Below are positions 1 to 64,000 of a stretch of 64,000 nucleotides of DNA, piece by piece (the first letter of the stretch is position 1; each line of letters opens with the position of its first letter). Position numbers and translations under genes: made by a program. A model generated the notes under the pieces. The model searched no databases. It had not been told where the DNA came from and worked only from the letters and a program-made list of their open reading frames with translations. The DNA is from Bryum argenteum (lineage: Eukaryota > Streptophyta > Bryopsida > Bryales > Bryaceae), in NCBI GenBank assembly GCA_037043015.1, contig CM073325.1, positions 6,241,001 through 6,305,000 of the forward strand, given 5' to 3'.

Positions 1-96
1 TAGAATTCAAACAGACTAAAAAACAGCAGAAGAACACCAATAGCATCTATGATCAAAACCAGCTAAAATAAATGACAACAAGGAATTTTTGTAAAC

Positions 97-1550
97 TCAA
101 ATGACAAAGAAGACCAAGAACAAAGAGTTCAAATGCTCACCTACGGTTCTCGACTTTCTTCCTTGATCGTCTTCTGTGTCTTTGACCTTGACGTCATAAG
201 TCACGTCGCCAATGGCCTTCCGGATGCAGATACCAATCGAGATAATGTTGTCTGCGGAAAACTCTTCCCTACAGTCTTGAAAGGAGCAAAGTGAACTTGT
301 ACTTGCATGTTGAGCTAAACAGAATCCATGATAGGTGTGTCCACAACCTAAGGGGACAAAGTTGTTGCAACTAAACCAATACCCACAAACAGGACAGGCG
401 TTGATGATGTGAACTTCAGACTGGGGTTTTTTTGGATTATTTCCAAGCGGTCTTGGAAAGAAAGCCAATCTTGTCCCCTCGCTCATCTTTTTGGACTTGT
501 CTTGCATGCCGATGAGTAGGCGTTCAAGACCAAAAACCTACTCTGGACATTCTCTTGTCTCTCCAAGCTCTTGCACAAACGCGTTTCAACCAATCGCAAA
601 TCCTCCCGACACCCACCAACTATTGTCGTGCAGTGAGCGATTGATTTCGCCGCAAGGGCTATCAACAGTGAGAGGTCTTCAAGGGACGAGCTTCCTTCAC
701 TACTCCCTCCCTTACTATTAAACTCCGTATCTTGAACCTTGGATTGAAGGAGTGTATGTTGGCCGTTCAAGTTTGCCAACTCCCGCTCCTCATCTTCTAA
801 CATTACAACCCTTTCTCATAACATAATCTTGGCCCTTCTCGACTGACTCTCTTATCCTTGCCCTCAACTAATCGCTCTTCCAGCTCCACTCGACACTCGG
901 CTAACAACCTCTCGGTGCTCTCAATGACTCCGGGTATGGCGTCTAGGTCATTTGGCACTCAACGAGGAGCAGCATCGAACTGCTTTACTCTATGGGTTTT
1001 TAGCTTTGGACTGACCACCTTCTTCCCCATCACACACCTGTTCTCAACCTCTTCTTTTGAGGGTAAGCTTTACTACAGTCGGCAACGACACTTCCTTTCA
1101 AACCCCCGCCTGTAGCCGTTTCTTGCCGAACACTTGGACTCCTCCAAGACCTTCATCAGCCTTTCCACTACTTAGTTTCTTCGATTCTCTCAACTGCTTT
1201 CGATACCTCTGCCTTTTTACAGCAAATTCAGCCCAATTAACAGACTGACTTTGTTGCATAATGAGACCCCTTGCAAATTGCTAGGTAATCTCTTTGTTAG
1301 GCATATGAGTTTCATCATACACTTTTGTCCATAGACTGTAGATAGCAGCGGCCTCTTCCAAAGTGTTGTGCTTAGAATACTTCCAGCCCGAATTGGAAGC
1401 CTTTGGCCCAAAATATTGAGATACTAACGACTCTGGAACTTCGTCTCGAATCTCGTCGACTATCACACCAAAGGAGGGGAGAATAGAACTAAATTTAACG
1501 AGAAGAGGATCGACGCTCAAGGACTTCGCAGCAATTTCCAAATCCTCCAT
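97..1550 (-). pseudogene. Broken coiled-coil / RING-H2-type zinc-finger gene
   Basis: Pieces of one protein lie in order on the minus strand, separated by stops and frame changes. The N-terminal piece (1550-1281) runs past a stop into a Lys/Arg-rich stretch near 1260-1110. A Glu-rich helical middle (about 1010-800, then 803-483) looks like a coiled coil. The last piece (507-97) has a RING-like finger: C38-x2-C41, C55-x-H57-x2-H60-x2-C63, C74-x4-C79, a C3H2C3 layout with an atypically long final Cys spacing. The RING type suggests an E3-ligase-like or DNA-associated protein, but no partner is visible. At least one in-frame stop after the first piece, a stop near 950 and a frame change near 500 argue for a pseudogene. 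A multi-exon gene cannot be fully excluded because introns were not modelled. Function beyond the zinc finger is unknown. Confidence 0.5.
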
Positions 1551-2069
1551 CTATAAAACAATGACAACAAGGAGAAACATCTTAGAATACACATTGTTGC
1601 AGCAAATGAAGCAACAAGAAATACACATTGAAGGCAACAATTGAGGGCAGAAGCAGCAACGTGCAAGCAACAAGATGATTACCTTAACAAGAAGAGTCTG
1701 ACAGCTCCGCACGGAGAATGGAAGTAAGTGCGAAGTACAAGTCGAAGCTGGAAAGATGAGGGAAAAGAACGCGAAAAGATTTTTTGTATCCAAAAAGGGC
1801 GGGGCGAATTTGGGTTGGTGCCGGAGATGAACGAGCAGACAAGATGACGCGGGAAGGGGATGTTGTGTCCCGCCACGATGGAGTCCGTTAACGGACCAAG
1901 TGATGTCGGGGCGTGGTCTGTACTCGCCGGGAACATACTTTGTTCCGGAGGTACTGAGTGTCCGGGATGGGGTACCCCAAGCGGAACCGTACCCCCAACC
2001 ACAGCTCAAATCGTCGGAGGATCCGCAGCTTTGCCCACAAGTGGAGCAGGAAGTGTAGTGGATTAGGAG
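1551..2069. other. GC-richer stretch, no assignable gene
   Basis: This lies between the RING pseudogene and the copia remnant. The part from about 1850 to 2066 is clearly GC-richer than its surroundings and is open in more than one frame on both strands, but no domain is recognisable. It could hold the 5' end or promoter of the RING gene, or unrecognised 5' sequence of the copia element. No LTR copy of it is found after the copia 3' end. Confidence 0.3.
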
Positions 2070-2099
2070 GAAAGGGATGTTTTAGGTCTTCTCATAATA

Positions 2100-2740
2100 G
2101 ATAATTGCCTCGACAATAGTCTAATTTGCCATATACAAAGTTGTGCAACATCAAAGACAGCTTGGGATGAATTGTTAAAGCTTTTTGAATCCCAAGATCC
2201 AATTACAAAGATGTATATTCTAGATACTATTTCATCAATTAAAATGAAAGAAGGAGAACAATTGATGAAGCATATTCAAAAATTTAGAACATTGCTTCAA
2301 CAATTAAATGCATGGGAGCACCTATGGGTGACGAAGAGGCTATTCTCAATTTGATGCGAAGCCTACCTACAAGTCATTGAATAGTGATTCGTTCACTTAG
2401 AAAACAACCAAATCTGACTTTGTAAACTTTAATAACTGAATTGCTTCAAGAAGAGAAAATTATAAAGGATTTAGAACCTCCTACCACCCATACAAGTGCC
2501 TTGTATGCGTGAAAACGGAATTATAAATTTATATAAATATAAAACTAATTTATATAAAACTAAATATTAATAAATATGGTTTGCCCACAAAACTAAATTT
2601 GTTCCTATTATAAATAGAGCTAGTACAAGTAGCTCTTCAAAACCAAATTTTAATTTTCAAAATGCTAAAAAGGGCAAACCAATTTGCTTTATTTCCAAAC
2701 GAGACAATCATTCAACAAAAGATTGTCGGTATCTTCAACG
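2100..2740 (+). pseudogene. Copia gag remnant with broken zinc knuckle
   Basis: The segment around 2150-2340 matches the helical gag of copia elements (UBN2/gag-polypeptide type), including the AWDELLKLFESQD-like and IQKFRTLLQQL-like helices. Stops follow. At 2685-2726 a CCHC knuckle is visible, but its second Cys codon reads TCC (Ser), giving C-F-I-S in place of C-x-x-C, so the knuckle is probably non-functional. Gag would form the nucleoprotein particle in the cytoplasm. The reading frame is lost several times. Confidence 0.75.
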
Positions 2741-2814
2741 GTCCCATGAATTAGGATTAAACAAGAAACATCAATCTAATATAGCCCAATAATCAGGTAC
2801 TAAAACGTATACAA

Positions 2815-2999
2815 AATTATATATTGTAGCTGGTACGATTGTCACGGAAAATGATCAATCATGGTATATTGATACGCACGCTACCCAACACATGTGTTTT
2901 GACATAGATGCCTTTGCAAATTTGATAGAATGGGAACGAGGTCATGTTGTCTATTTAGGCGACAATACAACCCATGATATTATTGGTCAAGGAAATGTC
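2815..2999 (+). pseudogene. Copia aspartic protease remnant
   Basis: The reading WYIDTHATQHM matches the copia protease active-site context WYIDSGA. The catalytic Asp remains but the obligatory Gly of D-S/T-G is replaced by His, so catalysis is unlikely. The frame closes soon after the YLGDN motif, and the integrase portion is read in another frame. Confidence 0.75.
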
Positions 3000-3905
3000 A
3001 CCATCTGATTTTGACAGCGGAATAGTAAAAGAAATTTTACAAGTCCTTTATATTCCCGGATTAAAGAAAAATCTATTTTTGGTTCAACAACTTGATAAAG
3101 CTGGAGGTGAAGTAAAACTTAAATCTGGCCAATGTATACTTCAGGACCATGAAAATCAAATTATTGCAGAATGTAGCCTTGAAGGCAATCTATATAATTC
3201 AGGTACTACCTTCAAGAGAACAAGTAATGATGGAATGACGCTTGTTACATCTACTAACAACAAAGCTCAACTATGGCATTTACGCTTAGGTCATATAAAT
3301 GCATCTCGAATGAAAATCATTCAACAAAATTCACATGGAGTAGACTCATTCACTGAGCATAATCTACCACTATGTAAGACATGTCTTCGCGGTAAGCAAC
3401 ACCGTGAAAAATTTCCCAAAATAACCACAAGAGCTAATGATCTCTTAGAGATCATACATAGTGACCTTTGTGACCCTCTTCAAACGGCAACCCATTCTGA
3501 TGCCAAATATTTCCTCACATTTATTGACGACAAAAGTCGATATACATATGTTTATATATTAAAATATAAAGATGAAGTTTTCACTAAATTTAAAATTTAT
3601 AAGAATGAAGTTGAAAATCAACTCAATAAGAGAATTAAGATTATTCGCTCTGATAATGGAGGTGAATATCGCTCCCAAGAGTTTGATGAATTTTGCCATG
3701 AGAATGGCATCAAACAATAATTTACTGTTGCAGATACACCCCAACAAAATGGGGTTAGTGAACGCAAAAATAGAACTTTTGTGGGAGCAGCCTTAGCAAT
3801 GCTCTCCCATAGTGTTTTGGGGGCGAAGCCATTATTACAACCAACTACCTTCAAAATCGTTCTCTTACAAAGGCGTTGGATAACCAAACTCCAATTGAGG
3901 TATGG
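2974..3905 (+). pseudogene. Copia integrase remnant (HHCC finger and DDE core)
   Basis: The 2974-3720 segment carries the pre-integrase zinc finger: WHLRLGH supplies the histidines and CKTCLRGKQ the cysteines. The core follows: Asp in IHSDLCDPL, Asp in IRSDNGGEY, and after an in-frame TAA at 3718-3720 the Glu context NGVSERKNRT continues in the same frame. All three acidic residues survive, so the TAA is the main lesion before the frame drifts after about 3850. A later piece (3876-4130) is the C-terminal integrase region with the VFGC...FLGY context typical of copia. Confidence 0.85.
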
Positions 3906-4545
3906 AGTGGTAAACGACCTAACTCAATACACTTAAAAGTGTTTGGTTGTATAGAACATGTTCTAATACATAAAGATCATCGAAAGAAGTTAGATTCACA
4001 TTCCATAGAGTGTATATTTCTTGGATATGATGATCACGCTAAAGCATTTCGAATGATGTCTAGATATGATAAAAGAATTATTATCTGTAGAGATGTGGTA
4101 TTTGATGAACATAAGTTTATTACGAAATGACAATATTTTATCTGCCCAAGAGGAATCAATAGTAGATTTTGATTCTACTTTAATGCGGCAAATCACACGC
4201 TCTATGACTAGAGCTATGTCTTCTAATCAACCACAAACCACAACAATAATTAACCCAATTCATCGTCAAGAACAGATTCCAAAAAATTCTGATTCAAATA
4301 CTCAAGGACAAGAAACTCCATCTATACAACCTTCTACCTTTAATTTAAGTGATGAATCTTCAAATCTTTTTTCAAATGAAAGAAATTCTCTACAAACATC
4401 TCCTATCAAATCAAAGAATAAAAACAAACCACAAAGTCCTCAATCAAATCGACCGCGCCGCCAAATTTAACCTCCGTCACGGCTTATCGAAACTATTGAA
4501 GGTCGTGAGTCTCATTGCTTAAGGGATAATGATAGAAGAGCATTA

Positions 4546-5300
4546 GTGACCACCACATATATAGAGCCACAAACAATGAAACAAGCTCTTTCAAATTCAG
4601 AGGCTTCGGAGTCGTCAAAAGCCATTCAATCCGAGCTAAGATTTCACGAGGAAAATCAAACTTGGACTTTGGTTCCTCTACCTTCACATAGAAAACCTAT
4701 TTCTAACAAGTGGATCTTCAAAATAAAAGCAAACGCCGATGGTACTATTAATAAATTTAAAGCAAGACTTGTAGCCCGAGGCTTTATCCAAATACAAGGA
4801 GTGGATTATAATGAAACTTAATACCGGTAGTTAAGATTACCTCCATTCAGGTTTTTTTTGCAATTGTGGCCCAACAAGATCTTGAAGTCCATCAAATGGA
4901 CGTCATGACGGCATTTTAAATGGCTTTCTTGAAGAAGAAATATATATAGAAATTCCTGAAGGTTTGATACTACCTTCTCATCTTGAAAATAATTCTATTG
5001 TTTGCAAAATAAATAAATCCTTTACGGATTAAAGCAATCTCCAAGAGCGTCGTATCAACGCCTTGATATATATTTACGCAACATTGGCTTTCATCAAAGT
5101 GAAGCCCACAATAATATATACATCAAACGCAAAAATCAAGACATCATCATATTGGCTATTTTACCTATTTATGTTGATGATTGTATTTTGGCTAGCAACT
5201 CTCTCAATTTGATTCATTTGTTTAAAAGACTTATGCAACAAGAGTTTAAAATGAGTGATGGCGGTGAACTCCATTACAACCTTGGTCTTTAAATACAACG
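4546..5300 (+). pseudogene. Copia reverse transcriptase (RVT_2) remnant
   Basis: The part at 4546-4821 holds the RVT_2 N-terminal hallmark (TWTLVPLP, SNKWIFKIK, KARLVARGF, GVDYNET) and ends at a stop. Downstream the MDV-TAF context is interrupted near 4915, and YVDDCILAS at about 5172 preserves the polymerase YVDD. Several frame changes separate these motifs, so no continuous polymerase is made. Confidence 0.85.
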
Positions 5301-5559
5301 TCAACGACATATAAAAACATTGGTATTACATCAAAGTCAATACCTTTCAAATGTATTATTTTGCTTCTCTATGAACACTTGTAAAGGCATCAAGACCCCT
5401 TTAGAAAGTGGCTTCAAATTATCTAAAAATTAAAGTCCTCAAACACTAGAAGACATGACTGTTATGAAAGACGTTCCCTATTCCAACTTAGTTGGCTCCC
5501 TTATGCATGCTATTGTACACACTCGTCCAGATTTGGCATCTACTATAAGTAGCCTTGCT

Positions 5560-6323
5560 CAATAGCTCTCTAACCCAGGAATATTGCATTGGAAATCTTG
5601 TTAACAAACCATGCGATACATTTAACAAACTCTTGATCAAGGCATCCTTTACCACCATAGCAAAAATGGCCACATCCTATACGGCTACTCTGATGCCGAT
5701 TGGGCCGGGATCAAGATACACGACGGTCTATAAGGGGATACTGCTTTATTTTGGCTAATGGCGTTATCTCTTGGTCTAGTAAAAAGCAGAAATCCGTTGC
5801 TTCATCTAGCACGGAGTTTGAGTAAATGGCCCTCTCTAAAGCTGTTGCCAAAGCTATATGGCTTTGTAGACTTCTTACAGACTTAGGATGTCCTCAACTT
5901 GAACCTACAATAATTTATGTGGATAACCAGAGTGCAATTTATTTTAGTGAAAATCCTCGGTTTCACTCTCGCACTAAACACATTGCAATTCATTATCACT
6001 TTACTCGAGAAGCTATTCAAGCCAAAGATATGCAATTGAAGTATATTTCTACTCATGATATGGTAGTTGATATATTCACTAAAAGCCTTTCACAAGCCAA
6101 ACATTACCAATGTCTGACACAACTTGGAATGACAGCTATTAAAGACCAAAATTTTCAAACTAAGATTCCTTCTATTCCAACATCTTATCATGCACTCATG
6201 ACAAGAACTCACATATCTAATAAGTATATTCAACAAATGACAGTACAACAAAACTATTTACAACAACAACTATATAGAGAATCCTATTACTTAAAATATC
6301 ATCTCTATCATTTAATGAATTAA
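5560..6323 (+). pseudogene. Copia RNase H remnant
   Basis: Around 5690-5830 the SDADWAG-type start of copia RNase H is recognisable across frame changes. From 5826 a 165-codon open stretch keeps the DNQSAIYFSENP, RTKHIAIHYHFTRE and DMVVDIFTKSL motifs typical of the copia 3' end. It ends with a TAA at 6321-6323, close to where the 3' LTR would be expected. Confidence 0.85.
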
Positions 6324-6541
6324 CTCCTTGATTCCCTCAAGAATCGCAGAGCGCTCGATTTCAACCTACCTAATCTCTTGTTTCATTGATCGGCACCATG
6401 TAGGGTTGGTTGAGGAGGCTGGGTGACGTTCGATCATGCTGCCACACCTGCATGAAGATTCCCGTTCCAGGGCGTTAAAGAGTTAAATTTGTTCAAGGAC
6501 TGTGGAATCGATTCTGTATCCTTGCTCCATTTTGTGTTATT

Positions 6542-7054
6542 GGGGCATCCTCAATGGACACGGAATACACTCCCTCTAAACCAAATTCTATCTTTTGACT
6601 GATCTAAAATTAGAAATTAAAATTATCATCATTAGAAGCGCATGTAAATAAACGTGAGGTATTTCTCAAGAAAAAAAATTGTGAAATTGGGACGTAGGTG
6701 AAATCCCTTATTGAAAACATCACATTTTCAAAATTTAGAGGGAGTGCACCAAATCTTGCTTAAAAATGGGAAGATCCTCACACGCTCCCTCTAAATTTTA
6801 GAAATATAGAGGGAATAAAGGGGGGTCACCTAATAAGCAAGATTTGGTGCACTCTCTCTAAATTTTGAAAATGTGGTATTTTCAATAAGGAATTTCACCT
6901 ACGCCCCAATTTCACAAAAAAAAATTCTTGAGAAATATTTCACGTTTATTTACATGCGCTTCTAATGATGATAATTTTAATTTCTAATTTTAAATCAGTC
7001 AAAAGATAGAATTTGCTTTAGAGGGAGCTTATTCAGTGTCCATTGAGGATGCTC
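6542..7054. mobile_element. Fold-back MITE with about 220-bp inverted arms
   Basis: The left arm (6542-6762) and right arm (6835-7054) are inverted copies over almost their full length, around a loop of about 72 bp. The termini are GRGCATCCTCAATGGACAC inward. Both outer edges lie by a TTA, suggesting a PIF/Harbinger-like 3-bp TSD, though the left TTA is offset by 2-3 bases. There is no coding capacity. A transcript would fold into a long hairpin. Confidence 0.85.
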
Positions 7055-7179
7055 TTAGGAATTACTGATTAGATACATAATTCCCTGCATGTTTGTAGTT
7101 TACGAGATGTTTCACCTGCACATTTGCATCATCTTTGGAAATTATATATGAGAATCTGACAGAGGCTTATAATGGTTAA

Positions 7180-7758
7180 CCCCTAAAGATCCTTGGGTGT
7201 TTTTTGGAGCTTGAAACCTCAAAACTCCAATTCTCTACCTCTATGCACTTCAAGGGGTGCAAAACACATTTTTAATTCTTTTTTTTAACTTCCAACCGTA
7301 AGATCTTGTACCTAAGCCAATTTTCAATATCTCATTTAAAAATTGACCGTTGGATGTTTACCATTTGAGAGATCATAACATCCAAAGTTTGTTTACGAAG
7401 TTTTTTTAGGCATTGTTGAGATTTTTTTTGACACTTTTGGAGGCTGCCCTTGTAAAATTGGTACTCTTTGTGACTAAGGGCCCTTTGGAACTTAGGTAGT
7501 GATTTGGTCATGAACATATTTCCAAAAAAAAATCTCAAAAAAATATTAAATTTAAACTGCCCCAGTTCGGCTCGCAAACCAAGAATTGTCGTAGAAGACT
7601 CAAAATTTGGAATTTGACTTTGCAAATTTTACCACATACACTTTGCATTATAGGGAGCACCCATTAAAAAATTTAGGCAAAAATATTACTTTTAACCTAT
7701 TCATCTAGGCTGCCCAAAATAGCAAAAGCCCGATTTGGTCCTCTTGGATCTTTAGGGG
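7180..7758. mobile_element. TTAA-bounded non-coding element, type A copy 1
   Basis: Bounded by TTAA at 7176-7179 and 7759-7762. Termini are CCCCTAAAGATCC at the left and its exact inverse at the right. It is AT-rich and non-coding. Type A copies recur at 44,979-46,558 and about 61,688-62,095, sharing the tggaGCTTGAAACCT start and the TTGCAAATTTTAYCACAT region near the other end. The TTAA duplication plus CCC-starting TIR is the arrangement known for piggyBac-type elements; the superfamily call is inference. Confidence 0.7.
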
Positions 7759-7775
7759 TTAACAGACAACATTAA

Positions 7776-8625
7776 CCCCTTCGCAGTTCAGTCTATTTTC
7801 AACAAAAAAAAACACGTGTTCAAAAAAAAGATGAAAGTGAATGTAAGATATTTAAATTTCAACTGTACACTCTTGTGTTCCCTCCTCCTCAAAAAACATC
7901 AAGATTTGAGTCAAACACATGTCTCATAATAATACCAAGATTTGATATTAATGAGTAATCCAGACCTTCCAAAACATATTCAACTATATCAATAAGTAAT
8001 ATAGACCAAAAGAATAAAAAAGAAAAAATCAATCATTTTTAGCATATCATGATGTTTTCCTTAGACAAGGGAGTAGTATACTAATTGTAGGTCATGTCGA
8101 CTAACTATTGAGTCATGAAATCGTGTAGATTGCAAGATGATAACATAGTAGTACTTAAACATGTCTCAAGATTTTGTCATTTTCACTTTAGAGTAAAGAT
8201 TCTACAATGAACAAATCCAATGAAGAAATTTTCAACTAGGAAGTTGCTTAGCTTCATCTCGTAAACCCCCTTGTACCAAGAACATTCATAATAAAATGAT
8301 GACCTCAATAATATCTTCACAATGGTGTAAATTGCCAAATATTAGAAAGGTGAATTTGTCCAAAACTATGTTGCTTGCAAAAGACCTATGCCTCATCTTT
8401 GAAACACCTTCTATTGAGTTTACATTCTACCACTAAGTTTAGATTTTAATTTGCAATTATTCTAAATAATAGAATTAAAACCCAACTATGGATTAAGGAG
8501 ATATAGTTCCTCAATAATCACCCATTTCCCCACCTTATTTATTGTATAAACATCATTTATTGCTAAAATGAGACCATAAGTATTTGGATCAAAATTCTTT
8601 GAGCGAGAAAGTTGCTGGAATTTAT
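7776..8625. mobile_element. TTAA-bounded non-coding element, type B copy 1 (right end lost)
   Basis: Starts after TTAA (7772-7775) with CCCCTTCGCAG, only 13 bp beyond the TTAA of the type A element. From about 8080 to 8625 it aligns by eye with 56,990-57,530: shared strings include TGTAGGTCATGT, TTTTCACTTTAGAGT, and the GTATTTGGATCAAAA stretch. The right end was not found, so it is probably truncated. No coding potential. Confidence 0.6.
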
Positions 8626-11600
8626 TTTAACAAACAATAGCCCAATCCACATGTTGAAGAATGATGACCATTCTAGACGAAGCAGATTTGGCATTTCGAT
8701 TATAAGGACGAGACTTTAGAAAAGCCAAACAAGGTATCTAGAAGGATGGTTGTCTCTTGCAGATCTTTAGTCAGTGTTGTCATGCTGGGCGTGTTGAGGT
8801 GATTTGGCGGGCATACCGGGTGGACGAGTTGTTGGAGGTGAGCGGGTGTGTTTGCTCTCCTAGATTGTAGGAGACATGTAATTTTGTGGGAAAAACATAT
8901 TGCAGTAAAAAACCACGTAGGATGTGACGTGTCAATCCACCGTAGCGTTGGGGGGGGGGGCAAGGGGGACACACGTGGTGTCCAAGCGGGTGCCAAAAAT
9001 GTAGGTCAGGTATCCTTGGGGGCAGGCCAGATTCCTTGACAGGGGTGGGTTCTCAGATGGACAAAGCGGGTTCCCCAGCAGTTCGGCAAGTGCGGGGAGC
9101 GGGTGCGGCTAGGCGGGTGTCTCGGAGGAGAGGGAAAGAGAGGAGAGGAGAAGAGAGTGCACAAGCTCTTCTTCTCTTCCCTTCTCCATGTGCTTCGATT
9201 TGTTTTAAATTAACAAGGGCCATCGATTTAGCAAGTGTAAACCCAAACCTTCTCCCACCATATCTAGGAAATCAAAATCTCGCTTTTTGTGAGAAAATGT
9301 TTGGATTTGCCCACTCCAAAAATATCCCGCCCTTCTTTAAAGAAAGAGAAGGGCGAGGGAGATGAGGAAAGTCTCGGCAAGCCTCTTGCCAAGGCTCTTG
9401 AGAGGATAAGGGCGAGTGCCATGGTAAACAGTGGGTCCCCCAGAGTTGGGCAGGTTCCTCGTGAAAGAGTGATTTCCTAGGTAGTATGCTTTCATAGGCA
9501 GGGCGTGTGCTCCAAGCATGATAGGTTCTCATGGAAGGGCGGATTCCCAGAGCGGGTTCTCCATGGAGTAGGTGGAGAAGGGGGGAGGGGGAGATCCAAA
9601 GAGAGGGGGATCCAAATCCTCTCACTTTCATTTTCCCTCTTATTCAAATTTTGGTTACTACATCCCAATCTCCCCCCTTATTCAAAATTTCAGCTACCAC
9701 ACTCGATTTCCCCCTCTTATTCAAATCCCCCTCTAATGTGATTGGTATGTGTGTTTGTATAGTCATGCAAGCAATGGCTCCCTCTCTCCCTCGAATTGAC
9801 CTTCAATTACTTTAACCGGTTTGAGATTCCATCACCTTTCCTTAGCCCCTCATGTTATGTTGAATGAATTGCTCGTCCATTTTGTAGTGTGATTTTAGAT
9901 TCGAGTGATGAGATATCATCGCCACCTCGATCTATTTTTCAGGTTCGGCAATATTTGGATTTGGATATCAGCGCGGTAGAGACTCACTGTTTCCTAAGAA
10001 CATTTTGTATGGAATGATTTGGATATTACTTCTATTACTCTTTGTAGGTCACCACTCTTTATTGCGTCTTCTTTATGAACTATTTGTTTTTCCGTTGGAT
10101 TTGTTCATCTTATAGAGATCTAAGTGCGTAGTGAATTGTTTACACACGCGACCCAAATGTTCTAGCAGAGCATTTTCTATATAATACTTCGCACAAACTT
10201 GTCACATGGGTATTTATAGGAGATTAAAGTATTGGATCATTCTTGTTGTTTATGTTTGCCAATCCTTGAGTTGAAATGGTATTAAACATTCACTTCATGA
10301 TATTATCCTTCATATATCATCATTTGCATTGAATGATGTCAACTCTTGTAAGACCTTATTCTTCATTAAATAATATCAATCGGCCATTATGTGTTGTTCC
10401 CATGGTTATGGGCTCCGTTTATGTAAATTTTCTGGCCAAATGAAAATTCCAATAATATTCTTAAACGTGTAAGCTTTGAATAATTAGTACGATTATCTCT
10501 CCTGCAAAATTGGACATATAACCCCCTCTCCTCCAAGGAGCCTTTGTTGTGATTTCAAAAACCAAACACATGAAAAATTATGACGTCAACCTAATTGTAT
10601 TTAGTGTGTACAAGATTTGGAATATTCCATAATATGTGAATGTATTTAATTGATCGCCTTAATTTTCTACTTCAAAATACTTTAAACACATCTAATCAAT
10701 AAACTATAATCACTGATCCACGGACTTAGGACTCATTAGTTTTAGAAAGTAACTTAAATTATTACTTTTTGATCAATAATTTTTGGTCATAGGGTACATT
10801 TCTTTTTATATTTCTAAGAAATTTTTGAATAAAAATTCCTCACCGATCTATGCTTGCATACGTGTATTCCCCGTCATTCAATGTTGTGCATTGTAGTTAC
10901 ATGTTTTCTAGAGTTCGACAAGGCTCTTCATTTTTTTTGTCACTTATAATTTGTGGTTTATATTTTCTGACGTGGAAAACTAAGAGTTATGTTGTAGTCA
11001 TTTCTTGCTGAGAAATGCCATTGCCTTTCTTTTTTCCCCACTATATGGCTCCTCTATTTTGTTCCGTATCTAATCTATGTGGATCGCTCATATCATTTTG
11101 TAGTCATCGTATTGTAGAGGAAATTTTTGTTTTGTTATCCACATTCAACAATGCTATTTCAGTGGTAAATTTCTAAATATTATAATTTGCCAGGGTAGAA
11201 TGAAACAGATCATTCTTCATTACTATAAAGTAACTAAAGCACTATTTTCAAATAAGGCAATAGAATTGCTGACATGGCAATACAATTCTTCAAAATACCA
11301 TTATTCTTATCCAATAGGGCCAACAAATGTCAAATTTGGGCCTTGTGATAAACTTCATCAGTCTTTCAATATAGACCACAAGGTTCAAATAAGACCTATT
11401 CATTAATGTGAAATCAGAGTTTACAACAATTATTGTAGGTTGAATGGTCATAAATTAGTGCGTGCGACCTAATCATACCCTAACTCTCAATGTGCCACAT
11501 ATTATGGTCTGTAACATCTAGCAGGCTCTCTTTTTCTTGTACCATTTGTTAGGGTTTGGATCTCTCTCCCTCCTCCTCTTATCTTAGGCTCTCTTTTGAT

Positions 11601-13131
11601 TACCTTACACTCATTGATTTGATTTAAAGTAATTGGCTCATAGTAGTTTGAGAAAATGACAAATATTACTAATTCGACATGCATTTTTCTATTTTCATTC
11701 ATGAGTTGAAGTCTTGTGATGCCATTTTTGAGTAAGAATTGTAGAAAAGCATGGTTGTGAAGGTACATCTATTTCCTCTCTTTTCTTTTTTCATTTTCTG
11801 TTTGTAAGCGAGGTAGGAGTTGAAACAAGCGGTGATTCTAAACCCTGATTATAAACCCTAGGCGAATGTTTTTAGCTACCTAAGACTTAAAACAGAGATG
11901 ATAGAATACACACAAGCCAATGATAAAACTTCACAAATATATTTTGTAATCAGTTTTCAAGGATTGTACCTCTCCATTCTTGTAAACCCTAATGTTGTCG
12001 GCGGTGCCATACTAGGGCTTCAAATTTAGGATTTTGAACTTAATACTATAGTACAACTTAGAAATGACTTGCAAAAATTAATATGACTAAAGAATGACTT
12101 GTAGGAAACTAAAGTATTACTAGTAAAAATTCATGATGCACATATTTCCTACTTGTCTGTGTTGTGTTTCTAAATTGCTTTGTGTGATTAATTTATAGGT
12201 GTGCAAGGGTGCTTTATTTTATTCTACGTATGACGAGGTCCAAGGTAGCACCATGCTACATGAGTAGCATTTTCAGCAGCAAGCATAAGTTTTATTTCAA
12301 AGATATTCGTGGCAAATACTAAATAGTCATAGTATAGGCATGTTAGTTATTTTGTAGTCACGGTTCAATCACGTGTACATAATGACACATTTTTGACAAT
12401 GTTATGACTTATGTATTAATTTCAGTAATAAATTATGAATTTAACCTATGAATGACTTCAACGCAATCATTGTATGACTTGCATATGAATGACTTTGAAT
12501 TAATTGCAGTCAACTAACGACTAGGCGACAAGTCGCTAGTGAAAAGTGCTATGGTCATAATATAGTTATTCTTAGTGGAGTTCTGGCCAACTCAAGTGGG
12601 CCACATCATTAGTCACGACTGCGTCGTTGTCATAAGTTACCAGTGACGACTCTTTTAGTAGTTATACACTAGTCATAGTATAAACACAAAAAACTAGCGA
12701 CATTAGCATTCCCCTTTCCACATAAAATTTGGACCAACCAAATTTTGCTACCTTAGCACTCACGACTACCGGATAGAATCTTAATTCAGTCAGAGTAAGT
12801 GTTACATTCACAATCCCTTATTTCCTTGTTACATACTTACATTTATAACCCCTTATTTCCTTGTTACATCTATAACCCCTTACTTCCTTGTTACATTCGC
12901 CTAGTTTTGTCGCTAGTTAATTTATAATGTTCTAAGTACATTTGCAACAAACTCGCTAAAGAGATAAGACTGACAAAGGTCGTTTTTCTTTTCCTTTTCC
13001 AACGGACTAACTATGAAACCCGCCATCTAAATGCACTAGAGATAGCGGCCTGCTATGGCTACCCATCCACCTTCTACTTAAACGCGTCATTTACTTCAAG
13101 TCAACTGAACTTTCGGGAGATTTCATGCAGC
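8626..13131. other. Intergenic, no recognised gene
   Basis: Mostly AT-rich with one GC-richer block at about 8940-9800 containing a G10 run (8950-8959), purine-rich runs and several GCGGGT/GGTTCC-type short repeats. Frames stay open there because of base composition; no domain is recognised. From about 9,800 to 13,131 nothing beyond short repeats was seen. The block could be the decayed promoter or LTR of something unrecognised. Confidence 0.4.
12801..12900. repeat. Short imperfect tandem repeat
   Basis: About four imperfect copies of a 25-30-bp unit with the core CCCTTATTTCCTTGTTACAT occur in a row. Non-coding; the copies differ in the TTACATTYATAA part. Confidence 0.7.
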
Positions 13132-13136
13132 CTACT

Positions 13137-14631
13137 TGTCACATCCCTTTCCAAAGGATGCCCGAACACCGTGGTGAGCCGAGAGGACCCCGTTGTGACG
13201 TCCCGGGCTTGGCAAGAGACAAGGTGAAGTGACCAAGGGGAGTCCCGAGCAAACAGCACGCAATGGCGTCGTGCTTGGGACGAATTGGGTAGTGTGCCTT
13301 ACATGGTTGGAAACCTTGTTTGAGCACGCACCCACGGGTCCAAAGAACGCGCGATTTGGAGTTGTGAGTCATGAGATATGACTCTCCAAAGTTGGAGCGC
13401 GTTCCGGGACACTCCGGGACTCGGGAGTGTTGGCTTTCGGGACTCAAAATGTCATCCTTCTTGGATGGCGGCATGTTGCATGTCTTTGGAAAGCTCTAGA
13501 CAAGAGCTTTCCAAAATGCTAAGGCTCGTGAGGAGCAAAGCAATGCTTTGGGAGATATGGCTCTCCAAAGCATCGGGACTTCGGGACTCCGGGACTGCTG
13601 CCTCCCGGGACTCCCGAATGTTCAGAGGAGCATAGCTCCCACATGGAAGCTCCGATTGGGACAAGTGAGGAGTCCATCGACATCTACTCAAAGAGTAGAT
13701 GTTGAAAATGTGCTCGAACGTCCCATTTGGATAACTGAGCTACAAGTTAGCCCGAGAAAAAGATACGGCCCGTTTTTGAGACAAAGGCAAAAACGGGTGG
13801 TCTTCCAAAACAAAAGTGTGTCACGGAAGGCCCCTCAACACAAGAGGGGGGGAGGGGGGCCTACCGAAGACTCCAGAGAGTACTATGAGGAGCGGTGGTC
13901 TCCCTCCTCACTTGCACATGGTGCCTTGAGGAGCCGGGGTGGCTCCAAGGGGTGAGGCTTGGGATGGGGCCTCACTCCCGCACCTTGTGGAAAGTAGAGA
14001 GTGCTTTGGAGCCTCTCTAAACATGGGGTTGGGAAGTGTCACTCTCCAAGTTAGTCCCCGTGATAAGTAGTGCCGGTTCCCGGGGAGTGACCGGGAATGG
14101 CTCAAGAAGGTGAGGCATGGAAAGGAAGCCTCACTCCTACATCTTGGGCATTGTGGGATGCTCTTGAGCATCCCGCAACATTGGGTTGGAAAGAGTCCCG
14201 CTCCAAACTAGTCCCCGGGAAAACTAGTGCCGGATTCCGGGAGGATTTCCGGCAAAGTCCCGAATGGGGTGAGAAACAAGAGTGGAAGGGGACTAGTGGG
14301 GAGTTGGACAATATGCAAGGGCGGTTAGCTCCGGGGGTGATTAGTAGCACCCTTGGGAGCTTGGACATGTGTGGAAGGCCGCCCCGTGCCACCAAGTGGC
14401 ATGCCCATGTGTTTTGTGGGAGTTCCGGTTTACGGGTTCCGGGTAATGAGTTGGGGGAGTCAAGGTGGGTTGGACACCTTGACTAGAAATGGTGCTAACA
14501 TTGTGTGTGGGGCACATGCAAGTGTTAGCAAAGTCGTGGCCGGTTGCTACCAACTAAGTGAGCCGGGATTCCACTACCAAGTAAGGCTCACTAAGCAAAA
14601 AAAGTGTGTTGGAGTAATTAGGGTTGCGACA
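13137..14631 (+). repeat. 5' LTR of chromovirus
   Basis: Starts TGTCACATCCC and ends GCGACA. From 13148 to about 13901 it is identical by eye to 19372-20125; from about 13,902 to 14,480 many 1-4-base differences appear; after that it is again almost identical to the end. Internal short inverted motifs such as GGAAAGCTC...GAGCTTTCC (about 13481-13513) may act in promoter or RNA structure. Open frames inside are incidental. Confidence 0.93.
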
Positions 14632-14633
14632 CT

Positions 14634-14645
14634 TGGTATCAGAGC
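14634..14645 (+). promoter_or_regulatory. Primer-binding site (initiator tRNA-Met type)
   Basis: TGGTATCAGAGC lies two bases after the 5' LTR end. It is complementary to the 3' end of initiator tRNA-Met, the usual minus-strand primer of plant LTR retrotransposons. Confidence 0.93.
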
Positions 14646-14925
14646 AGGCTACGTAGCGAGATCCAATCAAGAGTAGGATGGCATGAGAGGTCGGAAGCTC
14701 GTGATGTGGCCCGAAGACACGTAGTTAAGCCTTTGTGGCCGGGGATGCCCCTCATGAGGAGTCTTCTTAAAGTCCATCGGAGGAGCCGGTGGAAATAAAA
14801 GGGGACCAAGGGGACCAAAGAGAAGTTGCTACTTGTGAGGAGGACACTCACCATGAGGAGGAAGAAAATCCTCTAAGTCCCGTTCCCGGGAAACACGGCC
14901 ACAAGCGGTTTAGGCACGAGAGGAA

Positions 14926-15399
14926 ATGTTCCATGAGCTTGTCAAAACTCGTCATGTCTTGCAACAAGAGATCGAGGAGCTCAAGGGGAAGGCATCAAGT
15001 CTTTTTTTCCCGCATGTTGTGCAAGACCAACTTGCCCTCTTCCTTCACGGAATTGGGCAAGGCAAAAAGGTCAAGGACTTCATTGTGGAACTTGAGCTCT
15101 ACTTTGAGGCTCAAAGGGCTTGTGAAGAGGACAAGATCACTATTCTTGTGACCTTCTTGAAAGAACATGTGCATATGTGGTGGACTCGTTTCCGGGATGA
15201 GAACGCGGGAGTGGTGAGCAACTTGACTTGGACCGGTTTCAAGGGGATCCTAAGTGATCGATTCACCCCGGAGTACCAAGAGATTCGGGATGGCATGGCC
15301 CTTGTGCAATTGAAGCAAACGGGCACTCTTCATGCCTATATTAAGGATTTCAATGCACATTTGAATGTGCTCCCGAAGTTAGATGAATTGGCCAAATAG
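14926..15399 (+). pseudogene. Chromovirus gag remnant
   Basis: The 157-codon stretch matches retrotransposon gag (PF03732 type): MWWTRFRDE, then FKGILSDRFTPEYQE, then LVQLKQTGTLHAYIKDFN. It closes at a TAG that cuts the capsid domain short; upstream and downstream gag sequence continues in other frames. The zinc knuckle is at 15719-15760. Confidence 0.85.
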
Positions 15400-15718
15400 G
15401 TCATTTTCTTCAATGGACTCTAAGGTTGGGTGGAGCGGGCATTATTCAAGATGCCGAGATTGCCGGAGACTTGTGCCGAGTTGCTCAAGTTGGCAAAATC
15501 GATTGGTGATGATGAAGGTCACCAAAAGGCCTCTAAAGAGAGGGCCTCAACCGGAAAGCAAGGCAAATTACTATCCAAGAGCCAACATAAGAAAAATGGT
15601 TGGCAAAAGCTTTAGGGTGGTGAGAGTAGGCCTTCCAAGGATGGGAAGGACAAGTTTGCCAAGGACAAGCCCAAAAGTGGGGACAAGTCCATAATAAAAA
15701 GAGACAAGTTACATTACT

Positions 15719-15760
15719 TGTTTGAATTGTGGTGAAGAGGGCCACATGGCAATGCATTGC
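15719..15760 (+). other. Gag CCHC zinc knuckle
   Basis: Reads CLNCGEEGHMAMHC, a perfect C-x2-C-x4-H-x4-C nucleic-acid-binding knuckle at the gag C-terminus. It is in a different frame from the gag capsid segment, so it is not translated with it. Confidence 0.85.
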
Positions 15761-16236
15761 TCCTAACCAAAGGGGCAACCGACTCCTTCATAAGTCCCGA
15801 AGCATCGAAGAGGATGGACTTGCATTTGAGTAAGCAAGCTCATTCAAGTGAGGTTTGCAAAAAAGGCAAGCTCCACGAAACATGCCTTGTAGCTATGGAA
15901 GTGGAGTTGGAGTGTCAAAACTTCACCTTTGTGGAAAATTTCATTAGAAGTGAGATGGATGGGATTGATCTCATCTTATGTAAGACTTCCTTTGATACCG
16001 ATGAGGTAAAGATAATGAAGCGGCGATTGAGAGTGATTGCCAACCCCGAAGGCAGGGAGATTGAATTAGAGTTCACCAAGGCTCTCAACGTGTTAGGGAG
16101 TAGGATCAACTTGGTGAACTTGGAGGAGTTAGAGGAAAACCGGTTCTTGATAATGCTAAGAACCGATTTGGGAGTTGAAGGGAACAAGCCCACTTCTAAC
16201 TCCACACCTCCTAAGTGGATTTGGGAGGTCATCTAA
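15757..16236 (+). pseudogene. Chromovirus retropepsin-like segment lacking catalytic Asp
   Basis: TKGATDSFIS aligns with the D-S-G-A-T-x-S-F-I-S active site of gypsy proteases, but Asp-Ser is replaced by Thr-Lys. The later GIDLIL segment matches the conserved hydrophobic-hydrophobic-Gly strand region. Proteolysis is not expected. After a Pro-Lys-Trp motif the sequence jumps directly to the middle of RT, indicating an internal deletion near 16,215-16,240. Confidence 0.75.
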
Positions 16237-16403
16237 GGCTTTGGTGATGCCTTTTGGGTTGTGCAACGCCCCATCAATGTTCACAACCCTCATGAATACG
16301 GTATTCCATCAAGAGATGGATGCGCTTGTCATTGTTACATTCATGACATATTGGTGATCTCCAAAACGGCGGAAGTGCATGCATAGCACCTTGCAATTGT
16401 GCT

Positions 16404-16448
<45 letters not shown>

Positions 16449-17038
16449 TAGGGACAATAAGTTACATGCAAATGGGGAGAAGAGTGAGTTTGGCTTGCTA
16501 GAGATGGAGATCTTGGGACACATTATGAAGGGGCAAAGTGACAAACCGAACCACAAGAAGGTGAAAGCAATCAAGAAGGGGAGCCAACCCACTTCACAAA
16601 GGGAAGTGAGGTCATTGCTTGGGTTGGCCTATTATTATGGGAGGTTCATAAAGAACTTCTCCAAGATTGTTAAGCCCATATCCGGTTTGCTTAAGAAAAA
16701 CTTGGCCTTGGATGGGACCGATTCATGTGTGCAAGCATTTGAAAAAACTCAATGAGAAGCTCTCCTCCCCGCCGGTATTGAAGTTCCCGGAGTTTGATAA
16801 GCCTTTTGAGGTGCACACCGATGGAAGTGACTTTGCCATCGGGGAAGTGCTTATGCAAGAAGGAAGGCCAATTGCATTTGAGAGCAAGAAATTAGATGGC
16901 ACTCAAATCAATTGGCCAAAGCATGAAAAGAAGATGTTTGCCGTGGTGTATTGTTTGAAGACATGGCAACATTACTTTGGTCTCCACAAGACCAAGGTAT
17001 TCACCAATAATGTTTCATTGAAGTACTTTGAAACATAA
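16236..17038 (+). pseudogene. Chromovirus RT (C-terminal half) and RNase H remnant
   Basis: MPFGLCNAPSMFTTLMN begins the preserved part of RT; everything N-terminal is missing. The polymerase box reads Y-I-H-D-I-L in place of Y-I-D-D (about 16,337), and a frame change precedes it. A 42-base A run (16405-16446) adds 14 lysine codons before LRDNKLHANGEKSEFGL. SLLGLAYYYGRFIKNFS then leads into RNase H (FEVHTDGSDFAIG, PIAFESKKL, NVSLKYFET), split by a frame change near 16,745. Confidence 0.85.
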
Positions 17039-17122
17039 GCCAAAGTTACACCCAAGCAATTGGGTGACATGTTACCTTAGTGCTCATAAATGTGGAGTTG
17101 ATTCACAAGCCGGGCCGAGTGA

Positions 17123-17876
17123 ATGGGCGCCGGATGCACTAGGTTGGAAGGTGAACATAAGTCAAATACCACGCAAGTCTTGAGAGTGATGTATGCGGGA
17201 GAAGGTGATTTGACAAAACGGATAAGGGAGGCCTATATGAAAGACCCCGAGGCTCAAAAGTTCTTAAGTGAACTTAGGTGTGGCAAGAAGCCCAAAGGTA
17301 TCCGGCTTCATCAATCTATGATCAAGTTAAAGCAAAATAGGGTGTGTGTTTAAAAGGGCATGTGGAGGTTGAGTGTGCTCAAGGAGGAGCATGACAACCG
17401 CTTGGCTGGGCATAAGGGGAAGAAGTCCACCATATGTTTGGTTTCAAAGAGGGTCTATTGGCCCGAAATCAAGGAAGACATTGCCCATTATGTGAAGACT
17501 TGTATCACTTGAATGTGAAGCCAACCGGGCGCCACATCAAAAGCACGTGGGTTTGTTACGGCCTTTGCCTATCCGGGATGGTCCATGGGAGTGTGTTTCC
17601 ATGGATTTCATTACAAGCCTTCCGGAGTCACGAGGAAGTGACGCCATCTTTGTGGTGGTGGATAGGTTTTGTAAGTTGGCAAGGAAGGAGCCAACAAAAG
17701 GGATGGCGACCGCCTTTGACAAGGTGGTGCTCCTTTTTCAGTGTTTGGTGTCGGCACCATGGGTTGCCGAAGACCAAAGTGATCGAAGTGATTACTTGGG
17801 TTTGGCGGTTGGTAGCCATAATGCATTGAGGCATGGTGCTATGAGTCAATCGCCACCCAAGGTGGCTTATGTGTGA
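17123..17876 (+). pseudogene. Chromovirus integrase remnant, truncated core
   Basis: The N-terminal finger region (GHKGKKST, VYWPEIKEDI, CITC context with a stop) and the first Asp of the core (WECVSMDFITSLP, DAIFVVVDRFCKLA) are present. The second Asp and Glu region expected in FHPQTDGQTE-type sequence is absent: the text runs straight to NALRHGAMSQSPPKVAYV. Integrase activity is therefore excluded for this copy. Confidence 0.85.
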
Positions 17877-18087
17877 AGCCACTTATGCCTAACAACCTAG
17901 CTTTTGAATGGATTGCAATTAGAAGATGGGACAAAGCCAAGGTGCAAAAGACTTGGTAGCTATGAGATAGCAACTTATTGAAAAGGACCAAGAAAAACCT
18001 CGACAAGGCCCGAAGAGGTATGTGAAACAAGTTAACAAAGGGCGGCGCCATGAGGAGTATGAGGAAGGCTAAAAGGTGTGGTAGAAT

Positions 18088-18513
18088 GTGAAGAACTTCA
18101 CCTTACCGGATGGCTTGACTCCCATATCCATGGCAAAGTATGTGAGTCCATTTGTCATTGCAAAACGGTTGTTTGAGGATGTGTATAAGTTGGACTTACC
18201 ACCGGAGACCATGATTCATCCCACCTTCCATGTGTCATTACTCAAGCCATATCACAAAGATAAGGTGAGGCCGGAACGCAAGTAAGTGTTGCGGCCTCTT
18301 CCCGAACTTCTTGGTGATTACTTGGAGTTTGGAGTAAAAGGCATTATGAATTGCCGGATCACCAAGAAAAAGGGCAAAGAATACTTGGTGAAGAGGCGGG
18401 GGTACCATGAGAAGGAAACAACATGGGTTGAGGCCAAGTACATGGCCAATGCAAAGGAGATGGTGGAAAGGTATGAAAGCCAACGGAGATCCAAGACACC
18501 GAGAAAGCATTGA
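18088..18513 (+). pseudogene. Integrase C-terminus with chromodomain
   Basis: VSLLKPYHKDK is the usual end of the chromovirus integrase. After a TAA near 18,283 the segment 18,286-18,513 carries a chromodomain: a beta strand with GIMNCRI, then KEYLVKRRGYHEKETTWVEA and a C-terminal helix. In chromoviruses this domain steers integration to modified histones; the aromatic residues Y and W of the fold are retained. The preceding stop separates it from integrase. Confidence 0.85.
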
Positions 18514-19371
18514 TGAGGACATCAACCTTTGAAGTGGGGGTGAATTACCACACTTGTGTACACTTGGCCAAAGTTTTGTGTAGCATTTGGTGCAAATGGT
18601 GCAAATGACACATGTTGTAATACTTGGTTGACAATTAAGTTGCTGGCAAGTTCCTTGATTGCATGTTGGAAGTGAGATGAGTCCTAATCTCATTTTGGAT
18701 TGCTAGGTTGGTTAGAAGAGGTTGAAGGATACGCGAAGCCAATACTTGGAATCTTTGCAAAACAGGGGACCTTGGCTTGGGAGTTGTGAGTGGGTGAACC
18801 CCACGACTGGAAGCTTAGGACTTGCTCGGGCGGGAGCAAGGTAGTGGCACGGGCTCATAAAAGTGCCATTTGCGGGTTGACCATCGTCAACGCATGGCTT
18901 GATCACCCATGTCTCGGTAGAGTGAAGCAAAGGCTAGGTCGGGCGGGACTTAGCATTACCCCTAGGCGAGCAAAGTTCACCACTTGAGAGCCTAAGTGTT
19001 TGAAAAGAGGGCTTGGTGTTGCAACCAAGAAAGTGTTGGTTAGCCTTGAATTCAATCCTAAGTCATGTGAGTATGATGGGCTAGTTGAGCCTAACTTGGG
19101 GCCATTGGGGGCCTTCCAAGTGAGTCCCAAAGTGGATAGGTCTAGTTTATGTGGGTCCTTCCAAGCAAAGTCCTTGGGTGGAAAGGACCTTAGACCTATC
19201 GGGTGCCACCTTTGAGACTTAGCCATTTTCCAAGTAAAAGGATGCTTGGAGCATTGCGGGGCTAGCTACCCTGGAACGCAATGCAAGTGCCAAGGAGGCG
19301 GCTACCTCAAGAACTTGGTACTGCCGACAAGAGAGATTGTCGATGAGGGCATCGACGCTGTTTGGTGGGGG
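18514..19371 (+). other. Chromovirus 3' non-coding region with polypurine tract
   Basis: No domain is found between the chromodomain stop and the 3' LTR. The last 8 bases, GGTGGGGG (19364-19371), are a plausible polypurine tract for plus-strand priming. Open frames here have no recognisable product. Confidence 0.7.
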
Positions 19372-20841
19372 TTTCCAAAGGATGCCCGAACACCGTGGTG
19401 AGCCGAGAGGACCCCGTTGTGACGTCCCGGGCTTGGCAAGAGACAAGGTGAAGTGACCAAGGGGAGTCCCGAGCAAACAGCACGCAATGGCGTCGTGCTT
19501 GGGACGAATTGGGTAGTGTGCCTTACATGGTTGGAAACCTTGTTTGAGCACGCACCCACGGGTCCAAAGAACGCGCGATTTGGAGTTGTGAGTCATGAGA
19601 TATGACTCTCCAAAGTTGGAGCGCGTTCCGGGACACTCCGGGACTCGGGAGTGTTGGCTTTCGGGACTCAAAATGTCATCCTTCTTGGATGGCGGCATGT
19701 TGCATGTCTTTGGAAAGCTCTAGACAAGAGCTTTCCAAAATGCTAAGGCTCGTGAGGAGCAAAGCAATGCTTTGGGAGATATGGCTCTCCAAAGCATCGG
19801 GACTTCGGGACTCCGGGACTGCTGCCTCCCGGGACTCCCGAATGTTCAGAGGAGCATAGCTCCCACATGGAAGCTCCGATTGGGACAAGTGAGGAGTCCA
19901 TCGACATCTACTCAAAGAGTAGATGTTGAAAATGTGCTCGAACGTCCCATTTGGATAACTGAGCTACAAGTTAGCCCGAGAAAAAGATACGGCCCGTTTT
20001 TGAGACAAAGGCAAAAACGGGTGGTCTTCCAAAACAAAAGTGTGTCACGGAAGGCCCCTCAACACAAGAGGGGGGGAGGGGGGCCTACCGAAGACTCCAG
20101 AGAGTACTATGAGGAGCGGTGGTCTCCTCCTCACTCACTCACATGGTGCCTTGAGGAGCCGGGGTGGCTCCAAGGGGTGAGCTTGGGATGGGGCCTCACT
20201 CCCGCACCTTGTGGAAAGTAGAGAGTGCTTTGGAGCCTCTCTAAACATGGGGTTGGGAAGTGTCACTCTCCAAGTTAGTCCCCGATAAGTAGTGCGGTTC
20301 CCGGGAGTGACCGGGAATGGCTCGAAAGGTGAGGCGTGGAAAGGAAGCCTCACTCCTACATCTTGGCATTGTTGTGATGCTCTTGAGCATCCCGCAACAT
20401 TGGGTTGGAAAGAGTCCCGCTCCAAACTAGTCCCGGGAAAACTAGTGCCGGATTAAAGGAGGATTTCCGCAAAGTCCCGAATGGGGTGAGAAACAAGAGT
20501 GGAAGGGGACTAGTGGGGAGTTGGACAATATGCAAGGGCGGTTAGCTCCGGGGTGATTAGTAGCACCCTTGGGAGCTTGGGCATGTGTGGAAGGCCGCCC
20601 CGTGCCACCAAGTGGCATGCCCATGTGTTTTGTGGGAGTTCGGTTTACGGGTTCCGGGTAATGAGTTGAGTCGAGTGGGTTGGACACCTTGACTAGAAAT
20701 GGTGCTAACATTGTGTGTGGGGCACATGCAAGTGTTAGCAAAGTCGTGGCCGGTTGCTACCAACTAAGTGAGCCGGGATTCCACTACCAAGTAAGGCTCA
20801 CTAAGCAAAAAAAGTGTGTTGGAGTAATTAGGGTTGCGGCA
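19372..20841 (+). repeat. 3' LTR of chromovirus (first 11 bp missing)
   Basis: Homologous to 13148-14631 and ends GCGGCA. The TGTCACATCCC that opens the 5' LTR is absent here, so the polypurine tract abuts TTTCCAAAG directly. The CTACT target duplication follows at 20842-20846. Confidence 0.93.
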
Positions 20842-20931
20842 CTACTAAAAAAACCCAAAACTTTTGATCTTCAAGCACTTTTGACTTTTGTCATGGTGTG
20901 GTAGAAGAAAAAGTATAACAAGGTCATTTAG

Positions 20932-21337
20932 CTACACTAAAAATTATATTTAGTGTTGCCAACACTAAATACGAACAACAACACCAATTGTCAACAAGGG
21001 TAGAATTGTAGCAACTCTAATCGTCAATTCCAACACCAATTGTGAACAATAGTAAGAATTAAAGAATTGAAAAATGAAGAAGTTGACATTTAGTGTTAGA
21101 TTTTGGTTTGGTGTTAGCCAACTTGCAACTTTGGTGACTAAAAGGAGGGTCGCCATTAAGATATGGTGGCCCCCCAATACACTATTGTCTACAAGTTGAC
21201 TATAAAAGGGAGGTTGCCATTAAGAAGGGGTGGCCCCCCAATACACTAATTGTCCACAAGTTGACTAATAGTGTTGGAGCATGATGGTGGGTACTACACT
21301 AATTGTCATCCAACACTAAATATAATTATTAGTGTAG
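20932..21337. mobile_element. 406-bp MITE with long inverted termini
   Basis: CTACACTAAAAATTATATTT at the left is mirrored by the right end at 21311-21337. The inner sequence repeats TTAGTGTTG-type motifs. Two direct copies of a 65-bp unit (about 21138-21200 and 21207-21265, both with GGTGGCCCCCCAATACACTA) lie inside. If TIRs start at CACTA, TA flanks both ends. No coding capacity; the superfamily (CACTA-like versus Tc1/mariner-like) is unresolved. Confidence 0.75.
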
Positions 21338-22452
21338 TCTGTTGAGAAAGGATGTTGCTTTATAAAGAGTGCTACATTTAACAACCCCTTTTCCTTGGCT
21401 ACATTTAGTAGAGTGCTACATTGCAAAAAACTGTATACAATGTTTGACTTTTTCACCCACACTTGGTTTGAAGAGTATTATCAAAATTTAAGATAGAATG
21501 CGGGGATTATTTATGTTTTCATGATATTCGCTCTTGATATCTGTGAAAAGCAATTGATCCCCTTGGTCACAGCTCTTGATACATAGTGTAAAGTGCCTCT
21601 AAGAAATCCCAAAAAATGGTCAGAAGCCCGAGGGTCAAGCACCCGGTCTGACACCAGAATTTTCCTGATTATTCAAAGAACCTACATTCCTTGTGATAGG
21701 CAGAGCCTACATGCAGGTCGACGTGTCAACCGACAGACGCGGCCAAGGGCTTGTGGATAGCAGCGATCATGCAGGCAGCTTTTCCGTAAACCTCAAGTCC
21801 TCAGATGATGTAGATCTGAGGACTTCAAGAAGCGGAACTGTCCTGTACATCAAATTGGGTCTCAACAATTCACTGCCAAGCGTTTTCAATGAGTGCTACA
21901 ACGAAAGCATCGATTCTCATGGTTCAAACGCTCACTTCCACAGGGACTCCCCTCATGCCTGTCCAATCTCGAAAAGCATCACGGCCGACAGATAGACCCC
22001 TCCACCAATTCATTTGAAAAACTCACCGAACTCCTAATCATGATAAGGCTAAATTACAGTAAGAAACAATTCCGTGTGTACAATTCTCATTCGTGGACAC
22101 TATCCACGCCCGACACTTGCGGAGTGTGAAAAAAGCAGGAGTGAGATATTATCCTGCCACTCGCACGGTTTCTTATCTAAGAGGGCAAGAGTGGAAAGTA
22201 CCGGGACCACTCTGGGAGCAATGGCAGCCACAACATTGCGTCCACCTCTCATATGCTTCCTTTGGATTCACCTGCCCTCTTGGCTGAACTGCACTACACT
22301 CAACTATCTATCAACGGCGCAGATTTGGAGACCCACTTGATCACTCTTGGTCTCCTTGTGAGCTTCTTGATTGCAAGTCGCTCCAGCAGCTTCGTCTTGG
22401 CATGGATTGGCAGATCTCCCAGCAGCAGCAGCAGCAGTTGCAATCGTGAGCT
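21338..22452 (+). promoter_or_regulatory. Upstream region of the HAD hydrolase gene
   Basis: No gene is recognised. Open frames near 21,700-22,340 lack domains. A short CAG run (about 22,418-22,435) lies just before the start codon, probably in the 5' UTR. No convincing TATA box was found, which fits a housekeeping-type promoter. Confidence 0.35.
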
Positions 22453-23705
22453 ATGGCAGCGCTCGTGTCCAGGGAGGTCGTTTACCGGGCGGCATCGCCC
22501 ATCCTGCGCCGGAAGCTGAAATGCATCACTGTGGACGTGACGGGCACTCTGATCGCGTACAAGGGCGTGCTCGGGGACTACTATTGTATGGCGGCCAAAG
22601 CTATGAACTTGCCCTGCCCTGACTACACGCGTATGCACGAGGGTTTCAAGGTCGCGTACACGGACATGACCTCCAAGTACCCTTGCTTCGGCCAAGGCGC
22701 CCGCATGCCCAACGTCGAGTGGTGGCGAGTGTGCGTCCGTAACTCCTTCCGCGAGGTAGACTTGTCGGAAACTAAAAAATTTCCTTTTCTCGAATGTTGT
22801 CAGGGTGCTTTGTAAGCAGTTCATCACTGATTCTTCCAGTCTCCGAGGGTAGAGCTAGCCGATCCTAGCTCCATTTTATGAGACTGATTCAACAATCTGA
22901 GATGGAGCCACGAGCACTGGCTGAAAGAATAACGGATTATCAATCCAGCATCAGGAGCGGTGATGGTTGTTGAAATCGTGGGCATGGTTTTATTTCAGGC
23001 TGGCTATGACTACGAGGAGAAGACGTTCGATCAACTGTTTCAGAGAATCTACGCCATGTTCGGGTCCGCAGCGCCGTACCTCATTTATTCAGACGCGCAG
23101 CCCTTTTTGCGATGGGCGCGGCAGCAGGGATTGATTGTGGGCGTGGTGAGCAACGCCGAGTATCGTTATCGGGACGTCATCTTACCCCAGTTGGGCCTTC
23201 ATCAGGTCAGTAATCACCGTCCAACTCATCTTGATCGTTCACTAATGCCCCTTCTTCTAAAGATAACCTCGATTGGAATCGACGGAGGTGTGTATCCTCT
23301 CGGCATGCTACCCTGGAGAGGAACTGTCAGAGGTGTCTGTGCTCTTGGCATGGTATTCTCGATAGGAACTGACAGAGCTGTGTTCAGGGCTCGGAGTACG
23401 ACTTCGGCGTATTCTCAGGAATCGAGGGCGTGGAGAAGCCAGACCCACGGATCTTCGAGCTGGCGCTTCAGAAAGCAGGCGGCATAGCTCCCGAGCAAGC
23501 GCTTCACATCGGAGACAACCTTGGGAAGGATTACTTGCCCGCTCGAAACATGGGCATGCACGCATTGCTGCTGGACAGATTCCAAACGAAAGAGCATCGA
23601 GCTGCGCGAGCTGCCGGCGTGCCCGTGTTCCCCGACCTCTCATACGCACAGAAGACCATCATGGCCTTACAATCCGAGCAGGCCGAAGCGGGAACCGCAT
23701 ACTAA
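22453..23705 (+). CDS. HAD-superfamily hydrolase, HDHD3-like (three exons)
   Basis: Exons 22453-22755, 22999-23205 and 23388-23705 join in phase 0 at GT-AG introns (GAG|GTAGAC, TTTCAG|GCTGGC, ATCAG|GTCAGT, GTTCAG|GGCTCG), giving 275 residues, slightly longer than the roughly 250-residue family. HAD motifs: I is D28-V-T-G-T32 (nucleophile Asp kept, usual second Asp is Thr); II is S152-N; III is K187 in VEKPDP; IV is G-D213-x4-D218. Residues 35-135 form the helical cap. Enzymes of this fold transfer phosphoryl groups through an aspartyl intermediate, but the substrate of the HDHD3 group is unknown. With motif I altered, phosphatase activity is uncertain. It is the only clearly intact multi-exon host gene here. 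The ATG was chosen because it opens exon 1 just before the conserved ILRRKLKCITVD strand. Confidence 0.88.
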
Positions 23706-24855
23706 TTTTTCCGACAGGGTTATCATCTCAACTGATCCCTTTATACGTTACCTTGTATCATATTACAGTATCAACCAATTTTGGACCACAATCCTTGCTA
23801 CAGTAGATACCTTTCCTCCGGTTTAGTTTTGTGCTCAATTCGTACAAATGCCGCTGGATATAAATGAGTTTCAGTAATCCGTTTTTTATCATAGCGCTTT
23901 GCTTAGTTGTATATGTCGAGAGTACGGGTCAGTCGAGATGTTGTAAAATTAAGAATGGAAAGAGTGGATTCATTTTCAGACCTGCCTTTTTTGCTTGAAG
24001 GTACTTGTGAACTAACGTATTATGTATATCTGGCTGGGCTTTGCATCGAATTGTTTACTTGTGTTAAGTCTGTCTATCAGTGAAGATATCGTTTTGTTTC
24101 AAAGATGGGGACTTTGTTTTTACTGAATGTCAGGTCCCACTTTGTCTCACACAAAATGAATCTTGTTATTGCGTTTGTAGAAAATTAAATTTCATGGTAC
24201 TGAGGTGGCCAGAAATTTTGAATATTCTTCAATCATGATTAAGCTTTTCTTTGAAATTGAGAAGTATCGTAATAATTAGCATTACGAACGGACACTTCAT
24301 TGTAATCACTGTTGAATACTGTAATGTGAACACCTCGATGCCGAATGCAAATTGCAAAATGTACTCCTTTTTAATGCAAAATTATGCATTTATCCATGGC
24401 CAAGTTTATGAAGTTAGAAGTATTCGCGAAGTGAAAGAGTATAATACAACCACTTCTCCTGCGATGCTTTTAACAAGGACTACGATAATCTGCCATATTA
24501 CACATTCCACTCTGATAGCGTTCACATCATTTGAGTTCTATGATTTGAAAGTATCTGAAATACTGCCAGTAGCCTCGTTAGAGTAGCAAAGATTTAACCA
24601 GAAAATTCATACACACATAGTTTACAGCTTCAGAAAGAACAAAAAAAATAAATCAAGAATTCAAGCCTCAGAAATCCACAAGAAGCACAAAGCCGATTTC
24701 ACCCTTGACTTTGTAGGCTGTATTTTGTAAATTAAAGATGTCCAATCTTCAAACACTTACAGCATATGCAAATATAAACTCCTCCGAGCCACAATACTCG
24801 ATCCATTCCTCGGTGCTGATGCAATGCGTCTTCACATCACCATGGTTCAAAATCC
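23706..24855. other. Intergenic, 3' flank of HAD gene
   Basis: AT-rich, with no gene recognised. It presumably includes the 3' UTR of the HAD gene over the first few hundred bases and the 3' flank of the leftward membrane-protein gene. Confidence 0.4.
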
Positions 24856-25828
24856 CTAGCCTCGCATTGTCCTCCAAAACCCTGCAGACTTGTGAAGATT
24901 ATACCTTGACAAAGCTGTGTTCCGCATCGTCATTCTCCTGATCCCACAACGAGGAGTTGAAACCACGACATCGATCTCATACTCGTTGCTCGACGTTGTA
25001 ACAGACCCCAACCCTATCTCATATCTAGGGTTCACTGTTAAATCACAAATCTGCCAATCCTCACGCTCCACAAAACATGAGAACACCGGGTAATCCAAAT
25101 CAGCCAGTGAAGGCATCATCTCGTTGCAGCACAGCATCTTACAATGCTTCGAGTCCAGCAACTTCTGTACCGATTCCTCGTCCATATGATGAGTGACGAA
25201 TCTTGTGAACCGTAACTTGAACTCTAAACCAGGTTGAAGGTCGAAATCGGGGAAAGTGAGGATGAATCCTACGACAAGGGGAATCATGGCTAGAAACCTA
25301 GTGGCATTTGAGGGTCCAAGTAACCCTATGAAAAGGGAAGCAATCAGTGAAAGCAACTGACATGAGCGGCGATTTTCGAACGCAATGATCATCGACTGAG
25401 TCAGCAGTTTAATGAGAGTGCAGATTAAAATCAGGGGTAACCAGATCAACCATTGAGAACAAACGACATGATAAAAACAGAAGCAGGGTATAATAGCCAA
25501 ACGTCAAAGCCCAAACGATGCAAACGATTGTAAAAAAAAGAAATATCAGAAATCCATACGTAAAAAAAATCACGAAGCTTAGAGGGTAATCACGCTGTAA
25601 CGCCTCAAGAATATATATGGTAGCCAGCCACCAGCACAACCTGCCGAAGAATGTCCAGAAGATGAGACATGGAATCGATACGATGAAACCCATACAACCA
25701 CATGTAGCAGGGTCCGTAGGCAGAGAAGGGTATGTAGAGAGAGAACCACTGAACAGTGGCAAGGTTATGTACACAACCCACAGCACAGGTTGGACAACCA
25801 CCTTATCAATCACTCCCATCCTGCACAA
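24856..25828 (-). CDS. Multipass membrane protein of unknown function (frame break)
   Basis: Two overlapping minus-strand frames (25828-25409 and 25500-24856) look like one protein. The N-terminal part has at least three hydrophobic segments (PVLWVVYITLPLF, FIVSIPCLIFWTFFG, FVIFFTYGFLIFLFF). The second has two or three more, then a soluble Cys-containing C-terminal domain of about 120 residues. The frames overlap in a hydrophobic stretch beside a T5 run at about 25,470, so a one-base slip (mutation or assembly error) is the simplest explanation; a short intron is possible. I recognise no family. Location is presumably a cell membrane, by hydropathy only. Expression cannot be judged from sequence. 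Confidence 0.5.
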
Positions 25829-26419
25829 ATTCTTCTACAGTACGGTGCTCGAGGGTACTGAGCTACATGCGGAATCGAAGGAAGGACGGTGAACTGGCAG
25901 TAAGGGGACACTGCAACACAAGTGACGGCAAGCGGGAAGACGAGAGTGCTCCCTAGAAAATAAGGGTTTGTTGCACCAGCATGTCGTCCGCTTCGAAGGA
26001 AGAGACGCCGAGCGTTGAGGTCCTTAGTCGGCTGTGTACATCACGGTACCAAAGAACTGTATAAATTCAGCTTCGTTTTGTTTCCATTGATAGTATACCG
26101 ACAACCTCTTGGGCCGAAAAGATCGGAGCCAGTTTAATTACAGCAGATGTCTACGATCTCCTCCAATTCAACGGCATTACCGACACAATCGTGCACCCTT
26201 GAGCTTCCTACTTGTTACATGATCACCTGTAGCATGGAACTTTGGGTCCCAACTCCCAAGTTACATTTTGAGAGCATTGACTTGATGATCATAGCGAGTC
26301 ACCCGCATACACCATAGTTAGGGTTTTGTATTCAAAGGGATCTCACCAGAAATTACATTCCTATGAGTGTTCCACAAGTAGCTTGCACTATCCTCTGCCT
26401 CAGGGCTAAGGCTGTAACT
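25829..26419. other. Intergenic, no recognised gene
   Basis: Upstream side of the leftward membrane-protein gene and downstream side of the dioxygenase pseudogene. No domain, repeat or clear promoter element was seen. Confidence 0.4.
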
Positions 26420-27840
26420 TCACTGAGGAACAGAGAGTAGAATATGCACGCCTGCATTGTCAGATTTGGATCTACTAGATCTTGTCAATGCGATGCCCCC
26501 CTTCGTCGTCCCGCTATTCATCAACATTGTATATTCCTTCCACGACACAGCTTTGTACTTGCGAGACAATCTCTGCAGAGGCGGAGATGACGGCATGGTC
26601 TCTGGGATTCTTGAAGAAAATGAGCGAGAATCACGAGGTGGTGGTATTCGGTGCCGCACACTCTTGTATCGCCCATTGCTCCATATCTGCGCGCATCCCG
26701 AGAGTGTGTCAGGTGACCACATCGAGACAAGACGGATTGCTTGCCTTCACCAAGTCACGATGTTGAAATCGAATGCGCCGGCCTCAGGCTTGACATCGAA
26801 CCACCTGCCGTCTTTCAGCAACTGCAGCCTCGGGTACTCCTGGTACAACATCGCCAGCGGGTGGGAGTCGGTGCGAGTCCAGAGGCCGCTGGCCAGGTCG
26901 GACGTTGACATGGAGGGTAATGCGCGGCGATCAAGTTTTCGCTGCTGCTGTCATGAAGCTCTCCGTACTGCTGGGACGCCGATTCCACTCCTAACCCTCG
27001 GCCCAGAAGCTTGATAAGTCGCGAGCTCAATGCGTCCATGTGCTCCAAGTATTGTAATAGATCCTGCCTGCATGCGCCATAGCCACCCAAAACACTCAAT
27101 ACTGAGCAATTCTGAAGAGCCTGAAAGGAGATGATGTAGGATTCAAATCACTGATATGGTGTACAGACCTCTCGTGCACTCAATGATCGGAGCAAGATCG
27201 TCATCGTGAGATCTCTGAATAGGTAAAAATATTCACCTAGAGTACTTACTCGATAACAAGCATCAATTCGTGGATCACCTGATTTGGTCATGGGCGTCTT
27301 GTGGCCACACCCTTTTTGCCGTTTCTAGAAAGACCTCTTTCTGGCGTGAGAAGAAGAGGCGCTCCGTTCAGCATGGGTGCTTACTATCGACGTCCACAAT
27401 CATGGTGCCGGGCGTATAGCCCTGATAATTACGGGGCATGTCGGATTTCACGCGCATCTTCTCCTCGATGGGGGTGGCGAAATACTCTTGCATGTACGCC
27501 ATGACCTTCTGGATGAGCTGCAGGGGGACGCCGATTCCACCTCTAAGCCTTGGCTCAGAAGCTTGATAAGCAGCGAGCTCGATGCATCCATGTGCTCCAA
27601 GTACTGTACTTTATCCTGGCTGGAGTCGCCGCACCCATCAAATCGATCAATACTGAGGGTTTGGAAGGTGATGAAGTCGGCCAACGACGGATTTGAATCA
27701 ATGATGTGGTGCACAAACCACCTGTGTATTCAATTGGAGCACGTAGAAAGCAAGATTTCCTTATTGAGAGCCTGAGTGATATCGACTTCAGAAACACCAG
27801 GAAACTGGCAATAGTTCGTGGAATACCTGATGTGGTCACC
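26420..27840 (-). pseudogene. 2-oxoglutarate/Fe(II) dioxygenase pseudogene with internal duplication
   Basis: Reading leftward, YFATPIEEKMRVKSD and GYTPGTM near 27,500-27,390 match the DIOX_N domain. Near 26,990-26,790 the catalytic domain appears: NLIAAHYPPCQRP, then TRTDSHPLAMLYQEYPR, KDGRWFDVKPEAGAF, and finally WSNGRYKSVRHRI at about 26,680. The iron-binding H-x-D reads R-x-D (RTDS), and stops and frame changes separate the pieces. A 200-bp piece encoding LEHMDA..SLLIKLL..GLEVES occurs twice (about 26,990-27,180 and 27,560-27,760). Family members hydroxylate or desaturate hormones and specialised metabolites in the cytosol; this copy is inactive. Confidence 0.75.
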
Positions 27841-27886
27841 CAAAGTGGCTAGTTTGTGGGGTGGAGACTTCTCCAAGAAAGTGTGA

Positions 27887-28010
27887 ATTTATGGCATGCA
27901 TTTTAGTGAATGCAACTTTTGTTTTTGAGTTTTCAAGCATGGGGCATGTTTTACCTTTGCAAACAATTATGTGAATTCTAATTTGGTTGTTCAGGACATT
28001 TTGTGCATAA
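27887..28010. mobile_element. Type B repeat, left half of the element interrupted by the large transposon
   Basis: TGGCATGCATTTTAGT... to the ATAA at 28007-28010 aligns with 45,574-45,655 and with the reverse complement of about 57,590-57,680. The same repeat resumes at 42,964 beyond the 15-kb insertion. Its own left end is lost near 27,885. Confidence 0.7.
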
Positions 28011-28083
28011 AACACTCAATTAAGCAATTGTGCACTTGTATGTATAAAAGTGCACTTCTGTAAGTAGTCTTCAATGTGCACTT
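28011..28083. repeat. Left terminal inverted repeat and subterminal GTGCACTT boxes
   Basis: The TIR spans 28011-28038. The octamer GTGCACTT occurs at 28030-28037 (inside the TIR), 28050-28057 (within AAGTGCACTT) and 28076-28083. Clustered subterminal motifs of this sort are usual transposase-binding sites; that role is inference. Confidence 0.8.
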
Positions 28084-28273
28084 TAAAACCCAAATATATG
28101 GTTTGGAGAATGGGTTCTTTGGTAAAAAATTCCACTAGTTAAAATTTAAAAACCATATAGTTTTTGTACAATGATACATGTAAGATAATAAATAGTTTTA
28201 CCCAATGTCCTCAAGAATCATTTGTAATATTTGTCACTTAATAATATGGTGAAGCCCTACTTGCAACAAGAGA

Positions 28274-28447
28274 CATAATACACGGAAAATAATAAACATG
28301 ATACATTTGTAAGCATACATAGTACCCGGAAAATAATAAACATGATACATTTGTAAGCATACATAGTACCCGGAAAATAATAAACATGATACATTTGTAA
28401 GCATACATAGTACCCGGACAATAATAAACATGATACATTTGTAAGTA
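28274..28447. repeat. 44-bp tandem repeat, about four copies
   Basis: The unit CATAGTACCCGGAAAATAAT... recurs with an exact 44-bp period (CGG at 28283, 28327, 28371 and 28415). It lies between the left transposon end and the 3' end of the DDE-like gene. It has no coding role and might be a subterminal repeat of the element. Confidence 0.9.
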
Positions 28448-28606
28448 TATTTGTAGATATAAATATTGGAATTTTCCCAATCCTTTTAATCATTTCTCAC
28501 TCTACGTCTACCACTATACCTTCACCGGATAAATTTAACTCGTTCATACATGAACACTTCATATCAATTACCATACAAACCACGGTCAATGTACTATGAT
28601 AATAAC

Positions 28607-29731
28607 CTACTCCTTGGTATTTAAGGCTGCCTGTAAGCGTTCGTCGTCAATAGCTTCCGTTTGCATGGCTATATATTCTAGAATGTGTGCCTTTGTGGAT
28701 TGAGGAATACGAACTCTCTTCTCTACCTGCACTCCGTGTACAATGCGCTTCTCCGACGGTTGAACGACATTCTCCGATACGGGTTGTTCGTCAAACCATG
28801 AAAAGATACACGCCTCCTTCGGTACCCAACTGTGCCTCTCACCAGATGGCTCCCACAACGAATCCATGCAATTTACATAGCGTTGTCTGTTGGACCCCGT
28901 TTCTTCAACGACCCCTTCTCTCATAATGGGGCAATACCAACATACTTTAATCTTTAACCTCCATGAGTTTTTCCCTCTTTCAATCACCTTTCCTAGGTAA
29001 AAGGGTATGTCCGCTTCTACCTCATCTCGAACAACACTCGATTGCAACAAATTGATCGAGATTAATGTCCGTTTCGGGATTAAATGTTGGAAACGGATCG
29101 TTGCTACCTCCTTCTTGGTCTCGTACTGAGATTTCTTCGTAGACGCAATGTCGACTAGTTCGTCGTGCAGTATGCACTCCTTGATTTGATGGTCTCTCCC
29201 TTCGTGGTCCAAAGTATCCACGAGCCTCTGCACTCGGGAGCATGCCCACAATCGATCAACAACGGTTATCTCGCGAGTTTCAAAGAATAGTATTCTCTCT
29301 CGGTATCGAAGAGAAGCACCCTCAGGTTGGGCGTTGGACTCATAGGATGGCCAAAACGGTGATGACTCGTGATCGGCGTTGCGGTCCTTTCTTGAAACTC
29401 GCTAAATATTGTTTCAACCTCTCGTGCCTCATGTTTTGCATCACGGTTGACTTCCACGTGTTGCAATCTTTGAATACACCTATCCTTGTACGCAATAAAA
29501 TCGTCTAACGCCTTGAGCTCCCGCTCATCCGCCGCATATCTGATCAACAAAATCCGGTCGTTCGACCCTATTTGGGATGGATCTCAAAGTTTGATCCCTC
29601 TCCCGGTCCCAAGCATCCTTGCAATAGTGCTTATGTTGGACCCTGACCTTACAAGCACCCTCGCGATTGCTAGAATAGAATCTCATGTGGTGTGGAAATG
29701 TAATGCCAATCAATGAATCCGATCCCGTCAA
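28607..29731 (-). pseudogene. C-terminal part of the DDE-like transposon gene, broken frames
   Basis: This continues the leftward gene. The piece 29800-29525 contains NVWDWKKFVTPHL, GITFPHHMRFY and KVRVQHKHYC, the region expected right after the core in DUF7869-type proteins. A TAA and a frame change lie between it and the main segment near 29,780-29,830. The piece 29550-29266 is helical and charged. The last piece (29251-28607) has a compact beta-rich segment with FYLGKVIE, KIKVCWYCPI and LWEPSGERHSWVPKEACIF, reminiscent of a BAH/Tudor-like chromatin reader, but that is only a resemblance. Separate exons are an alternative to frame damage. Confidence 0.55.
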
Positions 29732-29819
29732 TAGGTGCGGAGTTACGAACTTCTTCCAATCCCATACATTCTTTAATAGTCGTGACGCTTACAAATGCCT
29801 CGGTGGGGGCGTTCCTCGT

Positions 29820-31457
29820 TCAATGAGAGTAAACATTTCCTTTAAAGAGTTCACGCCCCGACCTCTTCAAGGTGTTTGAGATACAACTAAACCGTTGATC
29901 GATATCTTCGTGCGTATGACCCACGATGAGGAAGGATAGTTCCACTTCCTGAAAAAATCCCAATCCAACCAAAGTTGCACACATTGCGAACATATAAATA
30001 TTTTTGTTCTCGCGTGTGCAGTTGTCCGCTTGAATGCGTAATGTTGGTGGCAAGAATCCCTTCCTCCGTAATACGTCCCCTATCACATGTAATAATGTGC
30101 TCACGACTTGGTTGCTATCATGCTTGTGGTGAGCTCCGAACCACACATCACAGTACAATCCAATCCCATGCACCAACGCCCCGCATAGATGGGTCTTCAC
30201 GAACCGGTTCTCGATATTCTTCACGGTCTGACGTATTCGGGGTACCATGGTTGTATTCTGATCCATGCCATCTACTATGATACACATGTACATTTCAGGG
30301 TTGATATAACAAGACCTCTTGAATATCCAATAATGTCTACGTTCCTCCATTTGATTGAGCAAATGTAACATGAACACCTCTTTAATCCTTATCTTGGCAT
30401 CCGCATTGGTTGTCCCTTCCATGGCACATTTGTACTCCCAACAATGATAACATTTTGAGAACCTAGAGAATGGGGGTACTTGAACATGAGGATACCTTAG
30501 GCGCCACATCCTCCAAAATGAGCTCATGGATATGGTTTCGCCATTGCAAATTCTCTTCACCTCCTCGTTCACGTAATTGAATACATCAGATTTTACTGTG
30601 TTCATAGGGAGAAGAATAAGCGGCACGACTTCGTTGTCACTCTTGCGTCGAATGGATCGGTGGGGTTGAGGACAACCGGCTTCATCCACGAAGCACTTAA
30701 AGCATGCCTCGGCAGCAGACATTCTAGTACTCTCTCTAACTGGATCTGAAAGGGTATTTCCGTGAACAGCTGTCACCCTACCATATATCAAACAATCTTT
30801 TTTCAAGTCCTTGAAACGCCGTTGTGAATATCCGACCGCTACAGCGTAGCATGCATTGCAAACCTCTTTGCCGTCCAACTTTGTCACAAACTTATCTCTA
30901 CGATTTCCATCGGTTTGTGTATAGAATGAAACCAACATCTGCCTCACCCATGTACTCCGGATTGAATACTTAGACCCCCATGCATTATACCGCACGTCCA
31001 AGATGTACCTTGCCGGAATATCTGTTAAACAATTTCTCTTGCATCCACCTTTTGCTATTGCATCTTGTACGCTTATCAATGTAACTTTTGCTTTTGCACC
31101 ATCGGCCGGTCTTCTTTCCCTTGCGACTCGCCTTGTCCGATTCTGCATAGAATAACGTCGGCGCGTTTGTCTTACAAATGCCAGCCCATCTACATGTGGT
31201 AGATCTCGGATGTTGTTAGAAGGAGGCTGGGAAAATGGTGAATTTTCATGTACGGGATTTGAAGCTTGACTACTTCTTCGTGATGTCTCATTGGAGCTTG
31301 GTGTGTGAAACTCCTCATGGAAATCAAATATTGGAGTCATCATCGGTACATGCGGCATTTGAGATCCCTCTTCACCTCGTGCGTGTAGAATATTGGAATC
31401 CAAAGCCACTACACGTACCAAAGAGCGGTCCCAACGAATCGTTAGTCCCCTAGACAA
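29820..31457 (-). CDS. RNase-H-fold DDE-like transposase core (DUF7869-like), 545 aa
   Basis: The longest open frame in the window. Residues 1-130 are low-complexity and basic. Residues 195-225 (VCNACYAVAVGYSQRRFKDL) resemble the helix-turn-helix-like segment seen N-terminal to this domain. C336-x2-C339 (FSKCYHCWEYK) starts the core. Candidate catalytic acids are D396 in IIVDGMDQ, D478 in IQADNCTRENKN, and E517/D518/D520 in GHTHEDID, with a helix FLIVGHTH before the last. This spacing fits a DDE/RNase-H nuclease; I relate it to the eukaryotic DUF7869 group from memory of its DN..NK and GHTH.DID motifs. It should cut and join transposon ends in the nucleus. It ends at a TGA that is probably a frameshift product, as homologous sequence continues in another frame. 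Confidence 0.6.
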   Translation of the reverse strand: MSRGLTIRWDRSLVRVVALDSNILHARGEEGSQMPHVPMMTPIFDFHEEFHTPSSNETSRRSSQASNPVHENSPFSQPPSNNIRDLPHVDGLAFVRQTRRRYSMQNRTRRVARERRPADGAKAKVTLISVQDAIAKGGCKRNCLTDIPARYILDVRYNAWGSKYSIRSTWVRQMLVSFYTQTDGNRRDKFVTKLDGKEVCNACYAVAVGYSQRRFKDLKKDCLIYGRVTAVHGNTLSDPVRESTRMSAAEACFKCFVDEAGCPQPHRSIRRKSDNEVVPLILLPMNTVKSDVFNYVNEEVKRICNGETISMSSFWRMWRLRYPHVQVPPFSRFSKCYHCWEYKCAMEGTTNADAKIRIKEVFMLHLLNQMEERRHYWIFKRSCYINPEMYMCIIVDGMDQNTTMVPRIRQTVKNIENRFVKTHLCGALVHGIGLYCDVWFGAHHKHDSNQVVSTLLHVIGDVLRRKGFLPPTLRIQADNCTRENKNIYMFAMCATLVGLGFFQEVELSFLIVGHTHEDIDQRFSCISNTLKRSGRELFKGNVYSH

Positions 31458-31500
31458 TCCTAATCGTTCTCCAACTACATCTCCTGTCCAGTGTAATTCA

Positions 31501-31800
31501 TCATCTACTTGAGTGACACGTCATCGCCACCTCGTAGGGAAACAATCTCATTCCGTTCAATTCCATGCCACTTTTGAATGCATTGTCCATTAGCGCCATG
31601 CCCACCACCGCTCCCGTACTAGAAAGCAATTCGACCCTACTATTTTGTTGAGATATACATATCTCATCTAATCCATCATGTAGTTGTCTCGCTCGAGCCG
31701 CCCGCAGTAATCGTGAACCTATTGAACTATTGAACAAGATATCACCTCCTGGGATGTCTCCGATTGGGACATGAGTTTCTATTGTATTGTTTTCCATCAT
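31501..31800 (-). CDS. Possible N-terminal segment of the DDE-like gene
   Basis: A 99-residue open stretch immediately upstream of the DDE-like core gene and in another frame, separated by 43 bp. It starts MMENNTIETHV and contains a Leu/Ala/Arg helix (SRLLRAARARQL). It may be exon 1 or a frame-shifted N-terminus. No domain is recognised. Confidence 0.35.
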   Translation of the reverse strand: MMENNTIETHVPIGDIPGGDILFNSSIGSRLLRAARARQLHDGLDEICISQQNSRVELLSSTGAVVGMALMDNAFKSGMELNGMRLFPYEVAMTCHSSR

Positions 31801-34800
31801 AGTTGCTATCGCTTGACTATCAACCTGATATTCAGAAAATAGTAATAAAAGGGTAAGAATCGGTCAACGTGGTAGTATATAAATTATGTAACAAGCTTCA
31901 TTTTGGACAAACTACCAAGTGTTCACCTTCTGCTACAATTCGAGTTTTATTGTACATATATTAGATTTTATGTTACCTGGTCACGTGTAGTGAGCACTAG
32001 TGATTTATTTTTTTATTTGAACTTCTAAGATAGAAAATTTAATTTGAAGATCCATTAGATTTATATAATTGTCACAATGTATGGACATTAGAAACATATG
32101 AATGTACTTATTTCTACGGACTATTAGAGTATAACAAAATCACGTCTATCCCACTACCAGATGTTGAATTTCGTACAAAGGTTTTATAATTATATGTCAA
32201 AACCTATACTATTGGTTCTCCCAAACCCCTAAACGACCAAATGGAAGTTCGACACCACATCTTGTAGTAAAAAAATATACTATAATTATGTGTTTTTTTT
32301 AGCATATTGAAAAATTTGTGCAAACTTTGGAGGTTTAAACATTTTAGGTTTAAATGTTGTCAAATCATGTTTTATTTTTTTGTGAATCTAATATGTTCTA
32401 CAAAGAAAATCTAAATGGAAAAAAAGGAAGTTTGTATTACATTTTGGAATAGAAAAAACCAAAACCACAAAACATTAAGATCTCTATGTTTCATTTGTAA
32501 GCGGCTACCATCCTCCTATAACCCTATTTGGTTTACTTAAAGCCTCGTCCTCATACGGAAATACCGGATTCACTTGGTCCGGTATTGTTCATCATACTTC
32601 AACTATTTATAGTTTTTGAATTTAAAAGCATCATTAATCCAATAAACTATCCAATGATAGATATATACTTATACTTCCAAGTATGAAGATTAATTATTTT
32701 AAAGATTGTCAATTAGAGCTCATTGAAGAAAATTATAATTTTAAGCGATTCGATGAAATCCACGGTAAATAAGATACGTCCTAAAAGCCATTAGATTGGG
32801 AGTAGAAGGTAATTCGACCTCAATTTCAAGTATAAGTATCTAGAGGCGTGGTATCGGGATTCAACACTTTGTGTAGTATGACAATATCACCAATCAATCT
32901 TCGTGCCAAAATATTTGGTCTTCTCTTTCTTTCAAAATCTATACAATCATAAGAAACACATTGGTGTCAATATGTAACACATGATGAAAACAACCTAAAA
33001 TCTAGGAAATTGGGGGAAAAAAGAGATAAAAGCTCAACAACATGCTCGTTAACTATCGTGCTAATGTAACATGTGACTTGTTGACACGACTATGAACACT
33101 TTAAAGACAAAACTTGTGAGAGTCTAGCGTACTTTGAATGACATTCAATTGCCTGTCTCATGAGACAACACATGCTGGATATGGTGGTTTCACAATCAGA
33201 CAAGCATTTGTGACCATCAACAGCACCAAGTTTTTAAACTGATGTTTTCACCACTTAAAGTATGCTAATTTGATTACGTTCTACTTTCCTTTACTCTTAA
33301 TTTCAATTGCGATTTGATCCGCTCACGCGACATTTTTGTTTTTCTTTTAGTAACACCGATATTGAGTCGCAAGTGGTTCTAAGTGGCCATGATTGAGCTT
33401 AACTGCTTCGTGCTAGTGATGGTCTTACATCGTTTTTATGGGTACATTCACCATGTAGAGTTTACGTTGTTTAGGATCAAATGTTGGAATGTTCACTTCT
33501 GTGTTGCTAACTATATTGCTTCCCTTAACTTCATGCAGGCAATTCAAATTTTATCATGGTTGGCCTAGTACAAGCCTAAGACCTTGGTCAAACATAAGTA
33601 ATTCAACTTCAAAGGCCCTTCTTTTATGATAAAAATGGCATGTGAATAATAATTGGATGAAAGATCCAAAACGGTGAGATCATGCCTTAAAACCTTATGT
33701 CCAAGTACCAAAAACAAAACTTGGAAAAAGTTAAATTTCCGTAGTTTGGTGAATTTTGAAGTTCCTGCGATCTTATATATTTTGGGTAGATAAACAAAGA
33801 TAAACCATAGTATGGGCGCTTTTGGGCAAATTCCAAATAGTATTTTAAAGCTTTGTAGTTCGAGTATACTTCTTAAGTTTTTTATTGTGCTCTTTGTAGC
33901 GGCATCCATATCAACTAGGACGTTCATGCGACGCACACATCGGAGTTTCAAATCCACTATTTTCCCAAATTCTTTTTGCCATATATGTGTATTCCTAGCT
34001 ATTACTATTTTTTCTATCTGACCTTAACTGACAAGGCTATACAATTTTTTTTGTAAGAGTAATAGAGAATTATCAGAAGGGTGATGGTCTGGTTGGGGTA
34101 CCCAAAAAGGTTGTCCCATGAACAATTGCACTCTATGTTGGTGTGACAAACATATCCATTTTTAAACTGTAATACAATAAGACTTCATTAGATGTAGTTT
34201 TAGTTGTCTATACTTATAATGTATCAAGAAAAAAAATTAAAAATGAAAAAAAATATTTTGAAGTAATTTTATTTGATTTTTTAGTTGAAAAAGTAAGTCA
34301 TGTCCCAATAACCTAAAATCCATAGAATCAAGCAAATGGAATATCAACCATTTTTATTTTAATATACTTTTTGAATATGACCTACATCTTCTTGTATAGA
34401 ATAAAAAATAATTTATTTAATAATAAAAAAATAAATTCATTGTGCACTACAATGCCTACAAATCCCCAAATTCAACACTTTTTCCCTCATCTATGAATGG
34501 ATCCAAAAAAAATAAAAAATCTAAAAGAAAATCTATAGGCATATATACTTTGATTTCAGTGAGGTGCATGATATTTTATTTTCTATTTTAGGCTCTTTTT
34601 ACTTGATTAAAATGACTAAATTAGACAAACTTTGGAGGCTTTCAATAAAAATAACCTAATTAGTGTGTCCAAAAAGTGATACCCCAAGCTTACCATTGCC
34701 CAGAATTAACAACAGAGGCAGAATATCAGCTGCGTGTTCTTGATTCTAGTATTGCTTAAGTGAGTCGGACGAAGTGAAGATAATCAAAGATTAGAGTCCT

Positions 34801-34977
34801 TTTTCTAGGTGTTGACTTGTAGCTTGATGCTCACAACCATGCCTAAAACCATTCCTGACTTGTAGCTCGGTGGTCAGTACACAAACTTCGTTCTTGTGCA
34901 CATTCGTTCGGGTTACAGGAGATTAGCACCTTTTCAATCAATGTGTGCCTCTTCCCTGAAGACTCGGCATTTCTTGA
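31801..34977. other. Transposon spacer, no gene
   Basis: AT-rich intergenic DNA inside the large transposon, upstream of both divergent genes. It would contain their promoters, but no distinct TATA-plus-start arrangement was identified. From about 33,580 to 34,020 it holds a repeat (separate entry). Confidence 0.5.
33580..34020. repeat. Dispersed repeat shared with 58,320-58,560
   Basis: The strings CAAAAACAAAACTTG(G)AAAAAGT, TTTGGT(G/A)AATTTT(T)GAAGTT and TTTTGGGC recur in order at both sites. Non-coding; open frames on either strand are incidental. Its presence inside the transposon suggests a later insertion or a captured repeat. Confidence 0.55.
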
Positions 34978-35811
34978 GCGGCGCTGCCTGGGGGTGCGTA
35001 CGCACGGGGTACGAGATCTGCAGCGCGTTCCTCAGTGTCCCGCCACGAGTCGCTCAGTGTCGCTCAGTGTCCAGCCATGAGTCCCCAGTCGTAACGTTGC
35101 AGAGATACCTGTTTTGCAGCTTTGAAACGTAGACATTCACAAGGTTTCGAAGTCTCGGTGACTTCAGAGCCGGCATACGTGCAGCAGAGTCAGCACAGGA
35201 GTCATCACAACGACGGCAGGAAGAATCAGCCAATCGTGCTCGGTCACGAAAACTCGAAACTCCAGAGGCCAAGGCGCAACGGCTGCAACAACAAGGGGAA
35301 TACGTAGCCAAAGTGAGAGCCGCAGAGTCGCCCGAGGATCGAGCACACAGTCGCACCAAAGAAGCGACCTACAAAGCCGCCGTCAGAGCCCCAAAGTCAT
35401 TGAGGAGCGAGCTCAAAGGTCGCGCGAACAAGCCGCATACATTGCCGAGCTCGAGAAACGCCCGAGGAAAGAGAACAATGGCTCCGACAACAATTGGGGG
35501 ATTCACCCTCACACTCTAGCGTTCGAATCGGGAGTCTCCAAAGACAATATTGTGATCTTTCGTCTGAGATTTTCGTATCGCGGGTCAGCGAGCTTTGTCC
35601 CGCCAGAGTTACTCGGTGTTCCACTACAAGTTCGGATACGAGTGCCGATACGAGTGCCGATACGAGTCCTCAAATAAGCGTCCCGACGCGAGATTTGCAC
35701 GTGAGTTGCCTTTCTTTCTAAACCCTAATCACATCCCCTCTTCCCCTAATCTTTCCCTCCGCCTCCCTCCTTACACCCCGTGCGTACGCACCCCCCCCCC
35801 CAGGCCGCGCC
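34978..35811. mobile_element. GC-rich insert bounded by inverted repeats
   Basis: Left 34978-35010 and right 35775-35811 are inverted copies around GGGGTGCGTACGCACGGGGT, with a C-run expansion on the right. The interior is much GC-richer than its surroundings. Between about 35,160 and 35,400 it encodes an Arg/Glu/Ala-rich helix with repeated RAAES units (IRAAESAQESSQRRQEE, then KVRAAESPEDRAHSR). No TSD was established. A poly-A run and AAAG repeats follow directly at 35,824-35,872. It may be a small DNA element, or a retroposed segment whose tail is that poly-A. Confidence 0.5.
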
Positions 35812-35818
35812 GAATAAA

Positions 35819-35823
<5 letters not shown>

Positions 35824-35852
<29 letters not shown>

Positions 35853-35872
35853 AAAGAAAGAAAGAAAGAAAG
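35824..35872. repeat. Poly-A and AAAG microsatellite
   Basis: A run of about 27 A followed by AAAG repeats, immediately after the GC-rich insert. It could be an RNA-derived tail. Confidence 0.85.
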
Positions 35873-38309
35873 AAGAAAAAGAAAAGATAGTTACAAGATG
35901 TCTGAACGACGAATTACGAGCCTTGAATTGAACAAGTTAGCAAGTACGCTGTGGGTGCATGATATCGAAATACAAAATGTCAAAATCTCTGTATTATTTC
36001 ATGCGTGGCGTTGGTGGCCATATTTCGACGAAACTTTTGATGATGTGATGAAATTTCAATATCTCTTTTTCTAAAGAAAATATACTGTAATGTTTATCTC
36101 ATTATGTCTTCTAGACAAATCAAGTAACCTGATGTTTCTTCAGTTCATGGTTTAGGTCACAAGGAAGTTCAGGTTATTGGATAACGGAGTTATAATCTTG
36201 CCATTACGTTCTTTGTTTGTGATTTAGTTGATCAGTTGATCAGAAAATTTCAAGATTGCATGTGCACTTGCGGCATGAATAAAGTATTTCAGTAAATAGT
36301 CGAAGAGAGATATAGTCGGAGATAAATTATTGCAGGATGCTCTTGTGCACGGGACGAAACAGAACATTCCAATTTCAGTAGCTTTGAATAGAGCTTTAGT
36401 CTTCAACACTGAACCCCCATTTTTCAAACACAATGGTGTGGTATCATTTTAATTATCGTCGTGGCCTACATATGTTTATGAGTTGATAATGAGTAGGCGT
36501 TATAGTGGTCCTTCCGTGTCTTCCTTTCTGCAAATCACTCTCCGTTAAAAATTAATGTAGAGAACCAATTATGGTGAGTTTTCAAATATAGTCTTCTTTC
36601 TCATACTCTTGTTGCGGTGACTTGTTTTCTTCTAGCAGCATTGCGCAAGCTCAATTACTTGTGTTTGGGGCATTTCACTCATGAGTTGCAAGCTGCATCC
36701 CAACTAGCTGCAAAAAGACTGGTAAGTTTGTGTTCCACTCCTCGGTCAATTCCTACGTAAGAGAAATGTGAGACTTTGCACGTAAGTAGCAATAAGAGCA
36801 GACCATTATAAGTTAACCATAATAAGTTGATAAGTTTAAGTGCAGTTTGTAGCACTGTCCCGCTTGATGCCCTGATTCTCATGGTTGAAGCTATCTGGGA
36901 GGAATCTCTCAAATATGGCGACTTTAATGAGGGAAAATTTTTCCAAGGCTTGCAAGATTTCTTAACCCCTAACTTTTCTTAAAACCCGAAACGGGTTTTG
37001 GAGGTTTCCGCAGGAGAAAAAATCAGCCAACTTTGATCAATATAATCTCACAAATGAGGAAGAATGAACGGTTCAAATTTGGTATGTGAGAAGAATGTCA
37101 AGTGAAATTTGAGATCTTACGGTTGAATTTTTGAATATTGCTTAGATTGAGATTTTTTGAGCTTAATCTAAAGGAAGGTCAAATTTTGTGACTTACACCG
37201 TTTTGCAACAAGGAAATTTAGGGGTTAAACAAAGCAAGAATGGGCAACAATCACTTCAATCCTGAAAAATTAAACCATGCTCTATATTACTCCACCCTCT
37301 ACCTTGTTGAGGTTAGCACTACTATGTCTTGATATCTCAGATCATACCGAGTAGCATCTATAGCTTCTTTGCAGATACTTTTACACCTAGTTTTTTAGGG
37401 TTCGTAGTTTGTCTCTATAGAAGAGTTCAACGGAGGGGGTGGTGGAGTTTCAATTTTTTTATATGATGATTATCTTGTCAAGGCATGGCTTTATAAATAC
37501 TATTATAAACTCCTAAATTTAACATTCACATTTGTGTGTGATATTGATTTTTGAGGAAGTATTTGAGTGTCAATTTATCCTTCATTCATAATGTATTAGA
37601 ATTTAAACATGATCATTTGAAGGCTCTATAAAATAGTATTTTTCAGATTCCCTAAATATTTTATGAGTTTCCAATAATCTAATTCACATTGATAAAATTG
37701 ATACTTTTTGCTTTATTTCGGTAGGATGGATATTGCTCTCATAAGAATTTTGAACCACATCAAGCTTGCTTACTTAACGGTTAGGCTTTCTTCCCAAGCA
37801 CTTACTTATCGAAGACATCATGTAAGATACCATATCTTGACAAGATGTATGATAGTTACAAGAATTCGTATTTGTTATAAGCCCAATGTAATGACAAGTA
37901 ATACTTATGATTTATTACAATATTGCATCTCCTAGTACATGCTTCAGTAGCTAAAAAAAGTGCCATGTATGGCATCGTATTTGAGCGTGATAAAGTTTAT
38001 ATATTGAAATTACTCTAAAATGAAAGGTATTAGTCGTAGAATATTCAATGTTTTCCTGAATTTGAATAAAATTTTATATGGTTTAGGATAAAATAAGTGA
38101 TAGTATAAATTGTCTTCTAGTAACCATTAACATTTTGCAAAACATTGGTGACCATGTTATCAACTCTGATATGATGTTCATAATTTTATGAAACCCGACA
38201 TTTCAACCGGCATAGATATTTTATACAAAGAACATTTTACGATATGAATTTTAAGAAAGCACAAAAGAGCTAGAGGTTTTTTTTTTAATACTCGTATTTA
38301 CAATTCTAT
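35873..38309. other. Transposon spacer upstream of the ParB/methylase-like gene
   Basis: AT-rich, no gene recognised apart from the TTAA-bounded MITE at 36,966-37,224. The promoter of the rightward gene should lie near the end of this stretch; no element is distinctive. Confidence 0.5.
36966..37224. mobile_element. TTAA-bounded MITE, type C copy 1
   Basis: Flanked by TTAA at 36962-36965 and 37225-37228. Ends are CCCCTAACTTTTC and, inverted, CCCCTAAATTTCC. The body (GGAGGTTTCCGCAGGAGAAAAAA, then an ATAATCTCACAAATGA segment) is shared with 55,843-56,165. It must have arrived after the large transposon, which it interrupts. Confidence 0.8.
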
Positions 38310-38351
38310 ATGTATTGTGTGATTCAAGTCAGGTTTCTTGTTGGAGACATC

Positions 38352-38768
38352 ATGGCACCAACGCTTCCAATCGACAAGGTCTGGGAGCAGTACGGATGGT
38401 GGATCGCAGTGGACGCGGAATCAAGGCCAATATTATGGCTCACAGAACATCCATTTCAAATCGGGAAGCGCACATCGGCATTGGGGAAGCCCTTCGCCGA
38501 ACTTCGGGCAATTAATCTCCGACCAGGCGATATGATCTATGCAATTTGCGTACCGGGGGTTGGTCAGAGGCCCGACAAAGACTTCCCTTTCAAAAAGTTG
38601 CTTCTCGCACCTATTCCTACAGATCTTCTTCAAAATCCAGGGCGATTGAATAACATAACCTCGTTGCAGACGTTTTGGCTCAACACAGATCTTGCGGTGC
38701 GTACTGCTAGACATGAGCATGTGTCGGCATGTTTAGCGTTATCTGAAGAGGATGATGGCACGAGCTAG
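38352..38768 (+). CDS. N-terminal module of the ParB/methylase-like transposon gene
   Basis: 139 residues from the ATG (MAPTLPIDKVWEQYGWW) to a TGA/TAG-type stop near 38,768. A beta-rich fold is suggested by RPGDMIYAICVPGV and FPFKKLLLAPIPTDLL, resembling a small domain that gates an RNA/DNA-binding module, but I recognise no family. It overlaps a second open frame starting at 38,752 that continues rightward, so either a frame change or an intron joins it to the rest of the gene. Confidence 0.5.
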   Translation: MAPTLPIDKVWEQYGWWIAVDAESRPILWLTEHPFQIGKRTSALGKPFAELRAINLRPGDMIYAICVPGVGQRPDKDFPFKKLLLAPIPTDLLQNPGRLNNITSLQTFWLNTDLAVRTARHEHVSACLALSEEDDGTS

Positions 38769-39141
38769 AAGATTTATGCGTGCTCATATCTCGTATGAGG
38801 CATTACAATGGTCGGAGCCGGAACGTGCAAGAGTTGAACATGCAAGTTTACTGGCTGATCCAGAGGAGACCGAACCTATTTATCGTGCGTTAGCAAGGCC
38901 GACACAATTGGATTGGCGGCCATCCACTACATTGCGAGCATCGAATGTTCGTACATCAACAATTGGTCGTCCATCTAAGCGGCCACGACATGACGAAGGC
39001 AACATAGCTTCGCGTTCGCTCGACGACCATCGCGTGGCGCGGGCCTGGACATCACAGAGACAGAGCATTGCCAATGCATGGCGAGGCCGTGGATCGATAG
39101 TCGACCAATCATTACCCATCGTAGATCATCAACATCTCTAA
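38752..39141 (+). CDS. Linker segment of the ParB/methylase-like gene
   Basis: Charged, low-complexity 129-codon stretch (RFMRAHISYEALQWSEPERAR; RPSKRPRHDEGNIA, which could be a nuclear localisation signal). It overlaps the previous segment by 17 bp in another frame. Probably a flexible linker of the same protein. Confidence 0.4.
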   Translation: MMARARRFMRAHISYEALQWSEPERARVEHASLLADPEETEPIYRALARPTQLDWRPSTTLRASNVRTSTIGRPSKRPRHDEGNIASRSLDDHRVARAWTSQRQSIANAWRGRGSIVDQSLPIVDHQHL

Positions 39142-39299
39142 ATGGATGTTCCCGTGACTTTGTCACCGTAGATGATGAGTTGTGCGACATTTCCGACCAC
39201 CCATCGGGGAATCGGAGGAAGAGGCGGAACATCTCAATATCCTGCTCCACTTCTAAGATTCTCAAAGCGCCCGCCCTACAAAAGAAGAAGTTGCGAGAG

Positions 39300-39574
39300 G
39301 TTCAATATGGGGCGACATTGTATTCAAGGCACACATTGACCGCATTATCGAAGTGGAGAATCCGGAGACAAACCATCGAATTTTGTCGCAGAAGAGGGTA
39401 TCAGAGATATATACCTTCTTACGAGATCCTCAAAATAGGATTGGAGTGAGTAAATTGGTACTTCGTCCTATCAAGTACCTTGTGGATATCGTTACCGACA
39501 CTGGTATGGTTGAACGTGAAGGAGTCGATTTCCGGTTAATGGAGCAAAATGAGAGTTTGAACGGATGTTTTTAA
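39300..39574 (+). CDS. ParB-like N-terminal half
   Basis: Reads DIVFKAHIDRIIEVENP, then ETNHRILSQKRVSEIYTFL, then IGVSKLVLRPIKYLVDIV. This follows the ParB N-terminal pattern: an N-P-R/H-like start, a helix with R-V-x-E, and an I-V-x-P strand. A frame change near 39,290 separates it from the preceding linker. See the next segment for the DGQH motif. Confidence 0.45.
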
Positions 39575-39852
39575 GCAATGGAGATGCTTCTGTAGACGGT
39601 ACTATGGGCTCTCAGTTATCTTGGCTTCAAGACCATATCATTTGGGAGCCTGTGGATGGGCAACACGTTGTAGCTGCTTGCAAGTATGCGAAGGAGCAGT
39701 GGATGAGCGGCAAGATCACTCATTCCGAGTTTCAGAAGACGTTTGAGCAACGGGAAGCTACCTTTGTTGTGTATGATAATCCACGACTTTACATTAACAA
39801 GTCGGTATGCTCAACAATGCGGAGTGGCAAAGAAAACAACTATCCACCATGA
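39565..39852 (+). CDS. ParB-like DGQH segment
   Basis: IIWEPVDGQHVVAACKYAKE matches the DGxHR-xxA motif of ParB/DGQHR nuclease-fold proteins, with Val replacing Arg after the His. FVVYDNPRLYINKSV follows as the next strand. A frame change near 39,810 leads into the methylase-like segment (…LNNAEWQRKQLST). In bacteria and phages ParB domains are often fused to N4/N6 DNA methylases, which supports reading this as one gene with its 3' neighbour. Confidence 0.5.
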   Translation: MFLSNGDASVDGTMGSQLSWLQDHIIWEPVDGQHVVAACKYAKEQWMSGKITHSEFQKTFEQREATFVVYDNPRLYINKSVCSTMRSGKENNYPP

Positions 39853-39943
39853 GTGAGGATTTGGTCAAGCTCAAGCGATATGGAATCTGTATGGTAGGCC
39901 TGATAACTCAGTTCGTTCAGATGATGAACGCAGGGCTATTGCA

Positions 39944-41005
39944 TTGGTGAGCGCAGCAAGTGCCGTGCGGAAAATGCCCTACGGAGGTGACAACAAGATT
40001 ACGACGTCGAGCTTGGGGAAGAACATGGAAGACCTAACTAAGCATGCCTGGAATCCCAACGATGAATGCTTTGAAGTTGTCCTTCAAGTTACCAAGGACT
40101 ACAAGAACGGCTTTTTGTTTTACAGCAAGGATGAGGAGAAGAGGTGGAAGGCGTTGGCACTAAAGAAGAGTCTAGACCCAAATGTAGATGTACGACCAAG
40201 GCGGAAGCGGATGACCGGACATTGGTTGAGGCCGTTGGGTAGAGTTCCAAGTTCATACTATCTAGAGGTTGCAAAAGCCTGTTTAGCTAAGCCAGTTGGC
40301 GAGGATGGACGAAGACCTCGTCAAGCTTTTTATTTCAACGGCGTCAAAGAGCAGAATCCAAGGACTCGTACCATTGCTGGTGTATGTGAGCGCATTATGA
40401 GACGAGAAGCGGTGATAAATACCATCCGTTGGTTGATGGTAGACAACAAGGAATCTTTCCCAAATTCCATGGAAGATTTCTTTCGTATATCTGTACGGAA
40501 GTATTTACCAGGAGGCAAGGAACAACTTGACAAATTTGCCGAGTTGTTGGATAGCAAAACAAGAACCAAATGGAGTACACCGCAGCGAGAGAAAGTGTCG
40601 AAGCTGAAAGACATATGCGACCTCATCCCTCCTTTCATCAAGGTACATTATGAAGTTGTTGCAGCAGGAGGGCAAGGCCACAATGCACCATCTCTACGTA
40701 GAGGAGTTGCAAACAGGGCCAATTGGGAGTGGCAGTTGCACGTTCAAAGGCCAGACCAAAGCAATGGAGAGGAACCAATTTTGATTCGATCTAGAAGAGG
40801 ATTATTCGGTTCAGAGTATGCAGAGTTGACACAGCCGTATTTGTGGATTATTGATTGTCGGCGTGGCGGTGGAAGACATGGCAATGGTCATTGGGAAGAT
40901 GAACAATTCACTAGAGTATTTGCACAGCTGGCGTTATGGATGACGTACCGTCGAACGATGGAATGTCATTTTCCTGTTACCACCGGCCGTGTTCGCCACC
41001 GATGA
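39944..41005 (+). CDS. Methylase-like segment 1 with degenerate motif IV
   Basis: 353 residues. The N-terminal 230 residues are helical and unrecognised. Near residues 300-330, PYLWIIDCRRGGGRHGNGHWEDEQFTRVF sits where N4/N6 DNA methylases have a strand ending D-P-P-Y followed by a W.EE.F helix; here the motif is D-C-R-R. It ends by running out of frame at 41,005 exactly where the next open frame begins (40,989), so the two belong together with a +1 shift or a short unrecognised intron. Confidence 0.5.
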   Translation: MVSAASAVRKMPYGGDNKITTSSLGKNMEDLTKHAWNPNDECFEVVLQVTKDYKNGFLFYSKDEEKRWKALALKKSLDPNVDVRPRRKRMTGHWLRPLGRVPSSYYLEVAKACLAKPVGEDGRRPRQAFYFNGVKEQNPRTRTIAGVCERIMRREAVINTIRWLMVDNKESFPNSMEDFFRISVRKYLPGGKEQLDKFAELLDSKTRTKWSTPQREKVSKLKDICDLIPPFIKVHYEVVAAGGQGHNAPSLRRGVANRANWEWQLHVQRPDQSNGEEPILIRSRRGLFGSEYAELTQPYLWIIDCRRGGGRHGNGHWEDEQFTRVFAQLALWMTYRRTMECHFPVTTGRVRHR

Positions 41006-42332
41006 ATTGATTACGAAGCTCAAGCTTCCGGAGGGTTGCTCTCATCGACGTGGATGTTGGGCATTTGGTCAGACCTCGGTTAATCATCCTCTAAATTTTA
41101 CAAATGGAGGGCGCTTACAGCAGGCAGTTGAACCAATAGGTGATATCATTATTTGTCTGCAACACCCAATTGGAGCATCTGCTGGGCCAAACTTTGTTAC
41201 TAGGCGCCGCCGACTTCCTCTTTTATTTGACGATAACCGTGGTGAAGCACAAGAGCTTTCTATTGTTGATGCTCTCGAGAGATCTCCATCCGAGTTATCA
41301 AGACTTGTGGATTCGTACTTGCCTCGAGGTTGGGGTTTGGTAGCATGTAGCATGTCAACTGCGATTCCGACTATCTTGCATTCGAATTTCCAGGGATCCG
41401 ATATCATTGTCATTGACAATTGTAACGAGAGACTTTCGTTCTTGTACAATGAGTTGTCCAACAATTTCCACGGCCAGTTGTTGATGTCTGACGACATAGG
41501 TGGAACGGATAGTGCTCCTGGTGATGTGCATGCTACCGAAGATGCGATTCCATTATCGAGGGATGGTGACGATGATGTGGATTTCTACACTCAGTTCAAT
41601 GAGAGATTGCCACGTGAATATGGGACGGACAAATCCACACCTGACAGTCGTTCACCCGACACGCAGCAAAGCAGTGAAGCAGAAGAAGGAGAAGATGAGG
41701 AGGAAGATGGACAGGAAGATGAAGACGAAGACGAAGATGAAGGTGAAGAGGAGGGAGCACCTATGAGAGATGTGGTTACTCCAACGTCGCCGCCGCATGT
41801 GGAAGTTTGTGTAGAGGAGACACCCATGGAGATGGCGGATGATACTCGTACAGTGAACGTTCATTCAGAGACACCAGTGGAGGGAATGAACATATCTATT
41901 TCTCAATGGCCGGAATCAGATGGATATGCTACTGATTCTCTCAGATTTTTCTCGGTTGTGAGTAGAAGTAGGCAACCATTGGTGCCTACTCAATCACAGT
42001 CTGGATTTGGGACACAAAGAAGTACAGAAGATACTGGAGGAAGTATTGGACCAATATTGCCATCTGTTACAAGACATAGCGAATCGGGGGACGTTGCTGA
42101 ATTTAGGAGGACCTTCACTACACCGATGACATTTAGAGATGGCTTCTATTATGATGCGGATGGCGTAAGGCGCACGCGCATGGCGACCCTGGTAGCTTTA
42201 GATATGAAACAAATCAACATCAATCGGTCTTGCGAGATACTCCGGTGCGGAGGATGTGTTGGTTTAAATGGTCAATACACCATAGAATACGCTACGGAGT
42301 CGCATCACCATAATATGATGGAGACTTTGTAG
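40989..42332 (+). CDS. Methylase-like segment 2, acidic region and C-terminal domain
   Basis: 447 residues. Residues 1-60 contain ATDELITKLKLPEG and HRRGCWAFGQT. A strand GDIIICLQHP follows at residues 51-60. Residues 95-155 (SELSRLVDSYLPRGWGLVACSMSTAIPTILHSNFQGSD... with DIIVIDNCNERL) have the shape of the methylase AdoMet-binding region, where D-x-F-x-G-x-G is expected, but the loop is A-C-S-M-S-T-A. Residues 228-262 are almost pure Asp/Glu. The last 70 residues hold a possible zinc-binding CEILRCGGC. Catalysis is doubtful; a DNA-binding or decoy role is possible. Confidence 0.5.
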   Translation: MFATDELITKLKLPEGCSHRRGCWAFGQTSVNHPLNFTNGGRLQQAVEPIGDIIICLQHPIGASAGPNFVTRRRRLPLLFDDNRGEAQELSIVDALERSPSELSRLVDSYLPRGWGLVACSMSTAIPTILHSNFQGSDIIVIDNCNERLSFLYNELSNNFHGQLLMSDDIGGTDSAPGDVHATEDAIPLSRDGDDDVDFYTQFNERLPREYGTDKSTPDSRSPDTQQSSEAEEGEDEEEDGQEDEDEDEDEGEEEGAPMRDVVTPTSPPHVEVCVEETPMEMADDTRTVNVHSETPVEGMNISISQWPESDGYATDSLRFFSVVSRSRQPLVPTQSQSGFGTQRSTEDTGGSIGPILPSVTRHSESGDVAEFRRTFTTPMTFRDGFYYDADGVRRTRMATLVALDMKQININRSCEILRCGGCVGLNGQYTIEYATESHHHNMMETL

Positions 42333-42436
42333 TCATACCATAACTTAGCATATATGATGTTTAGGTGACTAGTATAGTGTGATTGATATGTTTGCTTTTG
42401 AAATGGTATGTTTTATTATAGTATGTGATATTGAAT

Positions 42437-42492
<56 letters not shown>

Positions 42493-42675
42493 AATATAGA
42501 GTTTTATACCTTATACTTTATCATTGTATTTGGGGTTTTATCATTACATCTCTTAGAAATTGTATTTGTAGAACGACATTATAAAGTCATTACATGAAAC
42601 AAAATGTATAGGATTAGGTTCTTGTAAGTATATGGTCAATGTCATTCTCAGAAATGGAATAAGAATGAAATATTG

Positions 42676-42754
<79 letters not shown>

Positions 42755-42931
42755 ATTTCAAGGAAATAGTGAAAAGTATTCACCTACGTAGACATCAACA
42801 AACCAATATTTAATGAAATTATTACAAAAATATAGCAAAAAAAAATATTGGAATTTTGTTTTATTAGTTAAAAAAAAACAAAAAATTGCTCCAAATCTTA
42901 TTGTTATTGAGCGCCAATTAGCGCACTTGGC
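42333..42931. other. Transposon right subterminal region with AT microsatellites
   Basis: Contains two (AT)n runs at 42,441-42,488 and 42,682-42,749. No gene. The TGA-to-TIR distance (about 600 bp) matches the 3' side of the left gene (about 600 bp), giving the element a symmetrical layout. Confidence 0.7.
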
Positions 42932-42959
42932 CAAGTGCACAATTGCTTAATTGAGTGTT
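42932..42959. repeat. Right terminal inverted repeat
   Basis: Exact inverse of 28011-28038 over all 28 bp, closing TTAATTGAGTGTT. ATAA follows at 42960-42963. Just inside it, GCGCACTTGGCCAAGTGC (42921-42938) is a palindrome containing the subterminal octamer core. Confidence 0.92.
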
Positions 42960-42963
42960 ATAA

Positions 42964-43555
42964 GTGTGATTTTGAGATGAATTTCACTTGGAGTTCACTT
43001 GGAAAATTCGTGATTTGAGTTGTTTTAAGTACAGAACTTGGAACAATGTTTCTATACTCAAAAAATTGAAAGAGACATGATTTTCGAGAAGTCGTTTCTC
43101 TTTCATCTACAGTTGAATTCAACTTTGTTTGTTAGGTTGGATTCTGATTTGAGTTTAATTTTTTTTGGTAGAAGCTTAATTCTATCCATGTCGATGTGAG
43201 GAAGTTATGCACTCATTTTTGTGCAAGAAGTCTAGTTTTAGACTTTTTTTTCTATAGTAAAATTTGGAGTAGTTTTTACCAATGCACAAAAAATCCTTCT
43301 CATGGTTATTTTTATGGTTCAAGGGTGTTATTGAGATGAAGGTAAAACGAATTCTTAGTTGGTAATATGTTCAATGCAATAAATCTAGTAATTACATCTT
43401 TACTTCGAAGTTAAAATGATGAAATGTTGTGATTTTATTTTAGTATTCATACATCATGGTTTAGGGTACTATAAGACCTTATGACTCAAAATCAGACCCA
43501 CATGACCTACAAAGCTATACTTAGTCTACTACAAGAATATACAGTTTAGATCTCC
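42964..43555. mobile_element. Type B repeat, right half beyond the large transposon
   Basis: Aligns with the reverse complement of about 56,990-57,560: GTTTCTATACTCAAAAAATTGAAA..., TTCAACTTTGTTT, GATTCTGATT, and further AAGGGTGTTATTGAGATGAAGG then ACCCACATGACCTACAA. It continues the repeat that breaks off at 28,010. It ends at a TTAA near 43,556. Confidence 0.7.
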
Positions 43556-43669
43556 TTAACCCTTGAACGCATCGATTGTAAAAAAAGGACATTTTCATAG
43601 TGTTCACTCTGAGAAGGGTTAGTAGTCATGCCATTGGTGTGATGACCTCTGGGCGTACATCCAATGATA

Positions 43670-43735
43670 GGTCAAACAAACACTCTATTCACGCCGACCT
43701 CTAAATAAGTTGAGGTTCCTCTTCTTCTTCTAAGA
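43670..43735 (+). repeat. 3' part of a SINE copy
   Basis: AACACTCTATTCACGCCGACCTCTAAATA and the CTTCTTCTTCT end are shared with the 3' half of the SINE at 45,664-45,881. The tRNA-like head is not clear here, so the copy is 5'-truncated or diverged. Confidence 0.6.
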
Positions 43736-43961
43736 ACTAATCACCGTAACGGAGAAGTAAGTAACTCCGAGAAGAAGAGCTGATAAAAGCGCTTGCAAAT
43801 CTGAACATTCTGAACTTGAAGGGAAGAATAATCGGGTAGAGTTTTACAGGCTTCATCGGGGCTAGCGTGTGCGTGCACGGGTGGAAAACCATATCTTTGC
43901 AGAGCCCTGAATGCGACAAAGCGCACTGAACACTGTTTTGTCAGGGTTGTTTCTAGATTAA

Positions 43962-44324
43962 CCCTTAAAGGCGCATGTCAGCCCCTCAGGCTGTTTTCCA
44001 ACAAAATCTTGCATGTAGCTCTTTTGATTCTCAATTTTTCTCTTAGTTTTATATATCAACTTTGTCACCTTTTGTGATGCATCCACAAAGTGAAATCCTA
44101 CAATTCAAATCGCAATTTGTATGAGCGATTTGTGCTTTGAAAAGATTGTGGTAGGTTATGCTGAGATTGCAGAAAACCTTGTAGGAGGTTGCAAACTCAT
44201 CATTGATTGGTTCATTCATGCTGCCCAAGCTCAAAAAGTGCACTATTCATGTTGCCCAAGTCCAAAAGATGCTGAGAACCGAATTTTGGGCTGCCCATTT
44301 GAGGAGTGGAAGGACCTTTAAGGG
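43962..44324. mobile_element. TTAA-bounded element, type E copy 1
   Basis: Bounded by TTAA at 43958-43961 and 44325-44328, with ends CCCTTAAAGG and its exact inverse. Body strings GTATGAGYGA, GTAGGAGGTTG(C/T)AA and TTCATG(C/A)TGCCCAAG recur at 52,230-52,547. Non-coding. Confidence 0.8.
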
Positions 44325-44332
44325 TTAAGGGT

Positions 44333-44602
44333 GGATCCCTGTATTTCACTCCTACGAGCGTTTTTCGGAGAGCCCATCAGCCAATGGGATTTTTTCCTCA
44401 AAACTTATGGAATTCTCCATTTGGACCCCCCGGTGACCATTTTTGATGATTTTGAATTCAAATTTGAGGTCTGCGACCCCAAATTACCCTTGGAAGCCTA
44501 CTCCTTGGCACTTGCAGCTATACATCAAAAAATTAGGGGGCTCATTACCCATCCCCTCCCTGAGCTCCGAAAAACGCTCGTACCACTAAATTACAGTGAT
44601 CC
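44333..44602. mobile_element. 270-bp Mutator-type MITE
   Basis: TIRs of about 40 bp (GGATCCCTGTATTTC... and inverted GGATCACTGTAATTT..., sharing TACGAGCGTTTTTCGGAG) are flanked by the 9-bp duplication GTTAAGGGT at 44324-44332 and 44603-44611. A 9-bp TSD is the Mutator-superfamily hallmark. It landed on the TTAA end of the type E element. The open frame across it is incidental. Confidence 0.85.
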
Positions 44603-44611
44603 GTTAAGGGT

Positions 44612-44974
44612 GGCCATGCCCTAACGTTGACAAAAAGCACCATCTCATAAGAGAATGCCATCCTAAACCAGGCCCAAGCATCCCATTACAGATCTCAGCA
44701 GCTTCGTGGAATCAATCAACGCGGTGCCAGTACTTGTACGACTTCAGCATAATTGAGTTATATATCTTTCCAGGCTGGGGCTCAAATTCAACACTCTAGT
44801 TTCAAGTCAGCTGGAGCTCTAATTCAACACTGTGATATCCTGAAAGTCAAACGTAAATACATCTATATATCAATCATTGTGGTTAAAACTCAATATTATT
44901 TGTAGTGTAGTGGGAAATGACATTCATTTGAATATAAAATCGTCCCATTCCAATGATCAATGTGACCCATATCT
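44612..44974. other. Intergenic, no recognised gene
   Basis: Short unique-looking stretch between two mobile elements. A doublet CAACACTSTGRTWTC-type repeat near 44,790-44,840 was noticed; nothing else. Confidence 0.4.
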
Positions 44975-45384
44975 TTAACCCCTATTGCTCCTTGTGTTTT
45001 TGGAAGCTTGAAACCTTACAACTGCAATTTTCTACCTCCATGCACTCTGGGGTGTGAACTAAATGTTTGTACATTTTGAAACTTCTAATCGTAAGGTCTA
45101 GTATCTAAGCCTATTTTTGGTTGTTGGTCCAAAAACCATAGACCATAGAATGTTTATCTTTTGCAAGATCGATAAATTTAGAGTTTGTGCCAAAAAAATT
45201 TGGGCATCGCTAGGGAGGCATCATCTCCATGGTGCAAAGAGGGACTTGGAGATTGTTACTCCAAACATTTTGGTTATAATTTTTTCCATGTAGATAACTG
45301 AATTGGATACACTCATACATTAATCTAGAGACTCATTATGCCTTTTGGGCCTTCATTTACTAGAAGAAGGTCCAAAAACAACAA

Positions 45385-46105
45385 TGTAGTTATTCTCTAA
45401 ACATCCCTAGTGTCGAGAAAAACGACATTTTGGGTGAAGGGCATGAACTTTGAAGAGCCATAATCTCTTCATTTGGGCTTTGTTTCAAACAAAATCACAT
45501 GGGTTAGGTCACAAATCAAGTCTAGTTCGTGTAGTAAAAAGTGCATACTCATACAATAAAGTATGACTAAATGGCATGCATTTTAGTAAGTGGAGCTTTT
45601 GTTTTTGGGTTTTCAAACAGTTGGCATGTTTTATCATTGCAAGCCAGTTATGTGAAATCAAAAAAGGTACCACAAGCCTTGGTTTGATGGTTAGGGCTCA
45701 TGGCCCTTAATGAGGAGGTTGAGGATTCTATTTCCCATGCCGGCGTGGTGCTCGATAGTCCACGGAACTACGGTGGGGAGTTCTTGGACCTCGTTGTATA
45801 GGTACCTCAAAGCCCTAGGAGGATAGGTCGATCGAACACTCTATTTACGCCGGTCTCTAAATAGGTTGGAGTTTATCTTCTTGTGACATCAAAAGTAGTC
45901 ATTCATGAAGTTTTTTTCACATATGTGTGTCTTTAGATGCACTCCAACAACTTTGTAGTCAAAAGATTTTTGATCCCGATAACTTTGGTAATTGGATACG
46001 CAATGATGTTTCAACAATGAAAGAAATGAAGAAATGGATAATTTTTTAGTAGCTATGTTTTCTTCATCCACCATTAGATTTTGACTTTATTTTTTTGGAA
46101 TGATG
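45385..46105. mobile_element. Type B element fragment inside type A copy 2
   Basis: AACGACATTTTGGGTGAAGGGC, GAGCCATAAT, the TGGCATGCATTTTAG segment and CATCCACCATTAGATTTTGAC follow the order of the reverse complement of 56,888-57,839. Split by the SINE at 45,664-45,881. Confidence 0.65.
45664..45881 (+). mobile_element. tRNA-like SINE, 218 bp
   Basis: A box-A-like GATGGTTAGGGCTCATGG and box-B-like GAGGATTCTATTTCC give a tRNA-shaped Pol III promoter in the first 70 bp. The element ends in CTTCTT. It is flanked by TGTGAAATCAAAA (45651-45663) and TGTGACATCAAAA (45882-45894), a 13-bp target duplication with one mismatch. A related 3' end is at 43,670-43,735. Confidence 0.75.
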
Positions 46106-46562
46106 ACACATTTAACTACTTCTGAACTCAAAGGAGTCCAGAAGTAAGGGAACGGGGGATCTTTGGGCAGTAGCTTGTCTTTGTCATCTATGTCACTTTT
46201 TACAAAAAGGAGTTTTTGGTTAATCCCCAAGGACGTTTAGGAGTTGAAGATGCATCACTTTGTTATAAATGGTGTAAGAAAAAATTGAATGGTAATCAAG
46301 TGCCTACATGAGATTGTTTTGATTATATTCAAAATACAAATTACAAAAAGATATATTTATATTGCCTTGGTGGACTTAAAGACTAAGATTTCCATTTCGA
46401 AGTTCAAAATTGGGATTTGGTTTTGCAAATTTTATCACATTTACATAGTATGTATTGCCACAATCACATCAAATTATATCAAAATACTAAATGAGACCCT
46501 TCATCTAAGTTGCCCAAAACGAAAAAAAGTTGTTTTGGTTGTTAAGGATCACTAGAGGTCAA

Positions 46563-46839
46563 CATCACACTTAACAAATAACAAAATGTACACAAAACGA
46601 GACAGGAAAGACGAGCTAGAGTACAAATTTCCCTCCTTTGATCAAATGTATTTTTCATGTGATTGGTTAAAGATTGATTGGTTAAAGAACATTAAAAAGA
46701 AAAAATATCTCTTGATTAAAAGAGAAAAGAAAAAAGGAAAAAGAAAAAGAAATCCCACTGATGCTTACAACCGTTAATTTCACCTTTCCAATAATAATGC
46801 AAGTGACCCACACTTTTCACATGAGAAAATTCTGGCATT
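46563..46839. other. Intergenic, no recognised gene
   Basis: AT-rich spacer with purine-rich A/G runs near 46,720-46,755. It lies just outside the inverted-duplication arm. Confidence 0.5.
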
Positions 46840-47101
46840 TTCCGCGGATTACAGAAGACTGTGGTCCGTGGAAACAACTGGAAATGTCGAAGCAACTGGG
46901 AAGAAGGAAAAGCAAATGGCCTAATAATAAGTCGACGCTCTCACCGTTGAACTTGCACCGTGTTGACGTGCCCCCATTGGCCACGGCCGTCACGCACGTA
47001 CGCCCTCCCGCCCTCCCTTCGTCCATGCCCAACGCGTCCCTTCACCGTTCCGGCAGCACCTTCATGCGTACCTACTCATTTACCGTGTCCCTCACTCCCA
47101 G

Positions 47102-47109
47102 TATATATA
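47102..47109 (+). promoter_or_regulatory. TATA box of YAPEMAP gene 1
   Basis: TATATATA in CAGTATATATACACAGC, 167 bp before the start codon. The matching position in the duplicated gene 4 reads GTACATAAC, so the box is lost there. Upstream, CACCGTTGAAC and GTTGACGTG elements are conserved between both arms. Confidence 0.65.
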
Positions 47110-47275
47110 CACAGCATTCCCACATCATCCCCAACACTACCAGCTCAACTAAGTTACCACACTCTCAGCATCGGAGTAGTCATCTGTGTATCGCCACCAG
47201 CAACCCTGCAGCGGGATCTAGCTTGACTACAGGTTTCAGCTCCGGTTCAGAGCTAGTTTCGATCCAGAGCTTGAG

Positions 47276-47572
47276 ATGGCGATGAAGCAGGTTTCAGTGG
47301 TGGCTCTCTTGGTGGCGATGCTGGCTATGTCTAGCTGTGTGAGTGCTGCGAGGCCGATGCCTTCACCCATGCCGGCCCCTGAAGGGCCTTCGAGTTACGC
47401 ACCCGAATTGGCTCCCGAATACGCACCGGAGATGGCTCCCATGTATGCACCAGAGATGGCACCAGAGATGGCTCCTATGTATGCACCAGAGATGGCTCCT
47501 GTGTACTCTCCAGAGATGTCGCCCAGCTACGGACCCAGCGCAGGTGCTCCGGCTCCTATGTCCGGCGCTTAG
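47276..47572 (+). CDS. Secreted YAPEMAP-repeat wall-type peptide 1 (98 aa)
   Basis: Residues 1-24 are a signal peptide (MAMKQVSVVALLVAMLAMSS, then CVSA-A). The mature chain opens RPMPSPMPAPEGPSSYAPE and is built of 5-6 repeats of Y-A-P-E-M-A-P with Ala, Pro, Glu, Met and Tyr only. Dispersed Ala-Pro and Ser-Pro are the contexts that plants hydroxylate and glycosylate in arabinogalactan-protein-like peptides, so extracellular or cell-wall location is likely; regular Tyr could crosslink. There is no C-terminal hydrophobic tail, so no GPI anchor. One uninterrupted exon; the ATG is in the context GAGATGGCGATGAAGCA, conserved in all four paralogues. A polyadenylation-type AATAAA lies near 47,690. 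Function unknown. Confidence 0.9.
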   Translation: MAMKQVSVVALLVAMLAMSSCVSAARPMPSPMPAPEGPSSYAPELAPEYAPEMAPMYAPEMAPEMAPMYAPEMAPVYSPEMSPSYGPSAGAPAPMSGA

Positions 47573-48170
47573 ATCTTATCCTTTGTAAGATTATCATAGG
47601 AATGAGTATTTGTAAACTTCGCGGACTAGATGAACTACATTTTTTCGCTGTTGAGCGTGTATAGATTATGCTTCTCCATTGATCCGAGTTAATAAAACTG
47701 GATAGGAGACTGCCTCACAATCGAGGCGGACTTCCTTTTGAGCTTACATCTGTGTCAGATCTACTCCTCTCTTCGTAGTCTGTATTGTTGATGTGTGTAC
47801 TGGGTAGTGGTGATCCACCTCAATGTGAAGTGTAATTGTGAGCATTGGCAACTAAGTTGCGTTAAATCTAGGTGCTTGTTCAAGTGAATGTCGACTTCAG
47901 TGGTCAAATGCGGATATGAACTACAATTGCAAGTTGCAATCAATCTGACAATCCTTGCCGGCCGGTTGGATCTAGTCGCCATTTGCTACCAACAGACCTG
48001 GATCTTTGGGAACCTGAAGGAAGTGTGCGCCCAGTTGCAGCTCAAACATGCACTCTGAAGCCGATACCACAACTGTCAAGATCTTTTCACTTTCATCCAA
48101 AAGACCCTGTTTATAAGTACATTATTGTAGCCCAAACAGCTCACTGTTGCAATGTGCTAACTGAGAGCTA

Positions 48171-49583
48171 GATTATGACAGCCTGTGAGCTAGATCAATA
48201 ACAACAGTTGCAGGTGCTTTTTGGTGAATACTTCTAATATTGTACTGGTAACAAAAGAAGAGAGTTTAAGTAGTAATGAATAATGCATTTTCTCTTCGGT
48301 ATCAGAAGTAACAGATTCTGTAAAAGGTGAAATCAAGTCACCTGATTGTGGTTCAAAGTAAAGTAAATTTTTACTTTGGTTTCATGATTGTAAGAAAACG
48401 AAAAAAGAAGTACACTTTGACCTAATTGTAAAAATTAAACACACCATCAATGTGCCATACCTTTAAGGAAATAGCACTGAGATGCTTTCTCACACCTGGC
48501 ACTTCTTTCACCAGTGAAGCAAGTTGACACCCTGGCGAACGATGTAGGTTTTACACCGAGCTGCAGATTCGTGGTCCCACGAAATCGACATGGTGCTCAC
48601 AGTATTCCTCGATGTTTCGAGAACAATTTCTCAAAAGGTACACTGCTCAGAAATGGCGCAAATTTCAGTTCAGAATATTCTGGAGCTATCATTTTGTGCA
48701 TTTGGAGAGTGAGTGGGAAAGACTAAATCAAGTGGTATCACCAGATTTGGACTCTACAATTTTTTAGGAATTTTTGAAGGTGAACTCATTGAAGTTTCTA
48801 TGATGGTGCCCTGAAATGACACCCCAAAATCTTCATGACTAATACAAGGCCTTTTGAGCCATTTTTAGTAGTGTGTCGATTTCAAGTAGTCCATCTTAGT
48901 TCTAGCATTTTGGTTCTGTACTCTCTTGCTCATTGATTCAACATAGTCGTAAATAGGGTTAGCGTTGGGTTGTGATAATCCAAATGGAATCTGTGAGTCT
49001 TTAACATGTTGGTTCTTTATCACTTTAAGGCACCTTAATATGTTTACGAGACTTTTGTCTTGTGCGCTTTCCATCAAATAAAAACTCATTCCTTAGCAAG
49101 TTTAGAGTTACATGAAGATATTGCATGTTTACACTTGTTACATTGATTACATTCAACACACACAATAATTATATTCATAAATCATTCAACTCAGCAACAC
49201 AATTTAAACCTAGCTGAATTTACAATCAATTGTTTGAACCTCTCGGCTAAAACAATCTTATTGTCGCTTGTACATGCTCTGGCTTGAGCATGTGCTTCTC
49301 CGAAATCGGCAGTTCAATAAGGATTGCAAATGAAGACGTTGTATAAGCTCAACGTTACTGCTGATGGTAAAGCATGTGATAATAATATTATTTCTATATA
49401 ATGCTAGGTCATGGTAGGTCACAAGGAATCGTTCCAACTTGTCCGTTTTAAAAGCCGTACCCAATTCCCGAATTAGGAGCAATGAACTTCCTCGAGCCCG
49501 CCATGCACGCACTCGCTCCACTACGCCCAGCGCGCTTCAGTTGTACCCCAGCCTCGGACTCGACCGTTCACATCAATCAACTG
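48171..49583. other. Intergenic between YAPEMAP genes 1 and 2
   Basis: AT-rich, no supported gene. The end contains the promoter of gene 2: CCCGAATTAGGAG near 49,467 and GACTCGACCGTTCA near 49,557, both also found before gene 3. Confidence 0.5.
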
Positions 49584-49584
49584 C

Positions 49585-49591
49585 TATAAAT
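49585..49591 (+). promoter_or_regulatory. TATA box of YAPEMAP gene 2
   Basis: TATAAAT in CTGCTATAAATCG, about 213 bp before the start codon and about 25 bp after the conserved GACTCGACCGTTCA. Confidence 0.65.
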
Positions 49592-49803
49592 CGATCCGAT
49601 ACCAAAGTGTCTTCACAGCAATCTTTGAAGTAACCCATACTCGCCTCCCTACCATCGATCAAGCCATCTTCTAGCTCTCAAAGTCCGGGTAACTTCATTT
49701 GACCAGTGGATTCTCAGCAAAGCTAGCTCCTTCCACCCACTGTGTTATTTACAGGTCTCAGCAACTCGTCCACTTGAACCGATCGTTTCCAGGAGCGATC
49801 GAG

Positions 49804-50124
49804 ATGGCGATGAAGCAATTTTCAGTGGCGGCTTTGCTGGTGGTGCTGGCAATACTGGCCATGTCTGTACACGATGTGAGCGCTGCGAGGCCGTTTCCTG
49901 CACCTTTACCGTCCCCTCAAGGACCCAGCAGCTATGCACCAGAACTGGCTCCCAGCTACGCTCCCGAAGTAGCTCCTGTGTACGCTCCAGAGATGGCTCC
50001 TGCGTATGCACCAGAGATGTCTCCCACCTACGCGCCTGAGGTGTCTCCTCCCGCTTACACTCCCAGCTATGACGTTGGGCCTTCTCCAGCTTCTTACGCC
50101 CCTGCTCCTTCCACCGGCGCTTAG
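49804..50124 (+). CDS. Secreted YAPEMAP-repeat wall-type peptide 2 (106 aa)
   Basis: Signal peptide residues 1-27 (MAMKQFSVAALLVVLAILAM, then SVHDVSA), mature chain RPFPAPLPSPQGPSSYAPE. It differs from gene 1 in having Y-A-P-E-V/M-A/S-P repeats and a distinct tail, SYDVGPSPASYAPAPSTGA, shared in form with gene 3. It is a tandem paralogue in the same orientation as genes 1 and 3. The in-frame open stretch begins upstream at 49,699, but homology and the conserved ATG context place the start at 49,804. Expected to be secreted and O-glycosylated at Pro; no GPI signal. Confidence 0.9.
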   Translation: MAMKQFSVAALLVVLAILAMSVHDVSAARPFPAPLPSPQGPSSYAPELAPSYAPEVAPVYAPEMAPAYAPEMSPTYAPEVSPPAYTPSYDVGPSPASYAPAPSTGA

Positions 50125-51426
50125 ATCTTGTCAATTGTACATGAAATTAGTGTAGGAACTGGTTCGTATATTGACGAGGAAGTATTATGTACTTAGCGGA
50201 GTAGCATGTAATCTTTTTGACATTAAGTATGTATAGGCATTCTTTCCATTCAGTAAAATCTGCTTCTTTACGGACGCGCGTCATTCTGAGTGTTCCTTTC
50301 GATTTGTGTGAGAATGCTGCCTGCGGATCATGGATCAATCTTGGTTCCTTGGAATGGGTTCCAGTTCGAAGAAAGAGTTGCAATGGACAGATACAAGCCC
50401 GTGAATCTAAGTGTATACCGTGCATGGTGGTGAATCGATATGTGAACCTATATTCGTTCCAGGTTGTTGGCCATATACATCGTTGTTCTTTCCCTACGAA
50501 GTAAGGAATCTGTTCAACTTCTGAGCAATAGAAATGACGATCCGATGTCTGTTAAGCTCCCAACCACTCTACTTTTCCATGTCCGAACAGAGGTTGCTCT
50601 CTTACACAACCTCTTTGGATTCCCTTTTTAATGTGCAAGGTCCACTTTGAAAACGCGCGAAACTTTTCGGTGCTTGAGAGCAATTTGCAGATGCGAAATT
50701 GCAGGATAGAAGTCGGTTTTAGTTTTCTTTTGTGGTCTAGAAGCTATAGATGGTGTTCTTGCATGGGAGTAGAAAAATGAACTGAGTGATAAACTGTACC
50801 CTGAAATTAGTTGAAAGACACCTTTCTGCACTGTGGTTCAGTCTCAGTATCAAATCCACCTTCATAGCAAAATATATCATCCCCTTAATGATCATGATTA
50901 AAAAAGGCAAATTTTGCAACCGACAAGCTGTACTGAATAATATTTTACACTCCAGTCCCGGTAGGATTTTGAACGTGAGGCACAAGTGAATCACCTTAAT
51001 TTATGTACACATTGATTAATTCAACAATACATTAATGAATCATAGTGTAGTCCTCCAAGGTTTAACATGTATGAGTCTTTTCTAATTTACATGATTATAA
51101 TCTATTATCAGCAAGCCAGTTGATCGCAATCTCTATACAAAGCAAAGTTGCCCAATTATTGAATACTACTGGGAGGGAAGAAAATTGAACTGGGACTATT
51201 TTGAGATTGTTTCGTTATCAAAAACGGCTGTCTAAATGCAGCAAAGTCGGTTGTAATGAAATCTCCTCAATCTCGAAGCTGTATTCGCTACTTAATAATA
51301 TTATGCCCGAATTAGGAGTAAGTACAGTACTCCTTTTGACCCCGTGTTCGCCCGACGGTCAAACTCATACCACCGCTCTCGAGTCTCGACTCGACCGTTC
51401 AATCGGCACAGTCCCATCCCAATTGA
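50125..51426. other. Intergenic between YAPEMAP genes 2 and 3
   Basis: No gene recognised. CCCGAATTAGGAG near 51,305 and CGACTCGACCGTTCA near 51,387 repeat promoter strings of gene 2. Confidence 0.5.
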
Positions 51427-51433
51427 TATAAAT
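51427..51433 (+). promoter_or_regulatory. TATA box of YAPEMAP gene 3
   Basis: TATAAAT in TTGATATAAATGAG, 164 bp before the start codon, downstream of the shared CCGTTCA motif. Confidence 0.65.
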
Positions 51434-51596
51434 GAGCTTACTCACACTCAGTTTCTAACGTGCTCAAAGCAATACATCTGTTTGGTCCTCAATTTGAAGC
51501 ACAGTAGCATTCTGATCAGCGGGCCATCGATCTCGATCCGATTGCAGTTGTCGAAATCGCTGCAAAACTCAGTCAGGAGTGAGTACAGGCACCGAG

Positions 51597-51884
51597 ATGG
51601 CGATGAAGCAAGTTACGGTGGTGGCGTTGTTGGTGGTGATGCTGGCTATGTCTGCGCGCGATGTGAGTGCCGCTAGGCCGATGCCTTCGCCCATGCCGGC
51701 TCCTGAAGGGCCATCTAGCTACGCGCCCGAAATGGCTCCCGTGTACGAACCGGAGATGGCTCCCATGTATGCACCAGAGATGGCTCCTGTGTACGCTCCA
51801 GAGATGACTCCCAGCTCCGGACCCAGCTATGACGTTGGGCCTTCTCCGGCCTCGGACGCTCCGGCACCTTCGTCCGGTGCCTAG
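51597..51884 (+). CDS. Secreted YAPEMAP-repeat wall-type peptide 3 (95 aa)
   Basis: Signal peptide residues 1-25 (MAMKQVTVVALLVVMLAMSA, then RDVSA), mature chain RPMPSPMPAPEGPSSYAPE. It has four repeats, one of them Y-E-P-E-M-A-P (a point change of Ala to Glu), and the gene-2-type tail SYDVGPSPASDAPAPSSGA. Its N-terminal half is closest to gene 1 and its C-terminus to gene 2, so gene conversion or unequal crossing-over is possible. Same predicted fate: secreted, wall or apoplast, no GPI anchor. Confidence 0.9.
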   Translation: MAMKQVTVVALLVVMLAMSARDVSAARPMPSPMPAPEGPSSYAPEMAPVYEPEMAPMYAPEMAPVYAPEMTPSSGPSYDVGPSPASDAPAPSSGA

Positions 51885-52229
51885 ATCTTGTACATCAATG
51901 TAAAGAGATTAGTGTAGAAACTGGTTCTTCGGTTGATGAGAAGGTATTTGTGAGCTCCGCGCTTTAGAGTACAAAGTTTTCGCGATGCGACTAGAGGTTT
52001 TATCAATCATTATTGAGCTTATAAATCTTGACAAGAGCCCTGAGTGCTGCCGGACATGTTTTGCACCACCACTGAGTGGGTGCCATTCACATTTCATTTT
52101 GTGTCTGCTTCATGCATGTATTACTCCAATTTATTGAAGGAGAGGTTTCTGGAAACTGCCAATTCTCAGTAGCCGGAGAAGTTAAGAGGTAGATGAAATT
52201 GGCCAGTGAATGGCCAAGGGTTGCTTGAC
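51885..52229. other. 3' flank of YAPEMAP gene 3
   Basis: Probably the 3' UTR and flanking DNA; no feature recognised beyond that. Confidence 0.4.
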
Positions 52230-52547
52230 TGAATGTGCTCTGTAGCTCTCAATGCACTCAACTTTTCACTTATATTTTGATGTCAAACTGGTCACCTTCT
52301 TATGATGCATTCAAAGAGTGAAATTTTACAATTCAAATTACAATTTGTATGAGTGACTTTGTGCTCTGAAAGGATTGTGATAGGTAGATTGAAATTGTAC
52401 ATAACTTTGTAGGAGGTTGTAAGCTCATCATTGATTTGTTCATTCATGATGCCCAAGTTCAAAAACTGCCCTATTCATGATGCTCAAGTCCAGAAGATCT
52501 TGTGATGGAATTTTGGGCTGCTCTTCGACCCCATGGGCGTTTATGGG
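52230..52547. mobile_element. TTAA-bounded element, type E copy 2 (left end diverged)
   Basis: Follows type E copy 1 closely (GATGCATTC/CAAAGAGTGAAAT, TTGTAGGAGGTTG). The right end TTTATGGG is followed by TTAA at 52548-52551. The left TTAA was not identified. Confidence 0.7.
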
Positions 52548-52551
52548 TTAA

Positions 52552-53056
52552 CACTAGTGTAGATGAATTCGTGTGCAACTATGTTGAACACAAAATATAG
52601 AAAGTAAGAGATGTGTCAGATAGGGATCCAATATGTATTGTTGAACATTTTGATTGTCCTGAAGTTAAACTTGGCACTTGAGTTACTACAATTTGTACCA
52701 AATACATAATTGAGGCTATTGACTTCCAAAGACTTCAAATTGCCACTCGAGGGAGGTTGGTTTTCAGTGAGAATATAAACTTAAACTCTCATCAATAGGA
52801 CAACAATGATTTTGATTTTCCCATTTTCTCGATCCTAGTTTTCAACCCCAAACCACGCATTTTTTATTTTACAGAGAAGTGATAAAAGCTTGGATTAGCT
52901 CAGTGACCATGTTTAAAAAAGTGCCCAAAAGTACTCACTCTCAACAAAATTGAATGTTGTTTTCATGTAATCTTTAGTAATTAACTATTTTGCCCGTGTG
53001 GCGTTGCTACACCCACTTTGCTTAAGTATGCTTATCCCCCACTTCCTGCTACTGTA

Positions 53057-53151
<95 letters not shown>

Positions 53152-53699
53152 AAGATTCTACGCTTGTATTTTTGGTATTCCTTCTAGAACTCTTATGACG
53201 AGACTCTTGCACAATCATGTTCTTCTTGTTTTTAAGTTGGACCTAAAATTAGGTCATTTCTCAAAATCACTGCTAATTTTTTGGAGCCTTTAATATTAGA
53301 AATCTAATATGTGAGAATTAATTGGCCCGATCTACGATTTGATTGTTGTCCGCACCCCCACTAGAAAACCCACTTTCAATGATGTTTCATGCACCTTGGC
53401 AATTGGACCGGCAATCTCTGAAATCATACTATCATAAACAAACTATGTGCCTTAACTATATAGGTTTGTATGTGATGTTCTTAGTACGTGTTGAATGCAA
53501 CAAAATATGAAAATATTACATCAATGAATGAGAAATTAGCTATGGCTATTTGACTATGGGTCTATCTAAACCTTACTGTTAGTAACCAATTCTACCTTTA
53601 AGCCTTTGACAATTTTATTACCATACTAAATGAATTTTCAAATTTAGAGGTGCAGAGTTGCTCCGGTTTTGTTGTAGAAAGTTCATAAATTACATTGGT
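52552..53699. other. Intergenic with a long AT microsatellite
   Basis: An (AT)n run of about 90 bp covers 53,060-53,148. No gene recognised on either side. Confidence 0.6.
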
Positions 53700-54130
53700 T
53701 AGGGTAAACTACATGAATAAATCCTAAAGTCGAAAGCCCTCAAAGCTGCCAAAAACCCTAGAAAGTGGCCTTTTTTACAAAAAGGTGCATATTTTCACGT
53801 TGTGATGCATTGTGGGGGAAATAATGCCTGGAGAGTTTGAGTACCTTCCTTGTGAAGGTACACACATCCCAAATGATAGAATCAAATATCTTACCGTTTG
53901 TGAGATTTGATGTTAAAGTTGGAAATGATGTTATCTTTTGTTGCAAAATGAATTCAAAGTGATTATTGAGAAAAAAATGTAAATTTGACTTGAGGCTCTT
54001 CACATTCTTGTTCCTAGGTGGCATAGAAATATGTGGGCTCAATTCTCACCCTCATATGACCAACAAATCCCACAAGAAATGCTCAATTTTTCACATAGAA
54101 GTATGCATCTGGACTTAATATGACAATGAA
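53700..54130. repeat. Dispersed repeat shared with about 58,140-58,300
   Basis: GACTTGAGGCTCTTCA then TTGTTCCTA(G/A)GT, followed by CAATTTTTCACATAGAAGTATGC, recur in order (with changes) at 58,155-58,275. Non-coding. Confidence 0.55.
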
Positions 54131-54259
54131 GAGAGCAATAGATCTGACACAGATGTAGGCTAAAAAAAGTCCGCCTCGATTGTGAAGCACACACTTCTTG
54201 TAGTCCTAGTACAATATTAGAAATAATCACCGAACCGCACCTGCAACTGTTCATTCAAG

Positions 54260-55560
54260 GCTATCAATGACCGACCTCACAGTGTGCACATTGCAACAAT
54301 GAGCTGTTTGGGCCACAATAATGTACTTATAAACAGAATCATTAGGATGGACAGTGAAGAGCTTTTGACAAGTGTGGTATGGGCTATAGGATGCATGTTT
54401 GCGCTGGAACATGGTGCTTGCTTCAGGTTGACTAGGACCCGATTCTGTTGGTAGTAAGTGGTGACAAATTTCCTCCCTTCGACAAGGATTAATAAATTGA
54501 TACCAATTTGCTAGTGTGGTAAAGATTTACATTTGGCTAATGAAAACGACACACTTGAACAAGCTACTAGTTTCAGGGTTGCCAACGCTCACGAATACAC
54601 TTCACATTGAGGTGAATTTACATTGGAAAGTAGACACATCGACAATGTAAACATAGAAGAGAGCAGTAGATCTTGCACAAATGTAGGCTCGAAAAAAGTC
54701 CGCCTCGATTGTGAGGCAGACTCATATCCAGATTTATTACCTCGGATCAATGGAGAAACAATATCTATACACGCCTCAACGGCGAAAAAATGTAGTTAAT
54801 CTAGTCCGCGAAGTTTACAAATACTCATTCCTGTAATAATCTTACAATGGACAAGATCTAGGCGCCGGACATAGGAGCCGGAGCACCCGCGCTGGGTCCG
54901 TAGCTGGGCGACATCTCTGGAGAGTACACAGGAGCCATCTCTGGTGCATACATAGGAGCCATCTCCGGTGCCATCTCTGGCGCATACATGGGAGCCATCT
55001 CCGGTGCGTATTCGGAAGCCAATTCGGGTGCGTAACTCGAAGGCCCTTCAGGAGCCGGCATGGGTGAAGGCATCGGCCTCGCAGCACTCACACAGCTAGA
55101 CATAGCCAGCATCACCACCAAGAGAGCCACTACTGAAACCTGCTTCATCGCCATCTCAAGCTCTGGATCGAAACTGGCTCTAAACCGGAGCTGAAACCTG
55201 TAGTCAAGCTAGATCCCGCTGCAGAATTGCTGATGGAGATTTAAGGAAGCCTGTATCGGTGCTGTGAGAGTGTGGTGATTGAGCTGGTTGTGATGGGAAT
55301 GATGCGGGATTGCTGAGTTATGTACTGGGAGTGGGGGAGTGAGGGACACGGTTGATGAGTAGGTACGCGTGAAGGTGCTGCGGGAACGGTGAAGGGACGC
55401 GTTGGGCATGGACGGAGGGAGGGAGGGAAGGAGAGCGTGCGTGACGGCCGTGGCCAATGGGGGCACGTCAACACGGTGCAGGTTCAACGGTCAGAGCGTC
55501 GACTTATTATTAGGCTCTTTGCTTTTCCTTCTTCCCAGTTGTTTCCAGTCTTTTGGAATG
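54260..55560 (-). repeat. Right arm of the inverted segmental duplication
   Basis: Inverse copy of about 46,840-48,170, including YAPEMAP gene 4. A short extra repeat (AGGCT(A/C)(G)AAAAAAGTCCGCCTCG) occurs at 54,157 and again at 54,688, pointing to a further local duplication of the 3' region. Confidence 0.85.
54858..55154 (-). CDS. Secreted YAPEMAP-repeat wall-type peptide 4 (98 aa)
   Basis: Nearly identical to peptide 1 (differences include one Ala to Val in the signal peptide and Ala-Pro to Ala-Ser in the first repeat). Opposite orientation to the other three, as part of the inverted duplication. The open frame is intact with the same ATG context. The upstream region retains the conserved CCGTTGAAC and GTTGACGTG strings, but the TATA box is mutated, so it may be weakly expressed or silent. 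Confidence 0.88.
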   Translation of the reverse strand: MAMKQVSVVALLVVMLAMSSCVSAARPMPSPMPAPEGPSSYAPELASEYAPEMAPMYAPEMAPEMAPMYAPEMAPVYSPEMSPSYGPSAGAPAPMSGA

Positions 55561-55838
55561 GCCGGGAAAATGCCAAAGTAATTTTCATGCCAAGTGTGTG
55601 GGTCTCGTGTGAACGTGCATTATTGTTGAAAAGTGTAATTAACAGTTGTAAACATTTTTATTTTTTAATTATTATTATTTTTATTTTTTTTTTTAATTTA
55701 TTTTTTTCCTTAAATTTTCTAAGAAAAAAATCAATGTTATATCAATTGAGAAATACATTTGAACCAAATTAGGGACATCTACACTCTAGTCCTCCTTCTT
55801 GAATATATGTTGTTCATTGTTAAGGGGTAAATGTGGTG
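55561..55838. other. Intergenic, no recognised gene
   Basis: T-rich and A-rich low-complexity DNA (about 55,640-55,735). Nothing else. Confidence 0.5.
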
Positions 55839-55842
55839 TTAA

Positions 55843-56165
55843 ATCCTGAATTTCCTTAAAACATGAAATGGGTATTGGAGGTTCATGCAGGAGAAAAAAC
55901 CATCCAACTTTGACCATTATAATCTCACAAATGAAGAATTGAAGAATTGAACAGAAAAAGTCATCCCACTTTGACCATTATAATCTCACGAATGAAGAAT
56001 TGAACAATTGAACAATTCTAGTACGTGAGAGGAAATGAAGAATTTCAAGTTAAATTTGGGATCCTATGGTTGGATTTTTAAATAAAGCTTAGATTAAGAT
56101 GTTTTGGGCTTAAAAAAGGTCAAATTTTGTGACTTGGGCGGTTTTGCAACAAGTACATTTATGGG
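55843..56165. mobile_element. TTAA-bounded MITE, type C copy 2
   Basis: Bounded by TTAA at 55839-55842 and 56166-56169. Matches type C copy 1 along its length. A 40-bp internal segment (ACTTTGACCATTATAATCTC) is tandemly duplicated at about 55,904 and 55,961, absent from copy 1. Confidence 0.75.
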
Positions 56166-56169
56166 TTAA

Positions 56170-56883
56170 AGATTTGGGTCCTAGTGATCATTGGAATGGG
56201 ATGTTTTTACAGTCAATACAATTTTTCACCACACTGATGAGAATATATATAGTGTCAACAACTATATAAAGATATATAGATGAATTTACGTATGACTTTC
56301 GATCAACAATATACAACTTTTGTTCACAAAAGTGTTTCTCTCTCTCTCTTAGTTGCTTGATAATTAATATAAACATTATAAGCACAAATTTGTAGCAAAT
56401 CTTAATATTATAGTGTAGGAAGACTGAATATCTATATGTATAATAGATTTGGGTTATCGATCCGGCGATCCTTCCTACCCACCTACGTACCAACCTACCA
56501 ACATACGAACCTACCTACCTACCTTCTCTTTAGTTTTTTGGATTATGTATTATTATTTTTTTCATTTTTTTATTTTTTTAAATTTTTTTTAAGAACAAAA
56601 AAAAAACAAAAAAAAACAACACGGGCACACATAAAAATAACAAACATAACACTGTTCGAGAAAACGGTAGACACTGGATACTTTTTTAGCTTCTCCGTCG
56701 AGAGGATGGGGACCTTACTAGTATGGTAATAATACGGTAGATTGGACCGGCGGTTAGGATGGACGAATGTCGACTTTCGTTCCTAAAAGTGACGGACCTT
56801 TTTGGACCTTTTTTCTAGATGAATGTGTAGTGGATGTATTCATGTGCGGAACATTGTTTCCTTACTCCTAATTCTCCCAAGCC
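56170..56883. other. Intergenic with CCTA-type microsatellite
   Basis: Imperfect ACCT/CCTA repeats at about 56,473-56,524 and A/T-rich low-complexity DNA after. No gene recognised. Confidence 0.6.
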
Positions 56884-56887
56884 TTAA

Positions 56888-57839
56888 CCCCTAAACGTCC
56901 CAGACTAGTTTTAGCCAAAAATCACATTTTCAAAAAAAGTGTCATAGATGAAAATGGATATAAGCTAGTTAGATATCAATCGTACAAACTTGTAATAGAC
57001 TTGTTGTAGGTCATGTGGACCAAAAGTTGAGTCATGAGGCCTTATAGATCGCAAGATCATAACATATTAGTGCGCAAAACAAGCTGCAAAGTTTCATCAT
57101 TTTCACTTTAGAGTGGAAAATCTGTACCAACAAAGCTACTCCAATGAAAAAATCTCCAACTAGAAAGTTGTTCATCTTCATCTCAATAGTACCCCTCTAC
57201 AAAAAAAAAATCATCAAAATAATTACTTGGCTCAATGGTGAAATCTACCAAAAAATTTACAAAGGGAAAATAGTCCAAAACTAGTCCCTATGCACTCAAA
57301 TCTACACCTTATCTACGAAACATCTTTGATTTGGTCAAGATTTGTACTACTAGGAGTAGACTGTAATTAGAATCCATCCAAAAAAATAAAGTTGAAATCT
57401 AAAGATGGATGAAAAAGATGTAGTTGTTCAAAAAACATCCATTTTTCACTTTTTTCATTGTGGAAACATCATTGAAATGTAATAGCAAAAGTATTTGGAT
57501 CAAAAATCTTCCAAATAGAAAATTGTTAGATTTCATCTAAAGACCATTTTCATGTAAAAAAATTCATCAAAAACTATTTTCGGTTTCACATAATTGGCTT
57601 GTAATGATAAAACATGCCTAATATCTGAAAACCCAAAACCAAAAACTGCCTCCACTAAAATGCATGCCATTAATTCGTAGTTGATTGTATGGCTCTGAAA
57701 GTTTTATAATACACACTAGACTTGATTTGGAACCCAACCCAAGTGATTCCATCCAAACCGGAGTTTGGATGAAGGCGTTATGGCTCTTCAAAGTTTCTGC
57801 CCTCCATCCAAAATGTAGAAAAACGACATTGGGGACGGG
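56888..57839. mobile_element. TTAA-bounded element, type B copy, most complete
   Basis: Bounded by TTAA at 56884-56887 and 57840-57843; ends CCCCTAAACGTCCC and, inverted, CCCGTCCCCAATG. At 952 bp it is the best reference for type B and aligns with 7776-8625, 45,385-46,105 and the two halves flanking the large transposon. Non-coding. Confidence 0.7.
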
Positions 57840-58050
57840 TTAAAAGAAGGCCTTAAAACAACCCTCTTTCATCGCAAGGTGGAAATTGTTTAATTCTCGG
57901 AGATTTTTGTGTATGTGACTATAGCATCTAGTACTTAACTTGTATTATACATGTATGCGTACGTCAAATTTGAGATACAAATTCTTTCCCAATAGTGAGA
58001 TCCTAATATTCAAAGTTGAAAAAAAATAAAAATAAAATAAATTACTAGGT

Positions 58051-58135
58051 TTGAAGTCTTTTCTAAGCTTTGCAAAATAGGTTTGAAGTCTTTTCTAAGC
58101 TTTGCAAAATAGGTTTGAAGTCTTTTTTAAGCTAA
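58051..58135. repeat. 32-bp tandem repeat, about 2.6 copies
   Basis: Unit GGTTTGAAGTCTTTTCTAAG... CTTTGCAAAATA repeated head-to-tail; the last copy has TTTTTTAAGC. Confidence 0.85.
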
Positions 58136-58139
58136 AAAA

Positions 58140-58560
58140 CCAATTGTAAGAGTGAACTTGAATTGAGGCTCTTCAAATCCTTGTTCCTAAGTAAGTTACA
58201 AATATCTCTGTACATTTTTTACCCTTCTAGGACCTATAAAACCCATAGAAGTGCTTAATTTCTCACATGGAGGTATGCTGAAATTCAAATACAAAGGCTA
58301 ATCTTTGACAATTAAAGTAGAAGATGAAGAATTAATCCAAGCGGTGGAATTATGCCTCGGAACCTACATTACAAGCACAAAAAACAAAACTTGAAAAAGT
58401 AACATCTCAATTTTTGGTAAATTTTTGAAGTTACTGCTATGTAATTGATTTTGGGCAGATTTCAAGAATAAATAAGCATATTTTTGAGTTTGGGCAGTTT
58501 TGGGCAGATTTCAAAGAATGTTTTCAAACTTTGACCTTGAATATCTCTTTAAGTATGAGG
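58140..58560. repeat. Two dispersed repeats in tandem
   Basis: 58,140-58,300 matches 53,960-54,110; 58,320-58,560 matches 33,590-33,850. A TTTGGGCAGATTTCAA direct repeat is present. Non-coding. Confidence 0.55.
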
Positions 58561-59446
58561 AATCTTGAAGCATGAAATGACTTTTCGAAAAGGTGCGGGA
58601 AAACTTCATACCATCTATATTTAGTAATTGAGGGCGTGACCAGAGTCAAAACGGACACTTTATATCCTCTTGGAGCATTAGAGGCTAAATAATCGGAGTT
58701 ATAATCAATCAGTGATAGAATAGGGCTCCAAAGTGGAGCAAGTCCAAAATGGTGCACCATTTTAGAGACGCTTATATGTCCAACTTTAAAATTTCAAAAG
58801 TAGTTGTAGAAAAGTTCAAATACAGTACTTCCACTTGCTCTATAGATCCATTAATTTTCCCCATGCACAAAGATTATGAGCACTATTAACTTCCCTATAC
58901 ATTTCATGTGGTGAAAATTGAGCCACTATTGAGCACCTTAGGATATATAGTGAACCGTACAAGTTTCTATATACATTAACAAGGTGAAATTTATGATGGT
59001 ATAATATAATTGGATCATGTTTCAACAACGGACCGACATAGTTGAACACCATGGGGATTCTCTAATGTTCCTTTTTGAACGGTTTGGATTTTGCGAGAAG
59101 ATCCGTGAATGATTTTCTTGTGAGTTGATATTTTCTTCTCAAAGCTTGGAGATAATCAAACGAGGCTAAATGTCCTTGATATTGAAATTCAACATTCTAG
59201 ATGAAGGACATAAATCTCAAGAGTAATAACTCCGTGTTTGACGAAATCTCTTGGGTTGGGTCTCAAATCAACTCTAATTTTGTGTAGTAAGAATTGCATA
59301 TTGTATAGACTAACCATGAAAGTTTATAGATTGCAATGTAAATGTAATAAACTCTATTGCTATTGCAATGCACTTCACGGTTTCCAAATTCATTGGATCA
59401 TTTTTAAGTACAAGGCAAATCTTCAAAGCTAGTTGAGAAATTGCCC
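58561..59446. other. Intergenic, no recognised gene
   Basis: AT-rich, downstream of the J-like gene. The stretch near 59,200-59,300 has type-B-like strings (CTTGGGTTGGGTCTCAAATCAA), so part may be another diverged repeat. Confidence 0.4.
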
Positions 59447-59962
59447 TCAGATTAGAATTCGTAAGCAATTTATAGCCCAATGTACAAACTTACGGGCCTC
59501 ATGGTGGCGGAGGGTCTCATATACATTATGATACTCTACAAACTTATAAGTCTCATGGTAGCGGCGTGTTATTTGCTTGTATGCGTACCTAATGTCAACC
59601 AAGCTCGCGTCGGCATTCACACCCAACACGTAGTACAAGGTGCCTACTACAGGTACTTCGCACCTATTGTAAGCGCCAAAAGCTTTTGGTTTCAATGACG
59701 CCTTTGTCACATGTTTGCTAACTTTAGTTTGTGCCAACACTTCATTCTTCAAGGTGGAGTCATATTCGGCTTTTTTTCCGGTATTGGAAAGAATGTGATA
59801 AGCATGTTGAGCCTCTAAGAACCTATGAGTCTCATGCTGGCGGAGGGTTGCAAACGCATTCTTTTCCTCTATGAACTTATCATTCTCATGGTAGCAAGCA
59901 CACACTTTGCTCTTGCAAAGATCAAATGCTTTTAGTTTTCTCAAAAATGTCACCCTTGTCAT
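59447..59962 (-). pseudogene. Degenerate DnaJ-like (J-domain) gene with duplicated helix
   Basis: From the ATG at 59,962 (MTRVTFLRKLKAFDL) there are 171 codons. The part PVVGTLYYVLGVNADASLVD then IRYAYKQITRRYHETY is a J-domain helix I-II; the signature H-P-D reads H-E-T, so Hsp70 stimulation should be lost. Helix III-like FLEAQHAYHILSNTGKKAEYD appears before it, and the repeated unit (HET/HEN..KF.E..A..TLR.HE) occurs three times, so the domain order is scrambled by local duplication. The closest functional type is the small plastid J-protein (DnaJ 11-like), by resemblance. A TATA box lies upstream. Coding continuity suggests either a recent pseudogene or a new open frame. Confidence 0.6.
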
Positions 59963-60265
59963 ATGTTTGCCAACTACTTGTGCGGACCTACCACACGAAA
60001 ATAATGGGAGCAAATGTGGCGGAGCCGATTATTGGAGAGCCTCCATCACACTCAAATTGTTGAAAAATCCTCTACAATGTTTAAAAGCTATAAGCTTAGA
60101 AGCTCCTCTAAGCACAAGCTTCTTTATGTGCCAAACTACTATCAATTCTTATATGAACCCTAGGCCGCCTCACTCACACGTTTTTTTGTGTATGTAACTC
60201 TCTCTCTCTCAACAAAATGTACATTAATTGTAGCTACTAATGGATTAAAAGCAAGAGAGGGTTGT

Positions 60266-60275
60266 GTTTATATAG
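60266..60275 (-). promoter_or_regulatory. TATA box for the J-like gene
   Basis: CTATATAAAC on the minus strand, 304 bp upstream of the ATG at 59,962, an acceptable plant TATA match. The intervening leader has upstream ATGs and stops, so a leader intron is possible. Confidence 0.45.
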
Positions 60276-60905
60276 GCAGGTATGGTGTATAGCATCTACT
60301 GAGATGTGCCAAAAAGAGCCTCGGTAGTTAGTTATTAAGCCTTGAAAGCTCACTCTTTTGATTGATTGTATCATATTTTAAATCTTGAGCCAAATCAAAT
60401 ATATGAATATATGAATGTATATAAATATGTCGTTGTGATATAGTATTTGTATTCCTAGTAGTTTGAGATGAAATTGTAATGTGATGGGCAAATTTGTGAG
60501 ATTTGGACTTTTTGGATAATATCTAAGTATTATCCTTGTTGTTTATAGTATATTACAATTGGGATCCAAGTAAACATTGGTTCAAAAATCGGGCATTTTC
60601 AATAAAAACTACACCAATAACTTCACAAATAGAATAGTGGTCGAAGTAGATGACCATGCAAGAATACTTGATATTGGCAAGTTACACCCATGGTAGGTGT
60701 AAGTAACTAGTATGGATGCCTTCGTTGACGTCATGGCTAGTCTACTTAGGTACAATTTTACTAGTACTTGTCTCTCAACACTATAATAGATTACGTTTCT
60801 GTGGAATTCCATTCTTTGTGAGTCAATGAGAGAGCCTGTAGCCCCTGTAAAAGCCGAAATTTATCAAAAATATCAAAAAAAGGTGGCAAAAAAGTTGACG
60901 GACAT
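60276..60905. other. Intergenic, no recognised gene
   Basis: AT-rich, no feature. Confidence 0.5.
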
Positions 60906-61420
60906 ATCATATATATACCGCATGAAGAGTTTTAAAGATTTTGAAGGGTTTCGGTAAGTGGTATTTTATTGTTATTAAGAGTTTAATAGACCCTAATAAC
61001 ATAACAAGGAGTCGAAGGGACAAGTAACATGGGGAGATGAAGGGATTATGTGAGGGGAAGTAGAAACGAATGGTGGAAACTAAGAAGGGGAGTTGGAGGA
61101 TGAGGAATCGGGAACAAATGAAAACTTCCCTTATTGGTTTTCATCATTCGTTCCATGTTCCCATCAATCATTCCTAGTTCCCATTCTTAGTTCTCATCCT
61201 CCGTTTTTAATTCCTTTTCTTTGTTCCCCATTCCTAGATCCCCTCTAATGCTCCCTTCCTTTCAATTCCTTTTCTTTGTTCCCATTTTCATGTTTCATAT
61301 TCATTGTCCTTTTGCCTCCATGTTATATTATTAATATTCAATAAACTCTTAATAACAATCAAATGCCACTTATAGAAACTCTTCAAAATCTTTAAAACTC
61401 TTCATACCTTATATACATGA
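60906..61420. mobile_element. MITE with about 75-bp inverted termini
   Basis: Left end (ATATATACCGCATGAAGAGT..., 60,906-60,988) and right end (61,343-61,420, inverse ATGAAGAGTTTTAAAGATTT) are inverted copies with small differences. The middle is dominated by pyrimidine-rich repeats (TTCCCATTCCTAG, TTCTTTGTTCCC), purine-rich on the left. No coding capacity. TSD not resolved. Confidence 0.75.
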
Positions 61421-61509
61421 CCAAATAATGATGACCATGAGTCCATGACTATATAACCATGCATCGCCAAGGACGGACAGACATACAGACAAATCATAAA
61501 TCGTGCTCT

Positions 61510-61512
<3 letters not shown>

Positions 61513-61567
<55 letters not shown>
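61513..61567. repeat. AT microsatellite
   Basis: (AT)n of about 55 bp followed by TTTTA-rich sequence. Confidence 0.9.
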
Positions 61568-61569
<2 letters not shown>

Positions 61570-61687
61570 TATTTATTTGTTCTTATTTTATTTTATTTTT
61601 ATTTTATTTATTTATTTTAATTGATTCAACTTGTAATAGCAAATTCTCTTTTGCATCACCTAACTCCAAAAGGTCCAAGTGTGTTAT

Positions 61688-62095
61688 TTAACCTTTAAAA
61701 CCAAAAATTGCGATTTTTGACCACTTTGTGCAAGTTGAGGACTTGAGGTATAATTCAATTTTTTTTTTTTTTTAATATTTGGTAATTCCAACTGTAAGAT
61801 CTTCAAAATGACTACTTGCACTAAGACCATCTTAAATTTCAACCGTTGGATCTTTACCATTTGTGAGATCATTATAATCAAAGTTGATGTGCCAATTTTT
61901 TTTGCAAACTTTGAAGCTTGCTCTTGTGAACTTTGAAGGCTGCCCTCGGTAGAATTGGTAAGAGCTTGAACATGAATTTCTTATAATTTGGGTGGTCATA
62001 TCATCATAAACATATTTTCAAAAAAATAATCCATAAAAGACGAAATTTAAAGCTACCCGTATTGCTCTACTTTTGGCTTCAAAACTGAGATTTGA
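61688..62095. mobile_element. Type A-like repeat, copy 3
   Basis: CCGTTGGATCTTTACCATTTGTGAGATCAT, then AAACTTTGAAG and CATAAACATATTTTCAAAAAA follow the order in 7180-7758. The left TTAA-A boundary may be TTTAACCTTTAAAACC at 61,687. Right end not found; a 20-bp direct repeat (TTTGTAATCAATAACAATAT) follows at 62,097-62,138. Confidence 0.55.
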
Positions 62096-62138
62096 GTTTG
62101 TAATCAATAACAATATTTGTAATCAATAACAATATCAA

Positions 62139-64000
62139 ATATTCTTGTAGGTTTTATTAAGACTCCCCTTTTGCATAGCTCAAGGTTACGTTTACGTGAG
62201 GTGTTATGTAGTAATAATTTACCCATATCTCCTTATGTATAGATGGTACAAGAATTCTATGTTTTCCAATTTCATTAAGTCAACTTCTACACAACTATAT
62301 ATTGGTGATTGATGTCCAACTATAGTTCTAGTTATCATTGGGTTCAACAACTATTTAATAGTCCCCATATGTGCATTTTGTCTCAATTCAACTAATATGG
62401 CCTTCAACTACAACTTGTTACCATTTTCAACAATTGATACTATAAATATAAGGTTCCTTAGTACCAAAAGATTTGGCTTCACAAACTTTGGTTCAAACAA
62501 TATAAGTTTTAACATTACAAGTTCCACAATTGGAACTTGTCTATCTCAGCACCTCCATATTACATTTTCTATTATGATTTAAAATCAAACAAAACCATGG
62601 TAATTTCATTGAAATTACTTTTAATGGCTAATGCTTGAAAGACCAAGTAATTGATTTCGCTATGTAAAATTTTGCCTAAGTTGTTGGACAATGTTCTCTT
62701 TGTAAAGTTGTTTTTGCCTCTTACAAGTGATTCTCATTCAACGATCCAATATATACTACTACATGCAATGAAGAGGATTTAAATTTAATTGTGAGATGAA
62801 AAGGATGATTTGCTATTGTAAGTTATGTTTGGATTTGACAAAATTTGTTGGGTTGGATCTCAAATCAATTTTATTTTCTGTGATAAAAATACAACTCTGT
62901 ATAAGATGGTATGGAATATTTGCATAAATTTTAGAAAGAGAAGCTCATGTAGTTGGACTTGTACAACATAGAGTATGTTTTGTTGTTACAAACCCATTGT
63001 TTGAGTCAATATTTTTTTTTTCATGATTTACTTCAGTCCTAGTGATCTTAGAGTGAAGTTCAACAATCTTTTGATTGAATTATTTTTTATTTGAGTAAAT
63101 TTTGTATTGATTCGAATGCAGTGATATTTTGAACCTCGAAATAAAACCAAAAATTAAAAAAACAAACTTACACATTATCCTTGAGAAATTATATATCATA
63201 TATCTTTAGTTGAGTTTAAAAATTATTTGTTGGGTAAGATTCCAATTCAAGTGTAGAAGACATCGTAGCTCAATCCAAGTTGCAAAGAAGTAAAAGTAGT
63301 CTAATTTGGGACTCTTTTTCTTTGTGAAATTTGGTTTAGTGTTCACTATTTTAAGGTCACCATTGGAGCCAATAAACTCTTGTCATAATTTTTCAAGTAA
63401 TTGAGGTTTTTTTGAATCAACGCTTGAAAATTCTGTAGTTGGAGGTTGTTTGATTGCAATGATTTTGTGAATAGGGATTCCACTTCAAATTAATAATGAT
63501 GAAATATCGAAATTCTTAGTTATAATTTTTTTATAGTATATATTCTACTAAAAATATAGTAGGATCTTAAGTTGTAAAAGCAAATATTAAAAAGTAAAAT
63601 TCTATCTTGATTCAAATGATCATTATCTTTTTGTAGGTTTTACGGTAAGATACTTTATATTGATCACGCACGAGAACAAACAATCTACGTAATTTATTCG
63701 AGTTTTGGAGAATATTCATCATATTAAAAAATAGCATCCTTGCCAAATTTTAAATTGATGTTTCATTCTCAATTCAATCTATACAACTCTTAAATGTTAA
63801 AATGCTCACAAGAGATTCTAATATTACTTTCACTTTTAACGTGATTCATAAAACTCTTGGTTTTTGATGATATTGAAAGTATCAATCATCAAAGGATACT
63901 AAAAAATTATCATGAAATATCCAATATTATAAGCAATCAAAACAATGCTAATATTGAAAACTAGAATCAAGCATTAGGTAATCAAACATGCTACCTTAAG
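62139..64000. other. AT-rich intergenic DNA, nothing recognised
   Basis: No domain-bearing frame, no paired termini and no distinctive repeat were seen up to the window end. Confidence 0.5.

What the first reader, a model, noticed from the sequence alone, without database searches (positions are those of the whole stretch)
28011..42959. A 14.95-kb DNA transposon with perfect 28-bp TIRs, ATAA target duplication, and two divergent genes
Seen directly: 28/28 inverted termini, 4-bp ATAA on both sides, a leftward gene with a DDE-like core and a rightward gene with ParB-like and methylase-like segments. TIR sequence and a 4-bp TSD do not fit CACTA, hAT, Mutator, Harbinger or Tc1. The combination may define an undescribed superfamily or a large unusual member of a poorly described one.
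Basis: partly seen in the sequence, partly recalled or inferred. Interest (0 to 1): 0.95.

Follow-up and report, generated by a model that had tools for sequence, protein, structure and literature searches.

The report
Giant Sola1-like transposon with methylase-like helper
This is a real 15-kb cut-and-paste transposon with many relatives in its genome; it matches the known Sola type, but its second gene looks like a DNA-methylating enzyme whose usual catalytic motifs have been replaced by a conserved, unexplained one.

Summary
Perfect 28-bp inverted termini (28011-28038, 42932-42959) are flanked by ATAA on both sides, with two divergent genes between them. All ten copies that I could pair end to end have matching 4-bp target duplications, and related repeats cross the window's junction without the element. 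Insertions favour a palindromic CAY-N4-RTG target.

The leftward gene is a DUF7869 transposase with a predicted RNase-H/integrase fold. The rightward product is predicted to join a ParB-like fold to a beta-class DNA-methyltransferase fold. The genes form a divergent module at 34 of 56 accessory loci.

'Undescribed superfamily' is not supported. Sola has 4-bp duplications and elements over 15 kb, and a brown-algal Sola1 carries a ParB-methyltransferase gene opposite its transposase. Direct sequence comparison with Sola1 was not possible.

Unlike that description, motif IV of the methyltransferase-like domain reads DCRR, not [DNS]PP[YFW], in 15 of 15 proteins, and one pair of copies shows purifying selection. 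I read it as a Sola1-like variant whose helper is probably a non-methylating, element-binding protein.

The parts
28007..28010 (.). left copy of the 4-bp target-site duplication (ATAA)
   Evidence: same 4-bp rule in 10 of 10 paired copies
28011..28038 (+). left terminal inverted repeat, 28 bp
   Evidence: conserved in family copies
28030..28083 (+). GTGCACTT repeats at the left end (element positions 20, 38/40 overlapping, 66; the first lies in the TIR), candidate binding sites
   Evidence: 6 of the 7 GTGCACTT matches (both strands) in the 64-kb window lie in the element, 5 of them within its outer 75 bp
28273..28448 (+). tandem array of a 44-bp unit inside the left end
   Evidence: family D5
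28607..31800 (-). transposase gene (DUF7869), intronless by comparison with the uninterrupted 1076-aa frame of the C8 copy; frame interrupted in the window copy
29859..30209 (-). DUF7869 match PF25273 (E 2e-42), part of the RNase-H-like catalytic core
   Evidence: fold
30258..30275 (-). Asp motif 1 VDGMDQ (D531 of P0059)
30021..30032 (-). Asp motif 2 QADN (D613 of P0059)
29895..29921 (-). Asp motif 3 GHTHEDIDQ (D655 of P0059)
34079..34700 (.). 622-bp nested insertion in the window copy; GGG...CCC ends, AGAA (or CAGAA) duplicated, empty site read in copies C2a and C2b
38352..42332 (+). accessory gene (1341-codon frame with two stops in the C8 copy), ParB-like + methyltransferase-like; frame interrupted in the window copy; ends approximate
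39257..39852 (+). ParB-fold domain, approximate limits (core IIWEPVDGQH at 39637-39666)
40853..40864 (+). DCRR at the motif-IV position of the methyltransferase-like fold
41331..41366 (+). WGLVACSMSTAI at the motif-I (SAM-binding) position, lacking the usual GxG
42932..42959 (-). right terminal inverted repeat, 28 bp
42960..42963 (.). right copy of the 4-bp target-site duplication (ATAA)

Best explanation
The feature is one copy of a family of large cut-and-paste DNA transposons of the Sola1 type. Shown: 28-bp TIRs, 4-bp TSDs, related repeats without the element at the insertion site, a transposase with a conserved Asp triad on a predicted RNase-H/integrase fold, many copies, and a linked divergent accessory gene. 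Inferred: the transposase pairs the two ends by their TIRs and subterminal GTGCACTT repeats, cuts the element out, and joins it to a palindromic CAY-N4-RTG target with a 4-bp stagger. The accessory protein (ParB-like fold followed by a permuted beta-class methyltransferase fold) binds element DNA in trans. Its methyltransferase motifs IV and I are replaced by conserved non-canonical sequence, so I think it most likely does not methylate DNA. It would then act as a binding or scaffold factor, loading on the element to help assemble the 15-kb transpososome or to hinder silencing. The window copy itself is probably not autonomous.
Confidence: 0.75

Rival explanations
1. A separate, undescribed superfamily: DUF7869 transposases are not Sola1, and share only the 4-bp TSD and a ParB-methyltransferase accessory with it by convergence or gene capture.
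For: No sequence-level link to any named transposase was found: PDB profile search with A4 gives one irrelevant hit, Pfam gives only a domain of unknown function, and no held paper names DUF7869. [quoted passage not shown]
Against: 4-bp TSD, DDD, size over 10 kb and the accessory gene on the opposite strand all coincide with published Sola1 (passages); Sola1 is reported from the moss Physcomitrella (passage).
Confidence: 0.15
2. The accessory protein is an active DNA methyltransferase with a non-canonical motif IV (DCRR), marking its own element, as proposed for the algal proteins.
For: DCRR is present in 15 of 15 proteins, so it is under constraint, not simply lost; the predicted fold is that of N6A/N4C DNA methyltransferases including the bdelloid N4CMT; dN/dS is below 1. 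Two distant relatives (P0068, P0072) have GITT-like sequence at motif I, a little closer to the usual form.
Against: [DNS]PP[YWF] is absent from all 15 proteins and no GxG is seen at the motif-I position; that these motifs are needed by amino-methyltransferases is recalled knowledge. The genome pattern W[IV]xDPP gave 8 matches against 4 in the backwards control, none inside the 56 accessory loci.
Confidence: 0.2
3. The accessory gene is a passenger or decaying cargo with no role in transposition.
For: The frame is broken in the window copy and in several others.
Against: Nine database relatives of 1125-1488 aa, divergent linkage at 34 of 56 loci, purifying selection in one pair, families at 37-39% identity still paired with a transposase.
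Confidence: 0.1

Closest known systems
Sola superfamily, Sola1 group (4-bp TSD DNA transposons; named for Physcomitrella, Ectocarpus and Salpingoeca in passages)
   Same: 4-bp TSD, TIR within the reported length range, size over 10 kb, Asp-triad transposase
   Different: Sequence homology to a reference Sola1 transposase not tested; four copies here are 14.2-14.3 kb, the window copy 14.9 kb with its nested insertion; targets favour CAY-N4-RTG
Sola1-1_Ec32 of Ectocarpus (21.5 kb) with a 1104-aa ParB + DNA-methyltransferase protein (PMC12477816, passages)
   Same: Transposase and a ParB-methyltransferase protein encoded on opposite strands of one giant element
   Different: Here the methyltransferase-like domain has DCRR instead of [DNS]PP[YFW] and no GxG at motif I; the published protein is predicted to make N4mC or N6mA. 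Its sequence was not seen
ParB / Noc / KorB N-terminal domain fold (CTP-binding family; CTP use recalled and from PDB titles)
   Different: The ParB arginine motif GERRxR (recalled) reads [DN]GQH here; no sequence-level match
Beta-class N6A/N4C DNA methyltransferases (M.BceJIV, MboIIA, CcrM, bdelloid N4CMT)
   Different: Catalytic and SAM motifs not conserved; resembles pseudo-methyltransferase partners such as METTL14 (that METTL14 is inactive is recalled)

Membership tests
Sola (Sola1) DNA transposons | 4-bp target-site duplication | tested here: met
   10 of 10 paired copies of this family exact; 1 of 2 examined elements of related families exact, the other one mismatch
Sola (Sola1) DNA transposons | Terminal inverted repeats (11-1124 bp as reported in PMC10741241, passage) | tested here: met
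   28/28 bp
Sola (Sola1) DNA transposons | DDD transposase with RNase-H-like core | tested here: met
   D531 14/14, D613 13/14, D655 12/13 with letters; predicted integrase/mariner-like fold
Sola (Sola1) DNA transposons | Sequence homology to reference Sola1 transposases | not testable with these tools
   Repbase not available; Bao 2009 and Yuan & Wessler 2011 not held
Giant Sola1 with ParB-methyltransferase accessory (Sola1-1_Ec32) | Accessory gene on the strand opposite the transposase, ParB-like + DNA-methyltransferase domains | tested here: met
   Architecture by predicted fold and 34 of 34 divergent linkages; direct sequence comparison with the Ectocarpus protein not possible
Beta-class amino DNA methyltransferases | Fold and motif order IV before I | tested here: met
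   By model topology and fold match; model of moderate confidence
Beta-class amino DNA methyltransferases | Motif IV [DNS]PP[YFW] | tested here: not met
   DCRR in 15 of 15 proteins, no [DNS]PP[WYF] anywhere in them
Beta-class amino DNA methyltransferases | Motif I with GxG for SAM binding | tested here: not met
   WGLVACxISTAI-like sequence instead: 11 of 15 proteins matched my expression, two have variants without GxG (P0067, P0069), two do not hold the region (P0071, P0073)
ParB family | ParB N-domain fold | tested here: met
ParB family | GERRxR nucleotide-binding motif (recalled) | tested here: not met
   [DN]GQH(I/V)VAA at that place; I placed it by eye in the alignment, not by structure
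CACTA, hAT, Mutator, PIF/Harbinger, Tc1/mariner | TSD length 3, 8, 7-12, 3 and 2 bp (PMC10741241, passages) | tested here: not met
   4-bp TSD in 10 of 10 copies

The most novel reading that the evidence does not exclude
A branch of giant Sola1-like transposons has turned a ParB-methyltransferase fusion into a conserved pseudo-methyltransferase. It no longer marks DNA but loads on the element as a ParB-like factor that organises or shields a 15-kb transposon, and the conserved DCRR motif carries a new function.
Probability: 0.45. Interest if true: 0.7.

Novelty: new variant of a known kind. Interest (0 to 1): 0.55.

Why it matters
Very large DNA transposons face two problems: bringing distant ends together and escaping silencing. 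A helper gene that has stayed beside the transposase across families with only 37-51% protein identity suggests a real solution. If the helper has kept a methyltransferase fold but lost its catalytic motifs, it separates DNA binding from DNA marking. It also ties a bacterial chromosome-segregation fold to a eukaryotic transposon. The family also gives DUF7869, at present a domain of unknown function, a transposase identity supported by TIRs, TSDs and an empty site.

Tried and rejected
Sequence-only searches for the accessory gene (Pfam, NCBIfam, PDB by phmmer and by profile) gave nothing relevant. Prokaryotic and viral relatives: the search for related loci with P0059 gave no relative in genome contigs or viral contigs, and with A3 none in viral contigs; these scans use a few short peptides and reach close relatives. 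Alignment A4 could not be used for pattern scans. Reading the broken frames as introns was rejected because the C8 copy has the transposase in one uninterrupted 1076-aa frame and the accessory gene in one frame with two stops. Whether the interruptions are decay or assembly error is open: the window copy shows 21 frame-shifting indels against 52 substitutions in the transposase gene relative to C8. Ginger also makes 4-6 bp TSDs but has TG..CA termini and a Gypsy-like integrase (passage); the termini here are AACAC..GTGTT, so it was rejected. Empty-site searches for two other copies gave no spanning paralogue (only the copy itself; repeats on one side only, 40 of 250 candidates scored). DUF7869 was found in 0 of 14 control genomes, whose names I did not see. 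For the methyltransferase pattern W[IV]xDPP the 8 matches are near background (4 in control). One of four small stretches fetched to read motif IV (L088) did not show the motif; my placement may have been off. No Rfam family matched the window. Papers: only passages were read of PMC4455052, PMC9033089, PMC12730594, PMC10294476, PMC10741241, PMC6786969, PMC12477816, PMC3627910 and PMC6875170; other papers were seen only as search listings. That this family, its target preference or the DCRR motif is unpublished is not established: it rests on searches of an open-licence library only.
Full report
WHAT IS THERE. The element runs from 28011 to 42959 (14,949 bp). Its outer 28 bases are identical in inverted orientation, and ATAA lies on both sides. 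About 7.5e-8 perfect inverted 28-mers are expected by chance in a window of this composition. The window lies on contig C5 of an unnamed 258.8-Mb genome. I take the host to be a land plant, perhaps a bryophyte; that is an impression and was not tested.

COPIES AND TARGET DUPLICATIONS. The left-end 90 bp gave 40 matches (40 of 75 candidates scored) and the right-end 90 bp gave 40 (40 of 127 scored). Ten elements could be paired end to end. All ten have identical 4-bp flanks on their two sides, nine different sequences in all. Two elements from other families of the same genome were also examined: one has TAAT on both sides; the other has a perfect 28-bp TIR of slightly different sequence and TAAA/AAAA. 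The flanks of 48 distinct ends (20 left, 28 right; some are the two sides of one insertion) show a sharp preference at three positions just outside the duplicated four bases. C is present at -7 in 26 of 48, A at -6 in 32 of 48, and C or T at -5 in 35 of 48; there is no signal from -8 to -14, and inside the duplicated four G and C are scarce. CA at -7,-6 occurs in 22 of 48 ends against a 7.6% background. Because the preference appears on both sides, the target is a palindrome, CAY-NNNN-RTG. Joining the window's two flanks with one ATAA and searching the genome listed 38 non-self matches (40 of 1753 candidates scored). All 38 run across the junction, at 79-82% identity, but 37 of them end 16-23 bases beyond it; one, at 74%, covers 188 bases. 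So the element sits inside a dispersed repeat whose listed relatives lack it. The same search for two other insertions gave no spanning paralogue.

THE UNUSUAL PART. Motif IV of amino-methyltransferases, [DNS]PP[YFW] (recalled), should stand at the end of the first methyltransferase strand. There the protein has DCRR, in 15 of 15 proteins (P0060-P0074), and none of them has [DNS]PP[YWF] anywhere. At the motif-I position 11 of 15 read WGLVACSISTAI or similar, two have variants (P0067, P0069) and two do not hold the region (P0071, P0073); no GxG is seen, though P0068 and P0072 read GITT there. A degenerate DNA pattern for W-I-x-D-C-R-R found 20 places in the genome and none in the backwards control; 13 of the 20 lie within the 56 accessory loci, including families at 37-41% identity. 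Three of four small stretches fetched from distant families show WVFDCRR. The W[IV]xDPP pattern gave 8 places against 4 in control, none inside the accessory loci. One pair of copies (C8 and the C9 copy at 16.15 Mb, both with stops) gives dN/dS 0.24 (NG86) or 0.35 (YN00) over 752 codons, so the protein has been under purifying selection. The most economical reading is a conserved pseudo-enzyme; an enzyme with a changed motif is not excluded.

A TWO-GENE MODULE. The 70 listed matches of the accessory protein (59 of 506 candidates scored) merge into 56 loci. Of these, 34 have a DUF7869 match (from the list of 150) within 40 kb, and in 34 of 34 the genes are divergent as in the window. Random placement gives a mean of 2.5 and a maximum of 9 in 2000 trials. 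The other 22 have no listed transposase within 40 kb; one of them is the C4 copy at 25.7 Mb, whose left half aligns with the window copy though its DUF7869 match was not listed.

COMPARISON WITH WHAT IS KNOWN. Sola transposons are described as having a DDD transposase, 4-bp TSDs, TIRs of 11 to 1124 bp and sizes up to over 15 kb, and as present in Physcomitrella (PMC10741241, passages; PMC9033089, table passage). The Ectocarpus TE paper describes a 21.5-kb Sola1-1_Ec32 with a 1104-aa ParB + DNA-methyltransferase protein encoded opposite the transposase. [quoted passage not shown] The present family fits this kind on each element feature that I could test; the methyltransferase motifs do not fit. 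The missing test is direct sequence homology to a reference Sola1 transposase. The target preference was not in the passages that I read.

STATE OF THE WINDOW COPY. It carries a 622-bp insertion (34079-34700) that six of seven compared copies lack (the seventh, C3, has nothing aligned there), and broken frames in both genes. Relative to C8 it shows 21 frame-shifting indels and 52 substitutions in the transposase gene. So many indels for so few substitutions may partly be assembly error. I would not call it autonomous.

MECHANISM. Shown: ends, 4-bp duplications, target preference, empty relatives of the site, conserved Asp triad, linkage of the two genes, conservation of the accessory protein. 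Inferred: cut-and-paste by the DUF7869 protein, end recognition through the TIR and the GTGCACTT repeats (five matches, two of them inside the TIRs and two overlapping, in the outer 75 bp of the element's ends out of seven in the window), and a DNA-binding, non-methylating role for the accessory protein.

Noticed in passing
window 34079-34700: 622-bp nested insertion with GGG...CCC ends (GGGTGATGGT / GGGCAATGGT) and AGAA (or CAGAA) duplicated; empty site read in copies C2a and C2b. Looks like a small non-autonomous transposon of another family.
   Followed up: partly
window 47273-55272: Repeated copies, three direct and one inverted, of a small gene for a secreted-looking protein with repeated YAPEMAP motifs; the inverted arms 47158-47655 and 54775-55272 are 93% complementary.
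   Followed up: no
window 13148-20843: Blocks repeated at about 6.2-kb spacing, up to 100% identical, with Ty3-type capsid and protease frames nearby: probably LTR-retrotransposon copies.
   Followed up: no
window 2959-3720: Copia-type gag-pre-integrase and integrase frame ('Copia-type' is my reading).
   Followed up: no
own genome: C2:13784863, C4:25403982 and C11:1366521 with accessory loci C2:13796166, C4:25418073 and C11:1378068: Three elements whose left 90 bp are 94-96% identical to the window's while their accessory proteins are only 49-51% identical to the C8 one: the ends are far better conserved than the proteins.
   Followed up: partly
own genome, right ends among L023-L038: A set of right ends beginning AACACGC or AACATGC ...AATTAAGCAATTATGCACTTGG, about 90-93% identical over 70-79 bp: probably a related non-autonomous or sister family.
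   Followed up: no
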